Source: Aeromicrobium sp. Leaf245
GTDB taxonomy: Bacteria; Actinomycetota; Actinomycetes; Propionibacteriales; Nocardioidaceae
Assembly: GCF_942548115.1 (NCBI RefSeq)
Contig: NZ_OW824151.1
Location: forward strand, 3,224,001 to 3,288,000
Reading direction: 5' to 3'
DNA length: 64,000 nucleotides
The notes beneath the pieces were generated by a model, which worked only from the letters and a program-made list of their open reading frames with translations, did not search any database and had not been told where the DNA came from. The position numbers and the translations under genes were made by a program. This document shows positions 1-64,000 of the stretch, piece by piece; within the stretch, counting starts at the first letter, position 1; the number at the start of each line of letters is the position of its first letter.

Positions 1-401
1 ACCGGCTGGTGCTCGCCGCACCCTCCGACGAAACCGCCGACGACGCGCTCCCGTCCGCGGTCGACGTCGCGGCCCTGCGGGACCTGCCCCTCGTCATGTT
101 CCGGACCGGCTACGACCTGCGCGAGACGACGCTGACGGCGTGCGCGCAGGCGGGCTTCTCCCCGCACATCTCCGTCGAGGGTGGCGAGATGCTGTCGGTC
201 CTGCGGTTCGTGGAGTCCGGTCTCGGCTACGCGGTCGTCCCCGAGATGGTGCTGGCCAACCGACCGGGCCTGCGGCCCGTGGCGCTGCGCAACCCGTCCC
301 TGTCGCGCCAGATCGCCCTGGCCCACCGCCGCGACACCCTCCAGCTTGCCGCGCTGGCCTTCCACGACGAGCTGCTGCTGTCGCTGCAGCAACCCGGCTG
401 A
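1..401 (+). CDS. LysR-type transcriptional regulator, C-terminal fragment
   Basis: The gene enters from outside the window; the reading frame is open from base 3 and ends at TGA 399-401. About 132 residues remain. They match the second half of a LysR substrate-binding domain: a beta-strand ending in DLPLVMF, then FSPHISVEGGEMLSVLRFVESGLGYAVVPE split over the typical co-inducer hinge (here SVLRFVESGLGYAVVPEM), and a closing strand with a run of LALAHRR-like residues. The pattern V-x-SGLGYAVVPE is characteristic of this family. The DNA-binding N-terminus lies to the left, so target genes cannot be inferred. The next gene is convergent with a 24 bp gap. Confidence 0.85.
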   Translation, partial: RLVLAAPSDETADDALPSAVDVAALRDLPLVMFRTGYDLRETTLTACAQAGFSPHISVEGGEMLSVLRFVESGLGYAVVPEMVLANRPGLRPVALRNPSLSRQIALAHRRDTLQLAALAFHDELLLSLQQPG

Positions 402-425
402 CGCTCGCCCGCCCACGGGCGGCGG

Positions 426-974
426 TCAGTCCTGCGAACCGGTGAGCGGGAAGGACAGGTACGTCGACCAGCCCGCGTCCGGCTCGTGGAGGTACAGCGC
501 GATCTCGCCCACCGTGAAGGTGCACGCGAAGTGCTCGAGCGTGGCGTAGGCGCGGTCGAGCGCCGCGTCGTCGAGGTGGTGGGCGACGGTGACGTGCGGG
601 TGGTACGGGAACTCCGGCTCCGGCGCCGCGAGGGCCTCGCGCAGCTCCGCGACCAGCAGCTCCGCCTCGGAGATGCCTCGGCTCACCGCCACGAAGACCA
701 CGGGCGAGACCGGCCGGAAGGTGCCCGTGCCCTTGAGGTCGACCTCGAACGGAGCCGTCCGGGCGGCCACCGCGGAGAGCCGACCGGCGAGTCGGTCCAG
801 CTCGTCACCGGCCACGACGTCGGGCGGCAGCAGCGTGATGTGGCTCGGGATCTGCTCCGCGAGCGGATCGCCGAACGCGGCCCGGTGCGCGCGCAGCTCC
901 TCGCCGTGCGGCTCCGGGACCGAGATCGCGACCCCGAACGTGCGCGACGCGCCCGCCCCGCCCCGCTCAGGCAC
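426..974 (-). CDS. 2'-5' RNA ligase family protein (LigT/2H phosphoesterase superfamily)
   Basis: About 182 residues with the two HxTx signatures that define 2H phosphoesterases: [10 protein letters not shown] near residue 41 and [10 protein letters not shown] near residue 124. Members of the family hydrolyse or join 2',5'/cyclic phosphate linkages in RNA or nucleotides; the substrate here is unknown. I chose the GTG at 974 because the stop of trpS (TGA, 969-967) lies just inside it, giving an 8 bp overlap and probable translational coupling to trpS. The longer reading frame up to 1031 only adds a shadow of trpS. The gene is the second of a trpS-led minus-strand operon. Confidence 0.85.
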
Positions 975-1980
975 CGCGGACGAGCCCGACCTTGTCGTAC
1001 ACGTCGGCCACCACGGGCGCCGCCACCTCACGCGCCCGCGCCGCGCCCCGGGCCAGCACCCGGTCCAGCTCGGCCGGGTCGTCCAGGTACGCCCGCGTGC
1101 GCTCGCCGAAGCCGGCCACGAAGTCGGCCACCACGTCCGCGAGGGCCACCTTGAGGTGTCCGTACTGGCGACCCTCGAACTCGGCGACGACGTCGTCGAC
1201 CGACGTGCCGGTCACGGCCGAGTACAGGGTGAGCAGGTTGGACACGCCGGGCTTGCCCTCGGGGTCGAACCGGATCTCGTCGCCGGAGTCGGTGACGGCC
1301 GAGCGGATCTTCTTCGCCGCCTTCTTCGGGTCGTCGAGCAGGTCGACGATCCCGTTGGGCGAGGAGCCGGACTTGCTCATCTTCGCGGTCGGGTCCTGCA
1401 GGTCGCCGATCTTGGCGGCGTCCTTGAGGATGTACGGCTCGGGCTGGCGGAACGTCTCGCCGTAGTGATGGTTGAACCGCTGCGCGAGGTTGCGGGAGAG
1501 CTCGAGGTGCTGGCGCTGGTCCTCACCCACGGGCACGTGGTGGGGGTTGTAGAGCAGGATGTCGGCCGCCTGCAGGATGGGGTACGTGAACAGCCCGACG
1601 CTGGACTTGTCGGTGCCACCCTTGGCGCTCTTGTCCTTGAACTGCGTCATGCGACCCGCCTCGCCGAAGCCGGTGAGGCAGTTGAAGATCCACGCCAGCT
1701 GCGTGTGCTCGGGCACGTGGCTCTGGCAGAACAGCGCCGACCGCTCGGGGTCGACGCCGGCTGCGAGGAGCTGCGCCGCCGACGCGTGGGTCCGCGCCCT
1801 CAGGGCTGCCGGGTCCGGCTGCACCGTGAGCGCGTGCAGGTCGGCGATGAAGTAGAACGCGTCGTGGTCGTCCTGCAGGCCCACCCACTGGCGGATCGCC
1901 CCGAGGTAGTTCCCGAAGTGGAACGACTCGGCCGTCGGCTGGATGCCGGACAGCGAGCGGGGACGGGTGCTGCTGGACAT
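967..1980 (-). CDS. trpS: Tryptophan--tRNA ligase
   Basis: Class I aminoacyl-tRNA synthetase of 337 residues, the usual length for bacterial TrpRS. It charges tRNA-Trp with tryptophan using ATP. Seen: N-terminal [18 protein letters not shown], where FHFGNYLG is the HIGH-type signature; [12 protein letters not shown]-like sequence (here [17 protein letters not shown]), typical of the core; and AKMSKSGSS, the KMSKS loop, at about residues 206-214. The ATG at 1980 leaves a normal short N-terminus ([12 protein letters not shown]); longer in-frame starts would run into the galactokinase promoter. It is divergent from galK and overlaps the 2'-5' RNA ligase-like gene downstream. Confidence 0.97.
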
Positions 1981-2019
1981 GCTGTGCATTCTGCCAGTGA
2001 GGTTCTGCCGGTCAGGTCC

Positions 2020-2025
2020 TAGGCT
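2020..2025 (+). promoter_or_regulatory. -10 element of a leaderless galK promoter
   Basis: TAGGCT lies 7 nt before the GTG at 2033, so transcription would begin at or next to the start codon. No Shine-Dalgarno sequence is present, which supports that GTG as the start. No convincing -35 was found. Confidence 0.45.
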
Positions 2026-2032
2026 CGGGCGG

Positions 2033-3154
2033 GTGGACGACGTACGCACGTGGCAGGTTCCGGGTCGGGTCAACCTCATCGGGGAGCACCTCGACTACAA
2101 CGGGGGCCCGTCGGTCCCCTTCGCGATCGACCGCTTCCTCACCCTGAAGGTGCGCCGCCGTGACGACGACGCGGTCAACGTGTGGAGCACCCTGCCCGAC
2201 GGTCGCCGTGAGCGCGCGGCGTTCACGGTCGACGTCGCACCGGGCGACGGCGCCGTCGCGGCGGACGGGTGGGCCGCCTACCCCGCGGGCGCGGTGTGGG
2301 CGCTGCGCTCCCAGGGCTCGCTGCCCGGCTGCGACCTGGTGCTCGAGTCGTCGCTGCCCCTCGGTGCCGGTCTCTCGTCGTCGGCCGCGCTCACCGTGGG
2401 GGTCGTGTCCGCCCTCGCCGACCTGGCCGGTCTCGACCTGGACCCGCTCACGGCGGCCCGCCTCGCCCAGCGCGCCGAGAACGACTTCGTGGGGGCGCCG
2501 ACCGGCCTCATGGACCAGCTGGCCGTCACGTTCGGCCGTGAGGGACAGGCCGTCGTGACCGACCCGCTCGGCGACGCCGAGCCCGAGCGCGTCCCGTTCG
2601 ACGTGGCCGCGGCCGACCTCTCGCTGCTGGTCATCTCCACGGGCGTGGACCACTCGCACGTGGCCGCCTCCGGAGGCGGGGGGTACGCCGAGCGGCGCGC
2701 CCAGTGCGAGGAGGCCGCGTCGGCCCTGGGGCTCCACCACCTCGCGAAGGCCGGGCTCGACGCGCTCGTCCGGCTCGACGACCCCGTGCTGCGTCGTCGC
2801 ACGCAGCACGTCTTCACCGAGACGGCTCGCGTCAAGGCCGCCCTGCGCACGCTGCGCGAGCAGGACTGGGAGCAGCTCGGGACGGTCCTCACCGCCTCGC
2901 ACACCTCTCTGCGCGACGACTTCGAGGTCAGCTGCGCCGAGCTCGACGTCGCGGTCGAGTCCGCCCTCGAGGCCGGCGCCCTCGGCGCCCGCATGACCGG
3001 CGGCGGGTTCGGCGGCTCGGCCATCGCCCTGGTCCCGCAGGCCAAGGCGGGACCGGTGCGCGAGCTCGTGGAGCAGCGCTACGACGCCCTGGGCTGGAAG
3101 ACGCCCGAGGTGTTCGCGGTCCGTGCCGCCGACGGGGTCCACCGCACCGCCTGA
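2033..3154 (+). CDS. galK: Galactokinase
   Basis: GHMP-family sugar kinase of 373 residues that phosphorylates galactose at C1 in the Leloir pathway. The family signatures are in order: substrate loop [15 protein letters not shown] near residue 12, ATP-binding [12 protein letters not shown] near residue 110, [11 protein letters not shown] near residue 158 and the C-terminal [16 protein letters not shown] near residue 320. I used the GTG at 2033, which follows a -10 hexamer by 7 nt; an ORF upstream to 1943 would overlap trpS. No galT or galE gene is next to it; the following gene, pheA, is unrelated. Confidence 0.95.
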
Positions 3155-3202
3155 GGTCCCTCCTGGCCGCCTCGCGCCCACACGGGGTGGAAGACTGTCG
3201 GG

Positions 3203-4048
3203 GTGACCGTCCGCCGCATCGCGTACCAGGGGGAACCCGGCGCGAACTCCCACATCGTCTGCCAGCAGCACCACCCCGACGCCGAGGCCGTGGCCTGCGC
3301 GTCGTTCGAGGACGTGTTCGCGGCCGTCACCGGTGGTGACGCCGACCTCGCGATGATCCCGATCGACAACTCGATCGCAGGCCGGGTGGCCGACATCCAC
3401 CACTTCCTGCCCACGTCGGGCCTGCACATCGTCGGCGAGCACTTCCTGCGGATCCAGTTCATGGTCATGGGCGTCCCGGGCACCACCCTCGACACCGTGC
3501 GCACGGTCCACAGCCACGTGCACGCCCTCGGGCAGTGCCGCAAGATCATCCAGCAGCACGGCTGGACGCCTCTCGTCTCCGGCGACACCGCCGGTGCCGC
3601 ACGCGAGATCGCCGAGGCCCGCGACGTCAGCCAGGCGGCGATCGCCCCGCCGCTCGCCGCGCAGATCTACGGACTCGAGATCCTGGCGCGCGACGTCGAG
3701 GACGAGGACCACAACACGACCCGCTTCGTGGAGCTCTCGCGCGAGCCCGCCGTCCCGGCCGCCGGCGCGGGACCAGTCGTGACGACCTTCATCTTCAACG
3801 TGCGCAACCTGCCGGCGGCCCTCTACAAGGCCCTGGGCGGCTTCGCCACGAACGGCGTCAACATGACCAAGCTCGAGAGCTACATGGTGGGGGGCGAGTT
3901 CACCGCCACCCAGTTCCTCGCCGAGGTCGACGGGCACCCGGACGACCCGCACGTGGCGCGCGCCCTCGAGGAGCTCACGTTCTTCACCACCGAGACCCGC
4001 GTGCTCGGCGTCTACCCGGCCGACCCGTTCCGGGCCGAGTCCGCCTGA
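3203..4048 (+). CDS. pheA: Prephenate dehydratase with C-terminal ACT domain
   Basis: Monofunctional enzyme of 281 residues converting prephenate to phenylpyruvate in phenylalanine synthesis. The catalytic domain starts with RRIAYQGEPGANSH and carries AMIPIDNSIAGRVADIHH and NTTRFVEL, the conserved Thr-Arg-Phe motif. The ACT domain (from about residue 190) would sense phenylalanine; it has KLESYMVGGEFTATQF where the usual actinobacterial form has an ESRP motif. That variant and the wording of the whole chain resemble alphaproteobacterial PheA from memory, suggesting transfer. GTG start at 3203. Confidence 0.93.
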   Translation: MTVRRIAYQGEPGANSHIVCQQHHPDAEAVACASFEDVFAAVTGGDADLAMIPIDNSIAGRVADIHHFLPTSGLHIVGEHFLRIQFMVMGVPGTTLDTVRTVHSHVHALGQCRKIIQQHGWTPLVSGDTAGAAREIAEARDVSQAAIAPPLAAQIYGLEILARDVEDEDHNTTRFVELSREPAVPAAGAGPVVTTFIFNVRNLPAALYKALGGFATNGVNMTKLESYMVGGEFTATQFLAEVDGHPDDPHVARALEELTFFTTETRVLGVYPADPFRAESA

Positions 4049-4061
4049 GCCGAGCCGACCG

Positions 4062-5204
4062 ATGGACTCCCTGAGCTGGCCGCTGTCCGTGCCCGTCCTC
4101 TCCGACGGCGTGGTGACCCTGCGCGCCGCCACGCCGGCCGACGTCGCGTCGATGCACGAGATGACGCAGGACCCCGACATGCAGCGGTGGACCGCGGTCC
4201 CGGTGCCCAACACGCCCGAGATGAGCGAGGCGTTCGCCCTGCAGATCGGCGCCGAGGCGTGGGACCAGGGCACGGCGCGGATGTGGGTGGTCGAGGCCGC
4301 CGACGACTCCGGACGGGCCCGGTTCGCCGGCAACGTCGACGTCCGGGGCGGGCCGGTCGCCGACCTCGGCTTCTCCCTGCACCCGTGGGCGCGCGGTCGC
4401 GGACTGATGACCCGGGCCGTGCGCCTCGCCGTCGACCACGTGTTCACCGAGTGCGCGGTGGAGTCGGTCCACTGGCGGGCGCACGTCGGCAACGAGGCCT
4501 CCCTGCGGGTGGCGCACGCCTGCGGCTTCCAGCTCGTGGGCTCCTCGCCCGCCCTGCTGCACGAGCGGGGTCGCACCCTCGACGCCTGGACGGCGGTGCT
4601 GCGCTTCGGCGACGCCCCCGTGCCCAGGGGGCGCTGGCTCGACGCTCCCGTGATCGAGACGGACCGCTTGCGGCTGCGACCCTTCGCGGAGTCCGACGCC
4701 GCCCGGGTGGCCGAGGCGTGCGGCGACGAGACCGCGGGGCACTGGTTGAACACCCTGCCGCGCCCGTACACGCTCGACGTCGCGCGCGCCTACCTGGCCG
4801 ACTGCACCTGGCAGGCGGCCATCGGGTCCAAGCTCACCTGGGCCGTGGCCGACCGCGAGACCGACGCGCTCGTCGCGAACCTCGCCCTCATGCACCTCGA
4901 CGGCCCCAACCCCGGGACGGCCGAGGTCGGCTACTGGGCCCACCCCGACGCGCGGGGTCGAGGGTTCATGACCGAGGCGGTCCGCGCGGCCGTGCGCCAC
5001 GCGCTCGCCGCTGACGGGCCCGACCACGAGCCGCTCGGCCTGCACCGCCTCAGCCTGCGGGCAGCGGCCGGCAACGCGGCCAGCAACCGGGTGGCCAAAC
5101 GGGCGGGCTTCCGGCGCATCGGGGTCGAGCGCGAGGCCGAGCTGCTCGGCGACGGCTCGGTCGACGACCTGGTCTCCTACGACCTGCTGCGCGACGAGGT
5201 CTGA
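4062..5204 (+). CDS. Protein with two tandem GNAT acetyltransferase domains
   Basis: The 380-residue protein contains two GNAT units. The first (about 15-180) has the acetyl-CoA loop region DLGFSLHPWARGRGLMTRAV and VGNEASLRVAHACGF. The second (about 200-375) has EVGYWAHPDARGRGFMTEAV and GNAASNRVAKRAGFRRIGV. The R-G-x-G-x-M/T pattern in both suggests both can bind acetyl-CoA. The RimJ/RimL-like style points to N-acetylation of a protein or small molecule, but the substrate cannot be told. The ATG is 13 nt after pheA, so the two may be cotranscribed. Confidence 0.85.
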   Translation: MDSLSWPLSVPVLSDGVVTLRAATPADVASMHEMTQDPDMQRWTAVPVPNTPEMSEAFALQIGAEAWDQGTARMWVVEAADDSGRARFAGNVDVRGGPVADLGFSLHPWARGRGLMTRAVRLAVDHVFTECAVESVHWRAHVGNEASLRVAHACGFQLVGSSPALLHERGRTLDAWTAVLRFGDAPVPRGRWLDAPVIETDRLRLRPFAESDAARVAEACGDETAGHWLNTLPRPYTLDVARAYLADCTWQAAIGSKLTWAVADRETDALVANLALMHLDGPNPGTAEVGYWAHPDARGRGFMTEAVRAAVRHALAADGPDHEPLGLHRLSLRAAAGNAASNRVAKRAGFRRIGVEREAELLGDGSVDDLVSYDLLRDEV

Positions 5205-5258
5205 GACCTTCGCCACGAGGCGGCGGTTTCGTCGGCGTCGACCTGCACACTTGGTTGC

Positions 5259-6794
5259 GTGACCCAACCGACACGTGCCCCCGTCGACGCCGCGACCTCC
5301 CCCTGGCCGGCGCTGTGGGCCATGGTCATCGGGTTCTTCATGATCCTCGTCGACAACACGATCGTCTCGGTCGCGACGCCGGCGATCATCGAGGACCTGC
5401 AGACCGACTACAACAGCGGCATCTGGGTCACGAGCGCCTACCTGCTGGCCTACGCCGTGCCCCTGCTCGTCACGGGACGGCTCGGCGACCGGTTCGGGCC
5501 CAAGCGGGTCTACCTCGTCGGACTCGCGATCTTCACCCTCGCCTCGCTCTGGTGCGGCCTCACCGACTCCATCGGCGGGCTCATCGCCGCGCGCGTCGTG
5601 CAGGGCGTCGGCGCGTCGCTCATCACGCCGCAGACCATGTCGGTCATCACCCGCACCTTCCCTGCCGCCAAGCGCGGCAGCGCCATGGCGCTGTGGGGAG
5701 CGACAGCGGGCGTCGCGACGCTGGTCGGCCCCATCCTGGGTGGCGTGCTCGTCGACGCGGCCGGCTGGGAGTGGATCTTCTTCGTCAACGTGCCGGTCGG
5801 GATCGTGGGGTTCGTGCTCGCGATGCGGCTCGTGCCCACCCTCGAGACGCACGCGCACAGCTTCGACTGGCTGGGCGTGGCCCTGAGCGCGGCCGGCATG
5901 TTCCTGCTCGTGTTCGGGATCCAGGAGGGCGAGCGGTACGACTGGGGCACGATCGCCGGTCCGGTCAGCGTGCCGCTGCTCATCGGCGTCGGGGTCCTCG
6001 TGCTCGGGCTCTTCGTGGTCTGGCAGAGCCGGGTGCGCACCGAGCCGCTCGTGCCGCTGGGCCTGTTCCGCGACCGGAACTTCTCGGTGGGCAACCTGGG
6101 CATCGCCATGGTCTCGCTCGCCATCACCGCGATGAGCCTGCCGTTCATGTTCTACGCCCAGGGCGCGCGGGGCTGGAGCCCCACGGAGGCCGCGCTGTTC
6201 ATGGCGCCCATGGCCGTGGTGCTGCTCGCGCTCTCGCCCGTCGTGGGCAAGCTGTCCGACCGCGTCCACCCGCGCATCCTCACCCTCGTGGGGTTCGGCA
6301 CGGCCGCCGTCGCCATGCGCTGGCTCGGCTCGCTCGTCGACCCGAGCACACCCGGGTGGCAGCTGTTGCTGCCGATGGCCCTGTTCGGCGTCTCCAACGC
6401 CTTCCTCTGGGCTCCGCTCAGCGCCACCGCGACCCGGAACCTCCCCCTGGCGTCCGCCGGCGCGGGCGCGGGCGTCTACAACACGACCCGACAGGTGGCC
6501 GCCGCGCTCGGCAGCGCGGCCGTGGCCGCCCTGATCGGTGCGCGGCTCTCGGCCAACGGTCTCGACGGCGACGCGGCGGCCTTCCAGTCGGCGGGCGGCG
6601 CGGCGATGCCGGCGCAGGTGGCCGATGCGTTCTCGCGCGCCATGTCCGAGGCGTTCTGGCTGCCCACCACCGCGTTCGTCGTCGGGCTCGTCGTCGTGCT
6701 CTTCTTCGAGCGGCCGCGGCACCAGGGGGCCCCACCGACGACGGCTGCGAGCGCTCGGGCGACCGCGGAGCCGGCGACTCCGCCCGCTGCCTAG
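5259..6794 (+). CDS. MFS transporter, DHA2 family (EmrB/QacA-like multidrug exporter)
   Basis: The 511-residue integral membrane protein has the size and pattern of 14-helix DHA2 proton antiporters. Seen: NTIVSVATPAIIEDLQTDYN in helix 1 and following loop, GRLGDRFGPKRVYLVG (motif A), and the motif C-like segment LWGATAGVATLVGPILGGVL with WEWIFFVNVPVG after it, a hallmark of this family. The substrate is unknown. GTG start at 5259, with no clear ribosome-binding site; CACACT lies about 7 nt upstream and could be a leaderless -10. The stop codon TAG is part of the putative -10 of purU. Confidence 0.9.
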   Translation: MTQPTRAPVDAATSPWPALWAMVIGFFMILVDNTIVSVATPAIIEDLQTDYNSGIWVTSAYLLAYAVPLLVTGRLGDRFGPKRVYLVGLAIFTLASLWCGLTDSIGGLIAARVVQGVGASLITPQTMSVITRTFPAAKRGSAMALWGATAGVATLVGPILGGVLVDAAGWEWIFFVNVPVGIVGFVLAMRLVPTLETHAHSFDWLGVALSAAGMFLLVFGIQEGERYDWGTIAGPVSVPLLIGVGVLVLGLFVVWQSRVRTEPLVPLGLFRDRNFSVGNLGIAMVSLAITAMSLPFMFYAQGARGWSPTEAALFMAPMAVVLLALSPVVGKLSDRVHPRILTLVGFGTAAVAMRWLGSLVDPSTPGWQLLLPMALFGVSNAFLWAPLSATATRNLPLASAGAGAGVYNTTRQVAAALGSAAVAALIGARLSANGLDGDAAAFQSAGGAAMPAQVADAFSRAMSEAFWLPTTAFVVGLVVVLFFERPRHQGAPPTTAASARATAEPATPPAA

Positions 6795-6797
6795 ACT
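6792..6797 (+). promoter_or_regulatory. -10 element of a leaderless purU promoter
   Basis: TAGACT starts with the stop codon of the upstream MFS gene and lies 7 nt before the GTG start of purU. This is the same spacing as at galK and supports the start at 6805. Confidence 0.45.
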
Positions 6798-6804
6798 TCG
6801 GCAG

Positions 6805-7671
6805 GTGACCAGCACCCACGTCCTGACGCTGTCGTGCCCGGACCGCCCCGGACTCGTCTTCGCCGTCACCCGGTGGATCCACGAGACCGGCGGCAACATC
6901 CTGGACTCCCAGCAGTACACCGACCCCAGTGATGACGTGGACGCGAGCGGGGAGTTCTTCCTGCGCCTCCACGTCGACTTCGGCCCCGGTCGCGACGCCG
7001 GCGAGCTCACGCAGGGCTTCGCCCCCGTCGCGGCCGAGCTGGCGATGGACTTCCGCCTGGTCGAGGCCGAGCGCCCCGCCCGCACCCTGGTGCTCGTGTC
7101 CAAGGAGGGGCACTGCCTCAACGACCTGCTCTACCGGCAGAGCTCGGGCGGCCTGAACATCGAGGTGCCGGCCGTGGTGTCCAACCACCGCGACCTCGAG
7201 CGGCTCGCCTCGTCCTACGACGTGCCGTTCCACCACCTGCCCGTCACCCGCGAGACCAAGCCCGACGTCGAGGCCCGCGTGCTGGACCTGGTCGACGAGC
7301 TCGACATCGACCTCGTGGTGCTCGCGCGCTACATGCAGATCCTGAGCGACGACCTCTGCCGCGCGCTCGCCGGCCGGGCGATCAACATCCACCACAGCTT
7401 CCTGCCGAGCTTCAAGGGCGCCCGGCCGTACCACCAGGCCCACGACCGCGGGGTCAAGCTCATCGGCGCCACCGCGCACTACGTGACGGCCGACCTCGAC
7501 GAGGGGCCGATCATCGAGCAGGGCGTGCAGCGGGTGGACCACCGGATGAGTCCGGCCGACCTCGCCCGCGTGGGGCGCGACGTCGAGGCCCAGACGCTCT
7601 CGCGGGCGGTGCGCCTGCACGCCGAGTCGCGGGTGCTCATGAACGGTCCGCGCACCGTCGTCTTCGCCTGA
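6805..7671 (+). CDS. purU: Formyltetrahydrofolate deformylase
   Basis: Enzyme of 288 residues hydrolysing 10-formyl-THF to formate and THF, which balances one-carbon pools. An N-terminal ACT-like domain (LTLSCPDRPGLVFAVTRWI, GGNILDSQQYTD) is followed by a formyltransferase-fold domain with RYMQILSDDL, INIHHSFLPSFKGARPYHQA and GATAHYVTADLDEGPIIEQ. These carry the catalytic Asn-His-Asp set of the family (N in INIHHS, H in HHS, D in LDEGP). The ACT domain distinguishes it from PurN, which is also present at 27.8-28.5 kb. GTG start 7 nt after TAGACT. Confidence 0.95.
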   Translation: MTSTHVLTLSCPDRPGLVFAVTRWIHETGGNILDSQQYTDPSDDVDASGEFFLRLHVDFGPGRDAGELTQGFAPVAAELAMDFRLVEAERPARTLVLVSKEGHCLNDLLYRQSSGGLNIEVPAVVSNHRDLERLASSYDVPFHHLPVTRETKPDVEARVLDLVDELDIDLVVLARYMQILSDDLCRALAGRAINIHHSFLPSFKGARPYHQAHDRGVKLIGATAHYVTADLDEGPIIEQGVQRVDHRMSPADLARVGRDVEAQTLSRAVRLHAESRVLMNGPRTVVFA

Positions 7672-7687
7672 CGCACGGTAGGTCGGG

Positions 7688-8575
7688 TCACCACTCCCAG
7701 CGAGCGGTGCACAGCCCGGGACCGAAGTCCGTCTGCCGGTGCAGGAGCCCGGTGGCCCCGTCGAGGGCCACGGGCCACTCGTGGCCGAGCCCCGCCTCCT
7801 GGAAGCCGACCCAGCACCTGCTGGGCAGCTGGTCGGGGTGGAAGCGGACCCACACCATGCACTGCTCGAGACGCTGCTCGGCCACCGCGCCCCACTCGGA
7901 GTCGAGAGCCGAGTCGTCCGTGACCGGGCACAGGACGATCTCGGTCACCACCGACTCCCCCAGCGAGAGGGGTCGGTCGAACCTCAGGCGTGCGGCACTG
8001 ATCCCGTCGATGATGTCGACCACGCCGTCGACCGAGCAGCCCGAGACGGCTCGCATGACCGTGTCGGTGGCGAAGTTCGTCAGGCCCTCGAACTCCGTCG
8101 TGCCCGTGCCGACGCCCGGCGCCACGAACATCGTGACGCCAGCAGCGCCCTCGACGGCCGCCACGAAGACCTGCGTCACCCGCACCTGGCTGATCCGACG
8201 GTTGGCGTCGACGTCCACGACGAGGTCGAACGCGATGCGGTCCACCTCGTCCTCGCCGACGAGGCCACGGTCCCTGCCGACCTGACGCGCCAGGCCCACC
8301 AGGTCGTCGAACGGTGCCGGTCCGGTCCGCCCACGACGACGCAGGTGCGATGACAACGCACCCGGGTGGAGGCCGAGCAGCTCCTCGATCGCCACGAGCG
8401 CCTCCAGGGAGATCCTCCGTTGGGGCTCCCGCTGACCGGAGCGCCAGTAGGACAGGGCGGCCAGCGACACCGCGTGCCCGCGGTCTGCCAGGCGCGACCG
8501 GAGCCACGACAGGCCGACCCCGCGCGCGTCCAGCGCGTCGGAGAAGGCGTCGGCGAACCGCCGGCTCTCGGTCAT
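7688..8575 (-). CDS. XRE-like HTH transcriptional regulator with unknown C-terminal domain
   Basis: The 295-residue protein begins with a helix-turn-helix of the XRE type (about residues 5-75): FSDALDARGVGLSWLRSRL, then VSLAALSYWRSGQREPQRRI, whose second helix would contact DNA. The remaining 200 residues (beta-rich, with DRIAFDLVVDVDANRRISQV and ATDTVMRAVSGCSVDG) are not a domain I recognise. The ATG at 8575 precedes the HTH by a short stretch; upstream in-frame sequence is low-quality coding. It is divergent from the sulfate operon 352 bp away, where TTCACA repeats could be its operator. A role in sulfate or sulfur control is inference from position. Confidence 0.72.
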   Translation of the reverse strand: MTESRRFADAFSDALDARGVGLSWLRSRLADRGHAVSLAALSYWRSGQREPQRRISLEALVAIEELLGLHPGALSSHLRRRGRTGPAPFDDLVGLARQVGRDRGLVGEDEVDRIAFDLVVDVDANRRISQVRVTQVFVAAVEGAAGVTMFVAPGVGTGTTEFEGLTNFATDTVMRAVSGCSVDGVVDIIDGISAARLRFDRPLSLGESVVTEIVLCPVTDDSALDSEWGAVAEQRLEQCMVWVRFHPDQLPSRCWVGFQEAGLGHEWPVALDGATGLLHRQTDFGPGLCTARWEW

Positions 8576-8927
8576 GCAGGGATCGTGGCATGCGCAGCGC
8601 CGGGTGTCCGACGGACGGTCCGATGGCGCGGGCTCGCGGGTGAGGCGTGATTCACATGCAATCTTCACACCGTTGGGAGCGCTGTGTGAAGCGCGGAGTC
8701 CTAGGGTTGATTCCAAGAGCCGCGGTTCCGTTGCATCCAGGGGGTGACGGGCCGCGGTTCTCGTCCGTGTGCGTGTCCCGGGTCCCGCACGACGCTCGCC
8801 CTGGCACGACGTCTCACTCCTCGGCCGAGAAGTCCGGATGTTGAGACCAGCGATCCTGGCCTGGAAATGTCCCTACGGTCGTCCCGACGCACGCCACACG
8901 CAGACGTGCCCCGACCCGAGGACGACC
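8576..8927. other. Divergent intergenic region between the XRE regulator and the sulfate operon
   Basis: There is no gene in these 352 bp. It holds a TTCACAC/GTGTGAA inverted repeat (8664-8690) with a third TTCACA at 8651-8656, and two direct copies of GCCGCGGTTC (8719-8728, 8751-8760). The 3' part has TTGAGA (8841-8846) and TACGGT (8874-8879), spaced too far apart to pair, so the TACGGT is the better -10 candidate for the sulfate operon. GAGG 6 nt before the ATG at 8928 is a plausible ribosome-binding site. Confidence 0.5.
8651..8690. promoter_or_regulatory. Candidate operator: TTCACA repeats with an inverted repeat
   Basis: TTCACA at 8651-8656 is repeated at 8664-8669 (13 bp apart). The second copy forms an inverted repeat TTCACAC - 13 bp - GTGTGAA (8664-8690). 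Its place upstream of an HTH gene suggests a regulator-binding site. A terminator is unlikely because no gene ends nearby. Confidence 0.4.
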
Positions 8928-10010
8928 ATGACGACCACCCCCCGCCGACGACTCACCGCCACCGCGCTCGCCGCCGCTGCCGCCCTGGTGCTGGCGGCGT
9001 GCGGCTCCGGCGGAGGTGAGAGTGACGAGACCATCAGCATCGTCGGCTTCGCCGTGCCCGAGGCCGCCAACAAGGCGATCGCGGAGAAGTTCAACGAGAC
9101 ACCCGAGGGCGAGGGCGTGCGGTTCAAGACGTCCTACGGTGCTTCGGGCGACCAGAGCCGCGCCGTCGTCGACGGCCTGAAGGCCGACTACGTGCACCTG
9201 TCCGTGGCGACCGACGTCGACCGGCTCGTCGACGCGGGCCTCGTCGAGGACACCTGGGACGACGGCGAGAACAAGGGCATCGTGTCGACCTCGATCGTGG
9301 TGCTCGGCGTCCGCGAGGGGAACCCGAAGAACATCCAGGGCTGGGACGACCTCGTGAAGCCCGGCGTCGAGATCGTCACCGCCAACCCCGCCTCCTCCGG
9401 CGCGGCCCGCTGGAACGCCCTCGCCGCCTGGGGCAGCGTCACCGAGAACGGCGGCAGCAAGGCCGAGGCCACCGAGTACATCGACCGGCTGTTCAAGAAC
9501 GTGGTGTCGCTGACCAACAGCGGCCGTGACGCGACCCAGAGCTTCCTCGGGGGCACCGGCGACGTCCTGCTCGCGTACGAGAACGAAGCCATCCTCGCCG
9601 CGCAGCAGGGCCAGGGCTTCGACTACGTCATCCCCGAGACCACGCTGCTCATCGAGAACCCTGGCGCGCTCCTGACGAAGCACACCCCCGCTGCCGAGTC
9701 CTGGCTCGACTTCGTGCTCGGCGAGACCGGTCAGCGCGAGTTCGCCCTCAAGGGCTTCCGCCCGCTGAACCTCGAGGAGCCGGGCACCGCCGACCTCGAG
9801 TCGGTCGGCCTCGAGGCGTCCGACATCAAGGGCGCCCCCGACCCGGCCGACCCGTTCCCCGCCGTGAAGAACCTGCTCACCCTCACCGACAACTTCGGCG
9901 GCCCGGGCTGGGGCGGTGTGAAGGACGAGCTGTTCGGCGACGGCAAGGACGGCGCTCCCGTCGGCATCGTCACCGACGCCATCTCGAAGTCCGGCAAGGC
10001 CTCCCAGTAG
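8928..10010 (+). CDS. Sulfate ABC transporter substrate-binding lipoprotein
   Basis: The protein (360 residues) starts with an Arg-rich stretch, a hydrophobic segment and the lipobox LVLAAC, so it is a lipoprotein tethered at Cys-24 or nearby on the outer face of the membrane. The mature part follows Sbp/CysP: TISIVGFAVPEAANKAIAEK, TSYGASGDQSRAVVDGLKAD, YVHLSVATDVDRLVDAG, and NPASSGAARWNALAAWG. It captures sulfate or thiosulfate for the CysT-CysW-CysA importer encoded right after it. I chose the ATG at 8928 as it begins a clean lipoprotein signal and has GAGG before it. Sbp versus CysP cannot be told apart. Confidence 0.93.
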   Translation: MTTTPRRRLTATALAAAAALVLAACGSGGGESDETISIVGFAVPEAANKAIAEKFNETPEGEGVRFKTSYGASGDQSRAVVDGLKADYVHLSVATDVDRLVDAGLVEDTWDDGENKGIVSTSIVVLGVREGNPKNIQGWDDLVKPGVEIVTANPASSGAARWNALAAWGSVTENGGSKAEATEYIDRLFKNVVSLTNSGRDATQSFLGGTGDVLLAYENEAILAAQQGQGFDYVIPETTLLIENPGALLTKHTPAAESWLDFVLGETGQREFALKGFRPLNLEEPGTADLESVGLEASDIKGAPDPADPFPAVKNLLTLTDNFGGPGWGGVKDELFGDGKDGAPVGIVTDAISKSGKASQ

Positions 10011-10013
10011 TCC

Positions 10014-10862
10014 ATGACCAGCACCCTCACCCCGACGGGCCGGCCGGAGCGACGACTCCGGCCGGCCCTGCCGAGCACCCTCACCCGCACCTCGGGCCTC
10101 GGCCTCGGCATCGCGATGCTGTGGTTCAGCCTGCTCGTGCTGATCCCGCTGTGCGCCGTGGTCGTGACCGCGTCCGAGGGTGGCTGGGCGAACTTCTGGC
10201 GCGCCATCTCCAACGAGCAGACCCGAGCGGCCATCGCCGTCACGCTGCAGGCCGCCGCCGCCGTGACGCTGGTGAACGTCGTCGTCGGGACGATGATCGC
10301 GTGGGTGCTCGTCCGTGACCGCTTCTGGGGCAAGGCCGCCCTGGAGGTCGTCATCGACATCCCGTTCGCGTTGCCCACGATCGTGGCCGGCCTCGTCCTG
10401 CTCTCCCTGTACGGCAACGACGAGAGCCCCCTGGGCATCAACGTGGCCAACAGCGGTGCGTCGGTGTACCTGGCGTTCCTCTTCGTCACGCTGCCGTTCG
10501 TCGTGCGCATGGTCCAGCCGGTGCTCGAGGAGCTCGACCCGGAGGTCGAGGAGGCCGCCGCCTCCCTCGGGGCGAGCCGGTTCACGACCTTCCGTCGCGT
10601 GATCCTGCCGGGACTGGCCCCGGCGATCGCGGCCGGCGCCGCCCTCTCGTTCGCCCGCGGCGTGGGCGAGTACGGCTCGCTCGTGCTGCTGTCGGGCAAC
10701 CTGCCCTTCACCTCCGAGGTCGCGTCGGTGCGCATCCTCGGGGCCATCGAGAACGACAACCCGGCCGCGGCCGCGTCGATCGCCACCCTGTTGCTGCTCG
10801 TCTCGCTGCTGACGATCATCGTGCTCGACCTCCTGCAGAGGAGGATCAGCGACCGTGGCTGA
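10014..10862 (+). CDS. cysT: Sulfate ABC transporter permease CysT
   Basis: Inner-membrane permease subunit of 282 residues with the binding-protein-dependent transport fold. The EAA loop reads EEAAASLGASRFTTFRRVILPG near residue 180, which docks to the ATPase. Helices are at about 30-55, 75-105, 110-140, 150-165, 200-225 and 250-270. SFARGVGEYGSLVLLSGN is typical of CysT/CysU. The ATG is 3 nt after the binding-protein gene, and the stop overlaps the next start, so it is translated as part of one operon. Confidence 0.94.
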   Translation: MTSTLTPTGRPERRLRPALPSTLTRTSGLGLGIAMLWFSLLVLIPLCAVVVTASEGGWANFWRAISNEQTRAAIAVTLQAAAAVTLVNVVVGTMIAWVLVRDRFWGKAALEVVIDIPFALPTIVAGLVLLSLYGNDESPLGINVANSGASVYLAFLFVTLPFVVRMVQPVLEELDPEVEEAAASLGASRFTTFRRVILPGLAPAIAAGAALSFARGVGEYGSLVLLSGNLPFTSEVASVRILGAIENDNPAAAASIATLLLLVSLLTIIVLDLLQRRISDRG

Positions 10863-11685
10863 CGCACGCCTCACCCGGCACCCGAAGGGGCCGGTCACCT
10901 ACCTGCTGCGCGTCGTCGCCGTCGTGTACCTCGGCCTCCTCGTGGTGTGGCCCGTCGCGCTCGTGGTGACGAACACCTTCGAGAACGGGCTGGACTCGCT
11001 GCGCAGCCTGTTCGAGGACCCCGACATGGTGGCCGCCCTGCAGCTCACCGCCGTCGCGGCGCTCTGCGCCACCGCGATCAACCTCGTGTTCGGCGTCGGC
11101 ATCTCCCTGCTGCTCGTGCGCTCGGAGTTCCCGGGCAAGCGGCTGCTGAGCGCCGCGCTCGACCTGCCGCTCTCGGTCTCGCCGATCGTCGTCGGCCTCG
11201 CGCTCGTGCTCGTCTACGGCGGGCGCGGGGGGTGGTTCGGACCGTCGCTCGAGAGCTGGGGAATCCAGATCATCTTCTCGACGCCCGGCATCGTCATGGC
11301 CACCGCGTTCGTCGCGCTGCCGCTCGTGATCCGCGAGGTCGTGCCGGTGCTCCGCGAGATCGGCACGGAGCAGGAGCAGGCCGCCCGCAGCCTCGGGGCG
11401 AACGGCTGGCAGACGTTCTGGCGGATCACCCTGCCGGGCATCCGTTGGGCGGTCGTCTACGGCGTCGTCCTCACGCTCGCCCGCTCGCTCGGCGAGTTCG
11501 GGGCCGTCAAGGTCGTCTCCGGCAACATCCTCGGCGAGACGCGCACGGCGACGCTCGCGGTCGAGGAGAAGTACCTCAACTTCGACGCCGAGGGCGCCTA
11601 CGCGATCGCGTTCCTGCTCGCCAGCGTGTCCGTCGTGTGCATCGTCGTCGTCCAGATCCTGCGCTCGCGTGCCGAGCGCCACTAG
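10855..11685 (+). CDS. cysW: Sulfate ABC transporter permease CysW
   Basis: Second permease of 276 residues, pairing with CysT to form the membrane channel. The EAA motif is EQAARSLGANGWQTFWRITLPG near residue 176, and the CysW-type signature TLARSLGEFGAVKVVSGNILGETRTATL is present in overlapping blocks near residue 210. The GTG at 10855 overlaps the end of cysT by 8 nt, which suggests translational coupling. A 36 bp gap separates it from cysA. Confidence 0.94.
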   Translation: MADARLTRHPKGPVTYLLRVVAVVYLGLLVVWPVALVVTNTFENGLDSLRSLFEDPDMVAALQLTAVAALCATAINLVFGVGISLLLVRSEFPGKRLLSAALDLPLSVSPIVVGLALVLVYGGRGGWFGPSLESWGIQIIFSTPGIVMATAFVALPLVIREVVPVLREIGTEQEQAARSLGANGWQTFWRITLPGIRWAVVYGVVLTLARSLGEFGAVKVVSGNILGETRTATLAVEEKYLNFDAEGAYAIAFLLASVSVVCIVVVQILRSRAERH

Positions 11686-11721
11686 TCCTCCGTACAGTCC
11701 CCAGACCCGGGAGAAGCACCT

Positions 11722-12678
11722 ATGAGCATCGACGTCGCAGGCGTCAGCAAGAGGTTCGGCGACTTCGTCGCGCTCGACGACGTCGACCTCGCCATCCCCA
11801 CGGGACAGCTGACCGCGCTGCTCGGTCCGAGCGGCGGGGGCAAGACCACGCTGCTGCGCATCATCGCCGGCCTGGAGTCGGCCGACACCGGGTCGGTCGA
11901 GATCGAGGGCGTGAACGCCACGGCGCTGCCGGTGCAGAAGCGCAACGTCGGCTTCGTGTTCCAGCACTACGCGGCCTTCAAGCACCTCAGCGTCCGTCGC
12001 AACGTGGCGTTCGGCCTCGAGATCCGCAAGCGGCCGAAGGACGAGATCGAGGCGAAGGTCGACGAGCTGCTGCAGCTCGTGCACCTGGAGCAGTTCGCCG
12101 ACCGACGCCCGGCCCAGCTGTCGGGAGGCCAGCGCCAGCGCATGGCGCTGGCCCGCGCCCTGGCCATCCAGCCGTCGGTGCTGCTGCTCGACGAGCCGTT
12201 CGGCGCGCTCGACGCCAAGGTGCGCAAGGAGCTGCGCGACTGGCTCCGACGTCTGCACGACGAGATGCACGTGACCACGGTCTTCGTGACCCACGACCAG
12301 GAGGAGGCGCTCGAGGTCGCCGACTCCATCGTCGTCATCAACGAGGGTCGCATCGAGCAGATCGGCACGCCCGACGACCTCTACGACAAGCCCGCCAGTG
12401 ACTTCGTGCTGTCGTTCCTCGGTCCGGTCACCACCCTGGGCGACCACCTCGTGCGTCCGCACGACATCGAGATCTCGCGGTACGAGCAGGCCGCGACCGC
12501 GGTGGGCACGATCACCCGGTGGACGCGCATCGGCTTCGAGGTGCGCCTCGAGGTCACGCCGGAGGACGCGCGCCACCCAGCGCCGATCCTGGTCACCCTC
12601 ACCCGGTCCGACGCGAACGCCCTGGGTCTGCACCAGGGCGACCGCGTGTGGCTGCGCCCCCGGCCCGGTTCCTCCTAG
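11722..12678 (+). CDS. cysA: Sulfate/thiosulfate ABC transporter ATP-binding protein CysA
   Basis: ABC ATPase of 318 residues that powers sulfate import. The Walker A motif is [12 protein letters not shown] near residue 34, the Q-loop is in [12 protein letters not shown], the signature is [15 protein letters not shown] near 133 and Walker B is [14 protein letters not shown] near 155. After about residue 235 a TOBE-like regulatory domain follows ([13 protein letters not shown]). The ATG is preceded by GGGAGAAG at good distance. The last gene of the operon; its TAG shares the tetramer CTAG with the stop of the convergent MFS gene. Confidence 0.95.
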
Positions 12679-13856
12679 CGGGCCGAGGCTACGGTCCTGG
12701 ACCGCTGTCCGCGCCGGGACCGACGGACGTGGACCGCCACCAGGCCGCCCACCGCGCTGACCCCCGCGGCGGCGAGGAACGCGGCGGGGTACCCGGCGGC
12801 CGGGACGAGCACCCCGATCACCGAGGAGCCGACGGCCTGCCCCAGGACGAGCACCACGAACAGCAGGGCCGTCCCCGACGCTCCGCGGGCCTCGTCGATC
12901 TCGATCGTCCAGACGATGAGCGCTCCCGACGCGGCGACGAAGCCCCACCCGAAGGCGGCACAGGCCGCCAGCGCGACCGGCGTGACGGCGGGCAGCAGTG
13001 CGAGCGTGGCCGTGGCGAGCGCGACGACTCCCGCCGTGAGGACCCACGACGCCCGCGGTCCGATCCGCTCCATCCTCCGGCTCGAGGCCGCCACGAGCGT
13101 CCCCCCGACACCCACGGCGATCCAGGCGACCACGGACGCCGTCCGACCCGTCCCCGCATCGACGAGCATGGCCCGCCCGTAGCTCCAGACGGCCGCCGAG
13201 CCGGCTCCCAGCAGCAGGGCCGCCGCGACGACCCGGGCGTGGGCGACCCACCACGTCGCCGGCAGCACACCGCGCGCCGAGCCCCCTGTGGACCCGACGC
13301 CGTTCCTGGACGAGGCCAGCACGAGGCCGGCCACGAGCACCGTGAACAGTCCGGACCACGCCCATGCGGCACGCCAGTCCGGCAGGAGCAGCAGGGCCAG
13401 CGCCCCGGCCGCGACGAGTCCGGGGCCCGTGCCGGAGTTCACCGCGGCCTGGGCGGCAGGACGCTCGCGCGTGGACGGGTCCTGCTGGAGGAGGGCGACC
13501 ATGGCCGGCGAGGTGAGCCCCGCACCCGCCGACGCCACGACGGCGAGGAGCGCGAACGTCGGCACGTCGGGCGCCAGTGCCATGCCGAACGCGCCGCCGC
13601 CGGCCGTGGCCGCAGCCCCGACGACGAGCGCTCGAGCGTGCCTCGCGGCGAGGAGCAGCCCGGCGAGCGCCCCGAGGCAGTAGACGACCGAGGCCCCGCT
13701 GGAGACGAGACCGGCGGTGGCGACCCCGAGGCCGAGGTCGGCCTGCACGTCGGGCAGGTACAGCCCCGACGCCAGGCGGACCAGACCGTAGGTGGCCGCC
13801 ACGAGGCCGAGACCGGAGGGGACGAGGAGGAGGGATAGCGAAAACGTACGTTTCAC
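12675..13856 (-). CDS. MFS transporter
   Basis: The 393-residue protein has twelve likely membrane helices of Ala/Leu/Val-rich type and the MFS layout. The N-terminal half has [20 protein letters not shown] and GATAGGG-like turns; [11 protein letters not shown] follows helix 5. It looks like the YbfB/YjiJ or similar branch, but its substrate is unknown. The start is GTG at 13856, which abuts a perfect 12 bp palindrome, so repression by the divergent TetR protein at 13880 is likely. The final TAG overlaps cysA's stop in CTAG. Confidence 0.85.
13842..13853. promoter_or_regulatory. Candidate TetR operator: perfect 12 bp palindrome
   Basis: AAACGTACGTTT is a perfect palindrome inside codons 2-5 of the MFS gene and 26 bp from the TetR start. 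In TetR-exporter pairs the operator usually lies between the divergent genes, so this is the best candidate. A GCGA/TCGC pair a few bases out on either side may extend it. Confidence 0.55.
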
Positions 13857-13867
13857 TTCGCCGAGTC

Positions 13868-13873
13868 TAGGCT
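13868..13873 (+). promoter_or_regulatory. -10 element of a leaderless TetR-gene promoter
   Basis: TAGGCT ends 6 nt before the ATG at 13880. The gap from the MFS start is only 23 bp, so transcription would start at or next to the initiation codon. Confidence 0.45.
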
Positions 13874-13879
13874 GACCCC

Positions 13880-14437
13880 ATGCCCCTGCGCACCTCCACG
13901 GAGACCCGGCTGCTCGACGCCGCCGACGAGCTGTTCTTCCGGCACGGCGTCGCAGCCACCCCGATCGATGCCGTCATCGAGCGCGCCGGCGTCTCGGCCG
14001 CCACCCTCTACCGGGGCTTCGCCAGCAAGGAGGCGCTGCTCGCCGCGGCGCTCGAGCGTCGGCACCGCGCCTGGCTGGAGACGTGGGACGACGCGATCGC
14101 GGCGCAGGAGACACCCGAGGGCAGGCTCCTGGCCGTGTTCGACGCGCTCGACGCCTTCCGGGCCGGCTCCCTCGGCTCGCGCTGGTGCGCCTTCCTCGGC
14201 TCGGCCGCCGAGCACGCCGACCCGCCCCCGGAGCTCGCGGAGGCACTGCGCCGCGAGTCCGACGACCTGCGCGGCCGCCTCGTCGAGCTGGCGCGCGACG
14301 TCGATCCCCGGCGCGGCGACCAGCTGGGCGAGCAGCTGCTGCTGGTCGTGACCGGAGACCTCGCGATGCGGCTCCGGTCACCCGGGTGGACCACGGACGT
14401 GGCTCGCACCACCGCCACGACGCTGGTCCGGAGCTAG
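13880..14437 (+). CDS. TetR family transcriptional regulator
   Basis: The protein (185 residues) has the N-terminal TetR HTH: TETRLLDAADELFFRHGVAA, then IDAVIERAGVSAATLYRGFASKEALL, where the AGVSAATLYRGF segment holds the recognition helix. The ligand domain (about 60-185) is unassigned. Position and the nearby palindrome suggest it represses the divergent MFS gene, and possibly itself. ATG is 6 nt after TAGGCT. Its TAG overlaps the stop of the convergent MFS gene at 14434 (shared CTAG). Confidence 0.9.
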   Translation: MPLRTSTETRLLDAADELFFRHGVAATPIDAVIERAGVSAATLYRGFASKEALLAAALERRHRAWLETWDDAIAAQETPEGRLLAVFDALDAFRAGSLGSRWCAFLGSAAEHADPPPELAEALRRESDDLRGRLVELARDVDPRRGDQLGEQLLLVVTGDLAMRLRSPGWTTDVARTTATTLVRS

Positions 14438-15675
14438 CCCGCGGCGGGCGACGCCTCGGACGCTGCACCACGGCTGCGGCGCTGGGCGCCCAGACCCACC
14501 ACGAAGATCACGAGCCCGGCGATCGCCAGGCCGGCCCCGACCAGGCTCGGGGCCCGGTAGCCGTACCCGGCGGCGATCACGACGCCACCGAGCCACGCAC
14601 CCAGGCCGTTGGCGATGTTCAGGGCCGAGTGGTTCAGGGCGGCACCCAGCATCTGCGCGTCGCCCGCGGCGTCCATGAGCCGGATCTGCAGACCGATCGC
14701 CACGAGGCTGCCGAGGGCACCGATCGCGAAGACACCGAGCGCCGCCCAGACGGCCATGCCGGCGGTCTGGTGGAAGAGCACGAGCACGACGACCGTCGCG
14801 ATGAAGCCGCCGATCACGAGCCGGGGCACGTCCCAGTCGGCGAGCGGCCCGGCGAGCCAGGAGCCGAGCACCGAGCCGACGCCGAACGCCAGCAGGAACC
14901 ACGGGATCGTCGCGTCGGCGAGCCCCGTGACGTCGGTGACGATCGGGGCGACGTAGCTGTACATGGCGAACAGGCCGCCGAAGCCGACCATGCCGGCCGT
15001 GACGGCGAACAGCACCTGGGGCCGCTTGAGGGCCGACAGCTCGCCCCTCATGCTGGCCGTGCGGTCACCCGGCTGGTGCGGCACGAACAGCAGCATCATC
15101 GCGGCCGCGAGGACGGCGAGGACGACGACCGCCCAGTAGGCGGCCCGCCACCCGAACGCCTGCCCGAGCCAGGTGGCCGCGGGGACGCCCGCGACCGTCG
15201 CGACGGAGAGGCCGAGCATGACCCGGCTGACCGCACGACCGCGTCGGTGCGCCGGCACGAGCGAGGCGGCGAGCAGCGAGGCCACGCCGAAGTAGGCACC
15301 GTGCGGGAGCCCCGCGAGGAACCGGGCCGCGAGCACGGGCACGTAGCCGCTCGCGAGCGCCGTGACGGCGTTGCCCACGCCGAGCGCCAGGATGAGCCCC
15401 ACGGCGAGCTCGCGGCGCGGGAGCCGCGCACCGAGCGCCACGATGATCGGAGCCCCGACGACCACGCCGAAGGCGTAGGCCGTGATCACGTGCCCCGTGG
15501 TCGGGATCGACTCGTCGATGCCGACGGCGATCTCCTTGAGCAGGCCCATCGTCACGAACTCCGTCGTGCCGATCGCGAACCCGCCGAGCGCGAGCGCGAC
15601 GATCGCCGCCCCGACGTGCGTGGCACGGGGCGACGGGGTGGCGGTCTCGGCTGCGAGGTCGACGGAGGAGGTCAC
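14434..15675 (-). CDS. MFS transporter, DHA1 type (AraJ/NepI/SotB-like exporter)
   Basis: The 413-residue protein has 12 predicted helices. GFAIGTTEFVTMGLLKEIA at the first helix and AARFLAGLPHGAYFGVASLLAA near residue 115 are features of the AraJ/SotB/NepI branch, which exports sugars, purine ribosides or drugs. The substrate is not determinable. I chose the GTG at 15675; an in-frame TTG at 15687 would add four residues and cannot be excluded. No ribosome-binding site is obvious for either. The stop overlaps that of the TetR gene. Confidence 0.87.
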   Translation of the reverse strand: MTSSVDLAAETATPSPRATHVGAAIVALALGGFAIGTTEFVTMGLLKEIAVGIDESIPTTGHVITAYAFGVVVGAPIIVALGARLPRRELAVGLILALGVGNAVTALASGYVPVLAARFLAGLPHGAYFGVASLLAASLVPAHRRGRAVSRVMLGLSVATVAGVPAATWLGQAFGWRAAYWAVVVLAVLAAAMMLLFVPHQPGDRTASMRGELSALKRPQVLFAVTAGMVGFGGLFAMYSYVAPIVTDVTGLADATIPWFLLAFGVGSVLGSWLAGPLADWDVPRLVIGGFIATVVVLVLFHQTAGMAVWAALGVFAIGALGSLVAIGLQIRLMDAAGDAQMLGAALNHSALNIANGLGAWLGGVVIAAGYGYRAPSLVGAGLAIAGLVIFVVGLGAQRRSRGAASEASPAAG

Positions 15676-15769
15676 GTGAAGAGCCAAGCACCTGCCGTCG
15701 GCGTGTTGTTCCCGGTGTGCGCGACATCATGCCCGCCGGCGGGCCGAGGCCAGGGGCGAGCGTCCCACC

Positions 15770-15823
15770 CATCGGTGCCTCAGCAACCGCAGAGGCCCTC
15801 CTGACGTTGCAGATCCACCGATG
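15770..15823. repeat. 54 bp imperfect palindromic repeat, copy 1
   Basis: The unit starts with CATCGGTG, has CAGCAAC near 15781-15787 and GTTGC near 15806, and ends with CACCGATG. The two arms are inverted (CATCGGTG/CACCGATG and GCAAC/GTTGC), so it can form a hairpin. A second copy follows 18 bp later. It resembles REP-type intergenic palindromes. Confidence 0.7.
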
Positions 15824-15841
15824 AACCGCTCACTCGACCAC

Positions 15842-15895
15842 GATCGGTGCTTCAGCAACCGCAGGAGCGGTTCTGACGTTGCGGATCCACCGATG
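15842..15895. repeat. 54 bp imperfect palindromic repeat, copy 2
   Basis: Same length and arm pattern as the copy at 15770 (GATCGGTG ... CAGCAACCGCAG ... GACGTTGC ... CCACCGATG), with differences in the central loop. Both copies lie in the 302 bp non-coding stretch between the MFS start and the end of the isocitrate dehydrogenase gene. Confidence 0.7.
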
Positions 15896-15930
15896 GGGGC
15901 GAGGGCGGAGGGCTGCACCGCGCGAACGCA

Positions 15931-15963
15931 CGACGCCCCACGACCGGTGGCCGTGGGGCGTCG
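15931..15963 (-). terminator. Terminator hairpin downstream of icd
   Basis: A perfect 12 bp inverted repeat, CGACGCCCCACG and CGTGGGGCGTCG, with a 9 nt loop lies 15 bp past the stop of the isocitrate dehydrogenase gene. No U-run follows, as is common in high-GC actinobacteria. Confidence 0.7.
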
Positions 15964-15977
15964 AGGAGCGTCTGCGG

Positions 15978-18194
15978 TCAGAGCGACAGCGAGCCCAGCA
16001 CCTCGGTGAAGGTGGTGGACGGACGCATCACGGCCGTGGCCTTCTCGTCGGACGGCCGGAAGTAGCCACCGATGTCGGCCGGGGAGCCCTGCACCGCGAG
16101 CAGCTCGTCGACGATCGTCTGCTCGTTGCTGCGCAGCGCACCGGCGACGTCGGCGAAGGCGGACGCCAGCTCGGCGTCCTCGGTCTGCTTCGCCAGCTCC
16201 TCGGCCCAGTAGAGCGCGAGGTAGAAGTGGCTGCCGCGGTTGTCGATCGTGCCGAGCTTGCGGCCGGGCGAGCGGTTCTCGTCGAGGAACGTCCCCGTGG
16301 CGCGGTCGAGCGTGTCGGCCAGGATCTGGGCGCGGGCGTTGCCGGCCGTGGTGGCCAGGTGCTCGAAGCTGGCCGCCAGCGCGAAGAACTCACCGAGGCT
16401 GTCCCAGCGCAGGTAGTTCTCCTTGACGAGCTGCTGCACGTGCTTGGGTGCCGAGCCGCCCGCGCCGGTCTCGAACAGTCCGCCGCCATTGATGAGCGGC
16501 ACGACCGACAGCATCTTGGCGCTCGTGCCGAGCTCCAGGATCGGGAACAGGTCGGTGTTGTAGTCGCGCAGCACGTTGCCGGTGACGCTGATCGTGTCCT
16601 CGCCGCGACGGATGCGCTCCACCGAGTAGGTGGTCGCCTCCGTCGGCGCCATGATCTCGATCGTCAGGCCGTCGGTGTCGAGCGACGGCAGGTAGTCGTT
16701 GACCTTGGCGATGAGGTTGGCGTCGTGGGCGCGGGTCTCGTCGAGCCAGAACACCGCCGGGGCGCCCGTGGCGCGGGCGCGGGTGACGGCGAGCTCGATC
16801 CAGTTGCGGATCGGCACGTCCTTCGTCTGGCAGGCGCGCCAGATGTCGTGCGGCTCCACGTCGTGCTCGATGAGCACGGTGCCCGCGGCGTCGACGACCT
16901 GGACGGTGCCCGCGGTCTCGATCTCGAACGTCTTGTCGTGGCTGCCGTACTCCTCGGCCGCCTGGGCCATGAGGCCGACGTTCGGCACCGAGCCCATCGT
17001 GGTCGGGTCGTACGCGCCGTTGGCCTTGCAGTCCTCGACGACGGCCTGGTAGATGCCGGCGTAGCTGGAGTCGGGGATGACCGCGAGGGTGTCGTGCTCC
17101 TGGCCGTCGGCGCCCCACATGTGGCCCGACGTCCGGATCATGGCCGGCATCGACGCATCGACGATGACGTCGCTCGGCACGTGCAGGTTGGTGATGCCCT
17201 TGTCGGAGTCGACGTAGGCCAGGCGCGGCCCCTCGGCCAGGCGCTGCTCGAAGGCCGCCTTGATCTCGGCGCCGTTCGACACGGCGTCCAGCCCGGAGAG
17301 GATGCCGCCGAGGCCGTCGTTGGCACTGAGTCCCGCCGCGGCGAGGTCGTCGCCGTAGCGCGCGAACACGTCGGCGAAGTAGGCCCGCACCACGTGGCCG
17401 AAGATGATCGGGTCGGAGACCTTCATCATCGTGGCCTTCAGGTGCACCGAGAACAGCACGTCGAGGTCCTGGGCGCGCTGGACCTGCTCGGCCAGGAACG
17501 CGTCGAGCGCCGCGGCCCGCATGACGGTGGCGTCGACGACCTCACCGGCCAGCACGGGCAGGGAGTCCTTGAGCACGGTCACGGTGCCGTCGGTGGCGAC
17601 GTGCTGGATCGTCAGGGTGTCGTCGGACCCGAGGACCACGGACTTCTCGTTCGAGCGGAAGTCGTCGGCGCCCATCGTGGCCACCTCGGTCTTGGAGTCG
17701 CTGCTCCAGGCGCCCATCGAGTGCGGGTTCTTGCGGGCGTAGGCCTTGACCGACGCGGGGGCGCGGCGGTCGGAGTTGCCCTCACGCAGGACCGGGTTGA
17801 CCGCACTGCCCTTGACCTTGTCGTAGCGGGCCTTGGCGTCCTTCTCGGCGTCGCTCGACGGGTTGTCGGGGTAGGCCGGCAGGTCGAAGCCCTGCTCCTG
17901 CAGCTCCTTGATCGCGGCCTTGAGCTGCGGGATCGAGGCGCTGATGTTGGGCAGCTTGATGATGTTCGCCTCGGGCGTCTTGGCAAGTGCTCCGAGCTCG
18001 GCGAGCGCGTCGTCGACCTGCTGGTCGGCGGGCAGCAGGTCCGCGAAGACCGCCAGGATGCGCCCGGACAGGGAGATGTCGCGCGTCTCCACGTCGACGC
18101 CGGCCGTCGAGGCGTAGGCCTCGATGACGGGCAGGAACGAGTAGGTCGCCAGCAGCGGGGCCTCGTCGGTGTGCGTGTAGATGATCTTGGCCAT
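15978..18194 (-). CDS. icd: NADP-dependent isocitrate dehydrogenase, monomeric type
   Basis: The 738-residue length is diagnostic of the monomeric enzyme; dimeric forms are about 400 residues. It oxidatively decarboxylates isocitrate to 2-oxoglutarate with NADP+ in the TCA cycle. Typical blocks: [20 protein letters not shown] at the start, [34 protein letters not shown], and near the end [22 protein letters not shown] in overlapping blocks with [18 protein letters not shown] at 18194 is preceded by GAGG in GAGGAGTGGC. The 14 bp TCT-Y-GA palindrome at 18227-18240 may be its operator. Confidence 0.96.
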
Positions 18195-18226
18195 CGCGGG
18201 CCACTCCTCGGGGTCGGCCGAAAGTC

Positions 18227-18240
18227 TCTCGACCTCAAGA
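18227..18240. promoter_or_regulatory. Candidate operator/promoter palindrome of icd
   Basis: TCTCGACCTCAAGA is a near-perfect palindrome (TCTYGA - 2 bp - TCRAGA) 33 bp upstream of the isocitrate dehydrogenase start. Similar TCTTGA-type palindromes precede TCA-cycle genes in other actinobacteria as far as I recall; I cannot name the regulator. Confidence 0.4.
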
Positions 18241-18308
18241 TATCCCTTCGGCGTCGGCGCGCGCCGCCCCGTCCCCCGCCCGGCCCCAGGACCGCTCCGT
18301 CCGGTCCC

Positions 18309-18866
18309 TCACTCGACGGCGGCCACCGCCAGGCGCAGCACGGCCTCGGCCCGCTCGGTGAGCCGGTCCTGGTCGCCGCCGAGCACGTTCGTCGTGACGA
18401 CCACGCTGCCGAGGTCGGCGGCACCGGCCGCCTGCGTGCCGTACCCACCGGCGAGGCTGCCGAACGCGATCTCCGCCGCCCCGAGTCCGTCGACAGCGGT
18501 GACCTCGGGATCCTCCATCACCGACGTCATGCCCGAGCGGTAGGCCGCGTACCCGCCGTTGTCCTCGGCGGGGACGACCCCGTAGGAGCCGCTGACACCG
18601 CGCGGGTCCTCCTCGCCGAAGTCGCAGGTGTCGACCGGGCCCGGTTCCGTCGTCACGGTGACGCCGAGCGCGTCGCCGAGCTCCTCGGCCGAGACGAGCG
18701 AGCACAGGTCGTCCGGCACGTCGGCGCCTTTCTCGGGCGCCGCCCCGGCGGTGGCCCCGGACGAGGTGCCGGCCGCGGGGTCGTCGCCGGCAGGAGCCTC
18801 GCCTCCTCCGCAGACTGCGAGGCCGAGCAGGGCGAGCGTGGCGAGGCCGACGAGGCACGTGCGCAT
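18309..18866 (-). CDS. Secreted lipoprotein, DUF3558-like
   Basis: The 185-residue protein has an N-terminal signal peptide with lipobox LAVC, so it should be attached to the membrane through Cys-19. A Gly/Ala/Pro/Thr linker follows and then a domain starting DDLCSLVSAEELGDALGVTV. That order of residues, with two cysteines (DLC and DTC), is the DUF3558 pattern of actinobacterial lipoproteins, whose role is unknown. The ATG at 18866 was chosen for the signal peptide and for GGAGGA 7 nt upstream. The next gene on the plus strand is divergent. Confidence 0.78.
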   Translation of the reverse strand: MRTCLVGLATLALLGLAVCGGGEAPAGDDPAAGTSSGATAGAAPEKGADVPDDLCSLVSAEELGDALGVTVTTEPGPVDTCDFGEEDPRGVSGSYGVVPAEDNGGYAAYRSGMTSVMEDPEVTAVDGLGAAEIAFGSLAGGYGTQAAGAADLGSVVVTTNVLGGDQDRLTERAEAVLRLAVAAVE

Positions 18867-18977
18867 GGGGGTTCCTCCAGGGTCGTGGGCGGCGGCCGGG
18901 AGCCGTGGCCCCAGGCTCGGCCCCCCGGGCTGTCGACGGCGATGGGGAAACGGCCTCATCCACCGGCCCGACGGCGG

Positions 18978-18983
18978 TACCGT
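18978..18983 (+). promoter_or_regulatory. -10 element of a leaderless LuxR-gene promoter
   Basis: TACCGT ends 6 nt before the GTG at 18990, fitting the leaderless pattern found at other genes of this window. It supports that GTG rather than one of the many in-frame upstream codons. Confidence 0.45.
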
Positions 18984-18989
18984 CTGACG

Positions 18990-20636
18990 GTGGGTCGAGT
19001 CGACGACGTCTCCCAAGTGGTGGCAGCCCTCCTGTGCGGCGGCCAGGCCGAGGCCGGCAGCGAGGCGGACGAGGCCCAGGACCGCGACGCCTGGCGCGCG
19101 CTCGTCGCATTCTGGTTCGGTGGCACCGACGAGACGCTCCAGCACGCCGGCCGTGCCCTCGCGGCGGCCGAGGACCCGCTCGGTCGGGCCCTCGCCCTCG
19201 CGACCGTCGGGCTGGCTCGGGCGCGGAATCGCGACCCGGTGCTGACCGACCCGTTCGACGAGCTCGAGCAGGTGCTGCGCGGTCGCGACCAGCGCGATCC
19301 CGCCTGGTGGTTCGCCCGGACCCTCGCCGCGGAGGCCGCCCTCACCTGCGCGCAGGTCGACCGCGCCCTCGCCCTGCTCCCCGACTCACAGGTCCCGTCA
19401 CCGTGGGAGGGCACGGCGGTCGAGGTCCTCCAGCGTCAGCTGCGGGTCCGTGCGCTCGCCTTCGGCGGCAGGATCGACCACGCGCGGCACGAGGTCGATG
19501 CGCTCGCGTCCGTCGCCACGACCCACGACCTCGCACGTCTCGCAGCCGGACTGCGCGCGCTCGTGCTGGGGAACGCCGAGCCCGCCGGCGCCGACGCCAC
19601 CCACGCCCTCGTGGCCGACGTCGCCGCCAGCCCGGTCCGCGACGACCACGTCGGTCGGGGGTCGCTCCTGCTGGCCGCGTTCGGGGCGGTCGCCACCGGC
19701 GACGTGCGCAGCGCAGCCACCCTGGTGCTCCGTGCAGGCGGCGACGCCAGCCTCTCGGCGCTCACCGTGGTGGACCAGGCCCTCGGGCTCGAGCTGCTCG
19801 TGGCCGTCGGCGAGCTCGACGGCGACCAGGAGGCCGTCCGCGCCTGGGCCAGCCTCGCCGCCCCGCTCGCAGCACATCCGGCGGCGGCGTCCACGGTGCT
19901 CAGGATCCGCGCTCGCGAGGCTGCGCTGCTCGGAGACGCCGGTGCGGCGGTCCTGCTCGCCGAGCAGGCCGTCGAGTCAGCCGAGGCAGCAGGTCGGGCC
20001 GTCGAGGCAGCCGAGGGTCGCGTGGTGCTGGCCCGGTCCCACCTGCTCGCCCGGCAGGTCAAGGAGGCCACCCGCACGCTGCGTGAGGCCGTCTCCGTCG
20101 CCGACCCCGGCGGCCACGCCGCGGTGCGTCGCTCGGCGTCCCAGGTCCTGAGCACGGCAGGTCGGCGCCTGCCCCCGGTCAGCGCCGGCGGCTGGTCCGT
20201 GCTCTCGCCCCGTGAGCGCGACGTGGCCGACCTCGTGCTGCGTGGCCTGGACCAGCACGCCATCGCGCAGTCGCTGTTCCTCTCCCCCGGCACCGTGCGT
20301 TCCCACGTCTCCCGCATCCTCTGCGCCTTCGGCGTCGGCACCCGCGTCGGTCTGTTGTCCGCGGTCGGCCCACGCGGTGACGACCCCGGTCGCGACCCCG
20401 ACGACCTCACGCCCCGTCAGCGCGACGTGGTCGGGCTGCTCGCGCAGGGGCGCAGCAACGTCGAGGTCGCCGCCGCGCTGGAGATCAGCGTCAAGGCGGT
20501 CGAGAAGCACGTCAGCGACGCCCTGGTCCGGTGGGACGCCGCCAGCCGATTCGAGCTTGCCCGGCAGTGGTTGAGGGCCGAGGCGGCAGTACCGGCCCCG
20601 CCCGCGGCGACGGAGCCCTCGCCCGCCGGCGCGTGA
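18990..20636 (+). CDS. LuxR-type regulator with two tandem C-terminal HTH domains
   Basis: The 548-residue protein has about 400 N-terminal residues of Ala-rich helical repeats, TPR-like in look, which would sense a signal or partner. Two LuxR HTH domains follow. HTH-1 at about 404-460: LSPRERDVADLVLRGL, with AIAQSLFLSPGTVRSHVSRI. HTH-2 at about 472-530: LTPRQRDVVGLLAQG, with EVAAALEISVKAVEKHVSDA. Both have the complete LuxR pattern. Most family members have one. Lacks a visible receiver domain or a Walker A motif, so it is not a typical LAL regulator. Targets unknown; catalase follows 66 bp downstream. Confidence 0.85.
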   Translation: MGRVDDVSQVVAALLCGGQAEAGSEADEAQDRDAWRALVAFWFGGTDETLQHAGRALAAAEDPLGRALALATVGLARARNRDPVLTDPFDELEQVLRGRDQRDPAWWFARTLAAEAALTCAQVDRALALLPDSQVPSPWEGTAVEVLQRQLRVRALAFGGRIDHARHEVDALASVATTHDLARLAAGLRALVLGNAEPAGADATHALVADVAASPVRDDHVGRGSLLLAAFGAVATGDVRSAATLVLRAGGDASLSALTVVDQALGLELLVAVGELDGDQEAVRAWASLAAPLAAHPAAASTVLRIRAREAALLGDAGAAVLLAEQAVESAEAAGRAVEAAEGRVVLARSHLLARQVKEATRTLREAVSVADPGGHAAVRRSASQVLSTAGRRLPPVSAGGWSVLSPRERDVADLVLRGLDQHAIAQSLFLSPGTVRSHVSRILCAFGVGTRVGLLSAVGPRGDDPGRDPDDLTPRQRDVVGLLAQGRSNVEVAAALEISVKAVEKHVSDALVRWDAASRFELARQWLRAEAAVPAPPAATEPSPAGA

Positions 20637-20702
20637 CCTCGACTCGCGACTTCCGGGTTCCCGGGTGACGGTGGAGGGACACAGACTTCGAAGGAGCGGA
20701 CC

Positions 20703-22301
20703 ATGACGCACCACGTCCCCCAGCCCGACGACGGCACGGCCGTCGCGACCGCACCCACCCCCGAGGCCCAGAAGGGCTCGACCACCGAGACCGGCGCACC
20801 CGCCGGCTCGGACCGCAACAGCCTGACCCTCGGCGCCGACGGCCCGATCCTGCTCCACGACCGGCACCTGCTGGAGCAGATGGCCCACTTCAACCGTGAG
20901 CGCGTGCCCGAGCGCAACGTGCACGCCAAGGGCTCCGGCGCCTTCGGCACCTTCACGACGACCGAGGACGTGAGCGCGTACACCAAGGCCGCGCTCTTCC
21001 AGCCCGGCGTCGAGACCGAGATGCTGGCGCGGTTCTCCACCGTCGCGGGCGAGCAGGGCTCCCCCGACACCTGGCGCGACCCGCGCGGCTTCGCGCTGAA
21101 GTTCTACACGACCGAGGGCAACTACAACCTCGTCGGCAACAACACCCCGGTCTTCTTCGTCCGCGACACGATGAAGTTCCAGCACTTCATCCGCAGCCAG
21201 AAGCGACGCGGCGCCAGCGGGCTGCGCGACAACCACATGCAGTGGGACTTCTGGTCGCTCAACCCCGAGTCCGCGCACCAGGTGACCTACCTGATGGGTG
21301 ATCGCGGCATCCCGCGCTCCTGGCGGCACATGAACGGCTACGGCTCGCACACCTTCCTGTGGATCAACGAGGCCGGTGACAAGCACTGGGTCAAGTACCA
21401 CTTCCACAGCCAGCAGGGCGTGCAGGGACTCACCGGCGAGGACGCCGACACGATCGCCGGCCACGACGCCGACTTCCACCGTCGCGACCTGTTCGAGTCC
21501 ATCGACGCCGGAGAGTTCCCGTCGTGGCGCCTGTCGGTGCAGCTCATGCCGTACGAGGACGCGAAGACCTACCGGCTCAACCCGTTCGACCTCACCAAGG
21601 TGTGGCCGCACGAGGACTACCCGCTGGTCGAGGTCGGGACCATGACCCTGAACCGGAACCCGGAGAACTTCTTCGCCGAGATCGAGCAGGCGGCCTTCGA
21701 GCCGTCGGCGATCGTGCCGGGCATCGGATTCAGCCCCGACAAGATGCTGCTGGGCCGAGTGTTCTCCTACTCCGACACCCAGCGCTACCGCATCGGGCCG
21801 AACTACCACCAGCTGCCGGTGAACCGGCCGAAGAACGTGGCGCACCACAACACCTACACGTTCGACGGTCCCATGGCCTACGACCACAGCGGCGACGAGG
21901 CGAAGTACGCGCCCAACAGCGAGGGGCGCGGCTACAGCGACGAGACCGGACCCGTCGACGACGGCTGGGAGGCCGACGGAGCGATGGTGCGCCAGGCCTA
22001 CACCCTCCGCCCGGACGACGACGACTTCAGCCAGGCCGGCGCCCTCGTGCGCGACGTCTGGGACGACGCCCAGCGCGAGCGGTTCGTCGAGACCGTGGCC
22101 GGCCACCTGCTCGGCGGGGTGAAGGGCGACGTCCTGGAGCGGGCCTTCGACTACTGGAAGAACGTCGATGCCGACACCGGCAAGCAGATCGAGGAGCTCA
22201 CGCGGGCCGGCCTCGGGGGCGACAACCCCGGCGGTGAGGACGACCAGGCCAAGGACCTGACCGCCAACGCCCTCGTCGAGACCCGCACCCACGCCGGCTG
22301 A
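20703..22301 (+). CDS. katA: Monofunctional catalase
   Basis: The 532-residue haem catalase converts H2O2 to water and oxygen. The catalytic His is in [11 protein letters not shown] near residue 78, the active-site Asn in [14 protein letters not shown] near residue 150, and the proximal haem ligand Tyr in [17 protein letters not shown] near residue 355. Small-subunit length and the absence of a C-terminal flavodoxin-like domain fit clade 1 or 3. The ATG at 20703 is preceded by AAGGAG. The gene symbol is a family name; other kat genes may exist elsewhere. A terminator follows. Confidence 0.95.
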
Positions 22302-22317
22302 CCCTCCGTGACGTGAC

Positions 22318-22343
22318 GGCCCCCCTGCACGCGCAGGGGGGCC
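22318..22343 (+). terminator. Terminator hairpin after catalase
   Basis: GGCCCCCCTGC and GCAGGGGGGCC form an 11 bp perfect stem with a 4 nt loop, 16 bp past the katA stop. Confidence 0.8.
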
Positions 22344-22449
22344 TGCGTTACGTTCGTCACAGTGCCCTGGTCCGGGCGCCCCTCGGCTCATCCGCACCTC
22401 AGCTCATCCGTACAGACCTCCGTCGCCCCACCACCTCAAGGAGCATCGA

Positions 22450-23436
22450 GTGACCACTCCCGTCAAGGTCGCCGTCACCGGCGCCGCCGGCCAGATCGGC
22501 TACAGCCTCCTCTTCCGGATCGCCTCCGGCGCCCTGCTCGGACCCGACACCCCGGTCCAGCTGCGGCTGCTCGAGATCACCCCGGCCCTCAAGGCGCTCG
22601 AGGGCGTCGTGATGGAGCTCGACGACTGCGCCTTCACCACGCTCGACTCCGTCGAGATCGGTGACGACGCCGAGCACATCTTCGACGGCGTCAACCTGGC
22701 CCTGCTCGTGGGCGCCCGCCCCCGCACCAAGGGCATGGAGCGCGGCGACCTGCTCGAGGCCAACGGCGCGATCTTCACCGCCCAGGGCAAGGCCCTCAAC
22801 GCGGTCGCGGCCGACGACGTGCGCATCGGCGTCACCGGCAACCCGGCGAACACCAACGCGCTCATCGCCATGAGCAACGCGCCCGACATCCCGCGCGAGC
22901 GCTTCAGCGCCCTGACGCGGCTCGACCACAACCGCGCACTCAGCCAGCTGGCCGCCAAGACCGGCTCGAAGATCGGCGACATCACGAAGCTGACCATCTG
23001 GGGCAACCACTCCGCCACGCAGTACCCGGACGTCTTCCACGCCGAGATCGGTGGCCGTCCCGCCGCCGAGGTCGTCGACGACCAGGCCTGGATCGAGGAC
23101 ACCTTCATCCCGACCGTCGCCAAGCGCGGCGCGGCCATCATCGAGGCGCGCGGCGCCTCGTCGGCCGCCTCCGCCGCGTCGGCCACCATCGACGCCGCCC
23201 GCGACTGGCTGCACGGCACGCCCAAGGGCGACTGGGCCTCCATGGCCGTCGTCTCCGACGGCTCCTACGGCGTCCCCGAGGGCCTGATCTACTCCTACCC
23301 CGTCACCACGAGCAACGGTGACTGGGAGATCGTCCAGGGCCTGGAGATCGACGACTTCAGCCGGGCGCGCATGGACGCCACCGCGGCCGAGCTGGTCGAG
23401 GAGCGCGACGCGGTCAAGGAGCTCGGCCTGATCTGA
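22450..23436 (+). CDS. mdh: Malate dehydrogenase
   Basis: NAD-dependent enzyme of 328 residues that interconverts malate and oxaloacetate in the TCA cycle. The nucleotide loop is [20 protein letters not shown] at the N-terminus; substrate and catalytic residues fall in [13 protein letters not shown] (near residue 159) and [12 protein letters not shown] (near 187, with the catalytic His). This is the AMDH-like, cytosolic-type branch found in actinobacteria. The GTG at 22450 has AAGGAG 7 nt upstream. It has its own strong terminator. Confidence 0.96.
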
Positions 23437-23450
23437 GCTCCACCCTCAGC

Positions 23451-23494
23451 ACGACGCACGGTCCCCTCCCACCCGGACGGGGACCGTGCGTCGT
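23451..23494 (+). terminator. Terminator hairpin after mdh
   Basis: A 16 bp perfect stem (ACGACGCACGGTCCCC with GGGGACCGTGCGTCGT) and a 12 nt loop begin 14 bp past the mdh stop. It can serve both mdh and the convergent gene. Confidence 0.85.
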
Positions 23495-23500
23495 TCGTGC

Positions 23501-23595
23501 CCTGCCTCAGGCCGGCGGGCTGTTCCCTGCCTCAGGCCGGCGGGCTGTTCCCTGCCTCAGGCCGGCGGGCTGTTCCCTGCCTCAGGCCGGCGGGC
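23501..23595. repeat. 25 bp tandem repeat, four copies, ending in a gene's stop codon
   Basis: The repeat CCTGCCTCAGGCCGGCGGGC begins at 23501, 23526, 23551 and 23576, with 5 bp (TGTTC) between the copies. The last copy includes the stop codon (TGA, on the minus strand) and last residues of the DUF3017 gene. The three extra copies thus repeat the end of that gene. Confidence 0.85.
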
Positions 23596-23866
23596 CGGGC
23601 GGCACGATCAGGGCCAGCAGGCTCAGGCTCGCGCCCAGCACCGTCATCCAGACGATGTCGAACGTCCGGCCGCGCACCCGGAGCATCCCCACGTGGTCCG
23701 GTGGCACCACCACACGGGCGATCGCGCCCAGCACGAACGTCACGCCCACCACCATCAGGCCGGCCCGCCAGGCGCCGAACGCCACGAGGACGAGCCCGAC
23801 CGCCACCCCCACGAGCAGGAGCAGGTAGATCTGCGATCCGCGGCTGCGCGGCAGAGGCACCTTCAC
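23582..23866 (-). CDS. DUF3017 family membrane protein
   Basis: The 94-residue protein has three hydrophobic helices (about 12-31, 34-50 and 70-88). The sequence around AGLMVVGVTFVLGAIARVVV and VRGRTFDIVWM matches the DUF3017 pattern of small actinobacterial proteins encoded beside folD. Function is unknown. GTG start at 23866; the stop of folD is 7 nt away, so the two are probably one operon. Its last codons are within a tandem repeat. Confidence 0.82.
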   Translation of the reverse strand: MKVPLPRSRGSQIYLLLLVGVAVGLVLVAFGAWRAGLMVVGVTFVLGAIARVVVPPDHVGMLRVRGRTFDIVWMTVLGASLSLLALIVPPGPPA

Positions 23867-23873
23867 CGCGCCG

Positions 23874-24737
23874 TCATCCCCGGCTCGCGACGATCTTCTC
23901 GGCCTCGTCGACCACGTTGCTCAGCAGCATCGCCCGCGTCATCGGACCCACGCCGCCGGGATTGGGGGCCACCCAGCCGGCCACGTCCATCACGCCGGGG
24001 TGCAGGTCGCCGACGATCTTGCCGGCCTCGTCGCGGCTGACCCCGACGTCGAGCAGGGCGGCACCGGGCTTGACCATGTCGGCCGTGATGATGCCCGGCA
24101 CGCCGGCCGCGGCGACGACGATGTCGGCGCGCCGCACCTCGGCGGCGAGGTCGCGCGTGCCCGTGTGGCACAGCGTGACGGTGGCGTTCTCCGAGCGTCG
24201 CGTGAGCAGCAGTCCCATGGGACGGCCGACGGTGATGCCGCGACCGACGACCACGACGTTCGCCCCCGCGATCGGCACGTCGTGGCGGCGCAGCAGCTCC
24301 ACGATCCCGCGGGGCGTGCACGGCAGCGGGGCGGGCTCACCGAGCACCAGCCAGCCCAGGTTGGTGGGGTGCAGCCCGTCGGCGTCCTTCGCCGGGTCGA
24401 TCCGGCCGATCACGGCGTTCTCGTCGATCCCGCGCGGCAGCGGCAGCTGCACGATGTAGAGGGTGCAGTCGGGGTCGGCGTTCAGGCCGTCGACCGCCGC
24501 CTCGATCTCGGCCTGCGTCGCCGACGCCGGGAGGTCGACGCGGATCGACTCGATCCCGATCTGGGCGCAGTCGCGGTGCTTGGCGTCCACGTACCAGCGG
24601 CTACCCGGGTCGTCGCCGACCAGGATGGTGCCCAGACCCGGCACCAGCCCACGCTCCCGCAGGGCTGCCACCCTGCCGGTGAGCTCCGTCTTGATGGCCG
24701 CGGCCACCGCCTTGCCGTCGAGGATCTGCGCCGTCAC
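23874..24737 (-). CDS. folD: Bifunctional methylene-THF dehydrogenase / methenyl-THF cyclohydrolase
   Basis: Enzyme of 287 residues converting 5,10-methylene-THF to 10-formyl-THF, the one-carbon donor for PurN and PurH encoded nearby. Seen: [17 protein letters not shown] at the start, [20 protein letters not shown] (the Y and K of the active site), [10 protein letters not shown], and the NADP loop [17 protein letters not shown]. The GTG at 24737 was chosen; CAGACT lies 7 nt upstream as a possible leaderless -10 (24745-24750). Usual length for the family is about 285. Confidence 0.96.
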
Positions 24738-24816
24738 GCGCACGAGTCTGTCACGGCTCGGCGCCCGCGAGGAACATGACCCGATGGACACTCCCCCTAC
24801 ACTCAGGTCCGGGAGA

Positions 24817-24837
24817 GTGACCCGCCTCGGTGGTCAC
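24817..24837. promoter_or_regulatory. Candidate operator: GTGACC / GGTCAC inverted repeat
   Basis: GTGACC (24817-24822) and GGTCAC (24832-24837) form a 6-9-6 inverted repeat in the region between the divergent folD and TetR genes. It may be the site bound by the TetR protein. TACACT at 24798-24803 is a possible -10 for the TetR gene. Confidence 0.35.
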
Positions 24838-24896
24838 GCTGCAGACCGGCAGGACGGTCCCGGTGCCGCACGGCACCGCACGGGAGAGGGTGACGG

Positions 24897-25550
24897 ATGA
24901 CGACGCGGGCACAGCTGTCCCAGGAGCGCAGTCGGCAGCGACGCGACGAGCTCGTCGCCGCCGCCATCGAGCTGTTCGCCGAAGGCGGCGCACGCGCCGT
25001 CACGCACCGCGCGGTCGCACGACGAGCCGGGCTCCCCCCGGCCACCACCACCTACTACTTCGCCTCGATCGAGGAGCTGCTCCGCGAGGCCCTGCGCGAC
25101 CACATCGGACGGTGGCGGGCCTCGCTCGACACGCTGGCCGGCTTCGACTCCGGGCCCCGGACGCTGCGGGTCTGCGACGTGACCCCCACCATCGTGGGCG
25201 TGTTCTCGGCCCGTGGTCCCGAGGTCGCCGCCCTCGAGCTCTCGATCTACCTCGCCGCGACCCGCGACGAGGCCCTGCGCGACGAGGCCGCCAGCGCGCT
25301 TCGCAGCTTCGAGCAGCTCACCATCGGCTGGCTCACGGCTCTCGGCGTCCCCGCCCCCGAGCGACTCGCCGGCGCCCTCCTGACCGCGGTGGCCGGCACC
25401 GCTCTGCGCCGCCAGTCGGGCCTCTACTCCGAGACCGAGGAGGCCGAGCGCATGAGCGAGACCTTGCGCGACCTGGTCGGCGCCCACCTCCTGGGACGAG
25501 ACGTGATCGACGGGGCTCTCGCCAAAGCGACCGGTGCGTCATTAGACTGA
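24897..25550 (+). CDS. TetR family transcriptional regulator (first of a sister pair)
   Basis: The 217-residue protein starts with a clear TetR HTH: QLSQERSRQRRDELVAAAIE then AVTHRAVARRAGLPPATTTY, whose last part holds the recognition helix. The C-terminal domain is like that of TetR_C-type ligand domains, without a recognisable ligand. The next TetR gene (25642) has a very similar HTH, so the pair likely arose by duplication. Targets unknown; the divergent folD is a possible one. Confidence 0.88.
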   Translation: MTTRAQLSQERSRQRRDELVAAAIELFAEGGARAVTHRAVARRAGLPPATTTYYFASIEELLREALRDHIGRWRASLDTLAGFDSGPRTLRVCDVTPTIVGVFSARGPEVAALELSIYLAATRDEALRDEAASALRSFEQLTIGWLTALGVPAPERLAGALLTAVAGTALRRQSGLYSETEEAERMSETLRDLVGAHLLGRDVIDGALAKATGASLD

Positions 25551-25641
25551 CGATCAACAGTCTCGGGGTACACGAAGCGAAGGACGACGCGATCATGCTC
25601 GTTGGTGCCTTGGACGTCCCCAGCCCCGGACGCGGCCGTTC

Positions 25642-26262
25642 ATGACCGACAGCACCCCTCCTGGGGGACGTGCCCGGCTCAGCCAGGAACGCAGCCGGGT
25701 CCGCCGTGACCAGCTCATCACCGCCGCGGCCACCCTCTTCGCCGAGGGTGGCACCAAGGCCGTGACCCACCGGTCCGTGAGCGAGGCCGCCGACGTGCCG
25801 CTCGCCACGGTGTCCTACTACTTCGCCTCGATCGAGCAGCTCGTCGACGTGGTGTTCAGCCAGACCCTCGCGTCCTGGAACGAGACCTGGAACGCGCTGC
25901 AGCCAGAGCCCGGCACCGTCCTCACCCCCGACGAGGTCGGGGCCATCTTCGAGCGGCTGCTCTCCGACCACACCTCGACGTCGGCTGCGCAGCAGATGCA
26001 GGTCTACCTGGCGACGTTCTCCAGGCCCCACCTCATGGACGACCTGCACGCCATGCGGGCCAACGTGGGTGCGTCGATGATCTCGCTCGTCCAGGCCGCC
26101 GGCGTGGAGGACAGCGTCGAGTGCGTCCGGGCGCTGTCGGTGCTCTACACCGGAGCCCTCGTGTCGATCACCGACCCGTCGGACGACATCGCCTCCGTGG
26201 CCGCGCTGCTGCGCCGCCAGGTCGTGCGCGTCCTCGAGGACGGTCTGCGCACGAGCTCCTGA
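25642..26262 (+). CDS. TetR family transcriptional regulator (second of a sister pair)
   Basis: The 206-residue protein shares with the gene before it the HTH sequence RLSQERSRVRRDQLITAAAT, AVTHRSVSEAADVPLATVSY and YFASIEQL, identical or similar at most positions. The ligand domains are more different. The ATG at 25642 follows a 91 bp gap from the first. No ribosome-binding site is obvious. It ends 18 bp from the end of the convergent purH. Confidence 0.88.
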   Translation: MTDSTPPGGRARLSQERSRVRRDQLITAAATLFAEGGTKAVTHRSVSEAADVPLATVSYYFASIEQLVDVVFSQTLASWNETWNALQPEPGTVLTPDEVGAIFERLLSDHTSTSAAQQMQVYLATFSRPHLMDDLHAMRANVGASMISLVQAAGVEDSVECVRALSVLYTGALVSITDPSDDIASVAALLRRQVVRVLEDGLRTSS

Positions 26263-26280
26263 CGCCGCGCCGACCGCGCG

Positions 26281-27848
<1,568 letters not shown>

Positions 27849-27852
<4 letters not shown>

Positions 27853-28493
27853 GCAGGGTCTCCGAGCTCGATGGTGCGGTCGTTGAGGGTGAAGCCGCGG
27901 CGCGCCAGCTCGCCGACGGAGTCGACGAGCATGCGACGCTCGCTGGTCTTGATGCGTTCGTGCAGCGTGGTCTCGTCGTCCTCGGGGAGCACCGGCACGG
28001 CCACCTGGGCCACGATCGGCCCGGTGTCGACCCCGGCGTCGACGACGAACAGCGTGGCCCCGGTGATCTTGACGCCGTACGCGAGCGCGTCACGGGGGCC
28101 GTGCATGCCGGGGAACGACGGCGAGAGCGCCGGGTGCGTGTTGAGCGTGCGACCGCCGAAGCGGGCCAGGAAGTGGGGTCCGGCGAGCTTCATGAAGCCG
28201 GCGAGGACGACGAGGTCGGGTTCGTGGGCGGCGACCTGCTCGGTCAGGGCAGCGTCCCAGGAGTCGCGGTCGGGGTGGTCGCCGAGCCGCTCGACGAACG
28301 TGGGGACGCCTGCACGCTCCGCGCGGGCGAGTCCCTCGATGCCGTCGCGGTCGGCGCCGACCGCGACGATCGTGGCGCCGTAGGTCGGGTCAGTCGTCGC
28401 GTCGATCAGGGCCTGGAGGTTGGTGCCGGAGCCGGAGACGAGGACGACGAGGCGAGCGCTCTGACGTCGCGGACTCTGGGGCACGGGCGCCAC
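27849..28493 (-). CDS. purN: Phosphoribosylglycinamide formyltransferase
   Basis: The 214-residue enzyme formylates GAR in the third step of purine synthesis, using 10-formyl-THF. Seen: [18 protein letters not shown] at the N-terminus (glycine-rich phosphate loop), [16 protein letters not shown], and [16 protein letters not shown] with the catalytic Asn-His; the Asp is in [13 protein letters not shown]. Two GTG codons are possible, 28493 and 28484; neither has a good ribosome-binding site. It overlaps the DUF6350 gene by about 104 bp. It lacks the ACT domain of PurU. Confidence 0.95.
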
Positions 28494-29616
28494 GATAGTG
28501 CGACGCCAACGCACCGAGCGCACCGCCCAGGGCCATGACGGGCACCGCGACGAGCAGGGGCGTGAGTGCGGGCGGGCCCGCCTCCGCGAGGCGTCCGGGA
28601 CCCACGGCGCCCCCGGAGATGCCCACCACGACCCCCACGAGCAGGCCCGCGACGCCGCCGGCCACCGCGCCCTGGGCGCACCGGGCGAGCACGGGCCGGT
28701 CGTGGATGCCCAGCAGCGGACCGGACGAGCGCGGCAGCCGCCACCCGGCCACGAACCCGGCGAGCACGGGCAGCAGACCGAGCGCGACCACGACGTCGCC
28801 GAAGGCGCCGGGCGCGGGCAGGGCCGCCAGCACCGGCAGCCCCGGGACGGCACCGAGCTGGGACCCCGTGAGGTCGACCGACGTCTGGGACCCGAGGACG
28901 AAGCCGGGGCCGAGCAGGACCGACGTCGCCCAGGCGACCATGGTCGGCACGGCGAGCAGGCAGAGCAGCGCGAGGGCCGGAGCACCCGCGAGACCCGGAT
29001 CGAGGAGGGCCCACAGCTGCGACGCCCGGTCGACGTGCAGCACCAGCAGCGCGAGCACCACGACCGCGGCCGCGGCGAGCAGGACGAGCGCGCCCAGGGC
29101 GCCGGCGCGCACGGCCTGGCGGACGTCGGCCCGACGCCACGCGTCGGGCCAGAGGTCACGGCCGCGTCCGTGCGGGAGCGTGGCCCCGAGCGCGGCGCCG
29201 ACACCGGAGACCACGAAGGCCGCCGCTGCCGCGCGCACGGGGTGCACGACGATCGAGGGAGTGCTGGCCACGCTGGCCAGGACGGCGGCGAGCACGCCAC
29301 AGGTCCCCGCGACGGTGGCGGCGAACGCGCCCGGCGAGTCCACCGGGTCCGGCGTCATGGCGTGCGCCACCCGAGCGGTCAGCGCCACGCACAGCAGCAC
29401 CCCGCCGAGCGGCACGAGACCGAGCGTGGCGCCCTGGAGCTCGAGGCCGGAGCCTTGGAGGACGAGCCAGGCGCGGGCGCCCGTGCGCAGCGCCGGGACG
29501 AGGTCGGCCCCGCTCAGCAGCGCCACCCCCGAGCCCAGCACCAAGGCCGTGATCACGGTCAGGATCGCGGTGAGGAAGCCCGGACGCAGCGGTGCGGTCG
29601 CGACGGTCGGGTTCAC
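28390..29616 (-). CDS. DUF6350 family membrane protein (PerM-like)
   Basis: The 408-residue protein has about nine to ten Ala/Leu/Val-rich helices, with TAILTVITALVLGSGVALLS the first. It matches the type of actinobacterial membrane protein encoded upstream of purN, called DUF6350 or PerM in mycobacteria and linked to cell division. The GTG at 29616 follows GGGAGGATGG, with an acceptable ribosome-binding site. Its last 35 codons (after [12 protein letters not shown]) run inside purN in another frame, are basic and are unlike a membrane helix; the tail may be dispensable. Confidence 0.8.
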   Translation of the reverse strand: MNPTVATAPLRPGFLTAILTVITALVLGSGVALLSGADLVPALRTGARAWLVLQGSGLELQGATLGLVPLGGVLLCVALTARVAHAMTPDPVDSPGAFAATVAGTCGVLAAVLASVASTPSIVVHPVRAAAAAFVVSGVGAALGATLPHGRGRDLWPDAWRRADVRQAVRAGALGALVLLAAAAVVVLALLVLHVDRASQLWALLDPGLAGAPALALLCLLAVPTMVAWATSVLLGPGFVLGSQTSVDLTGSQLGAVPGLPVLAALPAPGAFGDVVVALGLLPVLAGFVAGWRLPRSSGPLLGIHDRPVLARCAQGAVAGGVAGLLVGVVVGISGGAVGPGRLAEAGPPALTPLLVAVPVMALGGALGALASHYRGARAPESATSERSPRRPRLRLRHQPPGPDRRDD

Positions 29617-29686
29617 CCCACCATCCTCCCGGTAAGGTCGTGGCGTTCCGACAAGCCACGCCGACACCCCCGAGGAGGCGAGCTCG

Positions 29687-31507
29687 ATGACCCGCGTCGA
29701 CGAGTTCACCAGCTTCTACGAGGCGACCTCGGCGACCTGTCTGCGTGCGGTGTACGCCATGTGCGGCGACCGCCAGGTGGCCCAGGAGGCCACCGTCGAC
29801 GCCTACCGTCGGGCCTGGCGCGACTGGTCGAAGATCCGCCAGCGCGACCCGCTCGCCTACGTCCGCACCGAGGCGTGGAAGCTCACCGCGCTCAGCCGTG
29901 GCACCCATCCCCTGCGACGCCGCCACGAGGAGGACGCCGACACCGCGCTCCTCGAGGCGCTGCACGACCTGTCGGCCGACGACCGCCGTCTCATCGTCCT
30001 GCTGACCCTGGGCGACACGGACCTCGACCAGGCCTCGCGCGAGGTCGGGGTGAGCGCCGAGGAGGGCATCGAGGCGGTCACCACGGCGCTCGACGGCCTC
30101 GAGAAGCGCCTCGACCTCTCGCTCGCCGACCTCGAGGACCGGCTCAAGGGCCTCGGCGCCGTCACCGGGCAGCTCAGCATGCCCGGAGCCGACGAGGTGC
30201 GGACGGCAGCGCGTCGAGGTCGACGCCGCAACACCGTCGCGCTCGTCGCGGCGAGCGTCGTCGCCGTGCTCGCCGGCGGGCTGGTGGCCACCGACGGCGA
30301 CGCCCTGGCCACGCAGAGCGACCTGCCGTACCGCGAGAAGCTCGGCGCGGAGCGCCCCGACCTGGTGCTCGAGGCACGCAAGATCACCGCCGAGAACCTG
30401 CTGTCCCCGGCCCAGGTGGCCCGGCTCGACCCCGACCAGCGGTGGTCGTCGTCGGGAACCGACGAGGACCCGAAGAACGAGACCCCGTACGCCACGTGCC
30501 CGCCGCAGCGCTTCGCCGACTCCGATCCCCTGCGGGTCTTCGTGCGCACGTTCGCCGGCAGCGGCGACGCCGATGACCGGGTCGCCGAGTCGATCGAGGT
30601 CTCGCGCGACACCGCCGCCGCGGAGAAGGCCTACGACACCACGCTGGGCTGGTACGCCGACTGCAGCCACCCACGCGTCCAGCTGGTCGGCTCCTACGTG
30701 GTTAAGCGCCCGTTCGGCGACTTCCAGATCCTGCGCCTGCGGTCCCACCGGTCGCCGCAGAAGGTCTTCACCGTCGGCCTCGCGCACTCCGGCCGCGTCA
30801 CCAGCACGCTGGTCCACGAGCGCACCGGAGCCTCGGGCCCGGACATCCAGGCGTTCGCGACGGCGCTCAACGCGTCCGTCGAGAAGGTCTGCCGTGACAG
30901 CGGCGGACGCTGCACCGACGACTTCGAGGTCGTCCGGACCATCCCGCCGCGCACGTCGAGCTCGGTGGCCTTCCTGGGCACCGTCGACCTGCCGCCGATC
31001 GCCGACATCGACAAGGTGTGGTCGGGCACCCGACCGCTGCGACCGGAGACCAACCCCGCAGCCACCCAGTGCGACGAGGCCGACTTCCGCCGCAAGGGCT
31101 TGGAGTCCACCGCCTCGCGCGTCTTCGTCATCCCCGACGCCGTCGGCGTCCCCGCCGAGTTCGGCATCACCGAGACGGTCGGGCGGTACTCCAGCGACGA
31201 CGCGGCGAAGAAGCTCGTCGACAAGGTGCGCGACGACATCGACGACTGCCCCGACGCGAACCTCTCCGCGGAGGTGACCCAGGAGAAGAAGATCGAGGGC
31301 TCCGGCTTCAGCGGCCGGTCCTGGAAGATCAGCCTCGAGGTCTCCGAGGGCGACCGCGTCGTCATCCGCACGGGCATCGTGCGGCGGGGCAAGGCCGTCG
31401 CCCAGGTGACCATGACGCCCGTGGGCGACTACGACGTGGACCGCAAGACCTGGGAGGCCCTCGTCAAGCGGGCCGGTGAGCGCCTCACCTACGCCCCGAC
31501 CTCCTGA
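29687..31507 (+). CDS. Sigma-factor-like protein fused to a membrane anchor and extracytoplasmic domain
   Basis: The 606-residue protein has an N-terminal region that resembles an ECF sigma factor: about 1-75 looks like region 2 (VDEFTSFYEATSATCLRAVY, TVDAYRRAWRDWSKI), and about 85-145 like region 4 (DLSADDRRLIVLLTL, ASREVGVSAEEGIEAVTTAL). A basic stretch RRGRRR at about 175 precedes a transmembrane helix (about 179-197). The remaining 400 residues are outside and have an even number of cysteines; blocks of about 190 residues look duplicated, in the style of PknH-like sensor domains. It may be a membrane-held sigma or anti-sigma-like regulator. Function is inference. ATG follows GAGGAGGCGAG. 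Confidence 0.7.
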   Translation: MTRVDEFTSFYEATSATCLRAVYAMCGDRQVAQEATVDAYRRAWRDWSKIRQRDPLAYVRTEAWKLTALSRGTHPLRRRHEEDADTALLEALHDLSADDRRLIVLLTLGDTDLDQASREVGVSAEEGIEAVTTALDGLEKRLDLSLADLEDRLKGLGAVTGQLSMPGADEVRTAARRGRRRNTVALVAASVVAVLAGGLVATDGDALATQSDLPYREKLGAERPDLVLEARKITAENLLSPAQVARLDPDQRWSSSGTDEDPKNETPYATCPPQRFADSDPLRVFVRTFAGSGDADDRVAESIEVSRDTAAAEKAYDTTLGWYADCSHPRVQLVGSYVVKRPFGDFQILRLRSHRSPQKVFTVGLAHSGRVTSTLVHERTGASGPDIQAFATALNASVEKVCRDSGGRCTDDFEVVRTIPPRTSSSVAFLGTVDLPPIADIDKVWSGTRPLRPETNPAATQCDEADFRRKGLESTASRVFVIPDAVGVPAEFGITETVGRYSSDDAAKKLVDKVRDDIDDCPDANLSAEVTQEKKIEGSGFSGRSWKISLEVSEGDRVVIRTGIVRRGKAVAQVTMTPVGDYDVDRKTWEALVKRAGERLTYAPTS

Positions 31508-31558
31508 GCCCGACCTCCTGAGCCGGGCCCCCTGAGCCGGGCCTCCTGAGCCGGGCCG
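31498..31558. repeat. 14-15 bp tandem repeat that copies a gene end
   Basis: Four degenerate copies of CCTCCTGAGCC(C/G)GG follow one another. The first includes the stop codon TGA of the sigma-fusion gene, as at 23.5 kb. Confidence 0.7.
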
Positions 31559-31664
31559 TCCGCTCTCGTCCCACCTGTCCCGGGGCGGGCTTCCTGCGCC
31601 GACCATGCGGGGGCCGACCGTGCGGTCCCGACGGCCGCTCGGTGCGGAGCACCGCGGGCACGCA

Positions 31665-31698
31665 GAACGGGCCCCGACCTGTCGGTCGGGGCCCGTTC
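31665..31698. terminator. Bidirectional terminator between sigma-fusion gene and sucD
   Basis: A 15 bp perfect stem (GAACGGGCCCCGACC with GGTCGGGGCCCGTTC), loop TGTC, between convergent genes. Confidence 0.85.
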
Positions 31699-31715
31699 GT
31701 GCAGCAGACGTGAGG

Positions 31716-32609
31716 TCAGCCGTTGAGGATCTCGCGCATGAGCTCGGCGGTCTCGGACGGCGTCTTGCCGACCTTGACCCCGGCGGCCTCGAGGGCCTCC
31801 TTCTTGCCCTGCGCCGTGCCCGCGCCGTCGGACACGATGGCGCCGGCGTGGCCCATCGTCTTGCCCTCGGGAGCGGTGAAGCCGGCCACGTAGCCGACGA
31901 CGGGCTTGGTGACGTTGGCCTTGATGTAGGCCGCCGCCTTCTCCTCCGCGTCGCCACCGATCTCGCCGATCATCACGATCGCCTTCGTCTCGGGGTCGGC
32001 CTCGAACGCCTCGAGGGCGTCGATGTGGGTGGTGCCGATGATCGGGTCGCCGCCGATGCCGATGGCGGTCGAGAAGCCGAAGTCGCGCAGCTCGAACATC
32101 ATCTGGTAGGTCAGCGTGCCCGACTTCGACACCAGGCCGATGGGGCCCTTGCCCGCGATGTTGGCGGGCGTGATCCCGGCGAGCGCCTCGCCCGGCGTGA
32201 TGATGCCGGGGCAGTTCGGGCCGATGATGCGCGTCTTCTTGCCCTGGGCGTAGGCCCAGAACTCCGCGGAGTCCTGGACGGGGACGCCCTCGGTGATGAT
32301 GACGAGCAGCCCGATCTCGGCGTCGATGGCCTCGATCACGGCGTCCTTGGTGAACGCGGGCGGGACGAACGCGACGCTGACGTCGGCGCCCGTCTTCTCG
32401 ATGGCCTCGGCCACGGTGCCGAAGACCGGCAGCTCCACCTCGGCGCCGGAGGCGTCGGTGTGGGTGACGGTCGTGCCGGCCTTGCGGGCGTTGACGCCGC
32501 CCACGATGTTCGTGCCGGCCGCCAGCATGCGGGCGGTGTGCTTGGAGCCCTCGCCGCCGGTGATGCCCTGGACGATGACCTTGGAGTCCTTGGTCAGGAA
32601 GATCGACAT
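31716..32609 (-). CDS. sucD: Succinyl-CoA synthetase, alpha subunit
   Basis: Alpha subunit of 297 residues with the CoA-binding Rossmann domain ([19 protein letters not shown]) and the phosphohistidine loop [20 protein letters not shown], in which the His is phosphorylated. [16 protein letters not shown] is another family block. With SucC it makes succinyl-CoA/succinate with substrate-level NTP formation in the TCA cycle. Start ATG 32609 is 10 nt after sucC stop; the longer in-frame extension to 32657 would overlap sucC. Confidence 0.97.
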
Positions 32610-32619
32610 GTCAGCCCCT

Positions 32620-33786
32620 TCAGCCGTTCGCCAGCTCGGCGGCCTTGTCGGCCGCACCGTCCATGGTGTCCACCTGCGTCACGAGCGGGTGGTTCAGCTC
32701 GTCCAGGATCGCGCGGCCCTCGTCGACGTTGTTGCCGTCGAGACGGACCACGAGCGGCTTGGTGGCGCCGTCGCCGAGCAGCTCGAGCGCGCCCTTGATG
32801 CCGTTCGCGACGGCGTCGCACGACGTGATGCCGCCGAAGACGTTCACGAAGACGCTCTTGACCTGCGGGTCACCGAGGATGACGTCGAGACCGTCGGCCA
32901 TGACCTGCGCCGACGCTCCGCCACCGATGTCGAGGAAGTTCGCCGGCTTCACGTCGCCGTGCTTCTCGCCGGCGTAGGCGACCACGTCGAGGGTGCTCAT
33001 GACGAGTCCCGCGCCGTTGCCGATGATGCCGACCTCGCCGTCGAGCTTGACGTAGTTGAGGCCCTTCTCCTTGGCCTTCGCCTCGAGCGGGTCGGCCTCC
33101 TCGTGGATCACGAAGTCCTCGTGCTCGGGGTGGCGCACCTCGGAGGCGTTGTCGTCGAGCGACACCTTGCCGTCGAGCGCCTCGAGCTTGTCGCCGTCGA
33201 GACGGGCGAGCGGGTTGACCTCGACGAGGGTGGCGTCCTCCTCGACGAAGACCTTCCAGAGCGACTGGACCATGGCCACGGCCTGGTCGGCGAGCTCGGC
33301 GGGGAACTTCGCGTCGGCCACGATCTCGCGGGCCTTGGCCTCGTCGACACCGGCGTCGGCGTCGATCGGGATCTGGCGCACGGCCTCGGGGTTGGTCTTG
33401 GCGACCTCCTCGATCTCCACACCACCCTCGACGCTCGCGATGCACAGGTAGCTGCGGTTGGAGCGGTCGAGCAGGAACGAGAAGTAGTACTCCTCGACCG
33501 GGGGCGTGGCCGGCGTGACGAGCACGCGGTTGACCGTGAGGCCCTTGATCTCCATGCCCAGGATGTTGGAGGCGTGCTCGTAGGCCTCGTCGGCCGTCTT
33601 GGCGAGCTTGACGCCGCCTGCCTTGCCGCGACCGCCGGCCTTCACCTGAGCCTTGACGACGGTCACGCCGCCCATCTGCTCAGCTGCTGCCTTGGCTTCG
33701 TCGGCGGTCTGCACGACCGTGCCGAGCGTCGTCGCGACGCCATGCTTGGCGAAGAGCTCCTTCGCCTGGTATTCCATCAGATCCAC
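32620..33786 (-). CDS. sucC: Succinyl-CoA synthetase, beta subunit
   Basis: The 388-residue subunit has an N-terminal ATP-grasp domain starting [17 protein letters not shown], with [20 protein letters not shown] and [19 protein letters not shown] in the nucleotide-binding part. The C-terminal CoA-ligase domain has [17 protein letters not shown] and [15 protein letters not shown]. First gene of sucC-sucD. A -10 (TAGAGT, 33851-33846 on the minus strand) lies about 60 bp upstream, followed by a CTCTGA/TCAGAG palindrome. Confidence 0.97.
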
Positions 33787-33815
33787 GGTGATGACCGTCC
33801 TTGGTTGTCCAGGTC

Positions 33816-33833
33816 CTCTGAGGTAGGTCAGAG
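33816..33833. promoter_or_regulatory. Candidate operator of sucC-sucD
   Basis: CTCTGA - 6 bp - TCAGAG, a perfect inverted repeat, lies just downstream of the likely -10 (TAGAGT, complement of 33846-33851) of sucC. In that position a bound protein would block transcription. Confidence 0.4.
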
Positions 33834-33927
33834 CCTCTCGGGACTCTAGCCTCTGCGCGGCCGGTCCGGGCGATGGGGTGCGTCACAGGGCCACGGCCAC
33901 GAACGGCTCCCGACCCGCCGTGAGCCA

Positions 33928-34251
33928 TCACCGTGACGCGACGCGGGAGACCTGCACCTCGTGGAGCCCCATCGCGTCCAGCGCCTCGCGGAGCTGCTGC
34001 GCGGACGCGTCGTCGGCCACGACCAGCGCGGTGGCCGCGTCCTCGGCCCTGACCGCCCACGCCGTGGCCTGCGGGTCGCTGCGGCCCAGGTACACGACCT
34101 CGTGCCCCTCCGCGCTCGCCGTCCGCGCGCTCCGCAGAGCGGTGTCGGAGGCGGTGTCGGGGGCGGTGTCGAGGGCGGTGTCGAGGGCGGTGTCGAGATC
34201 GAGGATCGCGACCACGACGCGGGAGGACTGCACGTCGAGATCGTCGCCCAT
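33928..34251 (-). CDS. Degenerate B12-binding-domain-like protein
   Basis: The 107-residue protein resembles the small cobalamin-binding domain of mutases in outline: SRVVVAILDLD, GHEVVYLGR, AVRAEDAATALVVADDA and REALDAMGLHEVQV follow the strand-helix order. The expected DxHxxG cofactor motif after the first strand is replaced by a run of TALD/TAPD/TASD repeats encoded by a 12 bp tandem repeat (34141-34200). It therefore probably does not bind B12 in the normal way. An in-frame GTG at 34269 is an alternative start. Next to sucC and divergent from the M23 peptidase gene. Confidence 0.55.
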   Translation of the reverse strand: MGDDLDVQSSRVVVAILDLDTALDTALDTAPDTASDTALRSARTASAEGHEVVYLGRSDPQATAWAVRAEDAATALVVADDASAQQLREALDAMGLHEVQVSRVASR

Positions 34252-34330
34252 GCGCGTGAACCTGCTCACACGGGGCCTGCCTTCCACGCGGGGAACCCGG
34301 CGTTCGGCCCTCGATCGTGACCTTTGCTCC

Positions 34331-34358
34331 TTGACCAGACCCATGCGTCCTCTAGACT
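34331..34358 (+). promoter_or_regulatory. Promoter of the M23 peptidase gene
   Basis: TTGACC (34331-34336) and TAGACT (34353-34358) with a 16 bp spacer form the best sigma-A-type promoter in the window, 35 bp upstream of the GTG at 34394. Confidence 0.65.
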
Positions 34359-34393
34359 CGTCGGGTCCCGCCCTGCCGCCCGGAGGTTCCTGC

Positions 34394-35176
34394 GTGTCTT
34401 CGTCTGCCCCCAAACGTCGCCTCGACGTACGGCAGCAGACCCCTCGCGACACGCTCCCCGGCGGACGTCGGGCCGTCAGCCGCCCGCAGCGCCGTCGTCG
34501 GAGCTTCCGGCTGACGCCCGCCGCAGCGGGTGCCTTCGCCCTCGTCGTCGCAGGCATCGGAGCCGGCGCCTTCTCGTCGCAGGCCGACCGCGGTGCGCTG
34601 CAGTCGGGCTACCAGACGATCTCGGCCAGCTACACCGGCACGCAGGACGTCGACGTCACCCCCGAGATCGACAAGGCGACGCTCCAGCGCCAGACGGAGC
34701 AGCAGGCCTCGCAGAAGCTCAAGGTCGACGAGGAGCTGCGCGACAAGGCGCAGAACGTCGCCGACGAGTACAAGTCCAACCAGTGGGTCCTGCCCGTCAC
34801 CGGCTACCGCCTCACGGCGCGCTTCGGCCAGGCCAGCTCGCTGTGGTCGAGCACCCACACCGGCCTCGACTTCGCCGGGCCGTCCGGCTCGACGATCGTC
34901 TCGGTCGCCGCGGGCACCGTGACGTCGGCCGGCTACGAGGGTGCCTACGGCAACCGCACCATCGTCACGCTCGACGACGGCACCGAGATCTGGTACTGCC
35001 ACCAGAGCCGGGTCTCCGTCAACGTCGGCGACAAGGTCGGCGCCGGCCAGACGATCGGCTACACCGGCTCCACGGGCAACGTCACCGGCCCGCACCTGCA
35101 CCTCGAGGTGCACCCGGGCGGCGGCGGACCCGTCGACCCCGACGCTGCGCTCCGCGAGCACGGCGTCACCCCCTGA
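34394..35176 (+). CDS. M23 family metallopeptidase (LytM-type peptidoglycan hydrolase)
   Basis: The 260-residue protein has a basic N-terminus, a single hydrophobic helix (about 50-70; AAGAFALVVAGIGAGAF), a coiled-coil-like spacer with many Gln/Glu/Lys (DKATLQRQTEQQASQKLKVD), and a C-terminal LytM domain. The zinc ligands are in HTGLDFAGPSG (His, Asp) and HLHLEVHPGG (HxH). It would cut peptidoglycan cross-links or regulate such enzymes at the envelope. The GTG at 34394 has GGAGG 8 nt upstream and a promoter at 34331-34358. Confidence 0.9.
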   Translation: MSSSAPKRRLDVRQQTPRDTLPGGRRAVSRPQRRRRSFRLTPAAAGAFALVVAGIGAGAFSSQADRGALQSGYQTISASYTGTQDVDVTPEIDKATLQRQTEQQASQKLKVDEELRDKAQNVADEYKSNQWVLPVTGYRLTARFGQASSLWSSTHTGLDFAGPSGSTIVSVAAGTVTSAGYEGAYGNRTIVTLDDGTEIWYCHQSRVSVNVGDKVGAGQTIGYTGSTGNVTGPHLHLEVHPGGGGPVDPDAALREHGVTP

Positions 35177-35340
35177 TCCTGCCGGGTCCGAACGGCCGGT
35201 CTCGAGCCGCGCTGCGTTGATCGGTCGGCCTGTCTGTTGTGCCGAGCGTGGACCTGCGGCTGCGCTTCCGCGCGTCGGAGCGAGGTCGGCCTTCGAGCGG
35301 CCCCGACGGAGCGGTTCACGCGCCGCGCCCGAGCCCGCCG

Positions 35341-35522
35341 CCAGAGGTAGGTCTCGCACCGAACCACGCCGTCAGAGGTAGGTGACGCACCCGACGACGC
35401 CGTCAGAGGTAGGTGACGCACCCGACGACGCCGTCAGAGGTAGGTCTCGCACCTCAAACGACCCGGATCCGGTGCGTCACCTACCTCTGACCCGCCGGTC
35501 AGGTGCCACACCTACCTCTGAC
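35341..35522. repeat. 31 bp direct repeat (4 copies) facing two inverted copies
   Basis: CAGAGGTAGGT begins at 35342, 35373, 35404 and 35435, exactly 31 bp apart; the full unit contains GTCAGAGGTAGGTGACGCACC. Two inverted copies, GGTGCGTCACCTACCTCTGA at 35471 and a variant near 35500, follow. The 3'-most direct copy and the first inverted copy give a long hairpin. It lies between the convergent M23 and pcrA genes, so one role may be transcription termination. Confidence 0.8.
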
Positions 35523-35557
35523 GATGCGGACCCGGCCAGGACGGCGGGGCCGATCGG

Positions 35558-37933
35558 TCAGAGCTTCTCGACGGGGGCGTAGCGCAGGAGCAGGCGCTTG
35601 ACGCCCTGGGAGCCGAAGTCGACGCTCGCGACGGCGTTGTCGCCCTGGCCGTCGAGGGCCACGACGGTGCCGAGGCCGAAGCTGTCGTGGGTGACGCGGT
35701 CCCCCGGGTCGAGCGAGGGGATGTCGCGCTTGCGCTGCGACCGGGCCGCCGCGGCCTTGGCCGTGAAGGCCGGGGCGCTGGACGTGGACCGACCGCTGGA
35801 CGACGCGGCTCGGGTCCAGGCCGTGGGCGACTGCGCCTCACGACGCCAGTCGAGCAGGTGGCCGGGCAGCTCGTCGAGGAAGCGTGACGCCGGGTTGTAC
35901 GAGGGGGCGCCCCACGCCGCCCGGCTCATGGCGCGCGTGACGTAGAGCCGCTCGCGGGCCCGTGTGATGCCGACGTAGGCGAGACGTCGCTCCTCCTGCA
36001 GCTCGGAGGCGTCGCCGAGGGCCCGAAGGTGCGGGAAGACGCCGTCCTCGAGCCCGGTCAGGAACACCACGGGGAACTCCAGGCCCTTGGCGGTGTGCAG
36101 GGTCATCAGGGTGACCACCCCGTCACCCTCGTCGGGCACGGCGTCGGCGTCGGCCACGAGCGCGACCTGCTCGAGGAACGCCTCCAGCGACCCGCGCGTC
36201 AGGTCGCCGTCCTCGCGGCCGGTCTCCTCGTCGGTGACCGTCGAGGCGTTCACGACGAACTCGCGCGCGACGGCCACCAGCTCGGCCAGGTTCTCGACGC
36301 GGGTCTCGTCCTGCGGGTCCTTGCTCGACTCGAGCGCGGTCAGGTAGCCGGTGCGGGTGAGCGCGGCCTCGAGCACGACGTCGGCGGGTTCGCCCGACAG
36401 GGCCAGCTCGCGCAGCTCGGCCATGGTCTCGGCGAAGGTGGTGACGGCGTTGAGCGAGCGCGAGGCCAGGTCACCGGCCTCCTTCGCGCGCTGCAGACCG
36501 TCCCAGAACGAGATCTGCTCGCGTGCGGCGAACCGCTCGACCGCGGCCTGCGCGCCGTCGCCGATGCCGCGCTTGGGCTCGTTGACGATGCGTCGCAGCG
36601 AGACCGTGTCGCGGGGGTTGATCAGCGCGCGCACGTAGGCGAGCGCGTCCTTGATCTCCTTGCGCTCGTAGAACCGCACCCCGCCGACGACGCGGTACGG
36701 CAGGCCCACGCGGATGAAGACCTCCTCGAACACGCGCGACTGCGCGTTGGTGCGGTAGAAGACGGCGACGTCGGAGGCCTTGGCGTCGCCGGCATCGGTC
36801 AGCCGGTCGACCTCGTCGGCGATGAACTGGGCCTCGTCGCGCTCGTCGTCGCCGACGTAGCCGACGATGCGCTCGCCCTCGCCGGCCGCCGACCACAGGT
36901 TCTTGTCCTTGCGTCCCTCGTTGCGGCTGATGACGGCGTTGGCGGCGTTGAGGATGGTCTGGGTCGAGCGGTAGTTCTGCTCCAGCAGCACGGTGGAGGC
37001 GTTCGGGTAGTCCTCCTCGAACTCCAGGATGTTGCGGATGTTGGCACCGCGGAAGGCGTAGATGGACTGGTCGGAGTCGCCCACGACCATGAGGTCGAGG
37101 TCCGGGTCGGTCTCGGGGTCGCACAGCTCGCGCACGAGGGCGTACTGCGCGTGGTTGGTGTCCTGGTACTCGTCGACGAGCACGTGCCGGAAGCGGCGGC
37201 GGTAGGTCTCGCGGACGTCGGGGAACGCCTGGAACAGGTGGACGGTCTGCATGATCAGGTCGTCGAAGTCCATGGCGTTGGCCGCGCGCAGCCGCTGCTG
37301 GTAGAGCCCGTAGGCCTCGGCGTAGAGCTCCTCGGTGCCGTTGGTGGCGTGACCACCCGCGGACTCGTGGTCGACCAGGTCGTTCTTGAGGTTGGAGACC
37401 CAGTGCAGGACCGCGCGCGGGTTCACCCGCTTGGGGTCCAGGCCCATGTCGCGGCAGACCATGGTCATGAGGCGTCGGGAGTCGGCTGCGTCGTAGATGC
37501 TGAACGTCGACGTGTAGCCGAAGCGGTTGGCCTCGCGCCGCAGGATGCGCACGCACGAGGAGTGGAACGTGCTCACCCACATGGCTCGCGACGGCCCGCC
37601 CACCAGCTCGGCCACGCGCTCGCGCATCTCGGCGGCGGCCTTGTTGGTGAAGGTGATGGCCAGGATCGAGCCCGGATGGGCGCCGCGTGCGGCGATCAGC
37701 CAGGCGATGCGTCGGGTGAGGACGCGGGTCTTGCCGGACCCGGCACCGGCCACCACGAGCACCGGACCGGGAGCGTGGGACACGGCAGCCCGCTGGGCGT
37801 CGTTCAGTCCCTCGAGCAGCGTCTCCGAGCGCGCCGCGCGCCGCCCGGACCGCCCGCTGCCGGCACCACCTCCGGTGCCGTCGGAGGGAGACGGGGGGCG
37901 GGCACCTTGGGGCACGGGGAACGGCAGCGTCAT
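35558..37933 (-). CDS. pcrA: ATP-dependent DNA helicase PcrA (UvrD/Rep superfamily 1)
   Basis: The 791-residue protein has the SF1 helicase motifs in order: Walker A VVAGAGSGKTRVLTRRIAWL, LITFTNKAAAEMRERV-type (here AITFTNKAAAEMRERV), VDEYQDTNHAQY, VGDSDQSIYAFRGA, LEQNYRSTQTIL, YRVVGGVRFYERKEIKDALAY, LMTLHTAKGLEFPVVFL and LAYVGITRARERLYVTRA. It unwinds DNA 3' to 5' in nucleotide excision and replication repair. The C-terminal segment after about 690 contains the GDRVTHDSFGLGTVVAL module, typical for PcrA. ATG at 37933. Confidence 0.97.
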   Translation of the reverse strand: MTLPFPVPQGARPPSPSDGTGGGAGSGRSGRRAARSETLLEGLNDAQRAAVSHAPGPVLVVAGAGSGKTRVLTRRIAWLIAARGAHPGSILAITFTNKAAAEMRERVAELVGGPSRAMWVSTFHSSCVRILRREANRFGYTSTFSIYDAADSRRLMTMVCRDMGLDPKRVNPRAVLHWVSNLKNDLVDHESAGGHATNGTEELYAEAYGLYQQRLRAANAMDFDDLIMQTVHLFQAFPDVRETYRRRFRHVLVDEYQDTNHAQYALVRELCDPETDPDLDLMVVGDSDQSIYAFRGANIRNILEFEEDYPNASTVLLEQNYRSTQTILNAANAVISRNEGRKDKNLWSAAGEGERIVGYVGDDERDEAQFIADEVDRLTDAGDAKASDVAVFYRTNAQSRVFEEVFIRVGLPYRVVGGVRFYERKEIKDALAYVRALINPRDTVSLRRIVNEPKRGIGDGAQAAVERFAAREQISFWDGLQRAKEAGDLASRSLNAVTTFAETMAELRELALSGEPADVVLEAALTRTGYLTALESSKDPQDETRVENLAELVAVAREFVVNASTVTDEETGREDGDLTRGSLEAFLEQVALVADADAVPDEGDGVVTLMTLHTAKGLEFPVVFLTGLEDGVFPHLRALGDASELQEERRLAYVGITRARERLYVTRAMSRAAWGAPSYNPASRFLDELPGHLLDWRREAQSPTAWTRAASSSGRSTSSAPAFTAKAAAARSQRKRDIPSLDPGDRVTHDSFGLGTVVALDGQGDNAVASVDFGSQGVKRLLLRYAPVEKL

Positions 37934-38028
37934 GACCGGTCCAGCCTAGACGGGAGGCCTGACACCCCGATCCCGCCACCTCCGGCTCGCCTGCCACCGA
38001 GGCGGCCCGCCCCGGCTCGCCCGCAGAC

Positions 38029-38057
38029 TTGATTGTGTCACTACAATGCGATACAAA
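38029..38057 (+). promoter_or_regulatory. Promoter and putative GntR operator
   Basis: TTGATT (38029-38034) and TACAAA (38052-38057) with 17 bp spacing make a sigma-A-like promoter. The same stretch holds an imperfect inverted repeat with TTGTGTCAC (38033-38041) and GCGATACAA (38048-38056), a TTGT...ACAA layout. The YtrA-type regulator two genes on could bind here and control its own operon. Confidence 0.5.
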
Positions 38058-38098
38058 GGTTGAGACAAACCGTCGTCGAACCGGATCGGGGACCGACC

Positions 38099-38920
38099 AT
38101 GAGCACCACCACCCTCGTCATCGTCCTGCTCGCACTCGCCGTCGTGCTGTACTGCACGGCACCGCGCCAGGCAGTGGCCCACGCCGCCGTCTGGGCACGG
38201 CGCACCCGGGTCGACGTCGACTGCGACGCCCTGGTCGCCGAGCTGACCCACCGACTCCAGGTCGGGGCCGTGGGTGCCGGCATCGGGACTCTCCTCGGCA
38301 TCGTGCCGCTCGTGGCGGGGGCCGGGACGGGCGACACCTCCGGGCCCGACGGCCTCGCCGACGTCGCGATCGTCCTGACCTCGACCGTCGTGTGCGCCGT
38401 CGCCTCCGAGGCCGTCAACGTCGTGCGCCGGACCCCGTCACCCCGCGGCCGCCGAGCCGCGTCGCTCGTGCCGCGCACGGCTCACGGCAGCACCGCTGAA
38501 CGGATCGGCGAGCTGGCCCTCGTCGTCGCGGCCGTCGCCGGGTTCGCGCTCGCCGTGGCCACCCTCGTCGACGGCGTCGACGGCGGGAACGGCGCCGTGG
38601 CCGCCGCGAGCGGGGCCCTCGTCGTGATGGTCGTCTGCATCGGCGTCCGAGCCCGCATGGTGCGGCAGGCGCTCGTCGCGGAGGACGACCAGACCCTGGC
38701 CGTCGCGACCGTCGCCGGCGCCGTGAGCATCGACCGGTTCACCGAGAACCTGCTCGCCAGCGGCGGCGTCCTGACGCTCACGGCTCTGCTCGCCCCCGCG
38801 ATCGCCGCCGGTCCGGGGGCGCTGCGCACGACGGCCCTCGTCCTCGGCGCACTCGTGGTCGTCCTCGTCGGCGGGCTCGTCGCCGTCCGGCGGACCAACC
38901 GACAGGCGGTGGCCGCGTGA
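38099..38920 (+). CDS. Hypothetical membrane protein in a GntR operon
   Basis: The 273-residue protein is not a family I recognise. It has about seven hydrophobic stretches (including ALAVVLYCTA near 12, GAVGAGIGTLLGIVPLVAGA near 57, VVAAVAGFALAVATLV near 143 and LVVVLVGGLVAVRRT near the end). The ATG at 38099 is the first good one after the promoter. The stop overlaps the GTG of the GntR gene by 4 nt. As YtrA-type regulators often control the membrane system encoded beside them, the protein may be its target or part of a transporter. Confidence 0.68.
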   Translation: MSTTTLVIVLLALAVVLYCTAPRQAVAHAAVWARRTRVDVDCDALVAELTHRLQVGAVGAGIGTLLGIVPLVAGAGTGDTSGPDGLADVAIVLTSTVVCAVASEAVNVVRRTPSPRGRRAASLVPRTAHGSTAERIGELALVVAAVAGFALAVATLVDGVDGGNGAVAAASGALVVMVVCIGVRARMVRQALVAEDDQTLAVATVAGAVSIDRFTENLLASGGVLTLTALLAPAIAAGPGALRTTALVLGALVVVLVGGLVAVRRTNRQAVAA

Positions 38921-39273
38921 TCGCCCTCGTGGTGGACCCGGCCACGGCCGAGCCCCCGTTCGAGCAGGTGCGTCGGCAGGTGGCCGCGGGCGCGGCCGAC
39001 GGCTCCCTGCCGCCCGGGCACAAGCTGCCGACCGTCCGCCAGCTGGCCGCCGACCTGGGGCTCGCGGTCAACACCGTGGCCCGCGCCTACCGCGAGCTCG
39101 AGGCCGACGGCGTGATCGAGACCCACGGCCGACGCGGCACCTTCGTCGCCGCCGCGGTCGCCGTGGACGAGGACACCCGCGCCTCGGCCACCCGCTACGC
39201 CGCCGACGCCCGCCGGGCAGGACTCTCCCGCGACCAGGCGCTGCGGCTCGTCGAGGACGCGTGGGGCCGATGA
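38917..39273 (+). CDS. GntR family transcriptional regulator, YtrA subfamily
   Basis: At 118 residues this is a short GntR protein of the YtrA type: the winged HTH occupies most of it (PPFEQVRRQVAAGAADGSLP, LPTVRQLAADLGLAVNTVAR, AYRELEADGVIETHGRRGT) with only a short C-terminal helix. YtrA members sense envelope or antibiotic stress and repress their own operon. It is translated after the membrane protein (GTGA overlap) and before the GNAT gene (ATGA overlap), in one operon. Confidence 0.9.
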   Translation: MIALVVDPATAEPPFEQVRRQVAAGAADGSLPPGHKLPTVRQLAADLGLAVNTVARAYRELEADGVIETHGRRGTFVAAAVAVDEDTRASATRYAADARRAGLSRDQALRLVEDAWGR

Positions 39274-39713
39274 ACGCCGACCCCGTGTCCGTCCGGCTCG
39301 CCGGGGAGCGCGACCTCGACGAGCTGACCGACCTCTGGGAGCGGGCGGCTCGGACCAGCCACGGGTTCATGTCCGACGACGACTTCGCCGAGGCCCACCC
39401 GTACCTGCGCGACGCCCTGCTGCCGTCCATGGACGTCTGGGTGGCCGAGGACGACACCGGGCGCCCGCTCGGACTCGCCGGCGTGCGGGGGCCGCACCTG
39501 GAGCTCCTCTACGTCGAGCCCGCCGTGCACGGCACCGGCATCGGCACCCTGCTGCTCGACCACGTGCGCCCCACCAGCGTGGAGGTCTATGCGGGCAACA
39601 CCCACGGCCTCGGCTTCTACACCGCACACGGCTTCAGGCGTCTGCGCACCCACACCACCGACGCCTTCGGCCGCCCGTTCCCGGTCGTGCACCTGGTGCG
39701 CGACGCGCCCTGA
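39270..39713 (+). CDS. GNAT family N-acetyltransferase
   Basis: The 147-residue single-domain GNAT has the acetyl-CoA loop LELLYVEPAVHGTGIGTLLL near residue 75, followed by VEVYAGNTHGLGFYTAHGFR and a C-terminal strand with VHLVRDAP. The substrate is unknown. ATG at 39270 overlaps the GntR stop (ATGA), so it is coupled to the regulator. The longer start at 39261 is inside the regulator's last codons and unneeded. Confidence 0.87.
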   Translation: MNADPVSVRLAGERDLDELTDLWERAARTSHGFMSDDDFAEAHPYLRDALLPSMDVWVAEDDTGRPLGLAGVRGPHLELLYVEPAVHGTGIGTLLLDHVRPTSVEVYAGNTHGLGFYTAHGFRRLRTHTTDAFGRPFPVVHLVRDAP

Positions 39714-39717
39714 CCCC

Positions 39718-39741
39718 GCTCGGGTGGTCCGGCGCCCGAGC
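39718..39741. terminator. Terminator hairpin between GNAT gene and zwf
   Basis: GCTCGGG and CCCGAGC with a 10 nt loop, between two convergent genes; 7 bp stem. Confidence 0.55.
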
Positions 39742-39748
39742 TGCTGGG

Positions 39749-41182
39749 CTACTGGGCGAACTCGTTGGGGTTGCGCCACGTCCGCTCGAACGGCAGCCGC
39801 CAGGCACGCGGGGCGATCAGCTGGTGCACCGAGTTCGGACCCCAGGTTCCCGGCGGGTACGGGCGCACCGGCGGCGGGTCGTCGAGCAGCGGCTGGGAGA
39901 TCTCCCACAGCCGCTCGATGCCCTCCGCGGTGGTGAACAGGGTCCGCTCCCCCTTCATCGCGTCGAGGATGAGCCGCTCGTAGGCCTCGAGCACCTCGTC
40001 GGCGCGGGCCGTGTCCTGCATGGCGAACTGCATGGACAGCTTGTCCAGACGCATGCCCGGCCCGGGTCGCTTGCCGTAGAACGACAACGACATGCGCGAG
40101 GAGTCGGCGAGGTCGAAGGTCAGGTGGTCCGGACCCGACAGCCCCACGCCCGAGCCGGCGGGGAACATCGACTTCGGCGGCTCCCGGAAGGCGATCGAGA
40201 TGATGCGCGCCCCCTCGGCCATCTGCTTGCCGGTCCGCAGGTAGAACGGCACCCCGGCCCAGCGCCAGTTGTCGATCTGCGCGCGGAGCGCCACGAAGGT
40301 CTCCGTCTCGGAGTCGTGCTGCACCCCGGGCTCCTCGCGGTAGCCCTGGTACTGGCCCCGCACGACGTCGGACGGCCGCAGCGGCAGCATCGACCGGAAG
40401 ACCTTGTTCTTCTCCTCGCTGATGGAGTCGGAGTCGAGCGACGTCGGCGGCTCCATCGCCATGAACGCGAGGATCTGGAACAGGTGCGTCACGACCATGT
40501 CCTTGAACGCGCCCGTGCCCTCGTAGAAGCCCGAGCGGCCCTTGAGCGACAGCGTCTCGGGAACGTCGATCTGGACGTGGTCGATGAACGTGCGGTTCCA
40601 GATCGGCTCGAACAGGCCGTTCGCGAACCGGAACGCGAGGATGTTGAGGGCCGCCTCCTTGCCCAGGAAGTGGTCGATGCGGAAGATCTGCTGCTCGTCG
40701 AAGACCTCGTGGATCCGCGCGTTGAGCGAGCGGGCCGAGGCGAGGTCGGTGCCGAACGGCTTCTCCATGATGATCCGCGAGCGGTCCACCAGGCGTGCAT
40801 GCGCCAGCGTCTGCACGACGTCGATCGCGGCCTTCGGCGGCACGCTCAGGTAGTGCAGGCGCCGCGGCTCACCACCCAGCTCCGCCTCGAGGGACGCCGC
40901 CATCTCGGCCAGCCGCTCGGGGCCCTCGGACACGTTGACGTAGTGCAGCTTGGGGGCGAAGTCGTCCCACTCCGCGTCCGGGACGGGACGTCCGAACTCC
41001 TGGCAGGCCTGCTGCGCGAACGCCCGGAAGCCGTCGTCGTCGAGGTCGTCCATGGACACCGCGATGATGCGCGAGTCCGCGACCAGCCTCGAGCGCAGCA
41101 GGTGCAGCAGCCCGGGGAGGAGCTTGCGTCGGGCCAGGTCGCCGGTCGCGCCGAACAGCACGATCAGGTGCGGGTCACTCAT
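39749..41182 (-). CDS. zwf: Glucose-6-phosphate 1-dehydrogenase
   Basis: The 477-residue enzyme oxidises glucose-6-phosphate to 6-phosphogluconolactone with NADP, entering the pentose phosphate route. The nucleotide loop is LIVLFGATGDLARRKLLPGL, the catalytic site is FRIDHFLGKEAALNILAFRF, and near residue 340 is LSGPDHLTFDLADSSRMSLS. ATG at 41182, 6 nt after TAGCCT. It is an unusual relative that may use NAD or NADP; that cannot be told. No opcA or tal gene is next to it, unlike in many actinobacteria. Confidence 0.95.
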   Translation of the reverse strand: MSDPHLIVLFGATGDLARRKLLPGLLHLLRSRLVADSRIIAVSMDDLDDDGFRAFAQQACQEFGRPVPDAEWDDFAPKLHYVNVSEGPERLAEMAASLEAELGGEPRRLHYLSVPPKAAIDVVQTLAHARLVDRSRIIMEKPFGTDLASARSLNARIHEVFDEQQIFRIDHFLGKEAALNILAFRFANGLFEPIWNRTFIDHVQIDVPETLSLKGRSGFYEGTGAFKDMVVTHLFQILAFMAMEPPTSLDSDSISEEKNKVFRSMLPLRPSDVVRGQYQGYREEPGVQHDSETETFVALRAQIDNWRWAGVPFYLRTGKQMAEGARIISIAFREPPKSMFPAGSGVGLSGPDHLTFDLADSSRMSLSFYGKRPGPGMRLDKLSMQFAMQDTARADEVLEAYERLILDAMKGERTLFTTAEGIERLWEISQPLLDDPPPVRPYPPGTWGPNSVHQLIAPRAWRLPFERTWRNPNEFAQ

Positions 41183-41188
41183 GGTCCG

Positions 41189-41194
41189 AGGCTA
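41189..41194 (-). promoter_or_regulatory. -10 element of a leaderless zwf promoter
   Basis: TAGCCT on the minus strand ends 6 nt before the ATG at 41182. Confidence 0.45.
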
Positions 41195-41344
41195 GACCCG
41201 GTTCGTTGCGGACGGGTGAACGTCGCTCGATCGCCGCACCGAGCGACCCAACGGAGCGCCAGGGTCGACCCGGGGTGCCCCCAGGGTCGCGACCAGCGTG
41301 CTCCCCGATGCCCCAGGACGTCCTGCAGGACAAGGCTGGCCGCC

Positions 41345-42274
41345 ATGATCACGATCGACTCCCTCACCAAGTCGTACGGGCGGTTCACCGCCGTCGACGA
41401 CGTCACCTTCACCGCCCGCCCGGGGCGCGTGACCGGCTTCCTCGGCCCGAACGGCGCCGGCAAGTCGACCACGTTGCGCGTGCTGACCGGGCTCACCCCT
41501 GCGACGTCCGGCAGCACCGAGGTGTGCGGACGTCGCTACGTCGACCTGCCGAACCCCGGCCTGGAGGTCGGGGTCCTGCTCGACGCCTCAGCCCAGCACG
41601 CCGGCCGCACCGGTCGCGAGATCCTCACCCTCGCGGCCCGCACCATGGGACTGTCGCCCCGACGCGTCGACGAGATGCTCGACCTCGTCTCGCTGTCGGA
41701 GGCCGAGTCGGCGCGCCGCGTGCGTCACTACTCCCTCGGCATGCGCCAGCGCCTCGGCCTGGCGACGGCCCTGCTCGGTCGGCCCGAGGTCCTCGTGCTC
41801 GACGAGCCGGCCAACGGGCTGGACCCCGCCGGCATCCGGTGGATGCGCGACGTGCTGCGTCGCTACGCCGACGACGGCGCCACCGTGCTGCTGTCGTCGC
41901 ACCTCCTGCACGAGATCGAGGTGGTCGCCGACGACCTCGTCGTCATCGGGCAGGGCCGCATCGTGGCCCAGGGCACGAAGGCCGAGCTGCTGGCCTCGGC
42001 CGGCACCGTCGTGCGCAGCCCCGACCTCCTCGCCCTGCGTGGGGCACTCGCCGCGGCGGGCCACCGCACCACCGACGTCGGCGACGGGCTGCGCGTGGAC
42101 GCCGACCCCGCAGCCGTCGGCCACGTCGCCGTCACGGCGTCGATCCACCTGACCGAGCTGCGCGCCGCCGACGGCGCCGGCCTCGAGGAGATGTTCCTCG
42201 AGCTGACCGCCGGGACGCAGCGCGAGGCCACGCCCAGCCGCGGCACCACGACACCGGCAGGAGCCGCAGCATGA
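41345..42274 (+). CDS. ABC transporter ATP-binding protein (drug-exporter type)
   Basis: The 309-residue ATPase has Walker A FLGPNGAGKSTTLRVLTGL, the signature YSLGMRQRLGLATALLG, and Walker B VLVLDEPANGLDPAGI with the H-loop in LLSSHLLHEIEV. This DrrA/CcmA-like form exports antibiotics, lipids or peptides. A C-terminal extension of about 80 residues follows. The ATG at 41345 is after the main intergenic sequence. The stop overlaps the permease's ATG (ATGA), so the two work as a pair. Confidence 0.92.
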   Translation: MITIDSLTKSYGRFTAVDDVTFTARPGRVTGFLGPNGAGKSTTLRVLTGLTPATSGSTEVCGRRYVDLPNPGLEVGVLLDASAQHAGRTGREILTLAARTMGLSPRRVDEMLDLVSLSEAESARRVRHYSLGMRQRLGLATALLGRPEVLVLDEPANGLDPAGIRWMRDVLRRYADDGATVLLSSHLLHEIEVVADDLVVIGQGRIVAQGTKAELLASAGTVVRSPDLLALRGALAAAGHRTTDVGDGLRVDADPAAVGHVAVTASIHLTELRAADGAGLEEMFLELTAGTQREATPSRGTTTPAGAAA

Positions 42275-43080
42275 GCACCGCCACCCACCCCGCCACCGCT
42301 CCCGCTCGACCTGGCTCGCGCGCCGTGCCCGAGCCGATCCCGTTCGGTCGCGTCGTCGGGGTCGAGATGCGCAAGACGTTCGACACCCGGGCCGGGACGT
42401 GGCTGCTGGCGAGCATCGGCATCGTCGCGGTGCTCGCCACGGCCGCCGTCATGCTGTGGGCACCCGACGACGCCCTGACCTTCGAGACGTTCGGCTCGGC
42501 CGTCGGCACGCCCATGGCGGTGCTGCTGCCCGTGGTCTCGATCCTGCTCGTGACCGGTGAGTGGTCCCAGCGCAGCGGGCTCACCACCTTCACCCTCGTC
42601 CCACGTCGGGGCCGGACCATCGCGGCGAAGGCCGTCGTCACGACGATCATCGGCGTCGGCGCCATGGCACTGGCGCTCGTGGTGGCGCTCGGCGGGGCCT
42701 ACCTCGGACCCGCGCTGCGTGGCACCGAGCCGGTGATCGACCTGACCGTCGGCCAGGTCGGCACGCTGGTGCTCGCGCAGGTGCTCGGCATGTTCGTCGG
42801 GTTCATGCTCGGCGTCGTCACCCGCAGCTCGGCCGTGGCGCTCGTGGCGTACTTCGTGTTCTGGGGTCTCCTGCCGACCCTCAGCCAGCTGCTCTACGCG
42901 ACGCAGGACTGGTACCGCGACGTCGTGGGCTGGGTCGACTTCGGCTGGGCGCACGGCGCGCTCTACGAGGGCGGGCTCTCGGCCACCGAGTGGGCCCAGC
43001 TGGGGGTCACCGGGACGGTGTGGCTGCTCCTGCCGACCCTCGCGGGACTGTGGCTCGTGATGCGTGCCGAGATCTCCTGA
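42271..43080 (+). CDS. ABC transporter permease, DrrB-like
   Basis: The 269-residue protein has six hydrophobic segments, starting with WLLASIGIVAVLATAAVML near residue 45 and ending with VWLLLPTLAGLWLVMRAE. The pattern fits ABC-2 type exporters. It is coupled to the ATPase gene by overlap and ends 6 nt from the end of the convergent antiporter gene. The substrate is unknown. Confidence 0.88.
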   Translation: MSTATHPATAPARPGSRAVPEPIPFGRVVGVEMRKTFDTRAGTWLLASIGIVAVLATAAVMLWAPDDALTFETFGSAVGTPMAVLLPVVSILLVTGEWSQRSGLTTFTLVPRRGRTIAAKAVVTTIIGVGAMALALVVALGGAYLGPALRGTEPVIDLTVGQVGTLVLAQVLGMFVGFMLGVVTRSSAVALVAYFVFWGLLPTLSQLLYATQDWYRDVVGWVDFGWAHGALYEGGLSATEWAQLGVTGTVWLLLPTLAGLWLVMRAEIS

Positions 43081-43086
43081 CGTCCG

Positions 43087-44796
43087 TCAGGGATGCGGCC
43101 GGCGGACCGCGGCGATCTCGGCGACGTCGAGCCGGGACAGGACGCTGTCGAGCACCTGCGAGTCGTACCGGCCCTCGGCACGCAGGTCGAGCAACGCCTC
43201 GCGCTGGTCGTCCAGCACCACACGCCTCAGCCGGGCGAAGTCGTCGAGACGCCGGTCGCGCTCGGGCCCGTCGTCGCCGGCCCACTCCCACTCCGCAGCG
43301 GGGGTGCGGCGGCGGCGCACCTGCTCCACCGCCTCGGGATCGATCGACCGGCCGTCCAGGCCGGTCTCCCGCACCTCCGTGCAGCGGGCGTCGGCCACCT
43401 CCCCCAGCGCGTCGAGGAGCGCCCGGAGCTGCCCGCGGCGCTGCTCCGTGCGGTCGGACTCGGCGCCGAGACGTCGGACCACCCACGACAACGTGCCACC
43501 CTGCACGAGCAGCGAGAGCCCGGCCACGCAGAACGCAGCGAGCACGAGCAGGCTGCGCTGCACCGTGTCGGGCGGGAGTGTCTGGGCGGCGGCGAGCGTG
43601 ATGCACCCGCGCATGCCGGCCCACACGAGGACCACACCGTCGCGACGGCCCAGCCGCTGCTCCTCGTAGAAGGTGAGGTCGGCCTCGCGACGGGCGATCG
43701 CCTGGAGCGCCCTCTCGCGACGTCGCTGGGAGTGCCGTTGGGCGTCGTCGGACGCCAGGTACTCACGAAAGGTGGCCAGGCGTGGGGCATGACGTGCCGA
43801 CGCCTTCCGGTCACGACGCAGCCCGAGGAGCAGGAGCCCGACGTAGAGCGAGCGCCCCACCCACAGCACGGCCAACGCGATGGCCGTCACCGTCGCGAGC
43901 CGGCTCCACGGCTGGCCCGAGGCCTCGAAGTCGGCGATGAGGGGCCGCAGCTCCAGGCCCATCACGAGGAACACCGCACCCTCCAGCAGGAAGGCGATGG
44001 TCCGCCAGTTGACCTCCTCCGCGATCCGGTCCTCCGCCCGCAGCTCCACCAGGCCGCGGGCCCCGATCGCCAGCCCGGCCACGACCACGGCCACGAGACC
44101 GGACCCGCCCAGGTGCTCGGCCGGCGCATAGGCCAGGAAGGGGACGACGAACGAGATCGACGTGGCGACGGTCGCGTCCTCCACGAGCGAGCGCACGAGC
44201 AGGCTGACCGCCGCGACCAGGGCGCCGACGAGCACGGCCACGACGACCGCCTGCACGAAGTCGAGCCCGACCTGCCAGATCGACACCGAGGCCCCCGTGG
44301 CGGCGACCGCAGTCCGCAGCAGCACGAGCGCGGTGGCGTCGTTGAGCATGCTCTCGCCGTCGAGCACCGTGACGAGGCGGGGCGCCACCCCGGTGCGACG
44401 CACGATCGACGTCGCGACGGCGTCGGTCGGGCTCACGATGGCTCCGAGGGCGAATGCCTCGGCGAAGCCGAGCCCCGGCACCACGAGCGGCAGCAGCCAG
44501 CCGAGCGTGGTGGCGGACGCGAGCACGAGCACCACCGACAGGCCGCTGATCGCCTTGAAGTCGCGACGGAAGTCCACCGTCGGCATGTTCACCGACGCCG
44601 CGTAGAGCAGCGGTGGCAACACCCCCGCCAGGATCACCTCCGGTGCGATCTCGAACCGGGGCACCCCCGGGACGTAGGAGATCGCGACACCCACGAGGAC
44701 GAGGATCAGCGGCGCCGCGACCCCCAGACGTCCGGCGAGCGAGGTCGCAGCGACGATGACCAGCACGCCGATCACGGTGAGGAGCAGTAGATCCAT
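43087..44796 (-). CDS. Na+/H+ antiporter, CPA1 (NhaP/YjcE) family
   Basis: The 569-residue protein has about 12 helices and a cytosolic tail. Family marks: AFALGAIVSPTDAVATSIVR near residue 105, LDGESMLNDATALVLLRTAV near residue 137 (ND pair for ion binding), and VVLVWAGMRGCITLAAAQTL near residue 390. It exchanges Na+ or K+ for protons to control pH and salt. The last 130 residues are charged and soluble. ATG at 44796 is at the edge of the long repeat element. The in-frame extension to 45093 belongs to that element. Confidence 0.92.
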   Translation of the reverse strand: MDLLLLTVIGVLVIVAATSLAGRLGVAAPLILVLVGVAISYVPGVPRFEIAPEVILAGVLPPLLYAASVNMPTVDFRRDFKAISGLSVVLVLASATTLGWLLPLVVPGLGFAEAFALGAIVSPTDAVATSIVRRTGVAPRLVTVLDGESMLNDATALVLLRTAVAATGASVSIWQVGLDFVQAVVVAVLVGALVAAVSLLVRSLVEDATVATSISFVVPFLAYAPAEHLGGSGLVAVVVAGLAIGARGLVELRAEDRIAEEVNWRTIAFLLEGAVFLVMGLELRPLIADFEASGQPWSRLATVTAIALAVLWVGRSLYVGLLLLGLRRDRKASARHAPRLATFREYLASDDAQRHSQRRRERALQAIARREADLTFYEEQRLGRRDGVVLVWAGMRGCITLAAAQTLPPDTVQRSLLVLAAFCVAGLSLLVQGGTLSWVVRRLGAESDRTEQRRGQLRALLDALGEVADARCTEVRETGLDGRSIDPEAVEQVRRRRTPAAEWEWAGDDGPERDRRLDDFARLRRVVLDDQREALLDLRAEGRYDSQVLDSVLSRLDVAEIAAVRRPHP

Positions 44797-45759
44797 GGGG
44801 ACCAGTGTCCACGCCGGTTCCCCGGCGGCGTTCGCTCGTCGCTGCCGATGGGGCTTCACCTGCTGCTGCGTCGCTGTGACTGCGAGTCGACCTGCTCCCC
44901 GAAAGGGCCTCGACCGGGGCGGTGGGTCTCGGCTCGGTTGGATGCGCGGGCCGCGGCTGGGTTCCCCTGCTGCTGCGTCGCTGTGACCCCGAGTCGGGTC
45001 GGTCTCCGAAAGGGCCTCGACCGGGGCGGTGGGTCTCGGGTCGACTGGGTCTGCGGGGGCGCGGCCACGATTCTTCATCTGTGCGGGATTCACGCACGAT
45101 TCTTCCTTCGTGTGGACCGTGCCTCGCGAAGGAAGAACCGTGGCGACGAAATGACGCCCCGGAGGGCAGTGATTCTCCCTTCTCGTGGACCGTCACGCGC
45201 AAAGGAAGAATCCCTGCCCACCTCACGCACCTGGGGCCCCCGCGGACGCAAGATTCTGCCTTCGCGTGCAGAAGCCCGAACGATGCTGCGTTCACGACGG
45301 GATCCGACCACGAATGCAGCATCCTTCGCCCCCTCACGCACGAACGCAGAATCTTGCGCCACCCCGAGCCACGCTCCGAGAGCCCACCCGAGCCCGGACC
45401 CGTCCGCCGGTCGAGGCCCTTTCGGAGCGCAGGTCCACTCGCAGCCACAGCGACGCAGCAGCAAGCGAAGACCCAGCCACAGCGACGCAGCAGCAAGCGA
45501 AGACCCAGCCACAGCGACGCAGCAGCAAGCGAAGACCCAGCCACAGCGACGCAGCAGCAAGCGAAGACCCAGCCACAGCGACGCAGCAGCAAGCGAAGAC
45601 CCAGCCACAGCGACGCAGCAGCGAGCGGGGACCCGGCCGAAGCGACGCACCGACGACCGACCCCCACTCGAAGGAGGACGGCCGAGGCCAGGCGGCCCGG
45701 CCGGCCCAGGCGGCCCAGGCGGCCCGGTCCGCCTGGCCTCATGCCTCAGCCGTCGGACC
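44797..45759. repeat. Long multi-hairpin repeat element, copy A (about 0.9 kb)
   Basis: There is no gene here. The element has two left outer arms with GAAAGGGCCTCGACCGG (44901-44917, 45008-45024) and a right arm CCGGTCGAGGCCCTTTC (45407-45423). The arms extend outward by GCTGCTGCGTCGCTGTG and its complement. Inside are hairpins: stem 1 (45095-45110/45127-45142), stem 2 (45164-45178/45204-45219) and stem 3 (45247-45259/45346-45358, with an inner stem 45282-45293/45312-45323). A 32 bp tandem array follows at 45443-45634. ORFs on either strand are spurious. Confidence 0.85.
45443..45634. repeat. 32 bp tandem repeat array, six copies
   Basis: AGCCACAGCGACGCAGCAGC begins at 45443, 45475, 45507, 45539, 45571 and 45603, exactly 32 bp apart. 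The first five copies are the same or nearly so; the last diverges. The unit is the complement of the outer-arm sequence (GCTGCTGCGTCGCTGTGGCT) of the long element. Confidence 0.9.
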
Positions 45760-46446
45760 TCAGATCAGACGCCGGTCGCTCGCCCACTTGGTGAGCTCGT
45801 GCCGGCTCGAGAGCTGCAGCTTGCGCAGCACGCTCGAGACGTGCGTCTCGACGGTCTTGACGGAGATGAACAGCTCCTTCGCGACCTCCTTGTAGGCGTA
45901 GCCGCGGGCGATGAGCCGCATGACCTCGCGCTCGCGCTCGGTCAGTCGGTCGAGGTCCTCGTCGACCTGCGCCACCTCGATCGTCCCCGCGAAGGCGTCG
46001 AGCACGAAGCCGGCGAGGCGAGGGCTGAACACGGCGTCGCCCGAGGCGACGCGGTGGAGGGCGTCGACGAGCTCGCTGCCGGAGATGTTCTTCGTGACGT
46101 AGCCGCGCGCGCCGGCGCGGATCACGCCGATGACGTCCTCGGCGGCGTCGCTGACCGACAGCGCCAGGAACCGCACGTCCGGTGCGGTGCGGTCGACCCG
46201 CCGGATCACCTCGGCTCCCCCGCCCCCGGGCATGTGCACGTCGAGCAGGACCACGTCGGGACGCAGCTCCAGGACGGCGGGGACGGCGGTGTCGACGTCC
46301 TCGGCCTCGCCCACCACCTGGAGCCGGGGGTCCTTCTCGAGCTCGGCGCGCACCCCGGTGCGGAACATGGCGTGGTCGTCGACGATGAGCACGCGCAGGG
46401 GCGCGCTGCCTCCGGGCCGGCCGGTCGGGGGACGGTCGTCGGTCAT
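45760..46446 (-). CDS. Response regulator, NarL/LuxR type (LiaR-like)
   Basis: The 228-residue protein has a receiver domain (VLIVDDHAMFRTGVRAELE; phosphoacceptor Asp in VVLLDVHMPGGGG near residue 68; Lys in GYVTKNISGSELVDAL) and a C-terminal LuxR HTH: LTEREREVMRLIARGYAYKE, VAKELFISVKTVETHVSSVL, RKL. Phosphorylated by the histidine kinase just upstream (4 nt ATGA overlap), it would activate cell-envelope stress genes such as the divergent PspC gene. ATG at 46446. The stop lies 15 bp from the repeat element. Confidence 0.93.
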   Translation of the reverse strand: MTDDRPPTGRPGGSAPLRVLIVDDHAMFRTGVRAELEKDPRLQVVGEAEDVDTAVPAVLELRPDVVLLDVHMPGGGGAEVIRRVDRTAPDVRFLALSVSDAAEDVIGVIRAGARGYVTKNISGSELVDALHRVASGDAVFSPRLAGFVLDAFAGTIEVAQVDEDLDRLTEREREVMRLIARGYAYKEVAKELFISVKTVETHVSSVLRKLQLSSRHELTKWASDRRLI

Positions 46447-47780
46447 GGGGCCTCCTCGGCCTCGGGTCGAGCAGGGTCGCGGGGTGCCGGATCGGGTCGC
46501 ACCGAAGAGGTCTCGCCCGCAGCGGGCGCCGCGCGTCGGGCGAGGGTGAGCGCCACCTCCGTGCCCTCCCCCGGCGTGCTGCGCACCCGGGCGGTGCCGC
46601 CATGACGCTCCATCCGGCCCACGATGGAGCCCCGGACGCCCATCCGGTCGTCGGCGATCAGGTCGGGGTCGAAGCCGGTCCCGCGGTCGCGCACGAACAC
46701 CTCGACCTGCGTGCTGCCGACCTCGGCGTACACGTCGACGCGATCCACCTGGGCGTGCTTGGCGGCGTTCACGACGGCCTCGCGCGTGGCGCGGACGAGC
46801 GCCACCAGGTCGGCGTCGAGCGCCGTGTCGCCCACCACCACCAGCTCGACCACCAGCTGGTGCGTCTCCTCCACCTCGCTGCGGACCTCCCGCAGGGCCG
46901 CAGCCAGGGAGTCACCCGGGGACTCCTCGTCCCCGTAGAGCCAGGACCGGAGCTCGCGCTCCTGACGTCGCGCCAAGGTGGCGACGGCGGCGGGGTCGTC
47001 GGCGTTCTTCTGCAGCAGCGCCAGCGTCTGGAGGACGGAGTCGTGCAGGTGCGCGGCCACGTCGGCGCGCTCCTGCGTGCGGATGCGCTCGCGGCGCTCG
47101 CTCCCGAGGGCCGTCACGAGCGAGATGATCCAGGGCCCGAGGAGCAGGAGCAGACCCACGACCGCGATGGCGAGGGCCGACCCGAGGTCGCGCACCGCGG
47201 ACAGGCCACGCTCCTGCGTCACGAGGTACACGGCGCCGAGGGCGACCAGGCCGAGCCCGACCGCGACGCGGGCCACGAAGCCCCACCCTGTCGTGCGGGT
47301 GAGCCAGGTCTGCCAGGCGGCGTCGTCGATCTGGCGCCAGATGACCGCCACCCCGACCACCACGATGAGCAGCGGGATCAGCAGCGACCCGGTGAGCCGA
47401 CCTCCGCCCTGCACGAGGAAGAGTACCCCGACGCCCACGGCGAGCACGGCGACGGTCTGCACGATCTCGAGGACGCCGGGGCGGCCCGCGGCGCGCATGC
47501 CACGACGGCTCGCGGACTCCAGCCCGGGCGACAGCTCCGGTCGGCGCAGTGGCATGAACCGCCACAGCAGCAGGTAGGCCAGGACGCCGACGCCGTTGAA
47601 CCAGGTGGTGACCACGAAGCCGACGCGCACCCACAGGACCGGCACGTCGAGGTGCTCGGCCAGCCCCATCGCGACCCCGCCGACGACGCGATGGTCCGCC
47701 GGACGGTAGGCGCGCCGCACCCGAGGGCGGTCGGAGGACGGACCAGGAGGGGTCCTGGCTCCGCGGGCGGTCTGGCTCAC
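46443..47780 (-). CDS. PspC-domain sensor histidine kinase
   Basis: The 445-residue protein starts with a PspC domain (about 22-80: RRAYRPADHRVVGGVAMGLA, VLWVRVGFVVTTWFNGVGVL), then about four more membrane helices, and a HisKA_3-type kinase: RADVAAHLHDSVLQTLALLQ with the His near residue 240, and ATPase domain with VVNAAKHAQ and VRDRGTGFDPDLI near 360. It belongs to the LiaS-like type that senses membrane stress. GTG 47780 after GACGATGCCGAG. The divergent gene also has a PspC domain. Confidence 0.9.
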   Translation of the reverse strand: MSQTARGARTPPGPSSDRPRVRRAYRPADHRVVGGVAMGLAEHLDVPVLWVRVGFVVTTWFNGVGVLAYLLLWRFMPLRRPELSPGLESASRRGMRAAGRPGVLEIVQTVAVLAVGVGVLFLVQGGGRLTGSLLIPLLIVVVGVAVIWRQIDDAAWQTWLTRTTGWGFVARVAVGLGLVALGAVYLVTQERGLSAVRDLGSALAIAVVGLLLLLGPWIISLVTALGSERRERIRTQERADVAAHLHDSVLQTLALLQKNADDPAAVATLARRQERELRSWLYGDEESPGDSLAAALREVRSEVEETHQLVVELVVVGDTALDADLVALVRATREAVVNAAKHAQVDRVDVYAEVGSTQVEVFVRDRGTGFDPDLIADDRMGVRGSIVGRMERHGGTARVRSTPGEGTEVALTLARRAAPAAGETSSVRPDPAPRDPARPEAEEAP

Positions 47781-47833
47781 CTCGGCATCGTCACACGTGC
47801 GCGCGAGCCGGCGCCACCAGGTGTCGCACCCGT

Positions 47834-47882
47834 GGTCCCCCGAGGTCCCCCGGGTTCGGGAACCAGGGTCGGACCAGGGTCG
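47834..47882. promoter_or_regulatory. Candidate control region between PspC-kinase and PspC-toastrack genes
   Basis: GGTCCCCCG occurs at 47834-47842 and 47844-47852; GGTTC/GAACC is a palindrome at 47853-47864; ACCAGGGTCG occurs at 47862-47871 and 47873-47882. The 10-11 bp repeat spacing puts sites on one face of the helix, as response regulators need. Confidence 0.4.
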
Positions 47883-47925
47883 CGCCCGATGGTGCCGCAC
47901 GCCCTGCCCGGCCGACGATGGAGCC

Positions 47926-49203
47926 ATGACCACGCAGCCCCCTCCCACCGACCAGGCGCCCGACCCGGGCGCGAGTCCCCACGCACCCGGCCCGCGTCGC
48001 GGCTTCCGTGCCTTCTCCGAGGTGCGCCGCAGCTCCGACGACCGGATGCTCGCCGGCGTCTGCGACGGCGTCGCCCGCCGCTTCGACATCGACCCGGTCG
48101 TCGTGCGGGTGCTCACGGTCGTCCTGTGCTTCGTGGGACTCGCCGGCGTCATCCTCTACGTCGCAGGGTGGTTGCTGCTGCCCGCCGACGACGAGCCGCG
48201 CAGCCACGTCGGTGAGTGGTTCGGGCTCGACACCAGCGAGGCGCAGGTGCGCGACACCGGACTCGTGGTGGCCGCGGTGCTGGCCGTGCTCGGTGTGCTC
48301 GGCGACGGTGGCTGGGGCTGGGGCGGGGACGGGGACGGGCTCTTCTGGGCCGCGCTCGTCATCGGCGGACCTGTCGCCCTGGTCGTCTGGCTGGTCCGGC
48401 GCGGGGGCCGGCGGCGCGGGCACGAGGGCCACGGCGTCGACACCGGGTCGGACCCCGCAGGCTCCAACCGCCCGACCGTGACCGATCCCGCCACCACGTG
48501 GTCGTCGACCCCCACCGACACGGTCGTCCTCGACACGGCCCCCGGCGAGCACCCGACCGCGGGCCTCCCACCCACTCCTCCGTCGGAGCCGCGCCGCTCG
48601 ATCCAGCCCCCGCCCCCGCGGGAACCACGTGAGCCGTACAGCTGGATCCCGACGCTGCTCACCCTGTCGTCGATCGCGATCGCCCTCGCCGTGGTGCGCC
48701 TCGTGGCCGACCCGACGTGGCCGACCTACGTGGCCGTGGCCCTCGCGGTCGTCGGTCTGGGCCTCGTGCTCTGCACCTTCGCGCGAGGAGGTCTCCCGCT
48801 CGTGCTCATCGGGCTGCTCCTGCTGCCCGTGCTCGCGCTGGGCACCCTGGTCCCCACGCTTCGCGGCGGGGAGCTGGACGTCGCCCCGCAGAGCGCGTCG
48901 CAGGTCCGCGACAGCTACTCCTTCGGCTTCGGCCAGTTCGAGCTGGACCTGACCGACGTGTCCGACCCGGAGGCCCTGCTCGGGCGGACGATCGAGATCG
49001 AGACCGGCATGGGCCAGACCGTGGTCGTCGTGCCCGACGGCGTGCCCGTCGTGGTCGACGCGTCGGTCCGCGCCGGTGACCTCGTGGTCCTCGGGGAGCG
49101 CGACAGCGGGGTCGACCGGCGACTGCGGGCCTCCGCCACAGGTCCGGCCCTCACGATCGACGTCGACCACTCGCTCGGTCAGGTGGAGGTGCGTCGCCCA
49201 TGA
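47926..49203 (+). CDS. PspC-domain membrane protein with C-terminal beta domain
   Basis: The 425-residue protein has a PspC domain at about 28-90 (RAFSEVRRSSDDRMLAGVCD, VVVRVLTVVLCFVGLAGVIL), more membrane helices at about 110-150 and 245-315, a proline-rich cytosolic linker (about 160-240), and a beta-rich C-terminus beginning about 330 (GQFELDLTDVSDPEALLGRT) like the toastrack domain of LiaF-like proteins. It is likely an output or co-sensor of the divergent kinase/regulator pair. ATG 47926 follows GACGAT by 6 nt. Confidence 0.85.
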   Translation: MTTQPPPTDQAPDPGASPHAPGPRRGFRAFSEVRRSSDDRMLAGVCDGVARRFDIDPVVVRVLTVVLCFVGLAGVILYVAGWLLLPADDEPRSHVGEWFGLDTSEAQVRDTGLVVAAVLAVLGVLGDGGWGWGGDGDGLFWAALVIGGPVALVVWLVRRGGRRRGHEGHGVDTGSDPAGSNRPTVTDPATTWSSTPTDTVVLDTAPGEHPTAGLPPTPPSEPRRSIQPPPPREPREPYSWIPTLLTLSSIAIALAVVRLVADPTWPTYVAVALAVVGLGLVLCTFARGGLPLVLIGLLLLPVLALGTLVPTLRGGELDVAPQSASQVRDSYSFGFGQFELDLTDVSDPEALLGRTIEIETGMGQTVVVVPDGVPVVVDASVRAGDLVVLGERDSGVDRRLRASATGPALTIDVDHSLGQVEVRRP

Positions 49204-49244
49204 CCGCCGCGCCCACCCCCGACCCTCTTTCCGACAGGAGCACC

Positions 49245-49541
49245 ATGACCACCTCGCCGACCTCGACCCGACGCCCCCGCGTGCGGCCCTTCAACACGCT
49301 CTTCGGCCTGTTCTTCCTCGCCGCGGCCGGCCTGTGGGCTGCGCGGGGCCAGGACGTGCTCGACGGTGACCAGATCGGGCGCGCCGTCGCGGTCGGACTC
49401 ATCGTCCTGGGCGTCCTCGGCCTGGCCGCGACGCTCGTCGTCAGCCGGCGCGGCCGTGCGCCGCGGGCCGCGGCGCCTGTCGCCCCGGACGTCGCGGACT
49501 ACGACGAGACCGACGACATCGATCCCGACCGCCGCGACTGA
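49245..49541 (+). CDS. Small membrane protein
   Basis: The 98-residue protein has two hydrophobic helices (LFGLFFLAAAGLWAA near 17-31; IGRAVAVGLIVLGVLGLAAT near 42-61) and an acidic tail. It follows the PspC gene at short distance and probably belongs to its operon. The ATG at 49245 has AGGAG 6 nt upstream; an alternative ATG at 49200 overlaps the previous stop (ATGA). Function unknown. Its 3' end overlaps that of the convergent glycerophosphodiesterase gene by 43 bp. Confidence 0.75.
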   Translation: MTTSPTSTRRPRVRPFNTLFGLFFLAAAGLWAARGQDVLDGDQIGRAVAVGLIVLGVLGLAATLVVSRRGRAPRAAAPVAPDVADYDETDDIDPDRRD

Positions 49542-50566
49542 CCTCCGGCGACGAGCCAACGGTCACGCGCCGCCACCGCGGTGGCGGCGTAGTCGGTGAA
49601 CACCCCGTCCACCCCGGCATCGAAGAACGCGAGGTACTCGGCCTCGGCGTCGCCGCGGGCGGCCACGTCGGCGCTGGAGCGGAAGTCGGCGGGCAGGAAG
49701 TTGTTCTCGTCGCGCATCGTCCAGATGTGCACGAGCAGACCCGCGGCGTGCGCGCGCTCCACCAGGCCGGTCTCCCCGTCCAGCCAGTGACCCCGTCGCC
49801 GCGCGATGACCAGCGTCTTGTTCGGTCCGATGCCGTCGACGTGGCGGGCGAGCTCGGCCAGCTGGTCGCTCGTGGTCAGGTCCGCGTAGGTACGCGGGTC
49901 ACCGGCCGCCACCAGGTCCCACGGCGCGTCCTTGCGGTCGAGCAGCTGGACGAGCGTGAGCGGTGTGCGCGGCCGCAACCCGCGCAGGTTGGCGGTCTCC
50001 ATCGACTGGATCACCACCGGGACGTCGGCGTCCGGACGGTTCAGGTCGGCGGCCTCCAGCGCGTCGATCAGCCGGTCGTCCAGGTCGAGACCCAGCCCGC
50101 GGAAGTAGGTGGGGTGCTTGGTCTCCACGTAGACCCCCACCCGACGATCGGCCCGGCGGGCGATCTCCAGGACCTCCTCGAACGTCAGCACCTGCTGCGT
50201 GCCGGCGAGGGGGAGGTTCTGCGGGCGCAGCTGCGGGAGACGCTCGCGCACGCGCAGGGTCTTGACCTCCTCGAGCGTGAGGTCCTCGGTGAACCAGCCG
50301 CTCAGCCAGACGCCGTCGATCCGCTTCGTGGTGCGCCGGTCGGCGAACTCCGGGCGCGCGGCGATGTCGGTGGTGTGCCCGATCTCGTTCTCGTGCCGCA
50401 CGACGAGGTGGCCGTCGCGCGTGGCGACCACGTCGGGCTCGATGTAGTCGGCCCCCTGCTCGATCGCCAGCTCGTAGGACGCGCGGGTGTGCTCCAGGCG
50501 GAGGCCCGGCACACCGCGATGACCGATGACGGCTGGGACGGGTGGCCAGGGCGCCGGACCGCTCAT
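49499..50566 (-). CDS. Glycerophosphodiester phosphodiesterase
   Basis: The 355-residue enzyme has the GDPD TIM barrel: catalytic VIGHRGVPGLRLEHTRASYE (His-Arg and Glu) at the N-terminus, then ADYIEPDVVATRDGHLVVRH (Glu-Pro-Asp and the second His) and FDAGVDGVFTDYAATAVAA at the end. It hydrolyses glycerophosphodiesters to sn-glycerol-3-phosphate and an alcohol. No signal peptide is visible, so it should be cytosolic. The ATG at 50566 is followed by a proline-rich stretch. The end overlaps the small membrane-protein gene by 43 bp. Confidence 0.92.
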   Translation of the reverse strand: MSGPAPWPPVPAVIGHRGVPGLRLEHTRASYELAIEQGADYIEPDVVATRDGHLVVRHENEIGHTTDIAARPEFADRRTTKRIDGVWLSGWFTEDLTLEEVKTLRVRERLPQLRPQNLPLAGTQQVLTFEEVLEIARRADRRVGVYVETKHPTYFRGLGLDLDDRLIDALEAADLNRPDADVPVVIQSMETANLRGLRPRTPLTLVQLLDRKDAPWDLVAAGDPRTYADLTTSDQLAELARHVDGIGPNKTLVIARRRGHWLDGETGLVERAHAAGLLVHIWTMRDENNFLPADFRSSADVAARGDAEAEYLAFFDAGVDGVFTDYAATAVAARDRWLVAGGQSRRSGSMSSVSS

Positions 50567-50616
50567 GACATCCAGTGAAGCACTCCCGACGAGCTCGTCG
50601 GGGGACCTCGCTGCGG

Positions 50617-51258
50617 TCAGAGCGTCCCGGCGATGGCCGCGACGAGGGCGAAGAAGGCCAGCAGCGCCGAGATCGGCACGGTCCAGAGCGTGGCGACGAC
50701 CAGGCTGACCGAGGTACCGATCTTGGGCGGCACGAAGTAGCGGGCGCGCGGGAGGTCGCCCACGCCCTCGATCCACCGCCCGGTCATGCCGACGCCCGAC
50801 CACACGCCCTTGAGCCGGGACAGCACCCGCCAGCCCCCGCCGCCGGCGATCGAGGTGAGTGCGCCGCGCGTCTCGTCGACCTTGTCGCTCAGGCTCACCG
50901 CGATGCCGAGCTCGGTGGCCAGCTGCTCGGGCTCCTCGACCGCCCGGAGCACACGGTGGCGACGCGCCGCGAAGGCCGCGGGCACCAGGGCCAGCAGGAC
51001 CGCGGCCACCACGAGCACCGTGCCGACGGTGCTGCCGGACGCCAGGCCGAGCGCGAACGTGGCCGCCAGGAACGGCAGGGGTGCGACCGCCAGCAGGAGC
51101 GACGGGATCCGCAGCAGCCGCACGGCCGGGACGATGACGGCGACCGCACGGTGCGCGGCGTCGGCCGTCTGCCCGTCGACGCGGGTGGTCGCCCCGTGCA
51201 CGGCGCGGTTGGTGCGCGCGCTCCAGCTCTCGCGTCGTGGTCCACCGTCGTGCGTCAT
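50617..51258 (-). CDS. Hypothetical membrane protein
   Basis: The 213-residue protein has three hydrophobic regions (about 40-65, 70-92 and 180-205) around a charged segment with EEPEQLATELGIAVSLSDKV. Not a family I recognise. The ATG at 51258 is divergent from the ethanolamine permease gene. The central segment may be cytosolic. The end is 51 bp from the GDPD start. Confidence 0.72.
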   Translation of the reverse strand: MTHDGGPRRESWSARTNRAVHGATTRVDGQTADAAHRAVAVIVPAVRLLRIPSLLLAVAPLPFLAATFALGLASGSTVGTVLVVAAVLLALVPAAFAARRHRVLRAVEEPEQLATELGIAVSLSDKVDETRGALTSIAGGGGWRVLSRLKGVWSGVGMTGRWIEGVGDLPRARYFVPPKIGTSVSLVVATLWTVPISALLAFFALVAAIAGTL

Positions 51259-51392
51259 GGCACCAGCGTAGGTCCCGCGCCCCAGCCGTCCACCGACTGC
51301 CGCGGGGATCGCGCACGGTGGCAACGGGACGCACACGCGGTCGAAACATCGTCTCGTTAGCGTCGCGACCCTCACGCACACGAGGAGGGGAC

Positions 51393-52826
51393 ATGGCCCA
51401 GCAGGAGAAGGCTCCCACCGGAGCCTCCGGGACGGACGCGACCGCCCAGGAGTACCTGGAGAAGCGTCAGCTGAAGCAGGGAACGGCGGGATGGGTCCTG
51501 CTGGCCGGGCTGGGCGTCAGCTACGTCGTCTCGGGTGACTACTCGGGCTGGAACTTCGGCCTCGCCGAGGGCGGCTTCGGCGGCCTGCTCATCGCGACGG
51601 TGATCGTCGCCGCCATGTACCTGGCCCTCGTCCTCGGCATGGCCGAGCTGTCGTCGGCGCTGCCCGCCGCAGGTGGCGGCTACACGTTCGCCCGGCGTGC
51701 GCTCGGGCCCTGGGGCGGCTTCGCCACCGGGACCGCGATCCTCATCGAGTACGCGATCGCCCCTGCCGCCATCGCGACCTTCATCGGCGCCTACGTCGAG
51801 TCGCTCGGCCTGTTCGGCATCACCGACGGCTGGTGGGTGTACCTGGCGGTGTACGCCCTCTTCATCGGCATCCACCTCGCCGGGGTGGGCGAGGCGCTCA
51901 AGGTCATGTTCGTCATCACCTCCGTCGCGCTCGTCGGCCTGCTCGTGTTCGCGATCGCGGCGATCGGCGACTTCGACGCCTCGCGGCTCACCGACATCGC
52001 TCCGACCGACGCCGCCGGGGCCTCGGAGCTCCTGCCCTTCGGCTACCTCGGCATCTGGGCGGCGATCCCGTTCGCCATCTGGTTCTTCCTCGCCATCGAG
52101 GGCGTCCCGCTCGCCGCCGAGGAGGCGGCCGACGCCGAGCGCAACGTGCCACGCGGGATCATCGCGGCGATGTCGGTCCTGCTCGTCACCTGCGTCGCCG
52201 TCCTCGTGCTCACGCCCGGCACCGGGGGCGCGGAGGCGATGTCGTCATCGGGCAACCCCCTCGTGGAGGCCCTCGGCGACGGGACGGCCGCGACCGTCGT
52301 CAACTACGTGGGCCTGGCGGGGCTCGTCGCGAGCTTCTTCTCGATCATCTACGCCTACTCGCGCCAGCTGTTCGCGCTGTCGCGGGCCGGCTACCTGCCG
52401 ACGGCGCTGTCGGTCACGAACCGCCGCAAGGCGCCGGTGCTGGCGCTCGTCGTCCCGGGCATCGTCGGGTTCGGGCTCTCGTTGACCGGCCAGGGTGCGC
52501 TCCTGCTCAACATGGCCGTCTTCGGCGCGGCCCTCAGCTACGTGCTGATGATGGTGAGCCACGTGGTGCTACGGGTCCGCGAGCCCGACATGCCCCGGCC
52601 CTACCGGACGCCGGGCGGCATCGCGACCACCGGCTTCGCGCTGGCCGTGGCGGCGCTGTCGGTCGTCGCCACGTTCCTCGTCGACAGCACCGCAGCCCTG
52701 TGGTGCGTGGCGGTCTTCACCGCGTTCATGGCGTACTTCGCCCTCTACAGCCGCCACCACCTCGTGGCCGCCTCCCCCGACGAGGAGTTCGCCGCACTGG
52801 CCCGCGCCGAGCAGGAGCTGGAGTGA
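51393..52826 (+). CDS. eat: Ethanolamine permease
   Basis: The 477-residue APC-superfamily permease has 12 helices. Family marks are GWVLLAGLGVSYVVSGDYSG, GGGYTFARRALGPWGGFATG (conserved loop) and FFSIIYAYSRQLFALSRAGY. It imports ethanolamine, used by the lyase genes right after it. ATG 51393 is preceded by GAGGAGGGG, a strong ribosome-binding site. The stop overlaps eutB's GTG. Confidence 0.92.
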   Translation: MAQQEKAPTGASGTDATAQEYLEKRQLKQGTAGWVLLAGLGVSYVVSGDYSGWNFGLAEGGFGGLLIATVIVAAMYLALVLGMAELSSALPAAGGGYTFARRALGPWGGFATGTAILIEYAIAPAAIATFIGAYVESLGLFGITDGWWVYLAVYALFIGIHLAGVGEALKVMFVITSVALVGLLVFAIAAIGDFDASRLTDIAPTDAAGASELLPFGYLGIWAAIPFAIWFFLAIEGVPLAAEEAADAERNVPRGIIAAMSVLLVTCVAVLVLTPGTGGAEAMSSSGNPLVEALGDGTAATVVNYVGLAGLVASFFSIIYAYSRQLFALSRAGYLPTALSVTNRRKAPVLALVVPGIVGFGLSLTGQGALLLNMAVFGAALSYVLMMVSHVVLRVREPDMPRPYRTPGGIATTGFALAVAALSVVATFLVDSTAALWCVAVFTAFMAYFALYSRHHLVAASPDEEFAALARAEQELE

Positions 52827-54262
52827 GCGTGGCCGGTCCGGGGGCAGGGGGACCGATACGCCGTCAGAGCCTCGGCGGCACGACCTACCGTTTCGACGGT
52901 CTCGTCGACCTCATGGCGAAGGCCACCCCCGCTCGCTCCGGGGACCAGCTCGCCGGGTGTGCCGCCGAGTCCGACGCCGAGCGCGCGGCGGCCGCGTGGG
53001 CACTGGCCGACGAGCCGCTGCAGACGTTCCTCGACGAGCACGTCGTCCCGTACGAGAGCGACGAGGTCACCCGCCTGATCATCGACTCCCACGACGCCTC
53101 CGCGTTCGCCCCGGTGGCCCACCTCACGGTGGGCGGGCTGCGCGACTGGCTGCTCGAGCAGTGCACCCGTCCCGACGCCGCGACCACCCTCGCGGCCCTG
53201 GCTCCCGGACTGACGCCCGAGATGGTGGCCGCCGTCTCGAAGCTCATGCGCAACCAGGACCTCGTGCTCGTCGCCCAGGCCGCGCAGGTCGTCTCGGCCT
53301 TCCGCACGACGATCGGCCTGCCGGGGCGGATCGCGACCCGCCTGCAGCCCAACCACCCCACCGACGACCCTGCCGGGATCGCTGCTGCGACGCTCGACGG
53401 GCTGCTCATGGGGTCCGGTGACGCGGTCATCGGCATCAACCCCGCCACCGACTCCCCGCAGACCACGGCACGTCTGCTGCACCTGCTCGACGAGCTCCGT
53501 CTGCGCTTCGACATCCCGATGCAGTCGTGCGTGCTCTCGCACGTCACGACCACGCTGGACCTCATCGAGCAGGGAGTGCCCGTCGACCTGGTGTTCCAGT
53601 CCATCGCCGGCACCGAGGGGGCGAACACGTCCTTCGGCGTCACGGTGCCGCTGCTGCTCGAGGCCAGCGCGGCAGGGCGGTCGCTCGGCCGCGGGACCGT
53701 GGGCGACCAGGTCATGTACCTCGAGACGGGGCAGGGGTCGGCTCTCTCGGCCGGCGCCCATCTGGGCACCGGTGGGAGGGCGGTCGACCAGCAGACGCTC
53801 GAGACCCGTGCCTACGGGCTGGCCCGGGCGCTCGACCCCCTGCTCGTGAACACCGTCGTCGGCTTCATCGGTCCGGAGTACCTCTACGACGGCAAGCAGA
53901 TCATCCGGGCGGGCCTGGAGGACCACTTCTGCGGGAAGCTGCTGGGGCTGCCGATGGGCGTCGACGTCTGCTACACCAACCACGCCGAGGCCGACCAGGA
54001 CGACATGGACACGCTGCTGACGCTCCTGGGCGTGGCCGGCGCCGCGTTCGTCATCGCCGTGCCCGGTGCCGACGACGTGATGCTCGGGTACCAGAGCCTG
54101 TCGTTCCACGACGCGCTCTACGTGCGGCAGGCGCTCGGACTACGACCTGCGCCGGAGTTCGAGGCGTGGTTGGCCGGTCTCGGCATGGTCGACGACGCGG
54201 GACGGGTGCTCCCGGTCGACCTCGGTGCCTCGCCACTGCTCTCGATCGCGGGACCGTCGTGA
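52823..54262 (+). CDS. eutB: Ethanolamine ammonia-lyase, large subunit
   Basis: The 479-residue catalytic subunit of the adenosylcobalamin-dependent lyase converts ethanolamine to acetaldehyde and ammonia. Typical blocks are TTYRFDGLVDLMAKATPARS, TRLQPNHPTDDPAGIAAATL, MGSGDAVIGINPATDSP, and GVDVCYTNHAEADQDDMDTL near the end. GTG 52823 overlaps the permease stop (GTGA). Part of the three-gene eat-eutB-eutC operon. No EutA reactivase or microcompartment shell gene lies in the window. Confidence 0.95.
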   Translation: MSVAGPGAGGPIRRQSLGGTTYRFDGLVDLMAKATPARSGDQLAGCAAESDAERAAAAWALADEPLQTFLDEHVVPYESDEVTRLIIDSHDASAFAPVAHLTVGGLRDWLLEQCTRPDAATTLAALAPGLTPEMVAAVSKLMRNQDLVLVAQAAQVVSAFRTTIGLPGRIATRLQPNHPTDDPAGIAAATLDGLLMGSGDAVIGINPATDSPQTTARLLHLLDELRLRFDIPMQSCVLSHVTTTLDLIEQGVPVDLVFQSIAGTEGANTSFGVTVPLLLEASAAGRSLGRGTVGDQVMYLETGQGSALSAGAHLGTGGRAVDQQTLETRAYGLARALDPLLVNTVVGFIGPEYLYDGKQIIRAGLEDHFCGKLLGLPMGVDVCYTNHAEADQDDMDTLLTLLGVAGAAFVIAVPGADDVMLGYQSLSFHDALYVRQALGLRPAPEFEAWLAGLGMVDDAGRVLPVDLGASPLLSIAGPS

Positions 54263-55053
54263 CCGGCACTCCCCCACCGTCGCGACCCGGCGACGACCCG
54301 TGGGACGGTCTGCGGCGCACCACGCAGGCCCGCATCGGTCTCGGACGGGCAGGCAGCTCCCTGCCCACACGACGGGTGCTGGAGTTCCGCGCCGCCCATG
54401 CCGCCGCACGCGACGCCGTGCACGAGCCCCTCGACGTCGACGCCCTGGCGGCCCGGGTCAGCAAGGTCGGCCTCGGCGAGCCGTTGCGCGTGCGCAGCCT
54501 GGCGGAGGGGCGCGCCGAGTACCTGCGCCGCCCCGACCTGGGGCGTCGGCCCGCCGACCTCGAGCACCTGCGGCAACATCGCGGCGCCGACCTCGCGATC
54601 GTGCTGGCGGACGGCCTGTCCCCCCGCGCCCTCACCGACCACGCCATCGGTGTGCTCACGACGCTCGTCGACGCGCTCGGGGGGCTCTACCGGATCGCCC
54701 CACCGGTGATCGCCACGCAGTCGCGCGTGGCGCTCGGTGACCACGTCGGCGAGGCGCTCGGCGTGCAGTCGCTGCTCGTCGTCATCGGTGAGCGGCCGGG
54801 TCTGTCGGTGGCCGACAGCCTCGGGATCTACCTGACGCACGACCCCAGGCCCGGCCGCAGCGACGCCGAGCGGAACTGCATCTCCAACATCCACCCGCCC
54901 GAGGGGCTGGGCTACGACGCGGCCGGGCGGATCGCCGTGGCGCTCGTGCAGGGCTCGCGGCAGCTCGGGCGGTCGGGGGTGGCGCTCAAGGACTCCTCCG
55001 CCGCGCAGGCGGTGGAGGCGGCCGAGGCAGCCGCCGTCGAGCACGTGCCGTAG
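54259..55053 (+). CDS. eutC: Ethanolamine ammonia-lyase, small subunit
   Basis: The 264-residue subunit completes the lyase. TQARIGLGRAGSSLPTRRVL near residue 20 and AIVLADGLSPRALTDHAIGV near residue 112 are diagnostic; RNCISNIHPPEGLGYDAAGR near residue 213 carries a conserved Cys-rich loop and B12-contact residues. GTG 54259 overlaps the eutB stop (GTGA). Last gene of the operon. Confidence 0.95.
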   Translation: MTGTPPPSRPGDDPWDGLRRTTQARIGLGRAGSSLPTRRVLEFRAAHAAARDAVHEPLDVDALAARVSKVGLGEPLRVRSLAEGRAEYLRRPDLGRRPADLEHLRQHRGADLAIVLADGLSPRALTDHAIGVLTTLVDALGGLYRIAPPVIATQSRVALGDHVGEALGVQSLLVVIGERPGLSVADSLGIYLTHDPRPGRSDAERNCISNIHPPEGLGYDAAGRIAVALVQGSRQLGRSGVALKDSSAAQAVEAAEAAAVEHVP

Positions 55054-55069
55054 ACCTCGCCCCGTGCCC

Positions 55070-55075
55070 TAGGGT
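55070..55075 (+). promoter_or_regulatory. -10 element of a leaderless EamA-gene promoter
   Basis: TAGGGT ends 6 nt before the GTG at 55082. Confidence 0.45.
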
Positions 55076-55081
55076 GCTCGC

Positions 55082-55921
55082 GTGGCCGTCGTCCTGTCCC
55101 TGATCTCCGCGCTCGCGTACGGCGTCTCGGACTTCCTCGGTGGGCTGTTCGCCAAGCGATCGGGACCGTGGCAGACCGCCGTCGTCGGGCAGCTGTCGTC
55201 GACGGTGTGCGTGGCCGCCGCCGCAGCGGTCGTCGGAGGCACCGCGGTCGGGTCGGACTGGGCCTGGGCGTCGGCCGGCGGCGTCGGGGCCGGCGTGGGT
55301 GCAGCGGTGCTGTACCGCGGTCTCGCCGGCGGACGGATGAGCGTGGTGGCCCCGTTGTCCGCGGTCGTCTGCGCCCTGCTGCCCGTGGCGGTCGGTCTCG
55401 TCACGGGTGACCGGCCGAGCGCGCTGGCCCTGGCCGGGATCGTGGTGGCCTTCCCCGCGATCGCCCTCGTGTCGCGCGTGGTCGAGGAGGACGCGGTCGC
55501 GGCGGCCGCGCACCGCGGGGGCGTCGTCGACGGCCTGCTGGCCGGCGTCGGCTTCGGCGTGCTGTTCGTCGCGCTCGGGCAGGTGGGCGACGATGCCGGG
55601 CTCTGGCCGCTCGCCCTCGCCAACGCCGTGGCCATGCTCGCCGTCGTGGCCGTCGCCGTGTCGGTGCGTCAGCCGTGGGTCCCCCGCGAGCCCGCAGCGT
55701 GGCGCGCACTGGCGATGGGACCCCTCGGGGCCACCGCCACCGCGGCCTTCCTGCTCGCCACGCGCGAGGGCCTGCTGTCGGTGGTCTCGGTCATCTCGGC
55801 GCTCTACCCGGCCGCGACCGTGCTTCTGGCCACGCTGGTGCTGAAGGAGCGCATCCAGGCCTGGCAGGGCGTCGGCCTGGCCCTGGCCGCCACCGCGGTC
55901 ACCCTCGTCGCGCTGGGCTGA
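55082..55921 (+). CDS. EamA/DMT family transporter
   Basis: The 279-residue protein has ten likely helices and two EamA repeats (VLSLISALAYGVSDFLGGLF and, in the second half, AFLLATREGLLSVVSVISAL). The second half ends with LKERIQAWQGVGLALAATAV, a typical EamA end. It would export metabolites or amino acids; the substrate is unknown. GTG 55082 follows TAGGGT by 6 nt. Followed by the second long repeat element. Confidence 0.88.
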   Translation: MAVVLSLISALAYGVSDFLGGLFAKRSGPWQTAVVGQLSSTVCVAAAAAVVGGTAVGSDWAWASAGGVGAGVGAAVLYRGLAGGRMSVVAPLSAVVCALLPVAVGLVTGDRPSALALAGIVVAFPAIALVSRVVEEDAVAAAAHRGGVVDGLLAGVGFGVLFVALGQVGDDAGLWPLALANAVAMLAVVAVAVSVRQPWVPREPAAWRALAMGPLGATATAAFLLATREGLLSVVSVISALYPAATVLLATLVLKERIQAWQGVGLALAATAVTLVALG

Positions 55922-55954
55922 CCGAATCGTCCGTCGGCAGCGTCGGTGCACGGG

Positions 55955-56530
55955 ACTCCGCGTGCTGCTTCGCTGCCACTGGGCTTTCGCCTGCTGCTGC
56001 GCCGCTGTGGCTGCGAGTCGAGCTGCTCTCCGAAGGGCCTCGACCGGAGCGGTGGGACTGGTCTCGGCTGGGTCTGCGGGGCGCGGCCACGATTCTTCAT
56101 CTGCGCGTGATCCACGCACGGTTCTTCCTTCTCGTGGACCGTGCCTCGCGAAGGAAGAATCGTGGCGACGACCAGGGGCCCCGGAGGGGCAGTGATTCTC
56201 CATCGTCGTGGGACGGTCCACGAGTAGGGAGAATCTCTGCCCACCCGACGCACGAGACGCCCCCGGTGGACACAGGATTCTGCCTTCACGCGCTGAAGCC
56301 CCAACGATGCTGCGTTGGTGACGGGATCCCGTAGAGAACGCAGCATCCTCCGCCCTCTCCCTCACGAACGCAGAATCCTGCGTCCCCGGAGCCGCGCTCC
56401 GAGAGCCCGGCCGAGCCCGGACCCGTCCGCCGGTCGAGGCCCTTTCGGAGACCGACCCGACTCGCAGCCGCGGCGACGCAGCCGCAGGAGTGGGCCACCC
56501 CGACCGACGCAGCCGCAGGACGGGCCCGAA
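55955..56530. repeat. Long multi-hairpin repeat element, copy B
   Basis: There is no gene between 55922 and 56544. The left outer arm is CGAAGGGCCTCGACCGG (56031-56047) and the right CCGGTCGAGGCCCTTTCG (56430-56447). Stem 1 pairs 56117-56130 with 56151-56164, stem 2 56187-56201 with 56228-56242, stem 3 56273-56283 with 56370-56380, its inner stem 56306-56316 with 56338-56348. The order is the same as in copy A, in the same orientation, with one left arm instead of two and no 32 bp array. Confidence 0.85.
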
Positions 56531-56544
56531 CCGGGAGAGCCCGC

Positions 56545-57408
56545 CTACTTGAGGAACTTGCTCGTGGACCGGTCCTTGAGCGGCTTGCCCCCGGTCTGGC
56601 AGGTGGGGCAGTACTGCAGCGAGGAGTCGGCGAAGACGACCTCGGCAACCGTGTCCCCGCAGACCGGGCACACCTCGCCGGCCCGGCCGTGCACGCGCAT
56701 GCGGGAGCGCTTGGAGTCCTTGAGCTCCGAGGCGGGCTTGCCGTGCGCCTCGGCCATCGCCTCGGCGAGCACCGACGCGATCGCGGCGTCGAGCCGACCG
56801 ACCTCCTCGGCGTCGAGCTCGGAGGCGAGCGCGAACGGCGACAGCTTCGCGGCGTGCAGGATCTCGTCGCTGTAGGCGTTGCCGATGCCGGCCACGATCT
56901 TCTGGTCGCGCAGGAACCTCTTGACCTGCATGCGTCGGCCCTCGAGCAGGGGCGCCACCGAGAAGCCCTCGGCGAGGGGGTCGGGGCCCAGAGCCGCGAT
57001 GCCGGGCACGTCCTGCGGGTCGCGCACCGCGTACAGCGCGAGGCCCTTGCGGGTGCCGGCCTCCGTGACGTCGAAGCCGACGTGGGGTCCGTCGCCGTGG
57101 TCGAGCCGGACCCGCGCGGCGAGAGGGCCGGCACCCATCTTGAGGCGCTTGTCGGTGAGGTGGTCGGACCAGCGCAGCCAGCCCGCCTTGGCCAGGTGGA
57201 TCACGAGGTGCAGACCGTCGACGTCGAGGTCGACGAACTTGCCGTGCCGGTGCACGCCCGTGACCTGGAGCCCGGCGAGGGCCGAGACGGGCGGGTCGAA
57301 CGTCTTGAGCACGGCGAACGACGCCAGCTCGACGTCGGCCAGGACGGCACCCACGGCCCGTTCACGCAGGAAGACCACGAGCGCGTCGACCTCGGGCATC
57401 TCGGGCAC
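56545..57408 (-). CDS. Fpg/Nei family DNA glycosylase
   Basis: The 287-residue enzyme removes oxidised bases from DNA. The mature N-terminus is Pro-Glu (VPEMPEVDALVVFL), which provides the catalytic Pro-2 and Glu-3 after loss of the start residue. Further marks are IVAGIGNAYSDEILHAAKLS (H2TH region) and a C-terminal zinc finger CPVCG ... YCPTC. GTG at 57408 is 6 nt after TAGGCT. The internal ATG three codons on would also give a Pro-Glu start. Fpg versus Nei cannot be told. Its 3' end faces repeat element B. Confidence 0.92.
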   Translation of the reverse strand: MPEMPEVDALVVFLRERAVGAVLADVELASFAVLKTFDPPVSALAGLQVTGVHRHGKFVDLDVDGLHLVIHLAKAGWLRWSDHLTDKRLKMGAGPLAARVRLDHGDGPHVGFDVTEAGTRKGLALYAVRDPQDVPGIAALGPDPLAEGFSVAPLLEGRRMQVKRFLRDQKIVAGIGNAYSDEILHAAKLSPFALASELDAEEVGRLDAAIASVLAEAMAEAHGKPASELKDSKRSRMRVHGRAGEVCPVCGDTVAEVVFADSSLQYCPTCQTGGKPLKDRSTSKFLK

Positions 57409-57414
57409 GCTCCG

Positions 57415-57420
57415 AGCCTA
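57415..57420 (-). promoter_or_regulatory. -10 element of a leaderless Fpg/Nei-gene promoter
   Basis: TAGGCT on the minus strand ends 6 nt before the GTG at 57408. Confidence 0.45.
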
Positions 57421-57460
57421 CGCCCCGGGACCGACCACGCGGCGCGACCCGACGGCGGTG

Positions 57461-58540
57461 TCAGTCGGAGTCGTGCCGGGCGTAGAAGCCCTCCATGGCG
57501 GGCCACGACGTCCGACGTGCGGCTCGCCCGGTGAGCACGCCCAGGTGCCCCCCGGGCGCCTGGACGAGCTGCACGTCGGGCGATCCCGTGAGCAGGTCCA
57601 CGAGGTGGCTGACGGCCCCGGTCGGCGCGAGCGTGTCGCCCAGCCCGGCCACCACGAGGACGGGGACGTCGATCCGGGCCAGCTCGATCGAGCGTCCGCC
57701 CAGCTCCACGACGCCGGTCGCGAGCGCGTTGCTGCGCACCACCACGTGGTACAGCTGCCCGAACGTGCGCCCCGGGTAGGCGTACATGTTGTCGGTGAAC
57801 CGGTCCACCGCCTCGAGCTGGGCGAGGAAGTCGCGGTCGTCGGCGTGCGTGAGCATCGAGATCGGCTTCGTCAGGTACTTGTCGATCGCCGAGATCTGGA
57901 ACCCCAGACGGGTCAGAGGGGCCGGGACCCCGCCGAGCGTGCGGTACGCGGCACTGACCAGACCGCTTGCGACCGCGTTGACCGGACGCGTGATCGCGAT
58001 CAGCGGCACCTGGGTCAGGTCGAAGGGCGACGCGACCGCGGTGGCCGACGCGAGCGGCAGGGACGGGTCGGACGCAGCCGTGAAGATGGTGAAGATGCCA
58101 CCCAACGACCACCCCGCCAGGTGCACCGGCCGGTCGCCGGCGTCGGCGTGGACGTGGCGGACCGCCTGCGGGATCACCGTGTCCACCCAGTGCTCGATGC
58201 CGAGCTCGCGGTGCTCGAAGCTGACCGGTCCATAGTCGACCAGGTACACGGGACGTCCCTGCTGCACGAAGTACTCCACCACGCTGCACCCGCGACGCAG
58301 GTCGAAGGCCAGCGCCGGCGCCGCGAGGGGCGGGACGAACAGCAGCGGCTCGCCGTGCTGCTCGATGCCCGGGTACGGGTCGTAGCGGAAGAGGCTGGCG
58401 TGCTCCGTCACCTTGATGAGCGTGCGCGGGGTCGGCCGCAGGTCGGCGATGCGACGTCCCTGCGCCTTGTCCCGCAGGTTCACCGCCGCCCCTGCGAGGT
58501 CACGGGGCACGCGGACGCGCGGGACGAGCGGGAGGGACAT
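57461..58540 (-). CDS. Alpha/beta hydrolase, PhaC-like
   Basis: The 359-residue protein has the length and order of class III PHA synthase subunits. LLFVPPLAAPALAFDLRRGC, VYLVDYGPVSFEHRELGIEH, then the nucleophile elbow HLAGWSLGGIFTIF near residue 143, and the Asp (AGLGDTLAP) and His (APGGHLGVLTG) late in the chain. In true PHA synthases the nucleophile is Cys; here it is Ser in GWSLG, as in esterases. I therefore call it PhaC-like, not a PHA synthase. The ATG at 58540 starts a basic N-terminus. Confidence 0.8.
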   Translation of the reverse strand: MSLPLVPRVRVPRDLAGAAVNLRDKAQGRRIADLRPTPRTLIKVTEHASLFRYDPYPGIEQHGEPLLFVPPLAAPALAFDLRRGCSVVEYFVQQGRPVYLVDYGPVSFEHRELGIEHWVDTVIPQAVRHVHADAGDRPVHLAGWSLGGIFTIFTAASDPSLPLASATAVASPFDLTQVPLIAITRPVNAVASGLVSAAYRTLGGVPAPLTRLGFQISAIDKYLTKPISMLTHADDRDFLAQLEAVDRFTDNMYAYPGRTFGQLYHVVVRSNALATGVVELGGRSIELARIDVPVLVVAGLGDTLAPTGAVSHLVDLLTGSPDVQLVQAPGGHLGVLTGRAARRTSWPAMEGFYARHDSD

Positions 58541-58606
58541 GACTCGCGATGATGCCAGAGGCCGCCCTCCCCCGCCGGGGAACGCCCCCGGGGGCCGCGG
58601 AGCGGA

Positions 58607-59824
58607 TCACGTGAAGGTGAGCACCAGGAGGGAGAGGTTGAGCGCGATCACGACGGCCGCCACGGCGCACGCCGCCACCGTGGTGCCCACCCGGTTCACG
58701 TGCTCGCCCATCACGGCCCTGCTCGCGGTGAGGCGCACGAGGGGCACGAGCGCGAACGGGATGCCCAACGACAGCACCACCTGCGACACCACCAGGGCAC
58801 GGCTCGGGTCGATGCCGAGCACGAGCACGACCAGGGCCGGGATCACCGTCACCACCCGCCGCAGCAGCAGCGGCACGCGGATCCCGAGCAGACCCTGCAT
58901 GACCTCCGCGCCCGCGGCCGCCCCCACGGCCGTCGAAGCGAGGCCGGACCCGAGCAGGGCCACCGCGAACAGCAGCGCCACCCCCGCCCCGAGCTCCGAC
59001 GTGACGAGCGCGTGCACCCCCGTCAGGGTGTCGGTGCCCGGCAGACCCTGCAGGCCGGCCGCGGCGACGAGCAGCAGCGACAGGTTGAGGACACCGGCGA
59101 GCAGCAGCGCGAGCACGACGTCGGTCCGCGTGGCGCGCAGCAGCCCGGCCACCGACACCTCGCGGCCTCGTGCGCCGAGCCGGCCCGACGTGAGCCCCGA
59201 GTGCAGGTAGATGACGTGAGGCATCACCGTGGCGCCGATGATCCCCGACGCGAGCAGCACGCTCTCGGCGCCCGCGAACGTCGGCACGAGGCCACCGGCC
59301 ACCTCCGACGCGGCCGGTGGGTTGACGACGAGGCCGGCCACGAACCCGACGGCGATCATCGCGAGGAACCCGAGGATCGTGCGCTCGAGCGCACCCTGCC
59401 CGCGGGCGTCGCCGATCCTGAGCACGAGCAACGAGACCCCTGCCGTCAGCACGGCGCCGACCACGAGCGGCAGGTCGAACAGCAGGTACAGCGCGATCGC
59501 GCCCCCCACCACCTCGGCGAGGTCCGTGGCGATCGCGATCGCCTCGGCCTGCACCCAGTACGCCAGGCGTGGACCCCGACGCAGCCGCTGCCCGACGTGG
59601 GTGGCGAGCGACGCCTGCGTGACCAGCCCCAGCTTCGCCGAGAGGTACTGCACCAGCACGGCCATCACGTTCGCGAGCACCACGACCCACACCAGCGTGT
59701 AGCCGAACTGGGCCCCGGCGGTGACGTTGGTGGCCACGTTGCCGGGGTCGACGTAGGCGACCGCTGCCACGAAGGCCGGCCCGAGCAGGACCATGCGGCC
59801 GCGCAGGGTGGACGCCGTCAGCAT
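58607..59824 (-). CDS. mntH: Nramp-type divalent metal transporter
   Basis: The 405-residue protein has eleven helices. The metal-binding helix 1 holds DPGN (VAAVAYVDPGNVATNVTAGA), and helix 6 holds the His in GATVMPHVIYLHSGL near residue 200. It imports Mn2+ (or Fe2+) with protons. The ATG at 59824 is 6 nt after TACGCT on the same strand. It is divergent from the M15 peptidase gene; the 82 bp between holds a CTCGCGCGG/CCGCGCGAG palindrome that may be an operator. Confidence 0.94.
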   Translation of the reverse strand: MLTASTLRGRMVLLGPAFVAAVAYVDPGNVATNVTAGAQFGYTLVWVVVLANVMAVLVQYLSAKLGLVTQASLATHVGQRLRRGPRLAYWVQAEAIAIATDLAEVVGGAIALYLLFDLPLVVGAVLTAGVSLLVLRIGDARGQGALERTILGFLAMIAVGFVAGLVVNPPAASEVAGGLVPTFAGAESVLLASGIIGATVMPHVIYLHSGLTSGRLGARGREVSVAGLLRATRTDVVLALLLAGVLNLSLLLVAAAGLQGLPGTDTLTGVHALVTSELGAGVALLFAVALLGSGLASTAVGAAAGAEVMQGLLGIRVPLLLRRVVTVIPALVVLVLGIDPSRALVVSQVVLSLGIPFALVPLVRLTASRAVMGEHVNRVGTTVAACAVAAVVIALNLSLLVLTFT

Positions 59825-59830
59825 GGCCGC

Positions 59831-59836
59831 AGCGTA
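59831..59836 (-). promoter_or_regulatory. -10 element of a leaderless mntH promoter
   Basis: TACGCT on the minus strand ends 6 nt before the ATG at 59824. Confidence 0.4.
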
Positions 59837-59843
59837 GCCACCG

Positions 59844-59864
59844 CTCGCGCGGCTCCCGCGCGAG
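59844..59864. promoter_or_regulatory. Candidate operator: 9-3-9 inverted repeat between mntH and the M15 gene
   Basis: CTCGCGCGG and CCGCGCGAG flank CTC in a perfect palindrome, centred in the divergent promoter region. It could bind a metal regulator; GC-rich composition makes chance more likely. Confidence 0.35.
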
Positions 59865-59894
59865 GACCGACCCCCGGCGGGGGCGATCCCGCAC

Positions 59895-59900
59895 TACCGT
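59895..59900 (+). promoter_or_regulatory. -10 element of a leaderless M15-gene promoter
   Basis: TACCGT ends 6 nt before the GTG at 59907, same pattern as the LuxR gene at 18990. Confidence 0.45.
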
Positions 59901-59906
59901 GGTCGG

Positions 59907-60698
59907 GTGTCGCGACCTTCGCACCGCTCCCCCGGCGTCCTGGCCGTCCTCGTCCTGACCGTCGTCGTGCTGGCGACGTCCGTGCTGGTCGGCTGCTCCG
60001 GGCCGGACCGAGCGGACGACGCGCCGGCCACGCGCACGCCGACGCCGACGAGCGCGCCCGCGGAGACCGAGACCGCGCCGACGCCGACCCCGACCCCCAC
60101 GGCGCCGACGGTCGGCGAGGTCTCCGACGCGCGGTGGGCGGCGATGGTCCGCACCGGCGCCTGGCGGCCCGGGTGCCCCGTCGAGCGGGGCGACCTGCGC
60201 GAGCTGGAGGTCACCTACGTCGACTTCGAGGGCGTCGACCGCCGAGGGGTGCTGGTGGCGAACCGCGACGTCGTCGGCAGCCTCGGGCGCATCTTCGTCT
60301 CGCTGCACGAGCGCGGCTTCCCGATCGAGCGCATGGACCCGGTCGAGGCCTTCGACGGTGACACGTTGAAGAGCCTGCAGGCCAACAACACCTCCGCGTA
60401 CAACTGCCGCCGCCCGGACCAGATCAACGCGCCGGTGCTGCAGTCGCCGCACGCGAACGGCCGCGCGATCGACATCAACCCCGACCTCAACCCCTGGATG
60501 GACCTGCGCTGCCGCTGCTGGTCACCGCGCGCCACCCACGCCGAGCGGACTCCGGCCCCCGGGAAGATCCTGGCCGACGACGCGACCGTCCGGCTCTTCG
60601 AGGACGAGGGCTGGATCTGGCAGAACATCGACGTCGCCGACTACATGCACTTCGACACCGGCTACCCCTCGAAGGCCTGGACGAGCCCCCGCGACTGA
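59907..60698 (+). CDS. M15 family peptidase lipoprotein (D-Ala-D-Ala carboxypeptidase-like)
   Basis: The 263-residue protein has a signal peptide with lipobox LVGC, so it is a lipoprotein on the outer surface. A Thr-Pro-rich linker (about 42-72) is followed by an M15 domain with SPHANGRAIDINPD near residue 188 (zinc ligands His and Asp) and DYMHFDTGYPSK near the end (His). It would cleave D-Ala-type bonds in peptidoglycan. GTG 59907 follows TACCGT by 6 nt. Divergent from mntH. Confidence 0.87.
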   Translation: MSRPSHRSPGVLAVLVLTVVVLATSVLVGCSGPDRADDAPATRTPTPTSAPAETETAPTPTPTPTAPTVGEVSDARWAAMVRTGAWRPGCPVERGDLRELEVTYVDFEGVDRRGVLVANRDVVGSLGRIFVSLHERGFPIERMDPVEAFDGDTLKSLQANNTSAYNCRRPDQINAPVLQSPHANGRAIDINPDLNPWMDLRCRCWSPRATHAERTPAPGKILADDATVRLFEDEGWIWQNIDVADYMHFDTGYPSKAWTSPRD

Positions 60699-60776
60699 CT
60701 CCTCGACGTCCGCGGACAACTTTCCGGGCCCACCGTGCATCTGGTGGACGTCACCCACCAACCATCGGGAGGAACC

Positions 60777-61838
60777 ATGAACATCCGTCTCCGAGCAGGG
60801 CGCCTCGTCGCCCTCCTCGCCACCCTCAGCCTGGCCTGCGGCGTGGTCGCGGCCGGTTCGGTCACGGCACCGCCGGCCGAGGCCGCCACCACGACGATCG
60901 TCAAGGGTGCGATCGCCGCTGCCGGCGAGTGGCAGCCCGGCGTCAAGGTCCGGCTGATGCTGCGCGACCCGGACTCCGGGGACAGCTACGCCACCATCGC
61001 CACCACCACCACGACCACGCGGGGCGCCTTCAGCTTCCGACCGGCGACCGTGGTGAAGGACGCCCGCTACGAGCTCTGGTACGACGACCCCGACCTCGAC
61101 CTGGTCGCGGGCTGGCGGATCGTCGAGCCGGTCACGGGCTCGACCGTCACCCGGAACATCACCGCCCGCCGCGCGTCGACGATCAGCGGTCGGGTCGCGT
61201 TCGCGAACGGTGCGCAGCCCAGCCACGCCGAGGTCCTCGTGGAGGGCCAGGTGGCCGAGGCCGACGCTCCCACCCGCGGACCCGCGGCCGACGACCAGGT
61301 CGTCTACCCCACCACCGTGCCGGTCCAGTCCGACGGCACGTTCCGGGTGAAGGGGCTGCCGCGTGGCGACTACCGCCTCACCTACACCGACAAGACGCAC
61401 AACTTCTTCGACATCTGCCACGACGGCAGCCGCGAGAAGGTCTCGGAGGGTGACGCCAACCCGTCCTGCCTGCACGTCACGCCGGTGTCCGTGGGCATCG
61501 CGCAGTCGGCGTCGGTCCCCCGTCGGACCTTCGTCGACCGGTCGGCGCAGATCATCGGCCGGGTCACCAACGCCCAGGGTGCGCTGGTCGAGGGCATCGC
61601 GCTGATCCACCGCGTGGGCGATCCGTCGGAGTTCACCCGCGCCTACACCACCAAGGGCGTGTGGCGTGCGATCGACCTGCCGGCCGGCAGCTGGCAGGTC
61701 GAGGTCTCACCCGACGACCAGGCGCGCTACCGCGACCGGTGGTTCCAGGACGCCGCCACGCAGAGCACCGCGCAGACGGTCACGACGACCGCTGGTCAGA
61801 AGACCACCAACCGCAACGTGGTCGTACCGAGGCGCTGA
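60777..61838 (+). CDS. Secreted protein with repeated beta domains
   Basis: The 353-residue protein has a Sec signal peptide with likely cleavage after AEA (near residue 38). The remainder looks like three Ig-like or carboxypeptidase-regulatory-like repeats: TIVKGAIAAAGEWQPGVKVR, TISGRVAFANGAQPSHAEVL, and QIIGRVTNAQGALVEGIALI, each about 90-110 residues. Such modules are found in surface and secreted proteins; the binding partner is unknown. ATG 60777 has GGGAGGAACC upstream, a good ribosome-binding site. Followed by a terminator. Confidence 0.8.
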   Translation: MNIRLRAGRLVALLATLSLACGVVAAGSVTAPPAEAATTTIVKGAIAAAGEWQPGVKVRLMLRDPDSGDSYATIATTTTTTRGAFSFRPATVVKDARYELWYDDPDLDLVAGWRIVEPVTGSTVTRNITARRASTISGRVAFANGAQPSHAEVLVEGQVAEADAPTRGPAADDQVVYPTTVPVQSDGTFRVKGLPRGDYRLTYTDKTHNFFDICHDGSREKVSEGDANPSCLHVTPVSVGIAQSASVPRRTFVDRSAQIIGRVTNAQGALVEGIALIHRVGDPSEFTRAYTTKGVWRAIDLPAGSWQVEVSPDDQARYRDRWFQDAATQSTAQTVTTTAGQKTTNRNVVVPRR

Positions 61839-61845
61839 CGAGAGA

Positions 61846-61884
61846 GGCCCCGGCCGCCTGCCGGTGAGGCAGACGACCGGGGCC
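61846..61884. terminator. Terminator hairpin between secreted-protein gene and DEAD-box helicase
   Basis: GGCCCCGG and CCGGGGCC, with an inner CTGCC/GGCAG pairing, between convergent genes. Confidence 0.75.
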
Positions 61885-61897
61885 GGTCTCGCGGACG

Positions 61898-63328
61898 TCA
61901 GGAGGCCGAGCGGGCCTGCCCACCGCCGCTGCGGCGACGGTTGCCGCCGGGGCGACCCTGGCCGGCAGAGCGACCCTGGCCGGCGGGGCGGCCCTGGCCA
62001 CCGCCGCGCGGCGACCGGCTCTGGCCACCACCACGGTTCTGTCCGCCTCGGCCCTGGCCACCACGACCGGATCCGGAACCCGCACGGTGTCCGGCTCCGC
62101 CCGGCGTGCGCTCGGGCAGGATGCCGCTGGCGGCGAGCGCCTCGGGCGTCAGCGGCTTCGGTGCCGTGGCGGCATCGTGCTGGCGAGCGGTGACGCCGGC
62201 CTTGGCCTGCAGCTGGACGACGTCGCGCAGGTCCTCGCGCGTGGTCATCGTGATGACGGTGCCGGCCTCACCCGCGCGGGCGGTACGACCGGAGCGGTGC
62301 GTGTACGCCTTGTGCTCGGCCGGCACGTCGTAGTGGACGACCAGCTTCACGTCGTCGACGTGGATGCCGCGGGCGGCGATGTCGGTCGCGACGATGACGT
62401 CGGCCGCACCCTTGCTGAAGCGGGCCAGGTTGCGCTCGCGCTTGGCCTGGTTGAGGTCGCCGTGCAGGTCGACCGCCTCGATGCCGGCCGTGGTGAGCTG
62501 ACGCGCGAGGCGCGTGGCTCCGCGGCGGGTACGGGCGAACACGATGGTGCGGGGGTTGTCGGCGAGCAGCCGCGCCGCGGTCGCCAGCTTCTCGGTGCGC
62601 GAGCTGACGAGCACGTGGTGGTCCATGCGCATCTCGGTCTCCTGCGCGGACTCGATCTCGTGCAGGTCGTGCTGCGGGAGGTGACGACGCACCAGACGGT
62701 CGACGTCGCCGTCGAGGGTGGCCGACAGCAGCAGCCGCTGGCTGCCCTGGCGGGTCATGGCCACGAGGGCGTCGACCGGCTTGAAGAAGCCGAGGTCGCA
62801 GAGGTGGTCGGCCTCGTCGAGCACCGTGATCTCGACGTGGTCGAGGGTGCACGCGCGGCGGTCGACGAGGTCGGCGAGGCGACCCGGGGTGGCGACCACG
62901 AGGTCGACGCCGTCGCGCAGCTGGTGGATCTGCTTGTTGATCGGGGTGCCGCCGAGCACGGTCATGATGCGCAGGTGCAGCGGTGCCGCAAGCGGCGCCA
63001 GGGCGCGCTGGACCTGGGTGGCCAGCTCACGCGTGGGCACCAGGATGAGGCCGCGCGGCGCCTTCGGACGGCGGGTGCCGCCGGCCAGCTGGTCGAGAAC
63101 GGGCAGGCCGAAGGACAGGGTCTTGCCCGATCCGGTGCGGGCGCGGCCGAGCACGTTGCGCCCGGCGAGCGCCGACGGCAGGACGGCCTGCTGGATCGGG
63201 GTGGGCTCGACGATGCCTTCACGGGCGAGCGCCTTGACGAGCGAGGAGGGGAGGCCGAGGTCGTTGAACGACGTCAGGGCAGGGGTGGGACGGGTGGACA
63301 GCACAGGGCTGCCAGAAGGCTGGTTCAC
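61898..63328 (-). CDS. DEAD-box RNA helicase
   Basis: The 476-residue helicase has the Q motif (SFNDLGLPSSLVKALAREGI, EPTPIQQ), Walker A GRARTGSGKT, VPTRELATQVQRAL, TPGRLADLVDRR, LDEADHLCDLGF, SATLDG, and in the second RecA domain IVFARTRRGATRL, DVIVATDIAARGIHVDDVKL and HRSGRTARAGEAGT. The last 80 residues are Gly-Arg-Gln-rich (RGGQGRGGQNRGGG), an RNA-binding tail. It unwinds RNA, for ribosome assembly or mRNA decay. GTG start 63328 follows a long leader with a hairpin. Which deaD/rhlE type cannot be told. Confidence 0.93.
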   Translation of the reverse strand: MNQPSGSPVLSTRPTPALTSFNDLGLPSSLVKALAREGIVEPTPIQQAVLPSALAGRNVLGRARTGSGKTLSFGLPVLDQLAGGTRRPKAPRGLILVPTRELATQVQRALAPLAAPLHLRIMTVLGGTPINKQIHQLRDGVDLVVATPGRLADLVDRRACTLDHVEITVLDEADHLCDLGFFKPVDALVAMTRQGSQRLLLSATLDGDVDRLVRRHLPQHDLHEIESAQETEMRMDHHVLVSSRTEKLATAARLLADNPRTIVFARTRRGATRLARQLTTAGIEAVDLHGDLNQAKRERNLARFSKGAADVIVATDIAARGIHVDDVKLVVHYDVPAEHKAYTHRSGRTARAGEAGTVITMTTREDLRDVVQLQAKAGVTARQHDAATAPKPLTPEALAASGILPERTPGGAGHRAGSGSGRGGQGRGGQNRGGGQSRSPRGGGQGRPAGQGRSAGQGRPGGNRRRSGGGQARSAS

Positions 63329-63349
63329 AGAACTCTCAGACGTTGGGTG

Positions 63350-63390
63350 GCTCGAACCGCTCTGCGTCGGATGACGCGGCCTGTTCGAGC
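63350..63390 (-). promoter_or_regulatory. Hairpin in the 5' leader of the DEAD-box helicase gene
   Basis: GCTCGAAC (63350-63357) and GTTCGAGC (63383-63390) form an 8 bp stem enclosing a second CTGCGTC/GACGCGG pairing. A -10 (TAGGCT, complement of 63438-63443) predicts a leader of about 100 nt, which places this hairpin inside it. Confidence 0.5.
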
Positions 63391-63437
63391 AAGGAGGGGG
63401 AGGCCCTCCGAACGTTCCGGGGCTCCCGTGGACCTTC

Positions 63438-63443
63438 AGCCTA
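63438..63443 (-). promoter_or_regulatory. -10 element of the DEAD-box helicase promoter
   Basis: TAGGCT on the minus strand, about 110 bp upstream of the GTG. This predicts a long 5' leader, unlike the other leaderless genes of the window. Confidence 0.4.
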
Positions 63444-63504
63444 GCAGCCGAGGACCCGCGGCCGACGCTTCCGCTCCCGTGCCCTGCGTCACCCGGCCCG
63501 CTTC

Positions 63505-64000
63505 TCCGTGGTCGCCGAGCGTCGCCCTGCGGCTGCGTCGGTGCGACTCCTGGGCGGGGCTGGTCTTCGAAAGGGCCTCGACCGGAGCGGGATCCTCGTC
63601 CTGATTGGGTCTGCGGCGCGCGGTCGGGTTCGCACTCGCTGCTGCGTCGCTGTGGCTACGAGTTCTCCTGCGGCTGCGTCGCTGTGGCTACGAGCCGGGT
63701 CGGTCCCCGAAAGGGCCTCGACCGGAGCAGCGGGTCCGGGTCGGCTGGGTCTGCGGGGCGCGGCCACGATTCTCCATTCGAGTGAGATCCACGCACGATG
63801 CTTCCTTCTCGTGGACAGTGCCTCGCGAAGGAAGCATCGTGGCGACGGATCTGGCCTCTCAGGGGCAGTGATTCTCCATCGTCGTGGAACGGTCAGGGCA
63901 AAGGGAGAATCCCTGCCCACCCGCCGCGCGAGTCGCCCTGTCGGACGCAAGATTCTGCCTTCGCGTGCAGAAGCCCGAACGATGCTGCGTTCGGCACCGG
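63505..64000. repeat. Long multi-hairpin repeat element, copy C (cut by the window end)
   Basis: Same element in the same orientation: left outer arms with CGAAAGGGCCTCGACCGG at 63568-63585 and 63708-63725 (two, as in copy A), stem 1 at 63794-63807/63828-63841, stem 2 at 63863-63877/63905-63919, and the left side of stem 3 (63946-63958 and 63981-63992). The right side and right outer arm lie beyond 64000. It sits upstream of the DEAD-box gene; no gene is present here. Confidence 0.85.

What the first reader, a model, noticed from the sequence alone, without database searches (positions are those of the whole stretch)
44820..45745. Three-copy family of nested, multi-hairpin intergenic elements
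Seen: about 0.5-0.9 kb non-coding stretches at 44.8, 55.95 and 63.5 kb share the same ordered parts: an outer inverted repeat around GGGCCTCGACCGG, then internal hairpins whose arms all carry a GAT(T/G)CT(T/C/G)C core, with spacers of similar length. All three lie on the same strand within 20 kb. No transposase, no ORF with plausible codon use and no CRISPR-like regularity is present. It could be a structured RNA, a MITE-like mobile unit or a nucleoid-protein/cruciform site. I know of no named family with this layout, so it is the best candidate for something undescribed.
Basis: seen in the sequence. Interest (0 to 1): 0.85.

Follow-up and report, generated by a model that had tools for sequence, protein, structure and literature searches.

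The report
Composite palindromic repeats that spread intergenically
The finding is part of a large, mosaic family of palindromic DNA repeats lying between genes, present or absent at different places in sister species; it resembles the REP/BOX repeats of other bacteria, but the enzyme family that usually goes with such repeats was not found and its real partner is unknown.

Summary
The three stretches share an ordered set of hairpins inside an outer inverted repeat. The genome (3.46 Mb) holds at least 20 full-length copies (81-100% identity to window copy 2) plus partial ones, 40 distinct gaps in all, none overlapping a predicted gene. The same outer frame also encloses other hairpin families. 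Two of these families have fixed geometry: loops of exactly 8 nt (26 of 26, type C) and 18 nt (20 of 20, type D), variable in sequence. The frame occurs in 4 of 49 same-genus genomes. Presence differs reciprocally between sister species, one gain polarised by outgroups. Copies are mosaic and, between the own genome and its sisters, more alike within than between genomes. The Y1 transposase family of RAYTs (PF01797) is absent from all 49; Rfam has no match. Best reading: a BIME/REPIN/BOX-like, non-autonomous composite repeat, homogenised by gene conversion and tolerated mostly at gene 3' ends. A regulatory RNA is not supported. New variant of a known kind; mobilising protein unidentified.

The parts
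44837..45639 (+). Copy 1, whole composite element (left units and doubled left arm, core, right arm, right 32-bp array)
   Evidence: intergenic gap 44797-45759 by a home-made codon-usage gene caller
45004..45427 (+). Copy 1 frame: CTCCGAAAGGGCCTCGACCGG ... CCGGTCGAGGCCCTTTCGGAG with type A core; a second left arm lies at 44897-44917
45095..45142 (+). Copy 1 hairpin H1 (CACGATTCTTCC / GGAAGAACCGTG)
45164..45219 (+). Copy 1 hairpin H2 (GGGCAGTGATTCT / AGAATCCCTGCCC)
45244..45361 (+). Copy 1 nested hairpin H3 with H4 (45277-45328) in its loop
   Evidence: the H3/H4 part also occurs without the rest at further loci
45442..45633 (+). Copy 1 right-hand tandem array, 32-bp unit CAGCCACAGCGACGCAGCAGCAAGCGAAGACC, five exact units and a sixth with substitutions (inverted relative to the left-hand units)
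   Evidence: D1
55963..56514 (+). Copy 2, whole composite element; frame arms 56028-56047 and 56430-56450
   Evidence: this site is empty in three sister species
56117..56164 (+). Copy 2 hairpin H1
56187..56242 (+). Copy 2 hairpin H2
56268..56385 (+). Copy 2 nested hairpin H3/H4
63526..64000 (+). Copy 3, left part (doubled left arm, H1 63794-63841, H2 63863-63918, start of H3); continues beyond the window to about contig position 3288125
35344..35518 (+). Related solitary palindrome of family B (GTCAGAGGTAGGTGACGCACC, 31-bp period, direct then inverted units)
   Evidence: the same hairpin family fills the frame at L141, L142, L143, L146 (sorted by eye)
58579..58607 (.). Site that is empty here but holds an element in G007, G026 and G039
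   Evidence: also empty in G033 and G046

Best explanation
It is a lineage-restricted family of non-autonomous, composite palindromic repeats, working like BIME/REPIN/BOX elements. SHOWN: a conserved outer inverted repeat (frame) with inverted ~32-bp units outside it and interchangeable hairpin modules inside; dispersal over intergenic sites in both orientations; reciprocal presence/absence between sister species with one gain polarised by two outgroups; mosaic copies; more likeness within than between genomes for most genome pairs; fixed arm spacing with variable loop sequence in two of the small module families. INFERRED: new copies arise by copying from other loci through an unidentified enzyme that recognises paired half-sites at fixed spacing; existing copies exchange tracts by gene conversion; they survive mainly where they do not break promoters, and there may act passively as two-way transcription terminators or insulators.
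For: Copy number: 20 full-length places and many partial ones in the own genome, 81-100% to the query, a lower bound because 40 of 151 first-look candidates were scored; 41 of 41 examined loci (40 distinct gaps) without an overlapping predicted gene. Convergent gaps 20 of 40 against 13 of 54 gene pairs in the window (P 0.016); divergent 2 of 40 against 12 of 54. Restriction: frame arm GAAAGGGCCTCGACCGG 48, 58, 35 and 90 times in G000, G007, G026, G039; 0 in the other 45 same-genus genomes; single hits in 2 of 292 other family genomes; reversed-pattern control 0. Gain/loss: between the blocks flanking copy 2 there are 16, 44 and 71 nt in G039, G007 and G026; conversely those three hold an element at window 58579-58607, where own has 21-27 nt and G033 and G046 align without an insert. 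At one convergent gene pair (TrkA-like, named by eye) the gap is 622-733 nt in the four genomes and 0-84 nt in 14 of the 26 other genomes fetched. Modularity: same frame with other hairpin families. Homogenisation: mean identity within genomes 0.83-0.88, own versus trio 0.76-0.77; PHI test of my own writing, 0 of 1000 permutations as low at k=5, 10, 20. Geometry: loop 8 nt in 26 of 26 type C and 18 nt in 20 of 20 type D hairpins; arms 1.7 and 1.57 bits per column, loops 0.45.
Against: No transposase could be linked: PF01797 is absent from all 49 genomes (other transposase families not searched), and no pair of frame arms that I read in the own genome encloses a gene (the list is capped). No target-site duplication could be defined. 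Movement itself was not observed; gain by a recombination route without any transposase remains open. Homogenisation is incomplete: between G007 and G026 mean identity (0.82) equals that within each (0.83, 0.83), and 3 of 19 ortholog pairs rank in the top 5% of all pairs. That G033 and G046 are outgroups rests on TrkA identity only, not on a tree. Type E gave no hairpin in the geometry test and type B was not run. The terminator role is inferred from position.
Confidence: 0.62

Rival explanations
1. The modules are binding sites of sequence-specific DNA-binding proteins (nucleoid, roadblock-terminator or regulator). The fixed spacing of conserved half-sites with random loops reflects protein geometry, and multiplication is by recombination plus selection rather than by transposition.
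For: Constant arm spacing with variable loops; some positions regularly do not pair (type D position 10 in 13 of 20, type C position 19 in 18 of 26), i.e. sequence is kept more than pairing; direct-repeat spacings of 29 or 40 nt in type C (9 loci) and 31 nt in type B, close to whole helical turns; B+C+D modules lie 3' of at least one gene in 36 of 39 contexts, against 42 of 54 window gene pairs.
Against: Whole 0.6-0.9-kb composites stand at sites that are empty in relatives, which binding-site turnover alone does not give. Arm conservation is partly built in, because arms had to match within 3-4 mismatches (loop length was free between 2 and 60).
Confidence: 0.2
2. Structured regulatory RNA family transcribed from intergenic promoters.
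For: Very stable predicted folds, z about -10; in hairpin H2 across four species 54 two-sided cells (shuffle mean 23, maximum 40 of 1000) and 734 of 828 cells paired (shuffle maximum 704) (46 of 60 cores gave an H2).
Against: Within the own genome the covariation term is -0.02 and 4 of 110 pairs show two-sided changes; the other strand folds too; no Rfam family; the two-sided changes in H2 affect 7 pairs, no more than in shuffles (mean 6.9). A four-species alignment of whole cores gave an inconclusive structure.
Confidence: 0.06
3. No mobility: palindromes grow in place by replication slippage and template switching at gene ends, and are only later made alike by gene conversion.
For: Exact 32-bp tandem units; small tandem duplications of the gene tail at the empty copy-2 site in G007 and G026; strong mosaic signal.
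Against: The elements at the 58.58-kb site in the trio contain the ordered type A frame and core found elsewhere (by eye), which growth in place does not explain.
Confidence: 0.12

Closest known systems
BIMEs and REPs (bacterial interspersed mosaic elements)
   Same: Composites of short extragenic palindromes in alternating orientation, high copy (start of the abstract of PMC2817692, seen in the listing)
   Different: Here modules are framed by one conserved outer inverted repeat, composites of 0.4-0.9 kb; no Y1 transposase in the genus
REPINs with RAYT transposases
   Same: Two inverted conserved repeats forming a hairpin, found singly and in clusters, many copies (passages of PMC3116915)
   Different: Y1_Tnp family absent from all 49 genomes; composites with nested modules and inverted ~32-bp units
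CGTC-tagged REPs
   Same: Palindromic repeats reported as not associated with transposase genes (passage of PMC3733652)
   Different: The terms actinobacter-, nocardi-, streptomyc- and corynebacter- occur 0 times in that paper's main text; tags were not tested here
BOX elements of Streptococcus pneumoniae (recalled, no call)
   Same: Constant end modules with variable internal modules, intergenic
   Different: No sequence relation tested; ends here are one long inverted repeat with units outside
Foldback (FB) elements of Drosophila (recalled, no call)
   Same: Long inverted ends built of short tandem repeats
   Different: Eukaryotic; ends and transposase not compared here
MITEs (general knowledge)
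   Same: Short, non-coding, inverted ends, presence/absence between relatives
   Different: No parent IS, no defined target duplication, internal modular hairpins

Membership tests
REPIN/RAYT system | Y1 tyrosine transposase (RAYT, PF01797) in the genome | tested here: not met
   0 of 49 genus genomes; the same search rings in 5 of 14 control genomes
REPIN/RAYT system | Two inverted conserved repeats at set spacing forming a hairpin, extragenic, many copies | tested here: met
   Types C and D: 26 of 26 and 20 of 20 hairpins with constant loop length among the sequences fetched; 52 and 32 arms in the own genome; 1 of 15 type D loci fetched (L180) lies inside a predicted gene
BIME (mosaic of palindromic units) | Composite of different short palindromes in variable combinations | tested here: met
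   Same frame with several hairpin families, sorted by eye; by structure only
BIME (mosaic of palindromic units) | Sequence relation to enterobacterial palindromic units; gyrase or IHF binding | not tested
   No comparison or binding data
MITE | Terminal inverted repeats | tested here: met
   Arms 88% complementary in copy 1
MITE | Target-site duplication | tested here: inconclusive
   Filled and empty sites compared by eye at two loci; the unit arrays blur the junctions
MITE | Ends shared with an autonomous transposon | tested here: inconclusive
   No pair of frame arms that I read in the own genome encloses a gene; the list is capped and the other genomes were read only in part
Rfam structured RNA | Match to a curated covariance model | tested here: not met
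   0 at gathering thresholds in the window; two microRNA matches far below their gathering scores for copy 2 (19.5 of 96 and 18.4 of 112 bits)
Rfam structured RNA | Covariation supporting the stems | tested here: inconclusive
   Own copies: next to none; between species an excess of cells but not of pairs in H2
BOX element | boxA/boxB/boxC sequences | not tested
   Only the modular plan is compared, from memory

The most novel reading that the evidence does not exclude
The genus carries a general, RAYT-independent system of palindromic repeat families that replace one another from clade to clade. Each family is built from two conserved half-sites at a strictly fixed distance around a random loop (8 nt, 18 nt, and another family in G002/G048 with arm spacings of 43 and 42), recognised by an undescribed DNA-processing protein that both copies and preserves them. 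In one four-species clade these modules became packed into framed, nested super-palindromes, the elements of this finding.
Probability: 0.3. Interest if true: 0.82.

Novelty: new variant of a known kind. Interest (0 to 1): 0.6.

Why it matters
REP-type repeats are explained mainly through RAYT transposases. Here is an abundant, lineage-restricted, palindromic repeat system with exact geometry and evident turnover in a genus where that transposase family was not found. Finding what copies and homogenises it would show whether there is a second route to REP-like populations. The fixed-spacing random-loop hairpins make the recognising protein directly testable by pull-down.

Tried and rejected
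Three-copy reading: rejected. RAYT or IS200-like mobilisation: rejected (one family only; other transposase families were not searched). Phage or plasmid carriage: no match for copy 2 in phages or plasmids; the frame arm and a type A pattern have 0 matches in viral contigs; one exact match each to the type C and D arms there has no partner arm within 3 mismatches in the locus and is taken as chance. Two apparent framed cores in G033 (L127, L129) lie inside predicted genes. The 492-627-nt gaps at the TrkA site in G029, G040, G030 and G042 do not look like this element and read as likely coding by eye; not confirmed by a gene search. Position bias along the chromosome: none found for 40 type A loci (KS P 0.16) or 60 frame or element loci (P 0.65). 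Covariation on whole four-species cores: alignment too poor, 30 pairs only. One search mixed H2 and H4 hairpins and is replaced (14 of 60 cores dropped there for lack of a recognised H2). In one search the alignments to the trio did not bridge the insert and say nothing; filled sites there rest.

Papers: PMC3116915 and PMC3733652, passages only; PMC2817692, start of abstract in a search listing. Others only as listings. That nothing is in print on this family rests on those searches of an open-access library and is not a proof. BOX, foldback and E. coli BIME details are recalled. Gene names (TrkA, DUF3159-like and others) were read by eye.

Full report
OBSERVATION. The three stretches are real and homologous. 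Copies 1 and 2 carry a complete outer inverted repeat, and within it hairpins H1, H2 and the nested pair H3/H4, with GATTCT[T/C/G]C-type arms (H4: GATGCTGC); copy 3 runs off the window and is complete in the genome. Single-strand folding is far better than shuffled sequence (z -10.6 and -10.2), and the other strand of copy 2 folds well too (z -9.3). Rfam has no match.

COPY NUMBER AND CONTEXT. In the own genome (G000, one contig of 3,463,989 bases; the window is 3224001-3288000) a search with copy 2 finds 20 places covering nearly the whole query at 81-100% identity (100% being copy 2 itself) and many partial ones; only 40 of 151 first-look candidates were scored, so this is a lower bound. Of 41 loci examined with a home-made codon-usage gene caller trained on the window, none overlaps a predicted gene. 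They represent 40 distinct gaps: 20 convergent, 18 co-directional, 2 divergent, against 13 convergent, 29 co-directional and 12 divergent of 54 neighbouring gene pairs in the window (convergent, P 0.016; the window pairs include the gaps of copies 1 and 2). The 20 full copies have a nearly constant frame-to-frame length, 407-424 bases, and both orientations occur.

ANATOMY. Alignment of the 20 full copies gives, from outside in: degenerate ~32-bp units in direct order; the arm CTCCGAAAGGGCCTCGACCGG; an inner arm; H1, H2, H3 containing H4; then the mirrored arms and mirrored units. Copy 1 has five exact and one altered 32-bp unit on the right. Copies 1 and 3 have a doubled left arm, and further copies show repeated arms.

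THE FRAME IS MODULAR. A search for the frame arm with up to 2 mismatches in the own genome gave 108 places (reversed-pattern control 8; the list shown is capped) and more arm pairs than type A cores. I read nineteen further places and one at 67 kb. By eye, seventeen of the nineteen and the one at 67 kb hold other hairpin families in the frame or half-frame: B (GAGGTAGGTGRCGC, 31-bp period), C (ATCGGTGGATCCTCAACC), D (TTTCGGACACTTCCGGGGC), E (GGTGACTTCTCCACCG) and F (TGACGCCTT...). Of the other two, L148 mixes A-like and another hairpin, and L154 has a short A-like remnant. The letters A-F are my labels. Types B, C and D are also numerous outside the frame: 54, 52 and 32 arms in the own genome. 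In the trio G007, G026 and G039 the arm counts are 11, 6, 2 (B), 17, 11, 5 (C) and 8, 3, 4 (D). In the other 45 genus genomes there are single hits in 8 (B), 0 (C) and 5 (D); reversed-pattern controls gave 3 (B), 0 (C) and a handful (D) of single hits.

FIXED GEOMETRY. For types C and D, arms were sought in the own-genome sequences fetched, with up to 3 or 4 mismatches and any loop of 2-60 nt. All 26 distinct type C hairpins have an 8-nt loop and all 20 distinct type D hairpins an 18-nt loop, while loop letters are variable (0.45 bits per column against 1.7 and 1.57 in the arms). Arm conservation is partly built in by the search; loop length is not. Some tandem copies share loops and are recent duplicates. 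Certain stem positions are regularly unpaired (type D position 10 in 13 of 20; type C position 19 in 18 of 26), so sequence is kept more strictly than pairing. Type E as I wrote its arm gave no hairpin, and type B was not run because the script stopped there. A different set of genomes has another palindrome family, CCCAGATTTG..TCCTGCAC: 36 arms in G002, 54 in G048, 11 in G035, 13 in G037, and 1-4 in G018, G032, G033 and G034. Its paired arms lie 43 apart in 15 of 15 pairs in G002, and 42 (20) or 43 (2) apart in 22 pairs in G048, counting the pairs that I read off the listing.

DISTRIBUTION. The exact arm GAAAGGGCCTCGACCGG occurs 48, 58, 35 and 90 times in G000, G007, G026 and G039, 0 times in the other 45 genomes of the genus, and once each in 2 of 292 other genomes of the family; the reversed pattern gave 0. 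A blast search with copy 2 gave the same four, plus single weak matches in G030 and G033 (up to 13 candidates scored per genome). So the frame was found in four genomes of one genus.

GAIN AND LOSS. Comparing window 43000-62500 with relatives: between the blocks flanking copy 2 there are 16 nt in G039, 44 in G007 and 71 in G026. Conversely those three have 647-873 nt with an element at window 58579-58607, where the own genome has 21-27 nt (sequences). G033 and G046 align there with no insert; taking them as outgroups (TrkA identity to own 89% and 86%, trio 95%), the trio gained it. At the copy 1 site the trio has about 490 nt of different, apparently coding sequence. At the TrkA-like convergent pair, 42 of 49 genomes have the gene and 30 loci were fetched. 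The four genomes have gaps of 622-733 nt; of the other 26, 14 have 0-84 nt and 12 have 140-627 nt, two of the latter ending at a contig end. G033, the next closest by TrkA identity, has a different 196-nt nested palindrome there. Other own sites are shared with the trio: in a partial sample (37 loci of the trio), elements lie in the same gene neighbourhood as own L009, L011, L015, L016, L024, L028 and L042.

HOMOGENISATION. Of the cores fetched, 60 passed a length and marker filter (24 own, 15 G007, 13 G026, 8 G039). Mean identity is 0.86, 0.83, 0.83 and 0.88 within G000, G007, G026 and G039, 0.76-0.77 between own and trio, 0.81 and 0.79 between G039 and the other two, and 0.82 between G007 and G026, the last no lower than within either. 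Flanking genes at the same sites within the trio are 0.90-0.985 identical in DNA. Of 19 ortholog pairs, 3 rank in the top 5% of all pairs of their two genomes and 9 fall in the lower half, so orthology is largely but not wholly erased; several of these pairs share a site and are not independent. Neighbouring sites are more compatible than distant ones (a PHI test written for this, 124 sites, 0 of 1000 permutations at three window sizes), and pairwise alignments alternate identical and diverged tracts. This is the pattern of gene conversion.

RNA? In the 20 own copies the covariation term is -0.02, with 4 of 110 pairs showing two-sided changes. For H2 across the four species (46 of 60 cores, 36 distinct arm pairs) two-sided cells (54) and paired cells (734 of 828) exceed all 1000 shuffles (maxima 40 and 704), but the number of pairs with such changes does not (7, mean 6.9). 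Related sequences inflate such counts, and DNA-level correction of palindromes gives the same sign. An RNA function is therefore not supported, though not excluded.

MOBILISER. The obvious candidate, the Y1 transposase family that includes RAYTs and IS200/IS605 TnpA, is absent from all 49 genus genomes although the search rings in 5 of 14 control genomes. No arm pair that I read in the own genome encloses a gene. Other transposase families were not searched.

READING. The element works like a BIME/REPIN/BOX-type repeat: non-coding, mosaic, palindromic, clade-specific, extragenic. It is not filed as a REPIN/RAYT member, because the defining transposase was tested and not found. The most likely mechanism is copying in trans by an unidentified enzyme that sees paired half-sites, plus gene conversion among copies, with survival biased to gene 3' ends. 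Dispersal, presence/absence, mosaicism and geometry are shown; the enzyme, the copying reaction and any terminator role are inferred.

Noticed in passing
window 35177-35557: A convergent gap holds a family B palindrome: GAGGTAGGT units every 31 bp, four direct then two inverted, with a 24-bp outer stem (at most small mismatches).
   Followed up: partly
window 44797-45759 versus L121 (G039), L122 (G007), L124 (G026): Where the own genome has copy 1, the three sister species have about 490 nt that read as a small lipoprotein-like open frame (by eye); one was lost or gained.
   Followed up: no
L122 and L123, copy 2 empty site: In G007 and G026 the empty site carries small tandem duplications of the tail of the upstream gene (about 14-15 bp units).
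   Followed up: no
L199 and other places (G002, G048, G035, G037): An unrelated high-copy palindrome family CCCAGATTTG...TCCTGCAC with arm spacing fixed at 43 or 42, suggesting that clades of the genus have their own families.
   Followed up: partly
L102 (G037), L108 (G035), L111 (G038), L114 (G034), L112 (G008), L118 (G006): gap after TrkA: Further, differing palindromes or short inverted arrays at the same convergent gene pair (by eye).
   Followed up: no
L162 and L165 (G000, about 1000.2 kb and 2248.8 kb): Whole type C hairpins repeated in tandem at 70-71 bp (four and five copies).
   Followed up: no
L160, L163, L164, L166-L170, L172 (G000): Extra half-sites of type C stand 29 or 40 nt from the hairpin arm, a difference of about one helical turn.
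   Followed up: no
window 45684-45740: A further hairpin (GAGGCCAGGCGGCCCGG / CCGGTCCGCCTGGCCTC) directly beside copy 1, possibly the ordinary terminator of the neighbouring gene.
   Followed up: no
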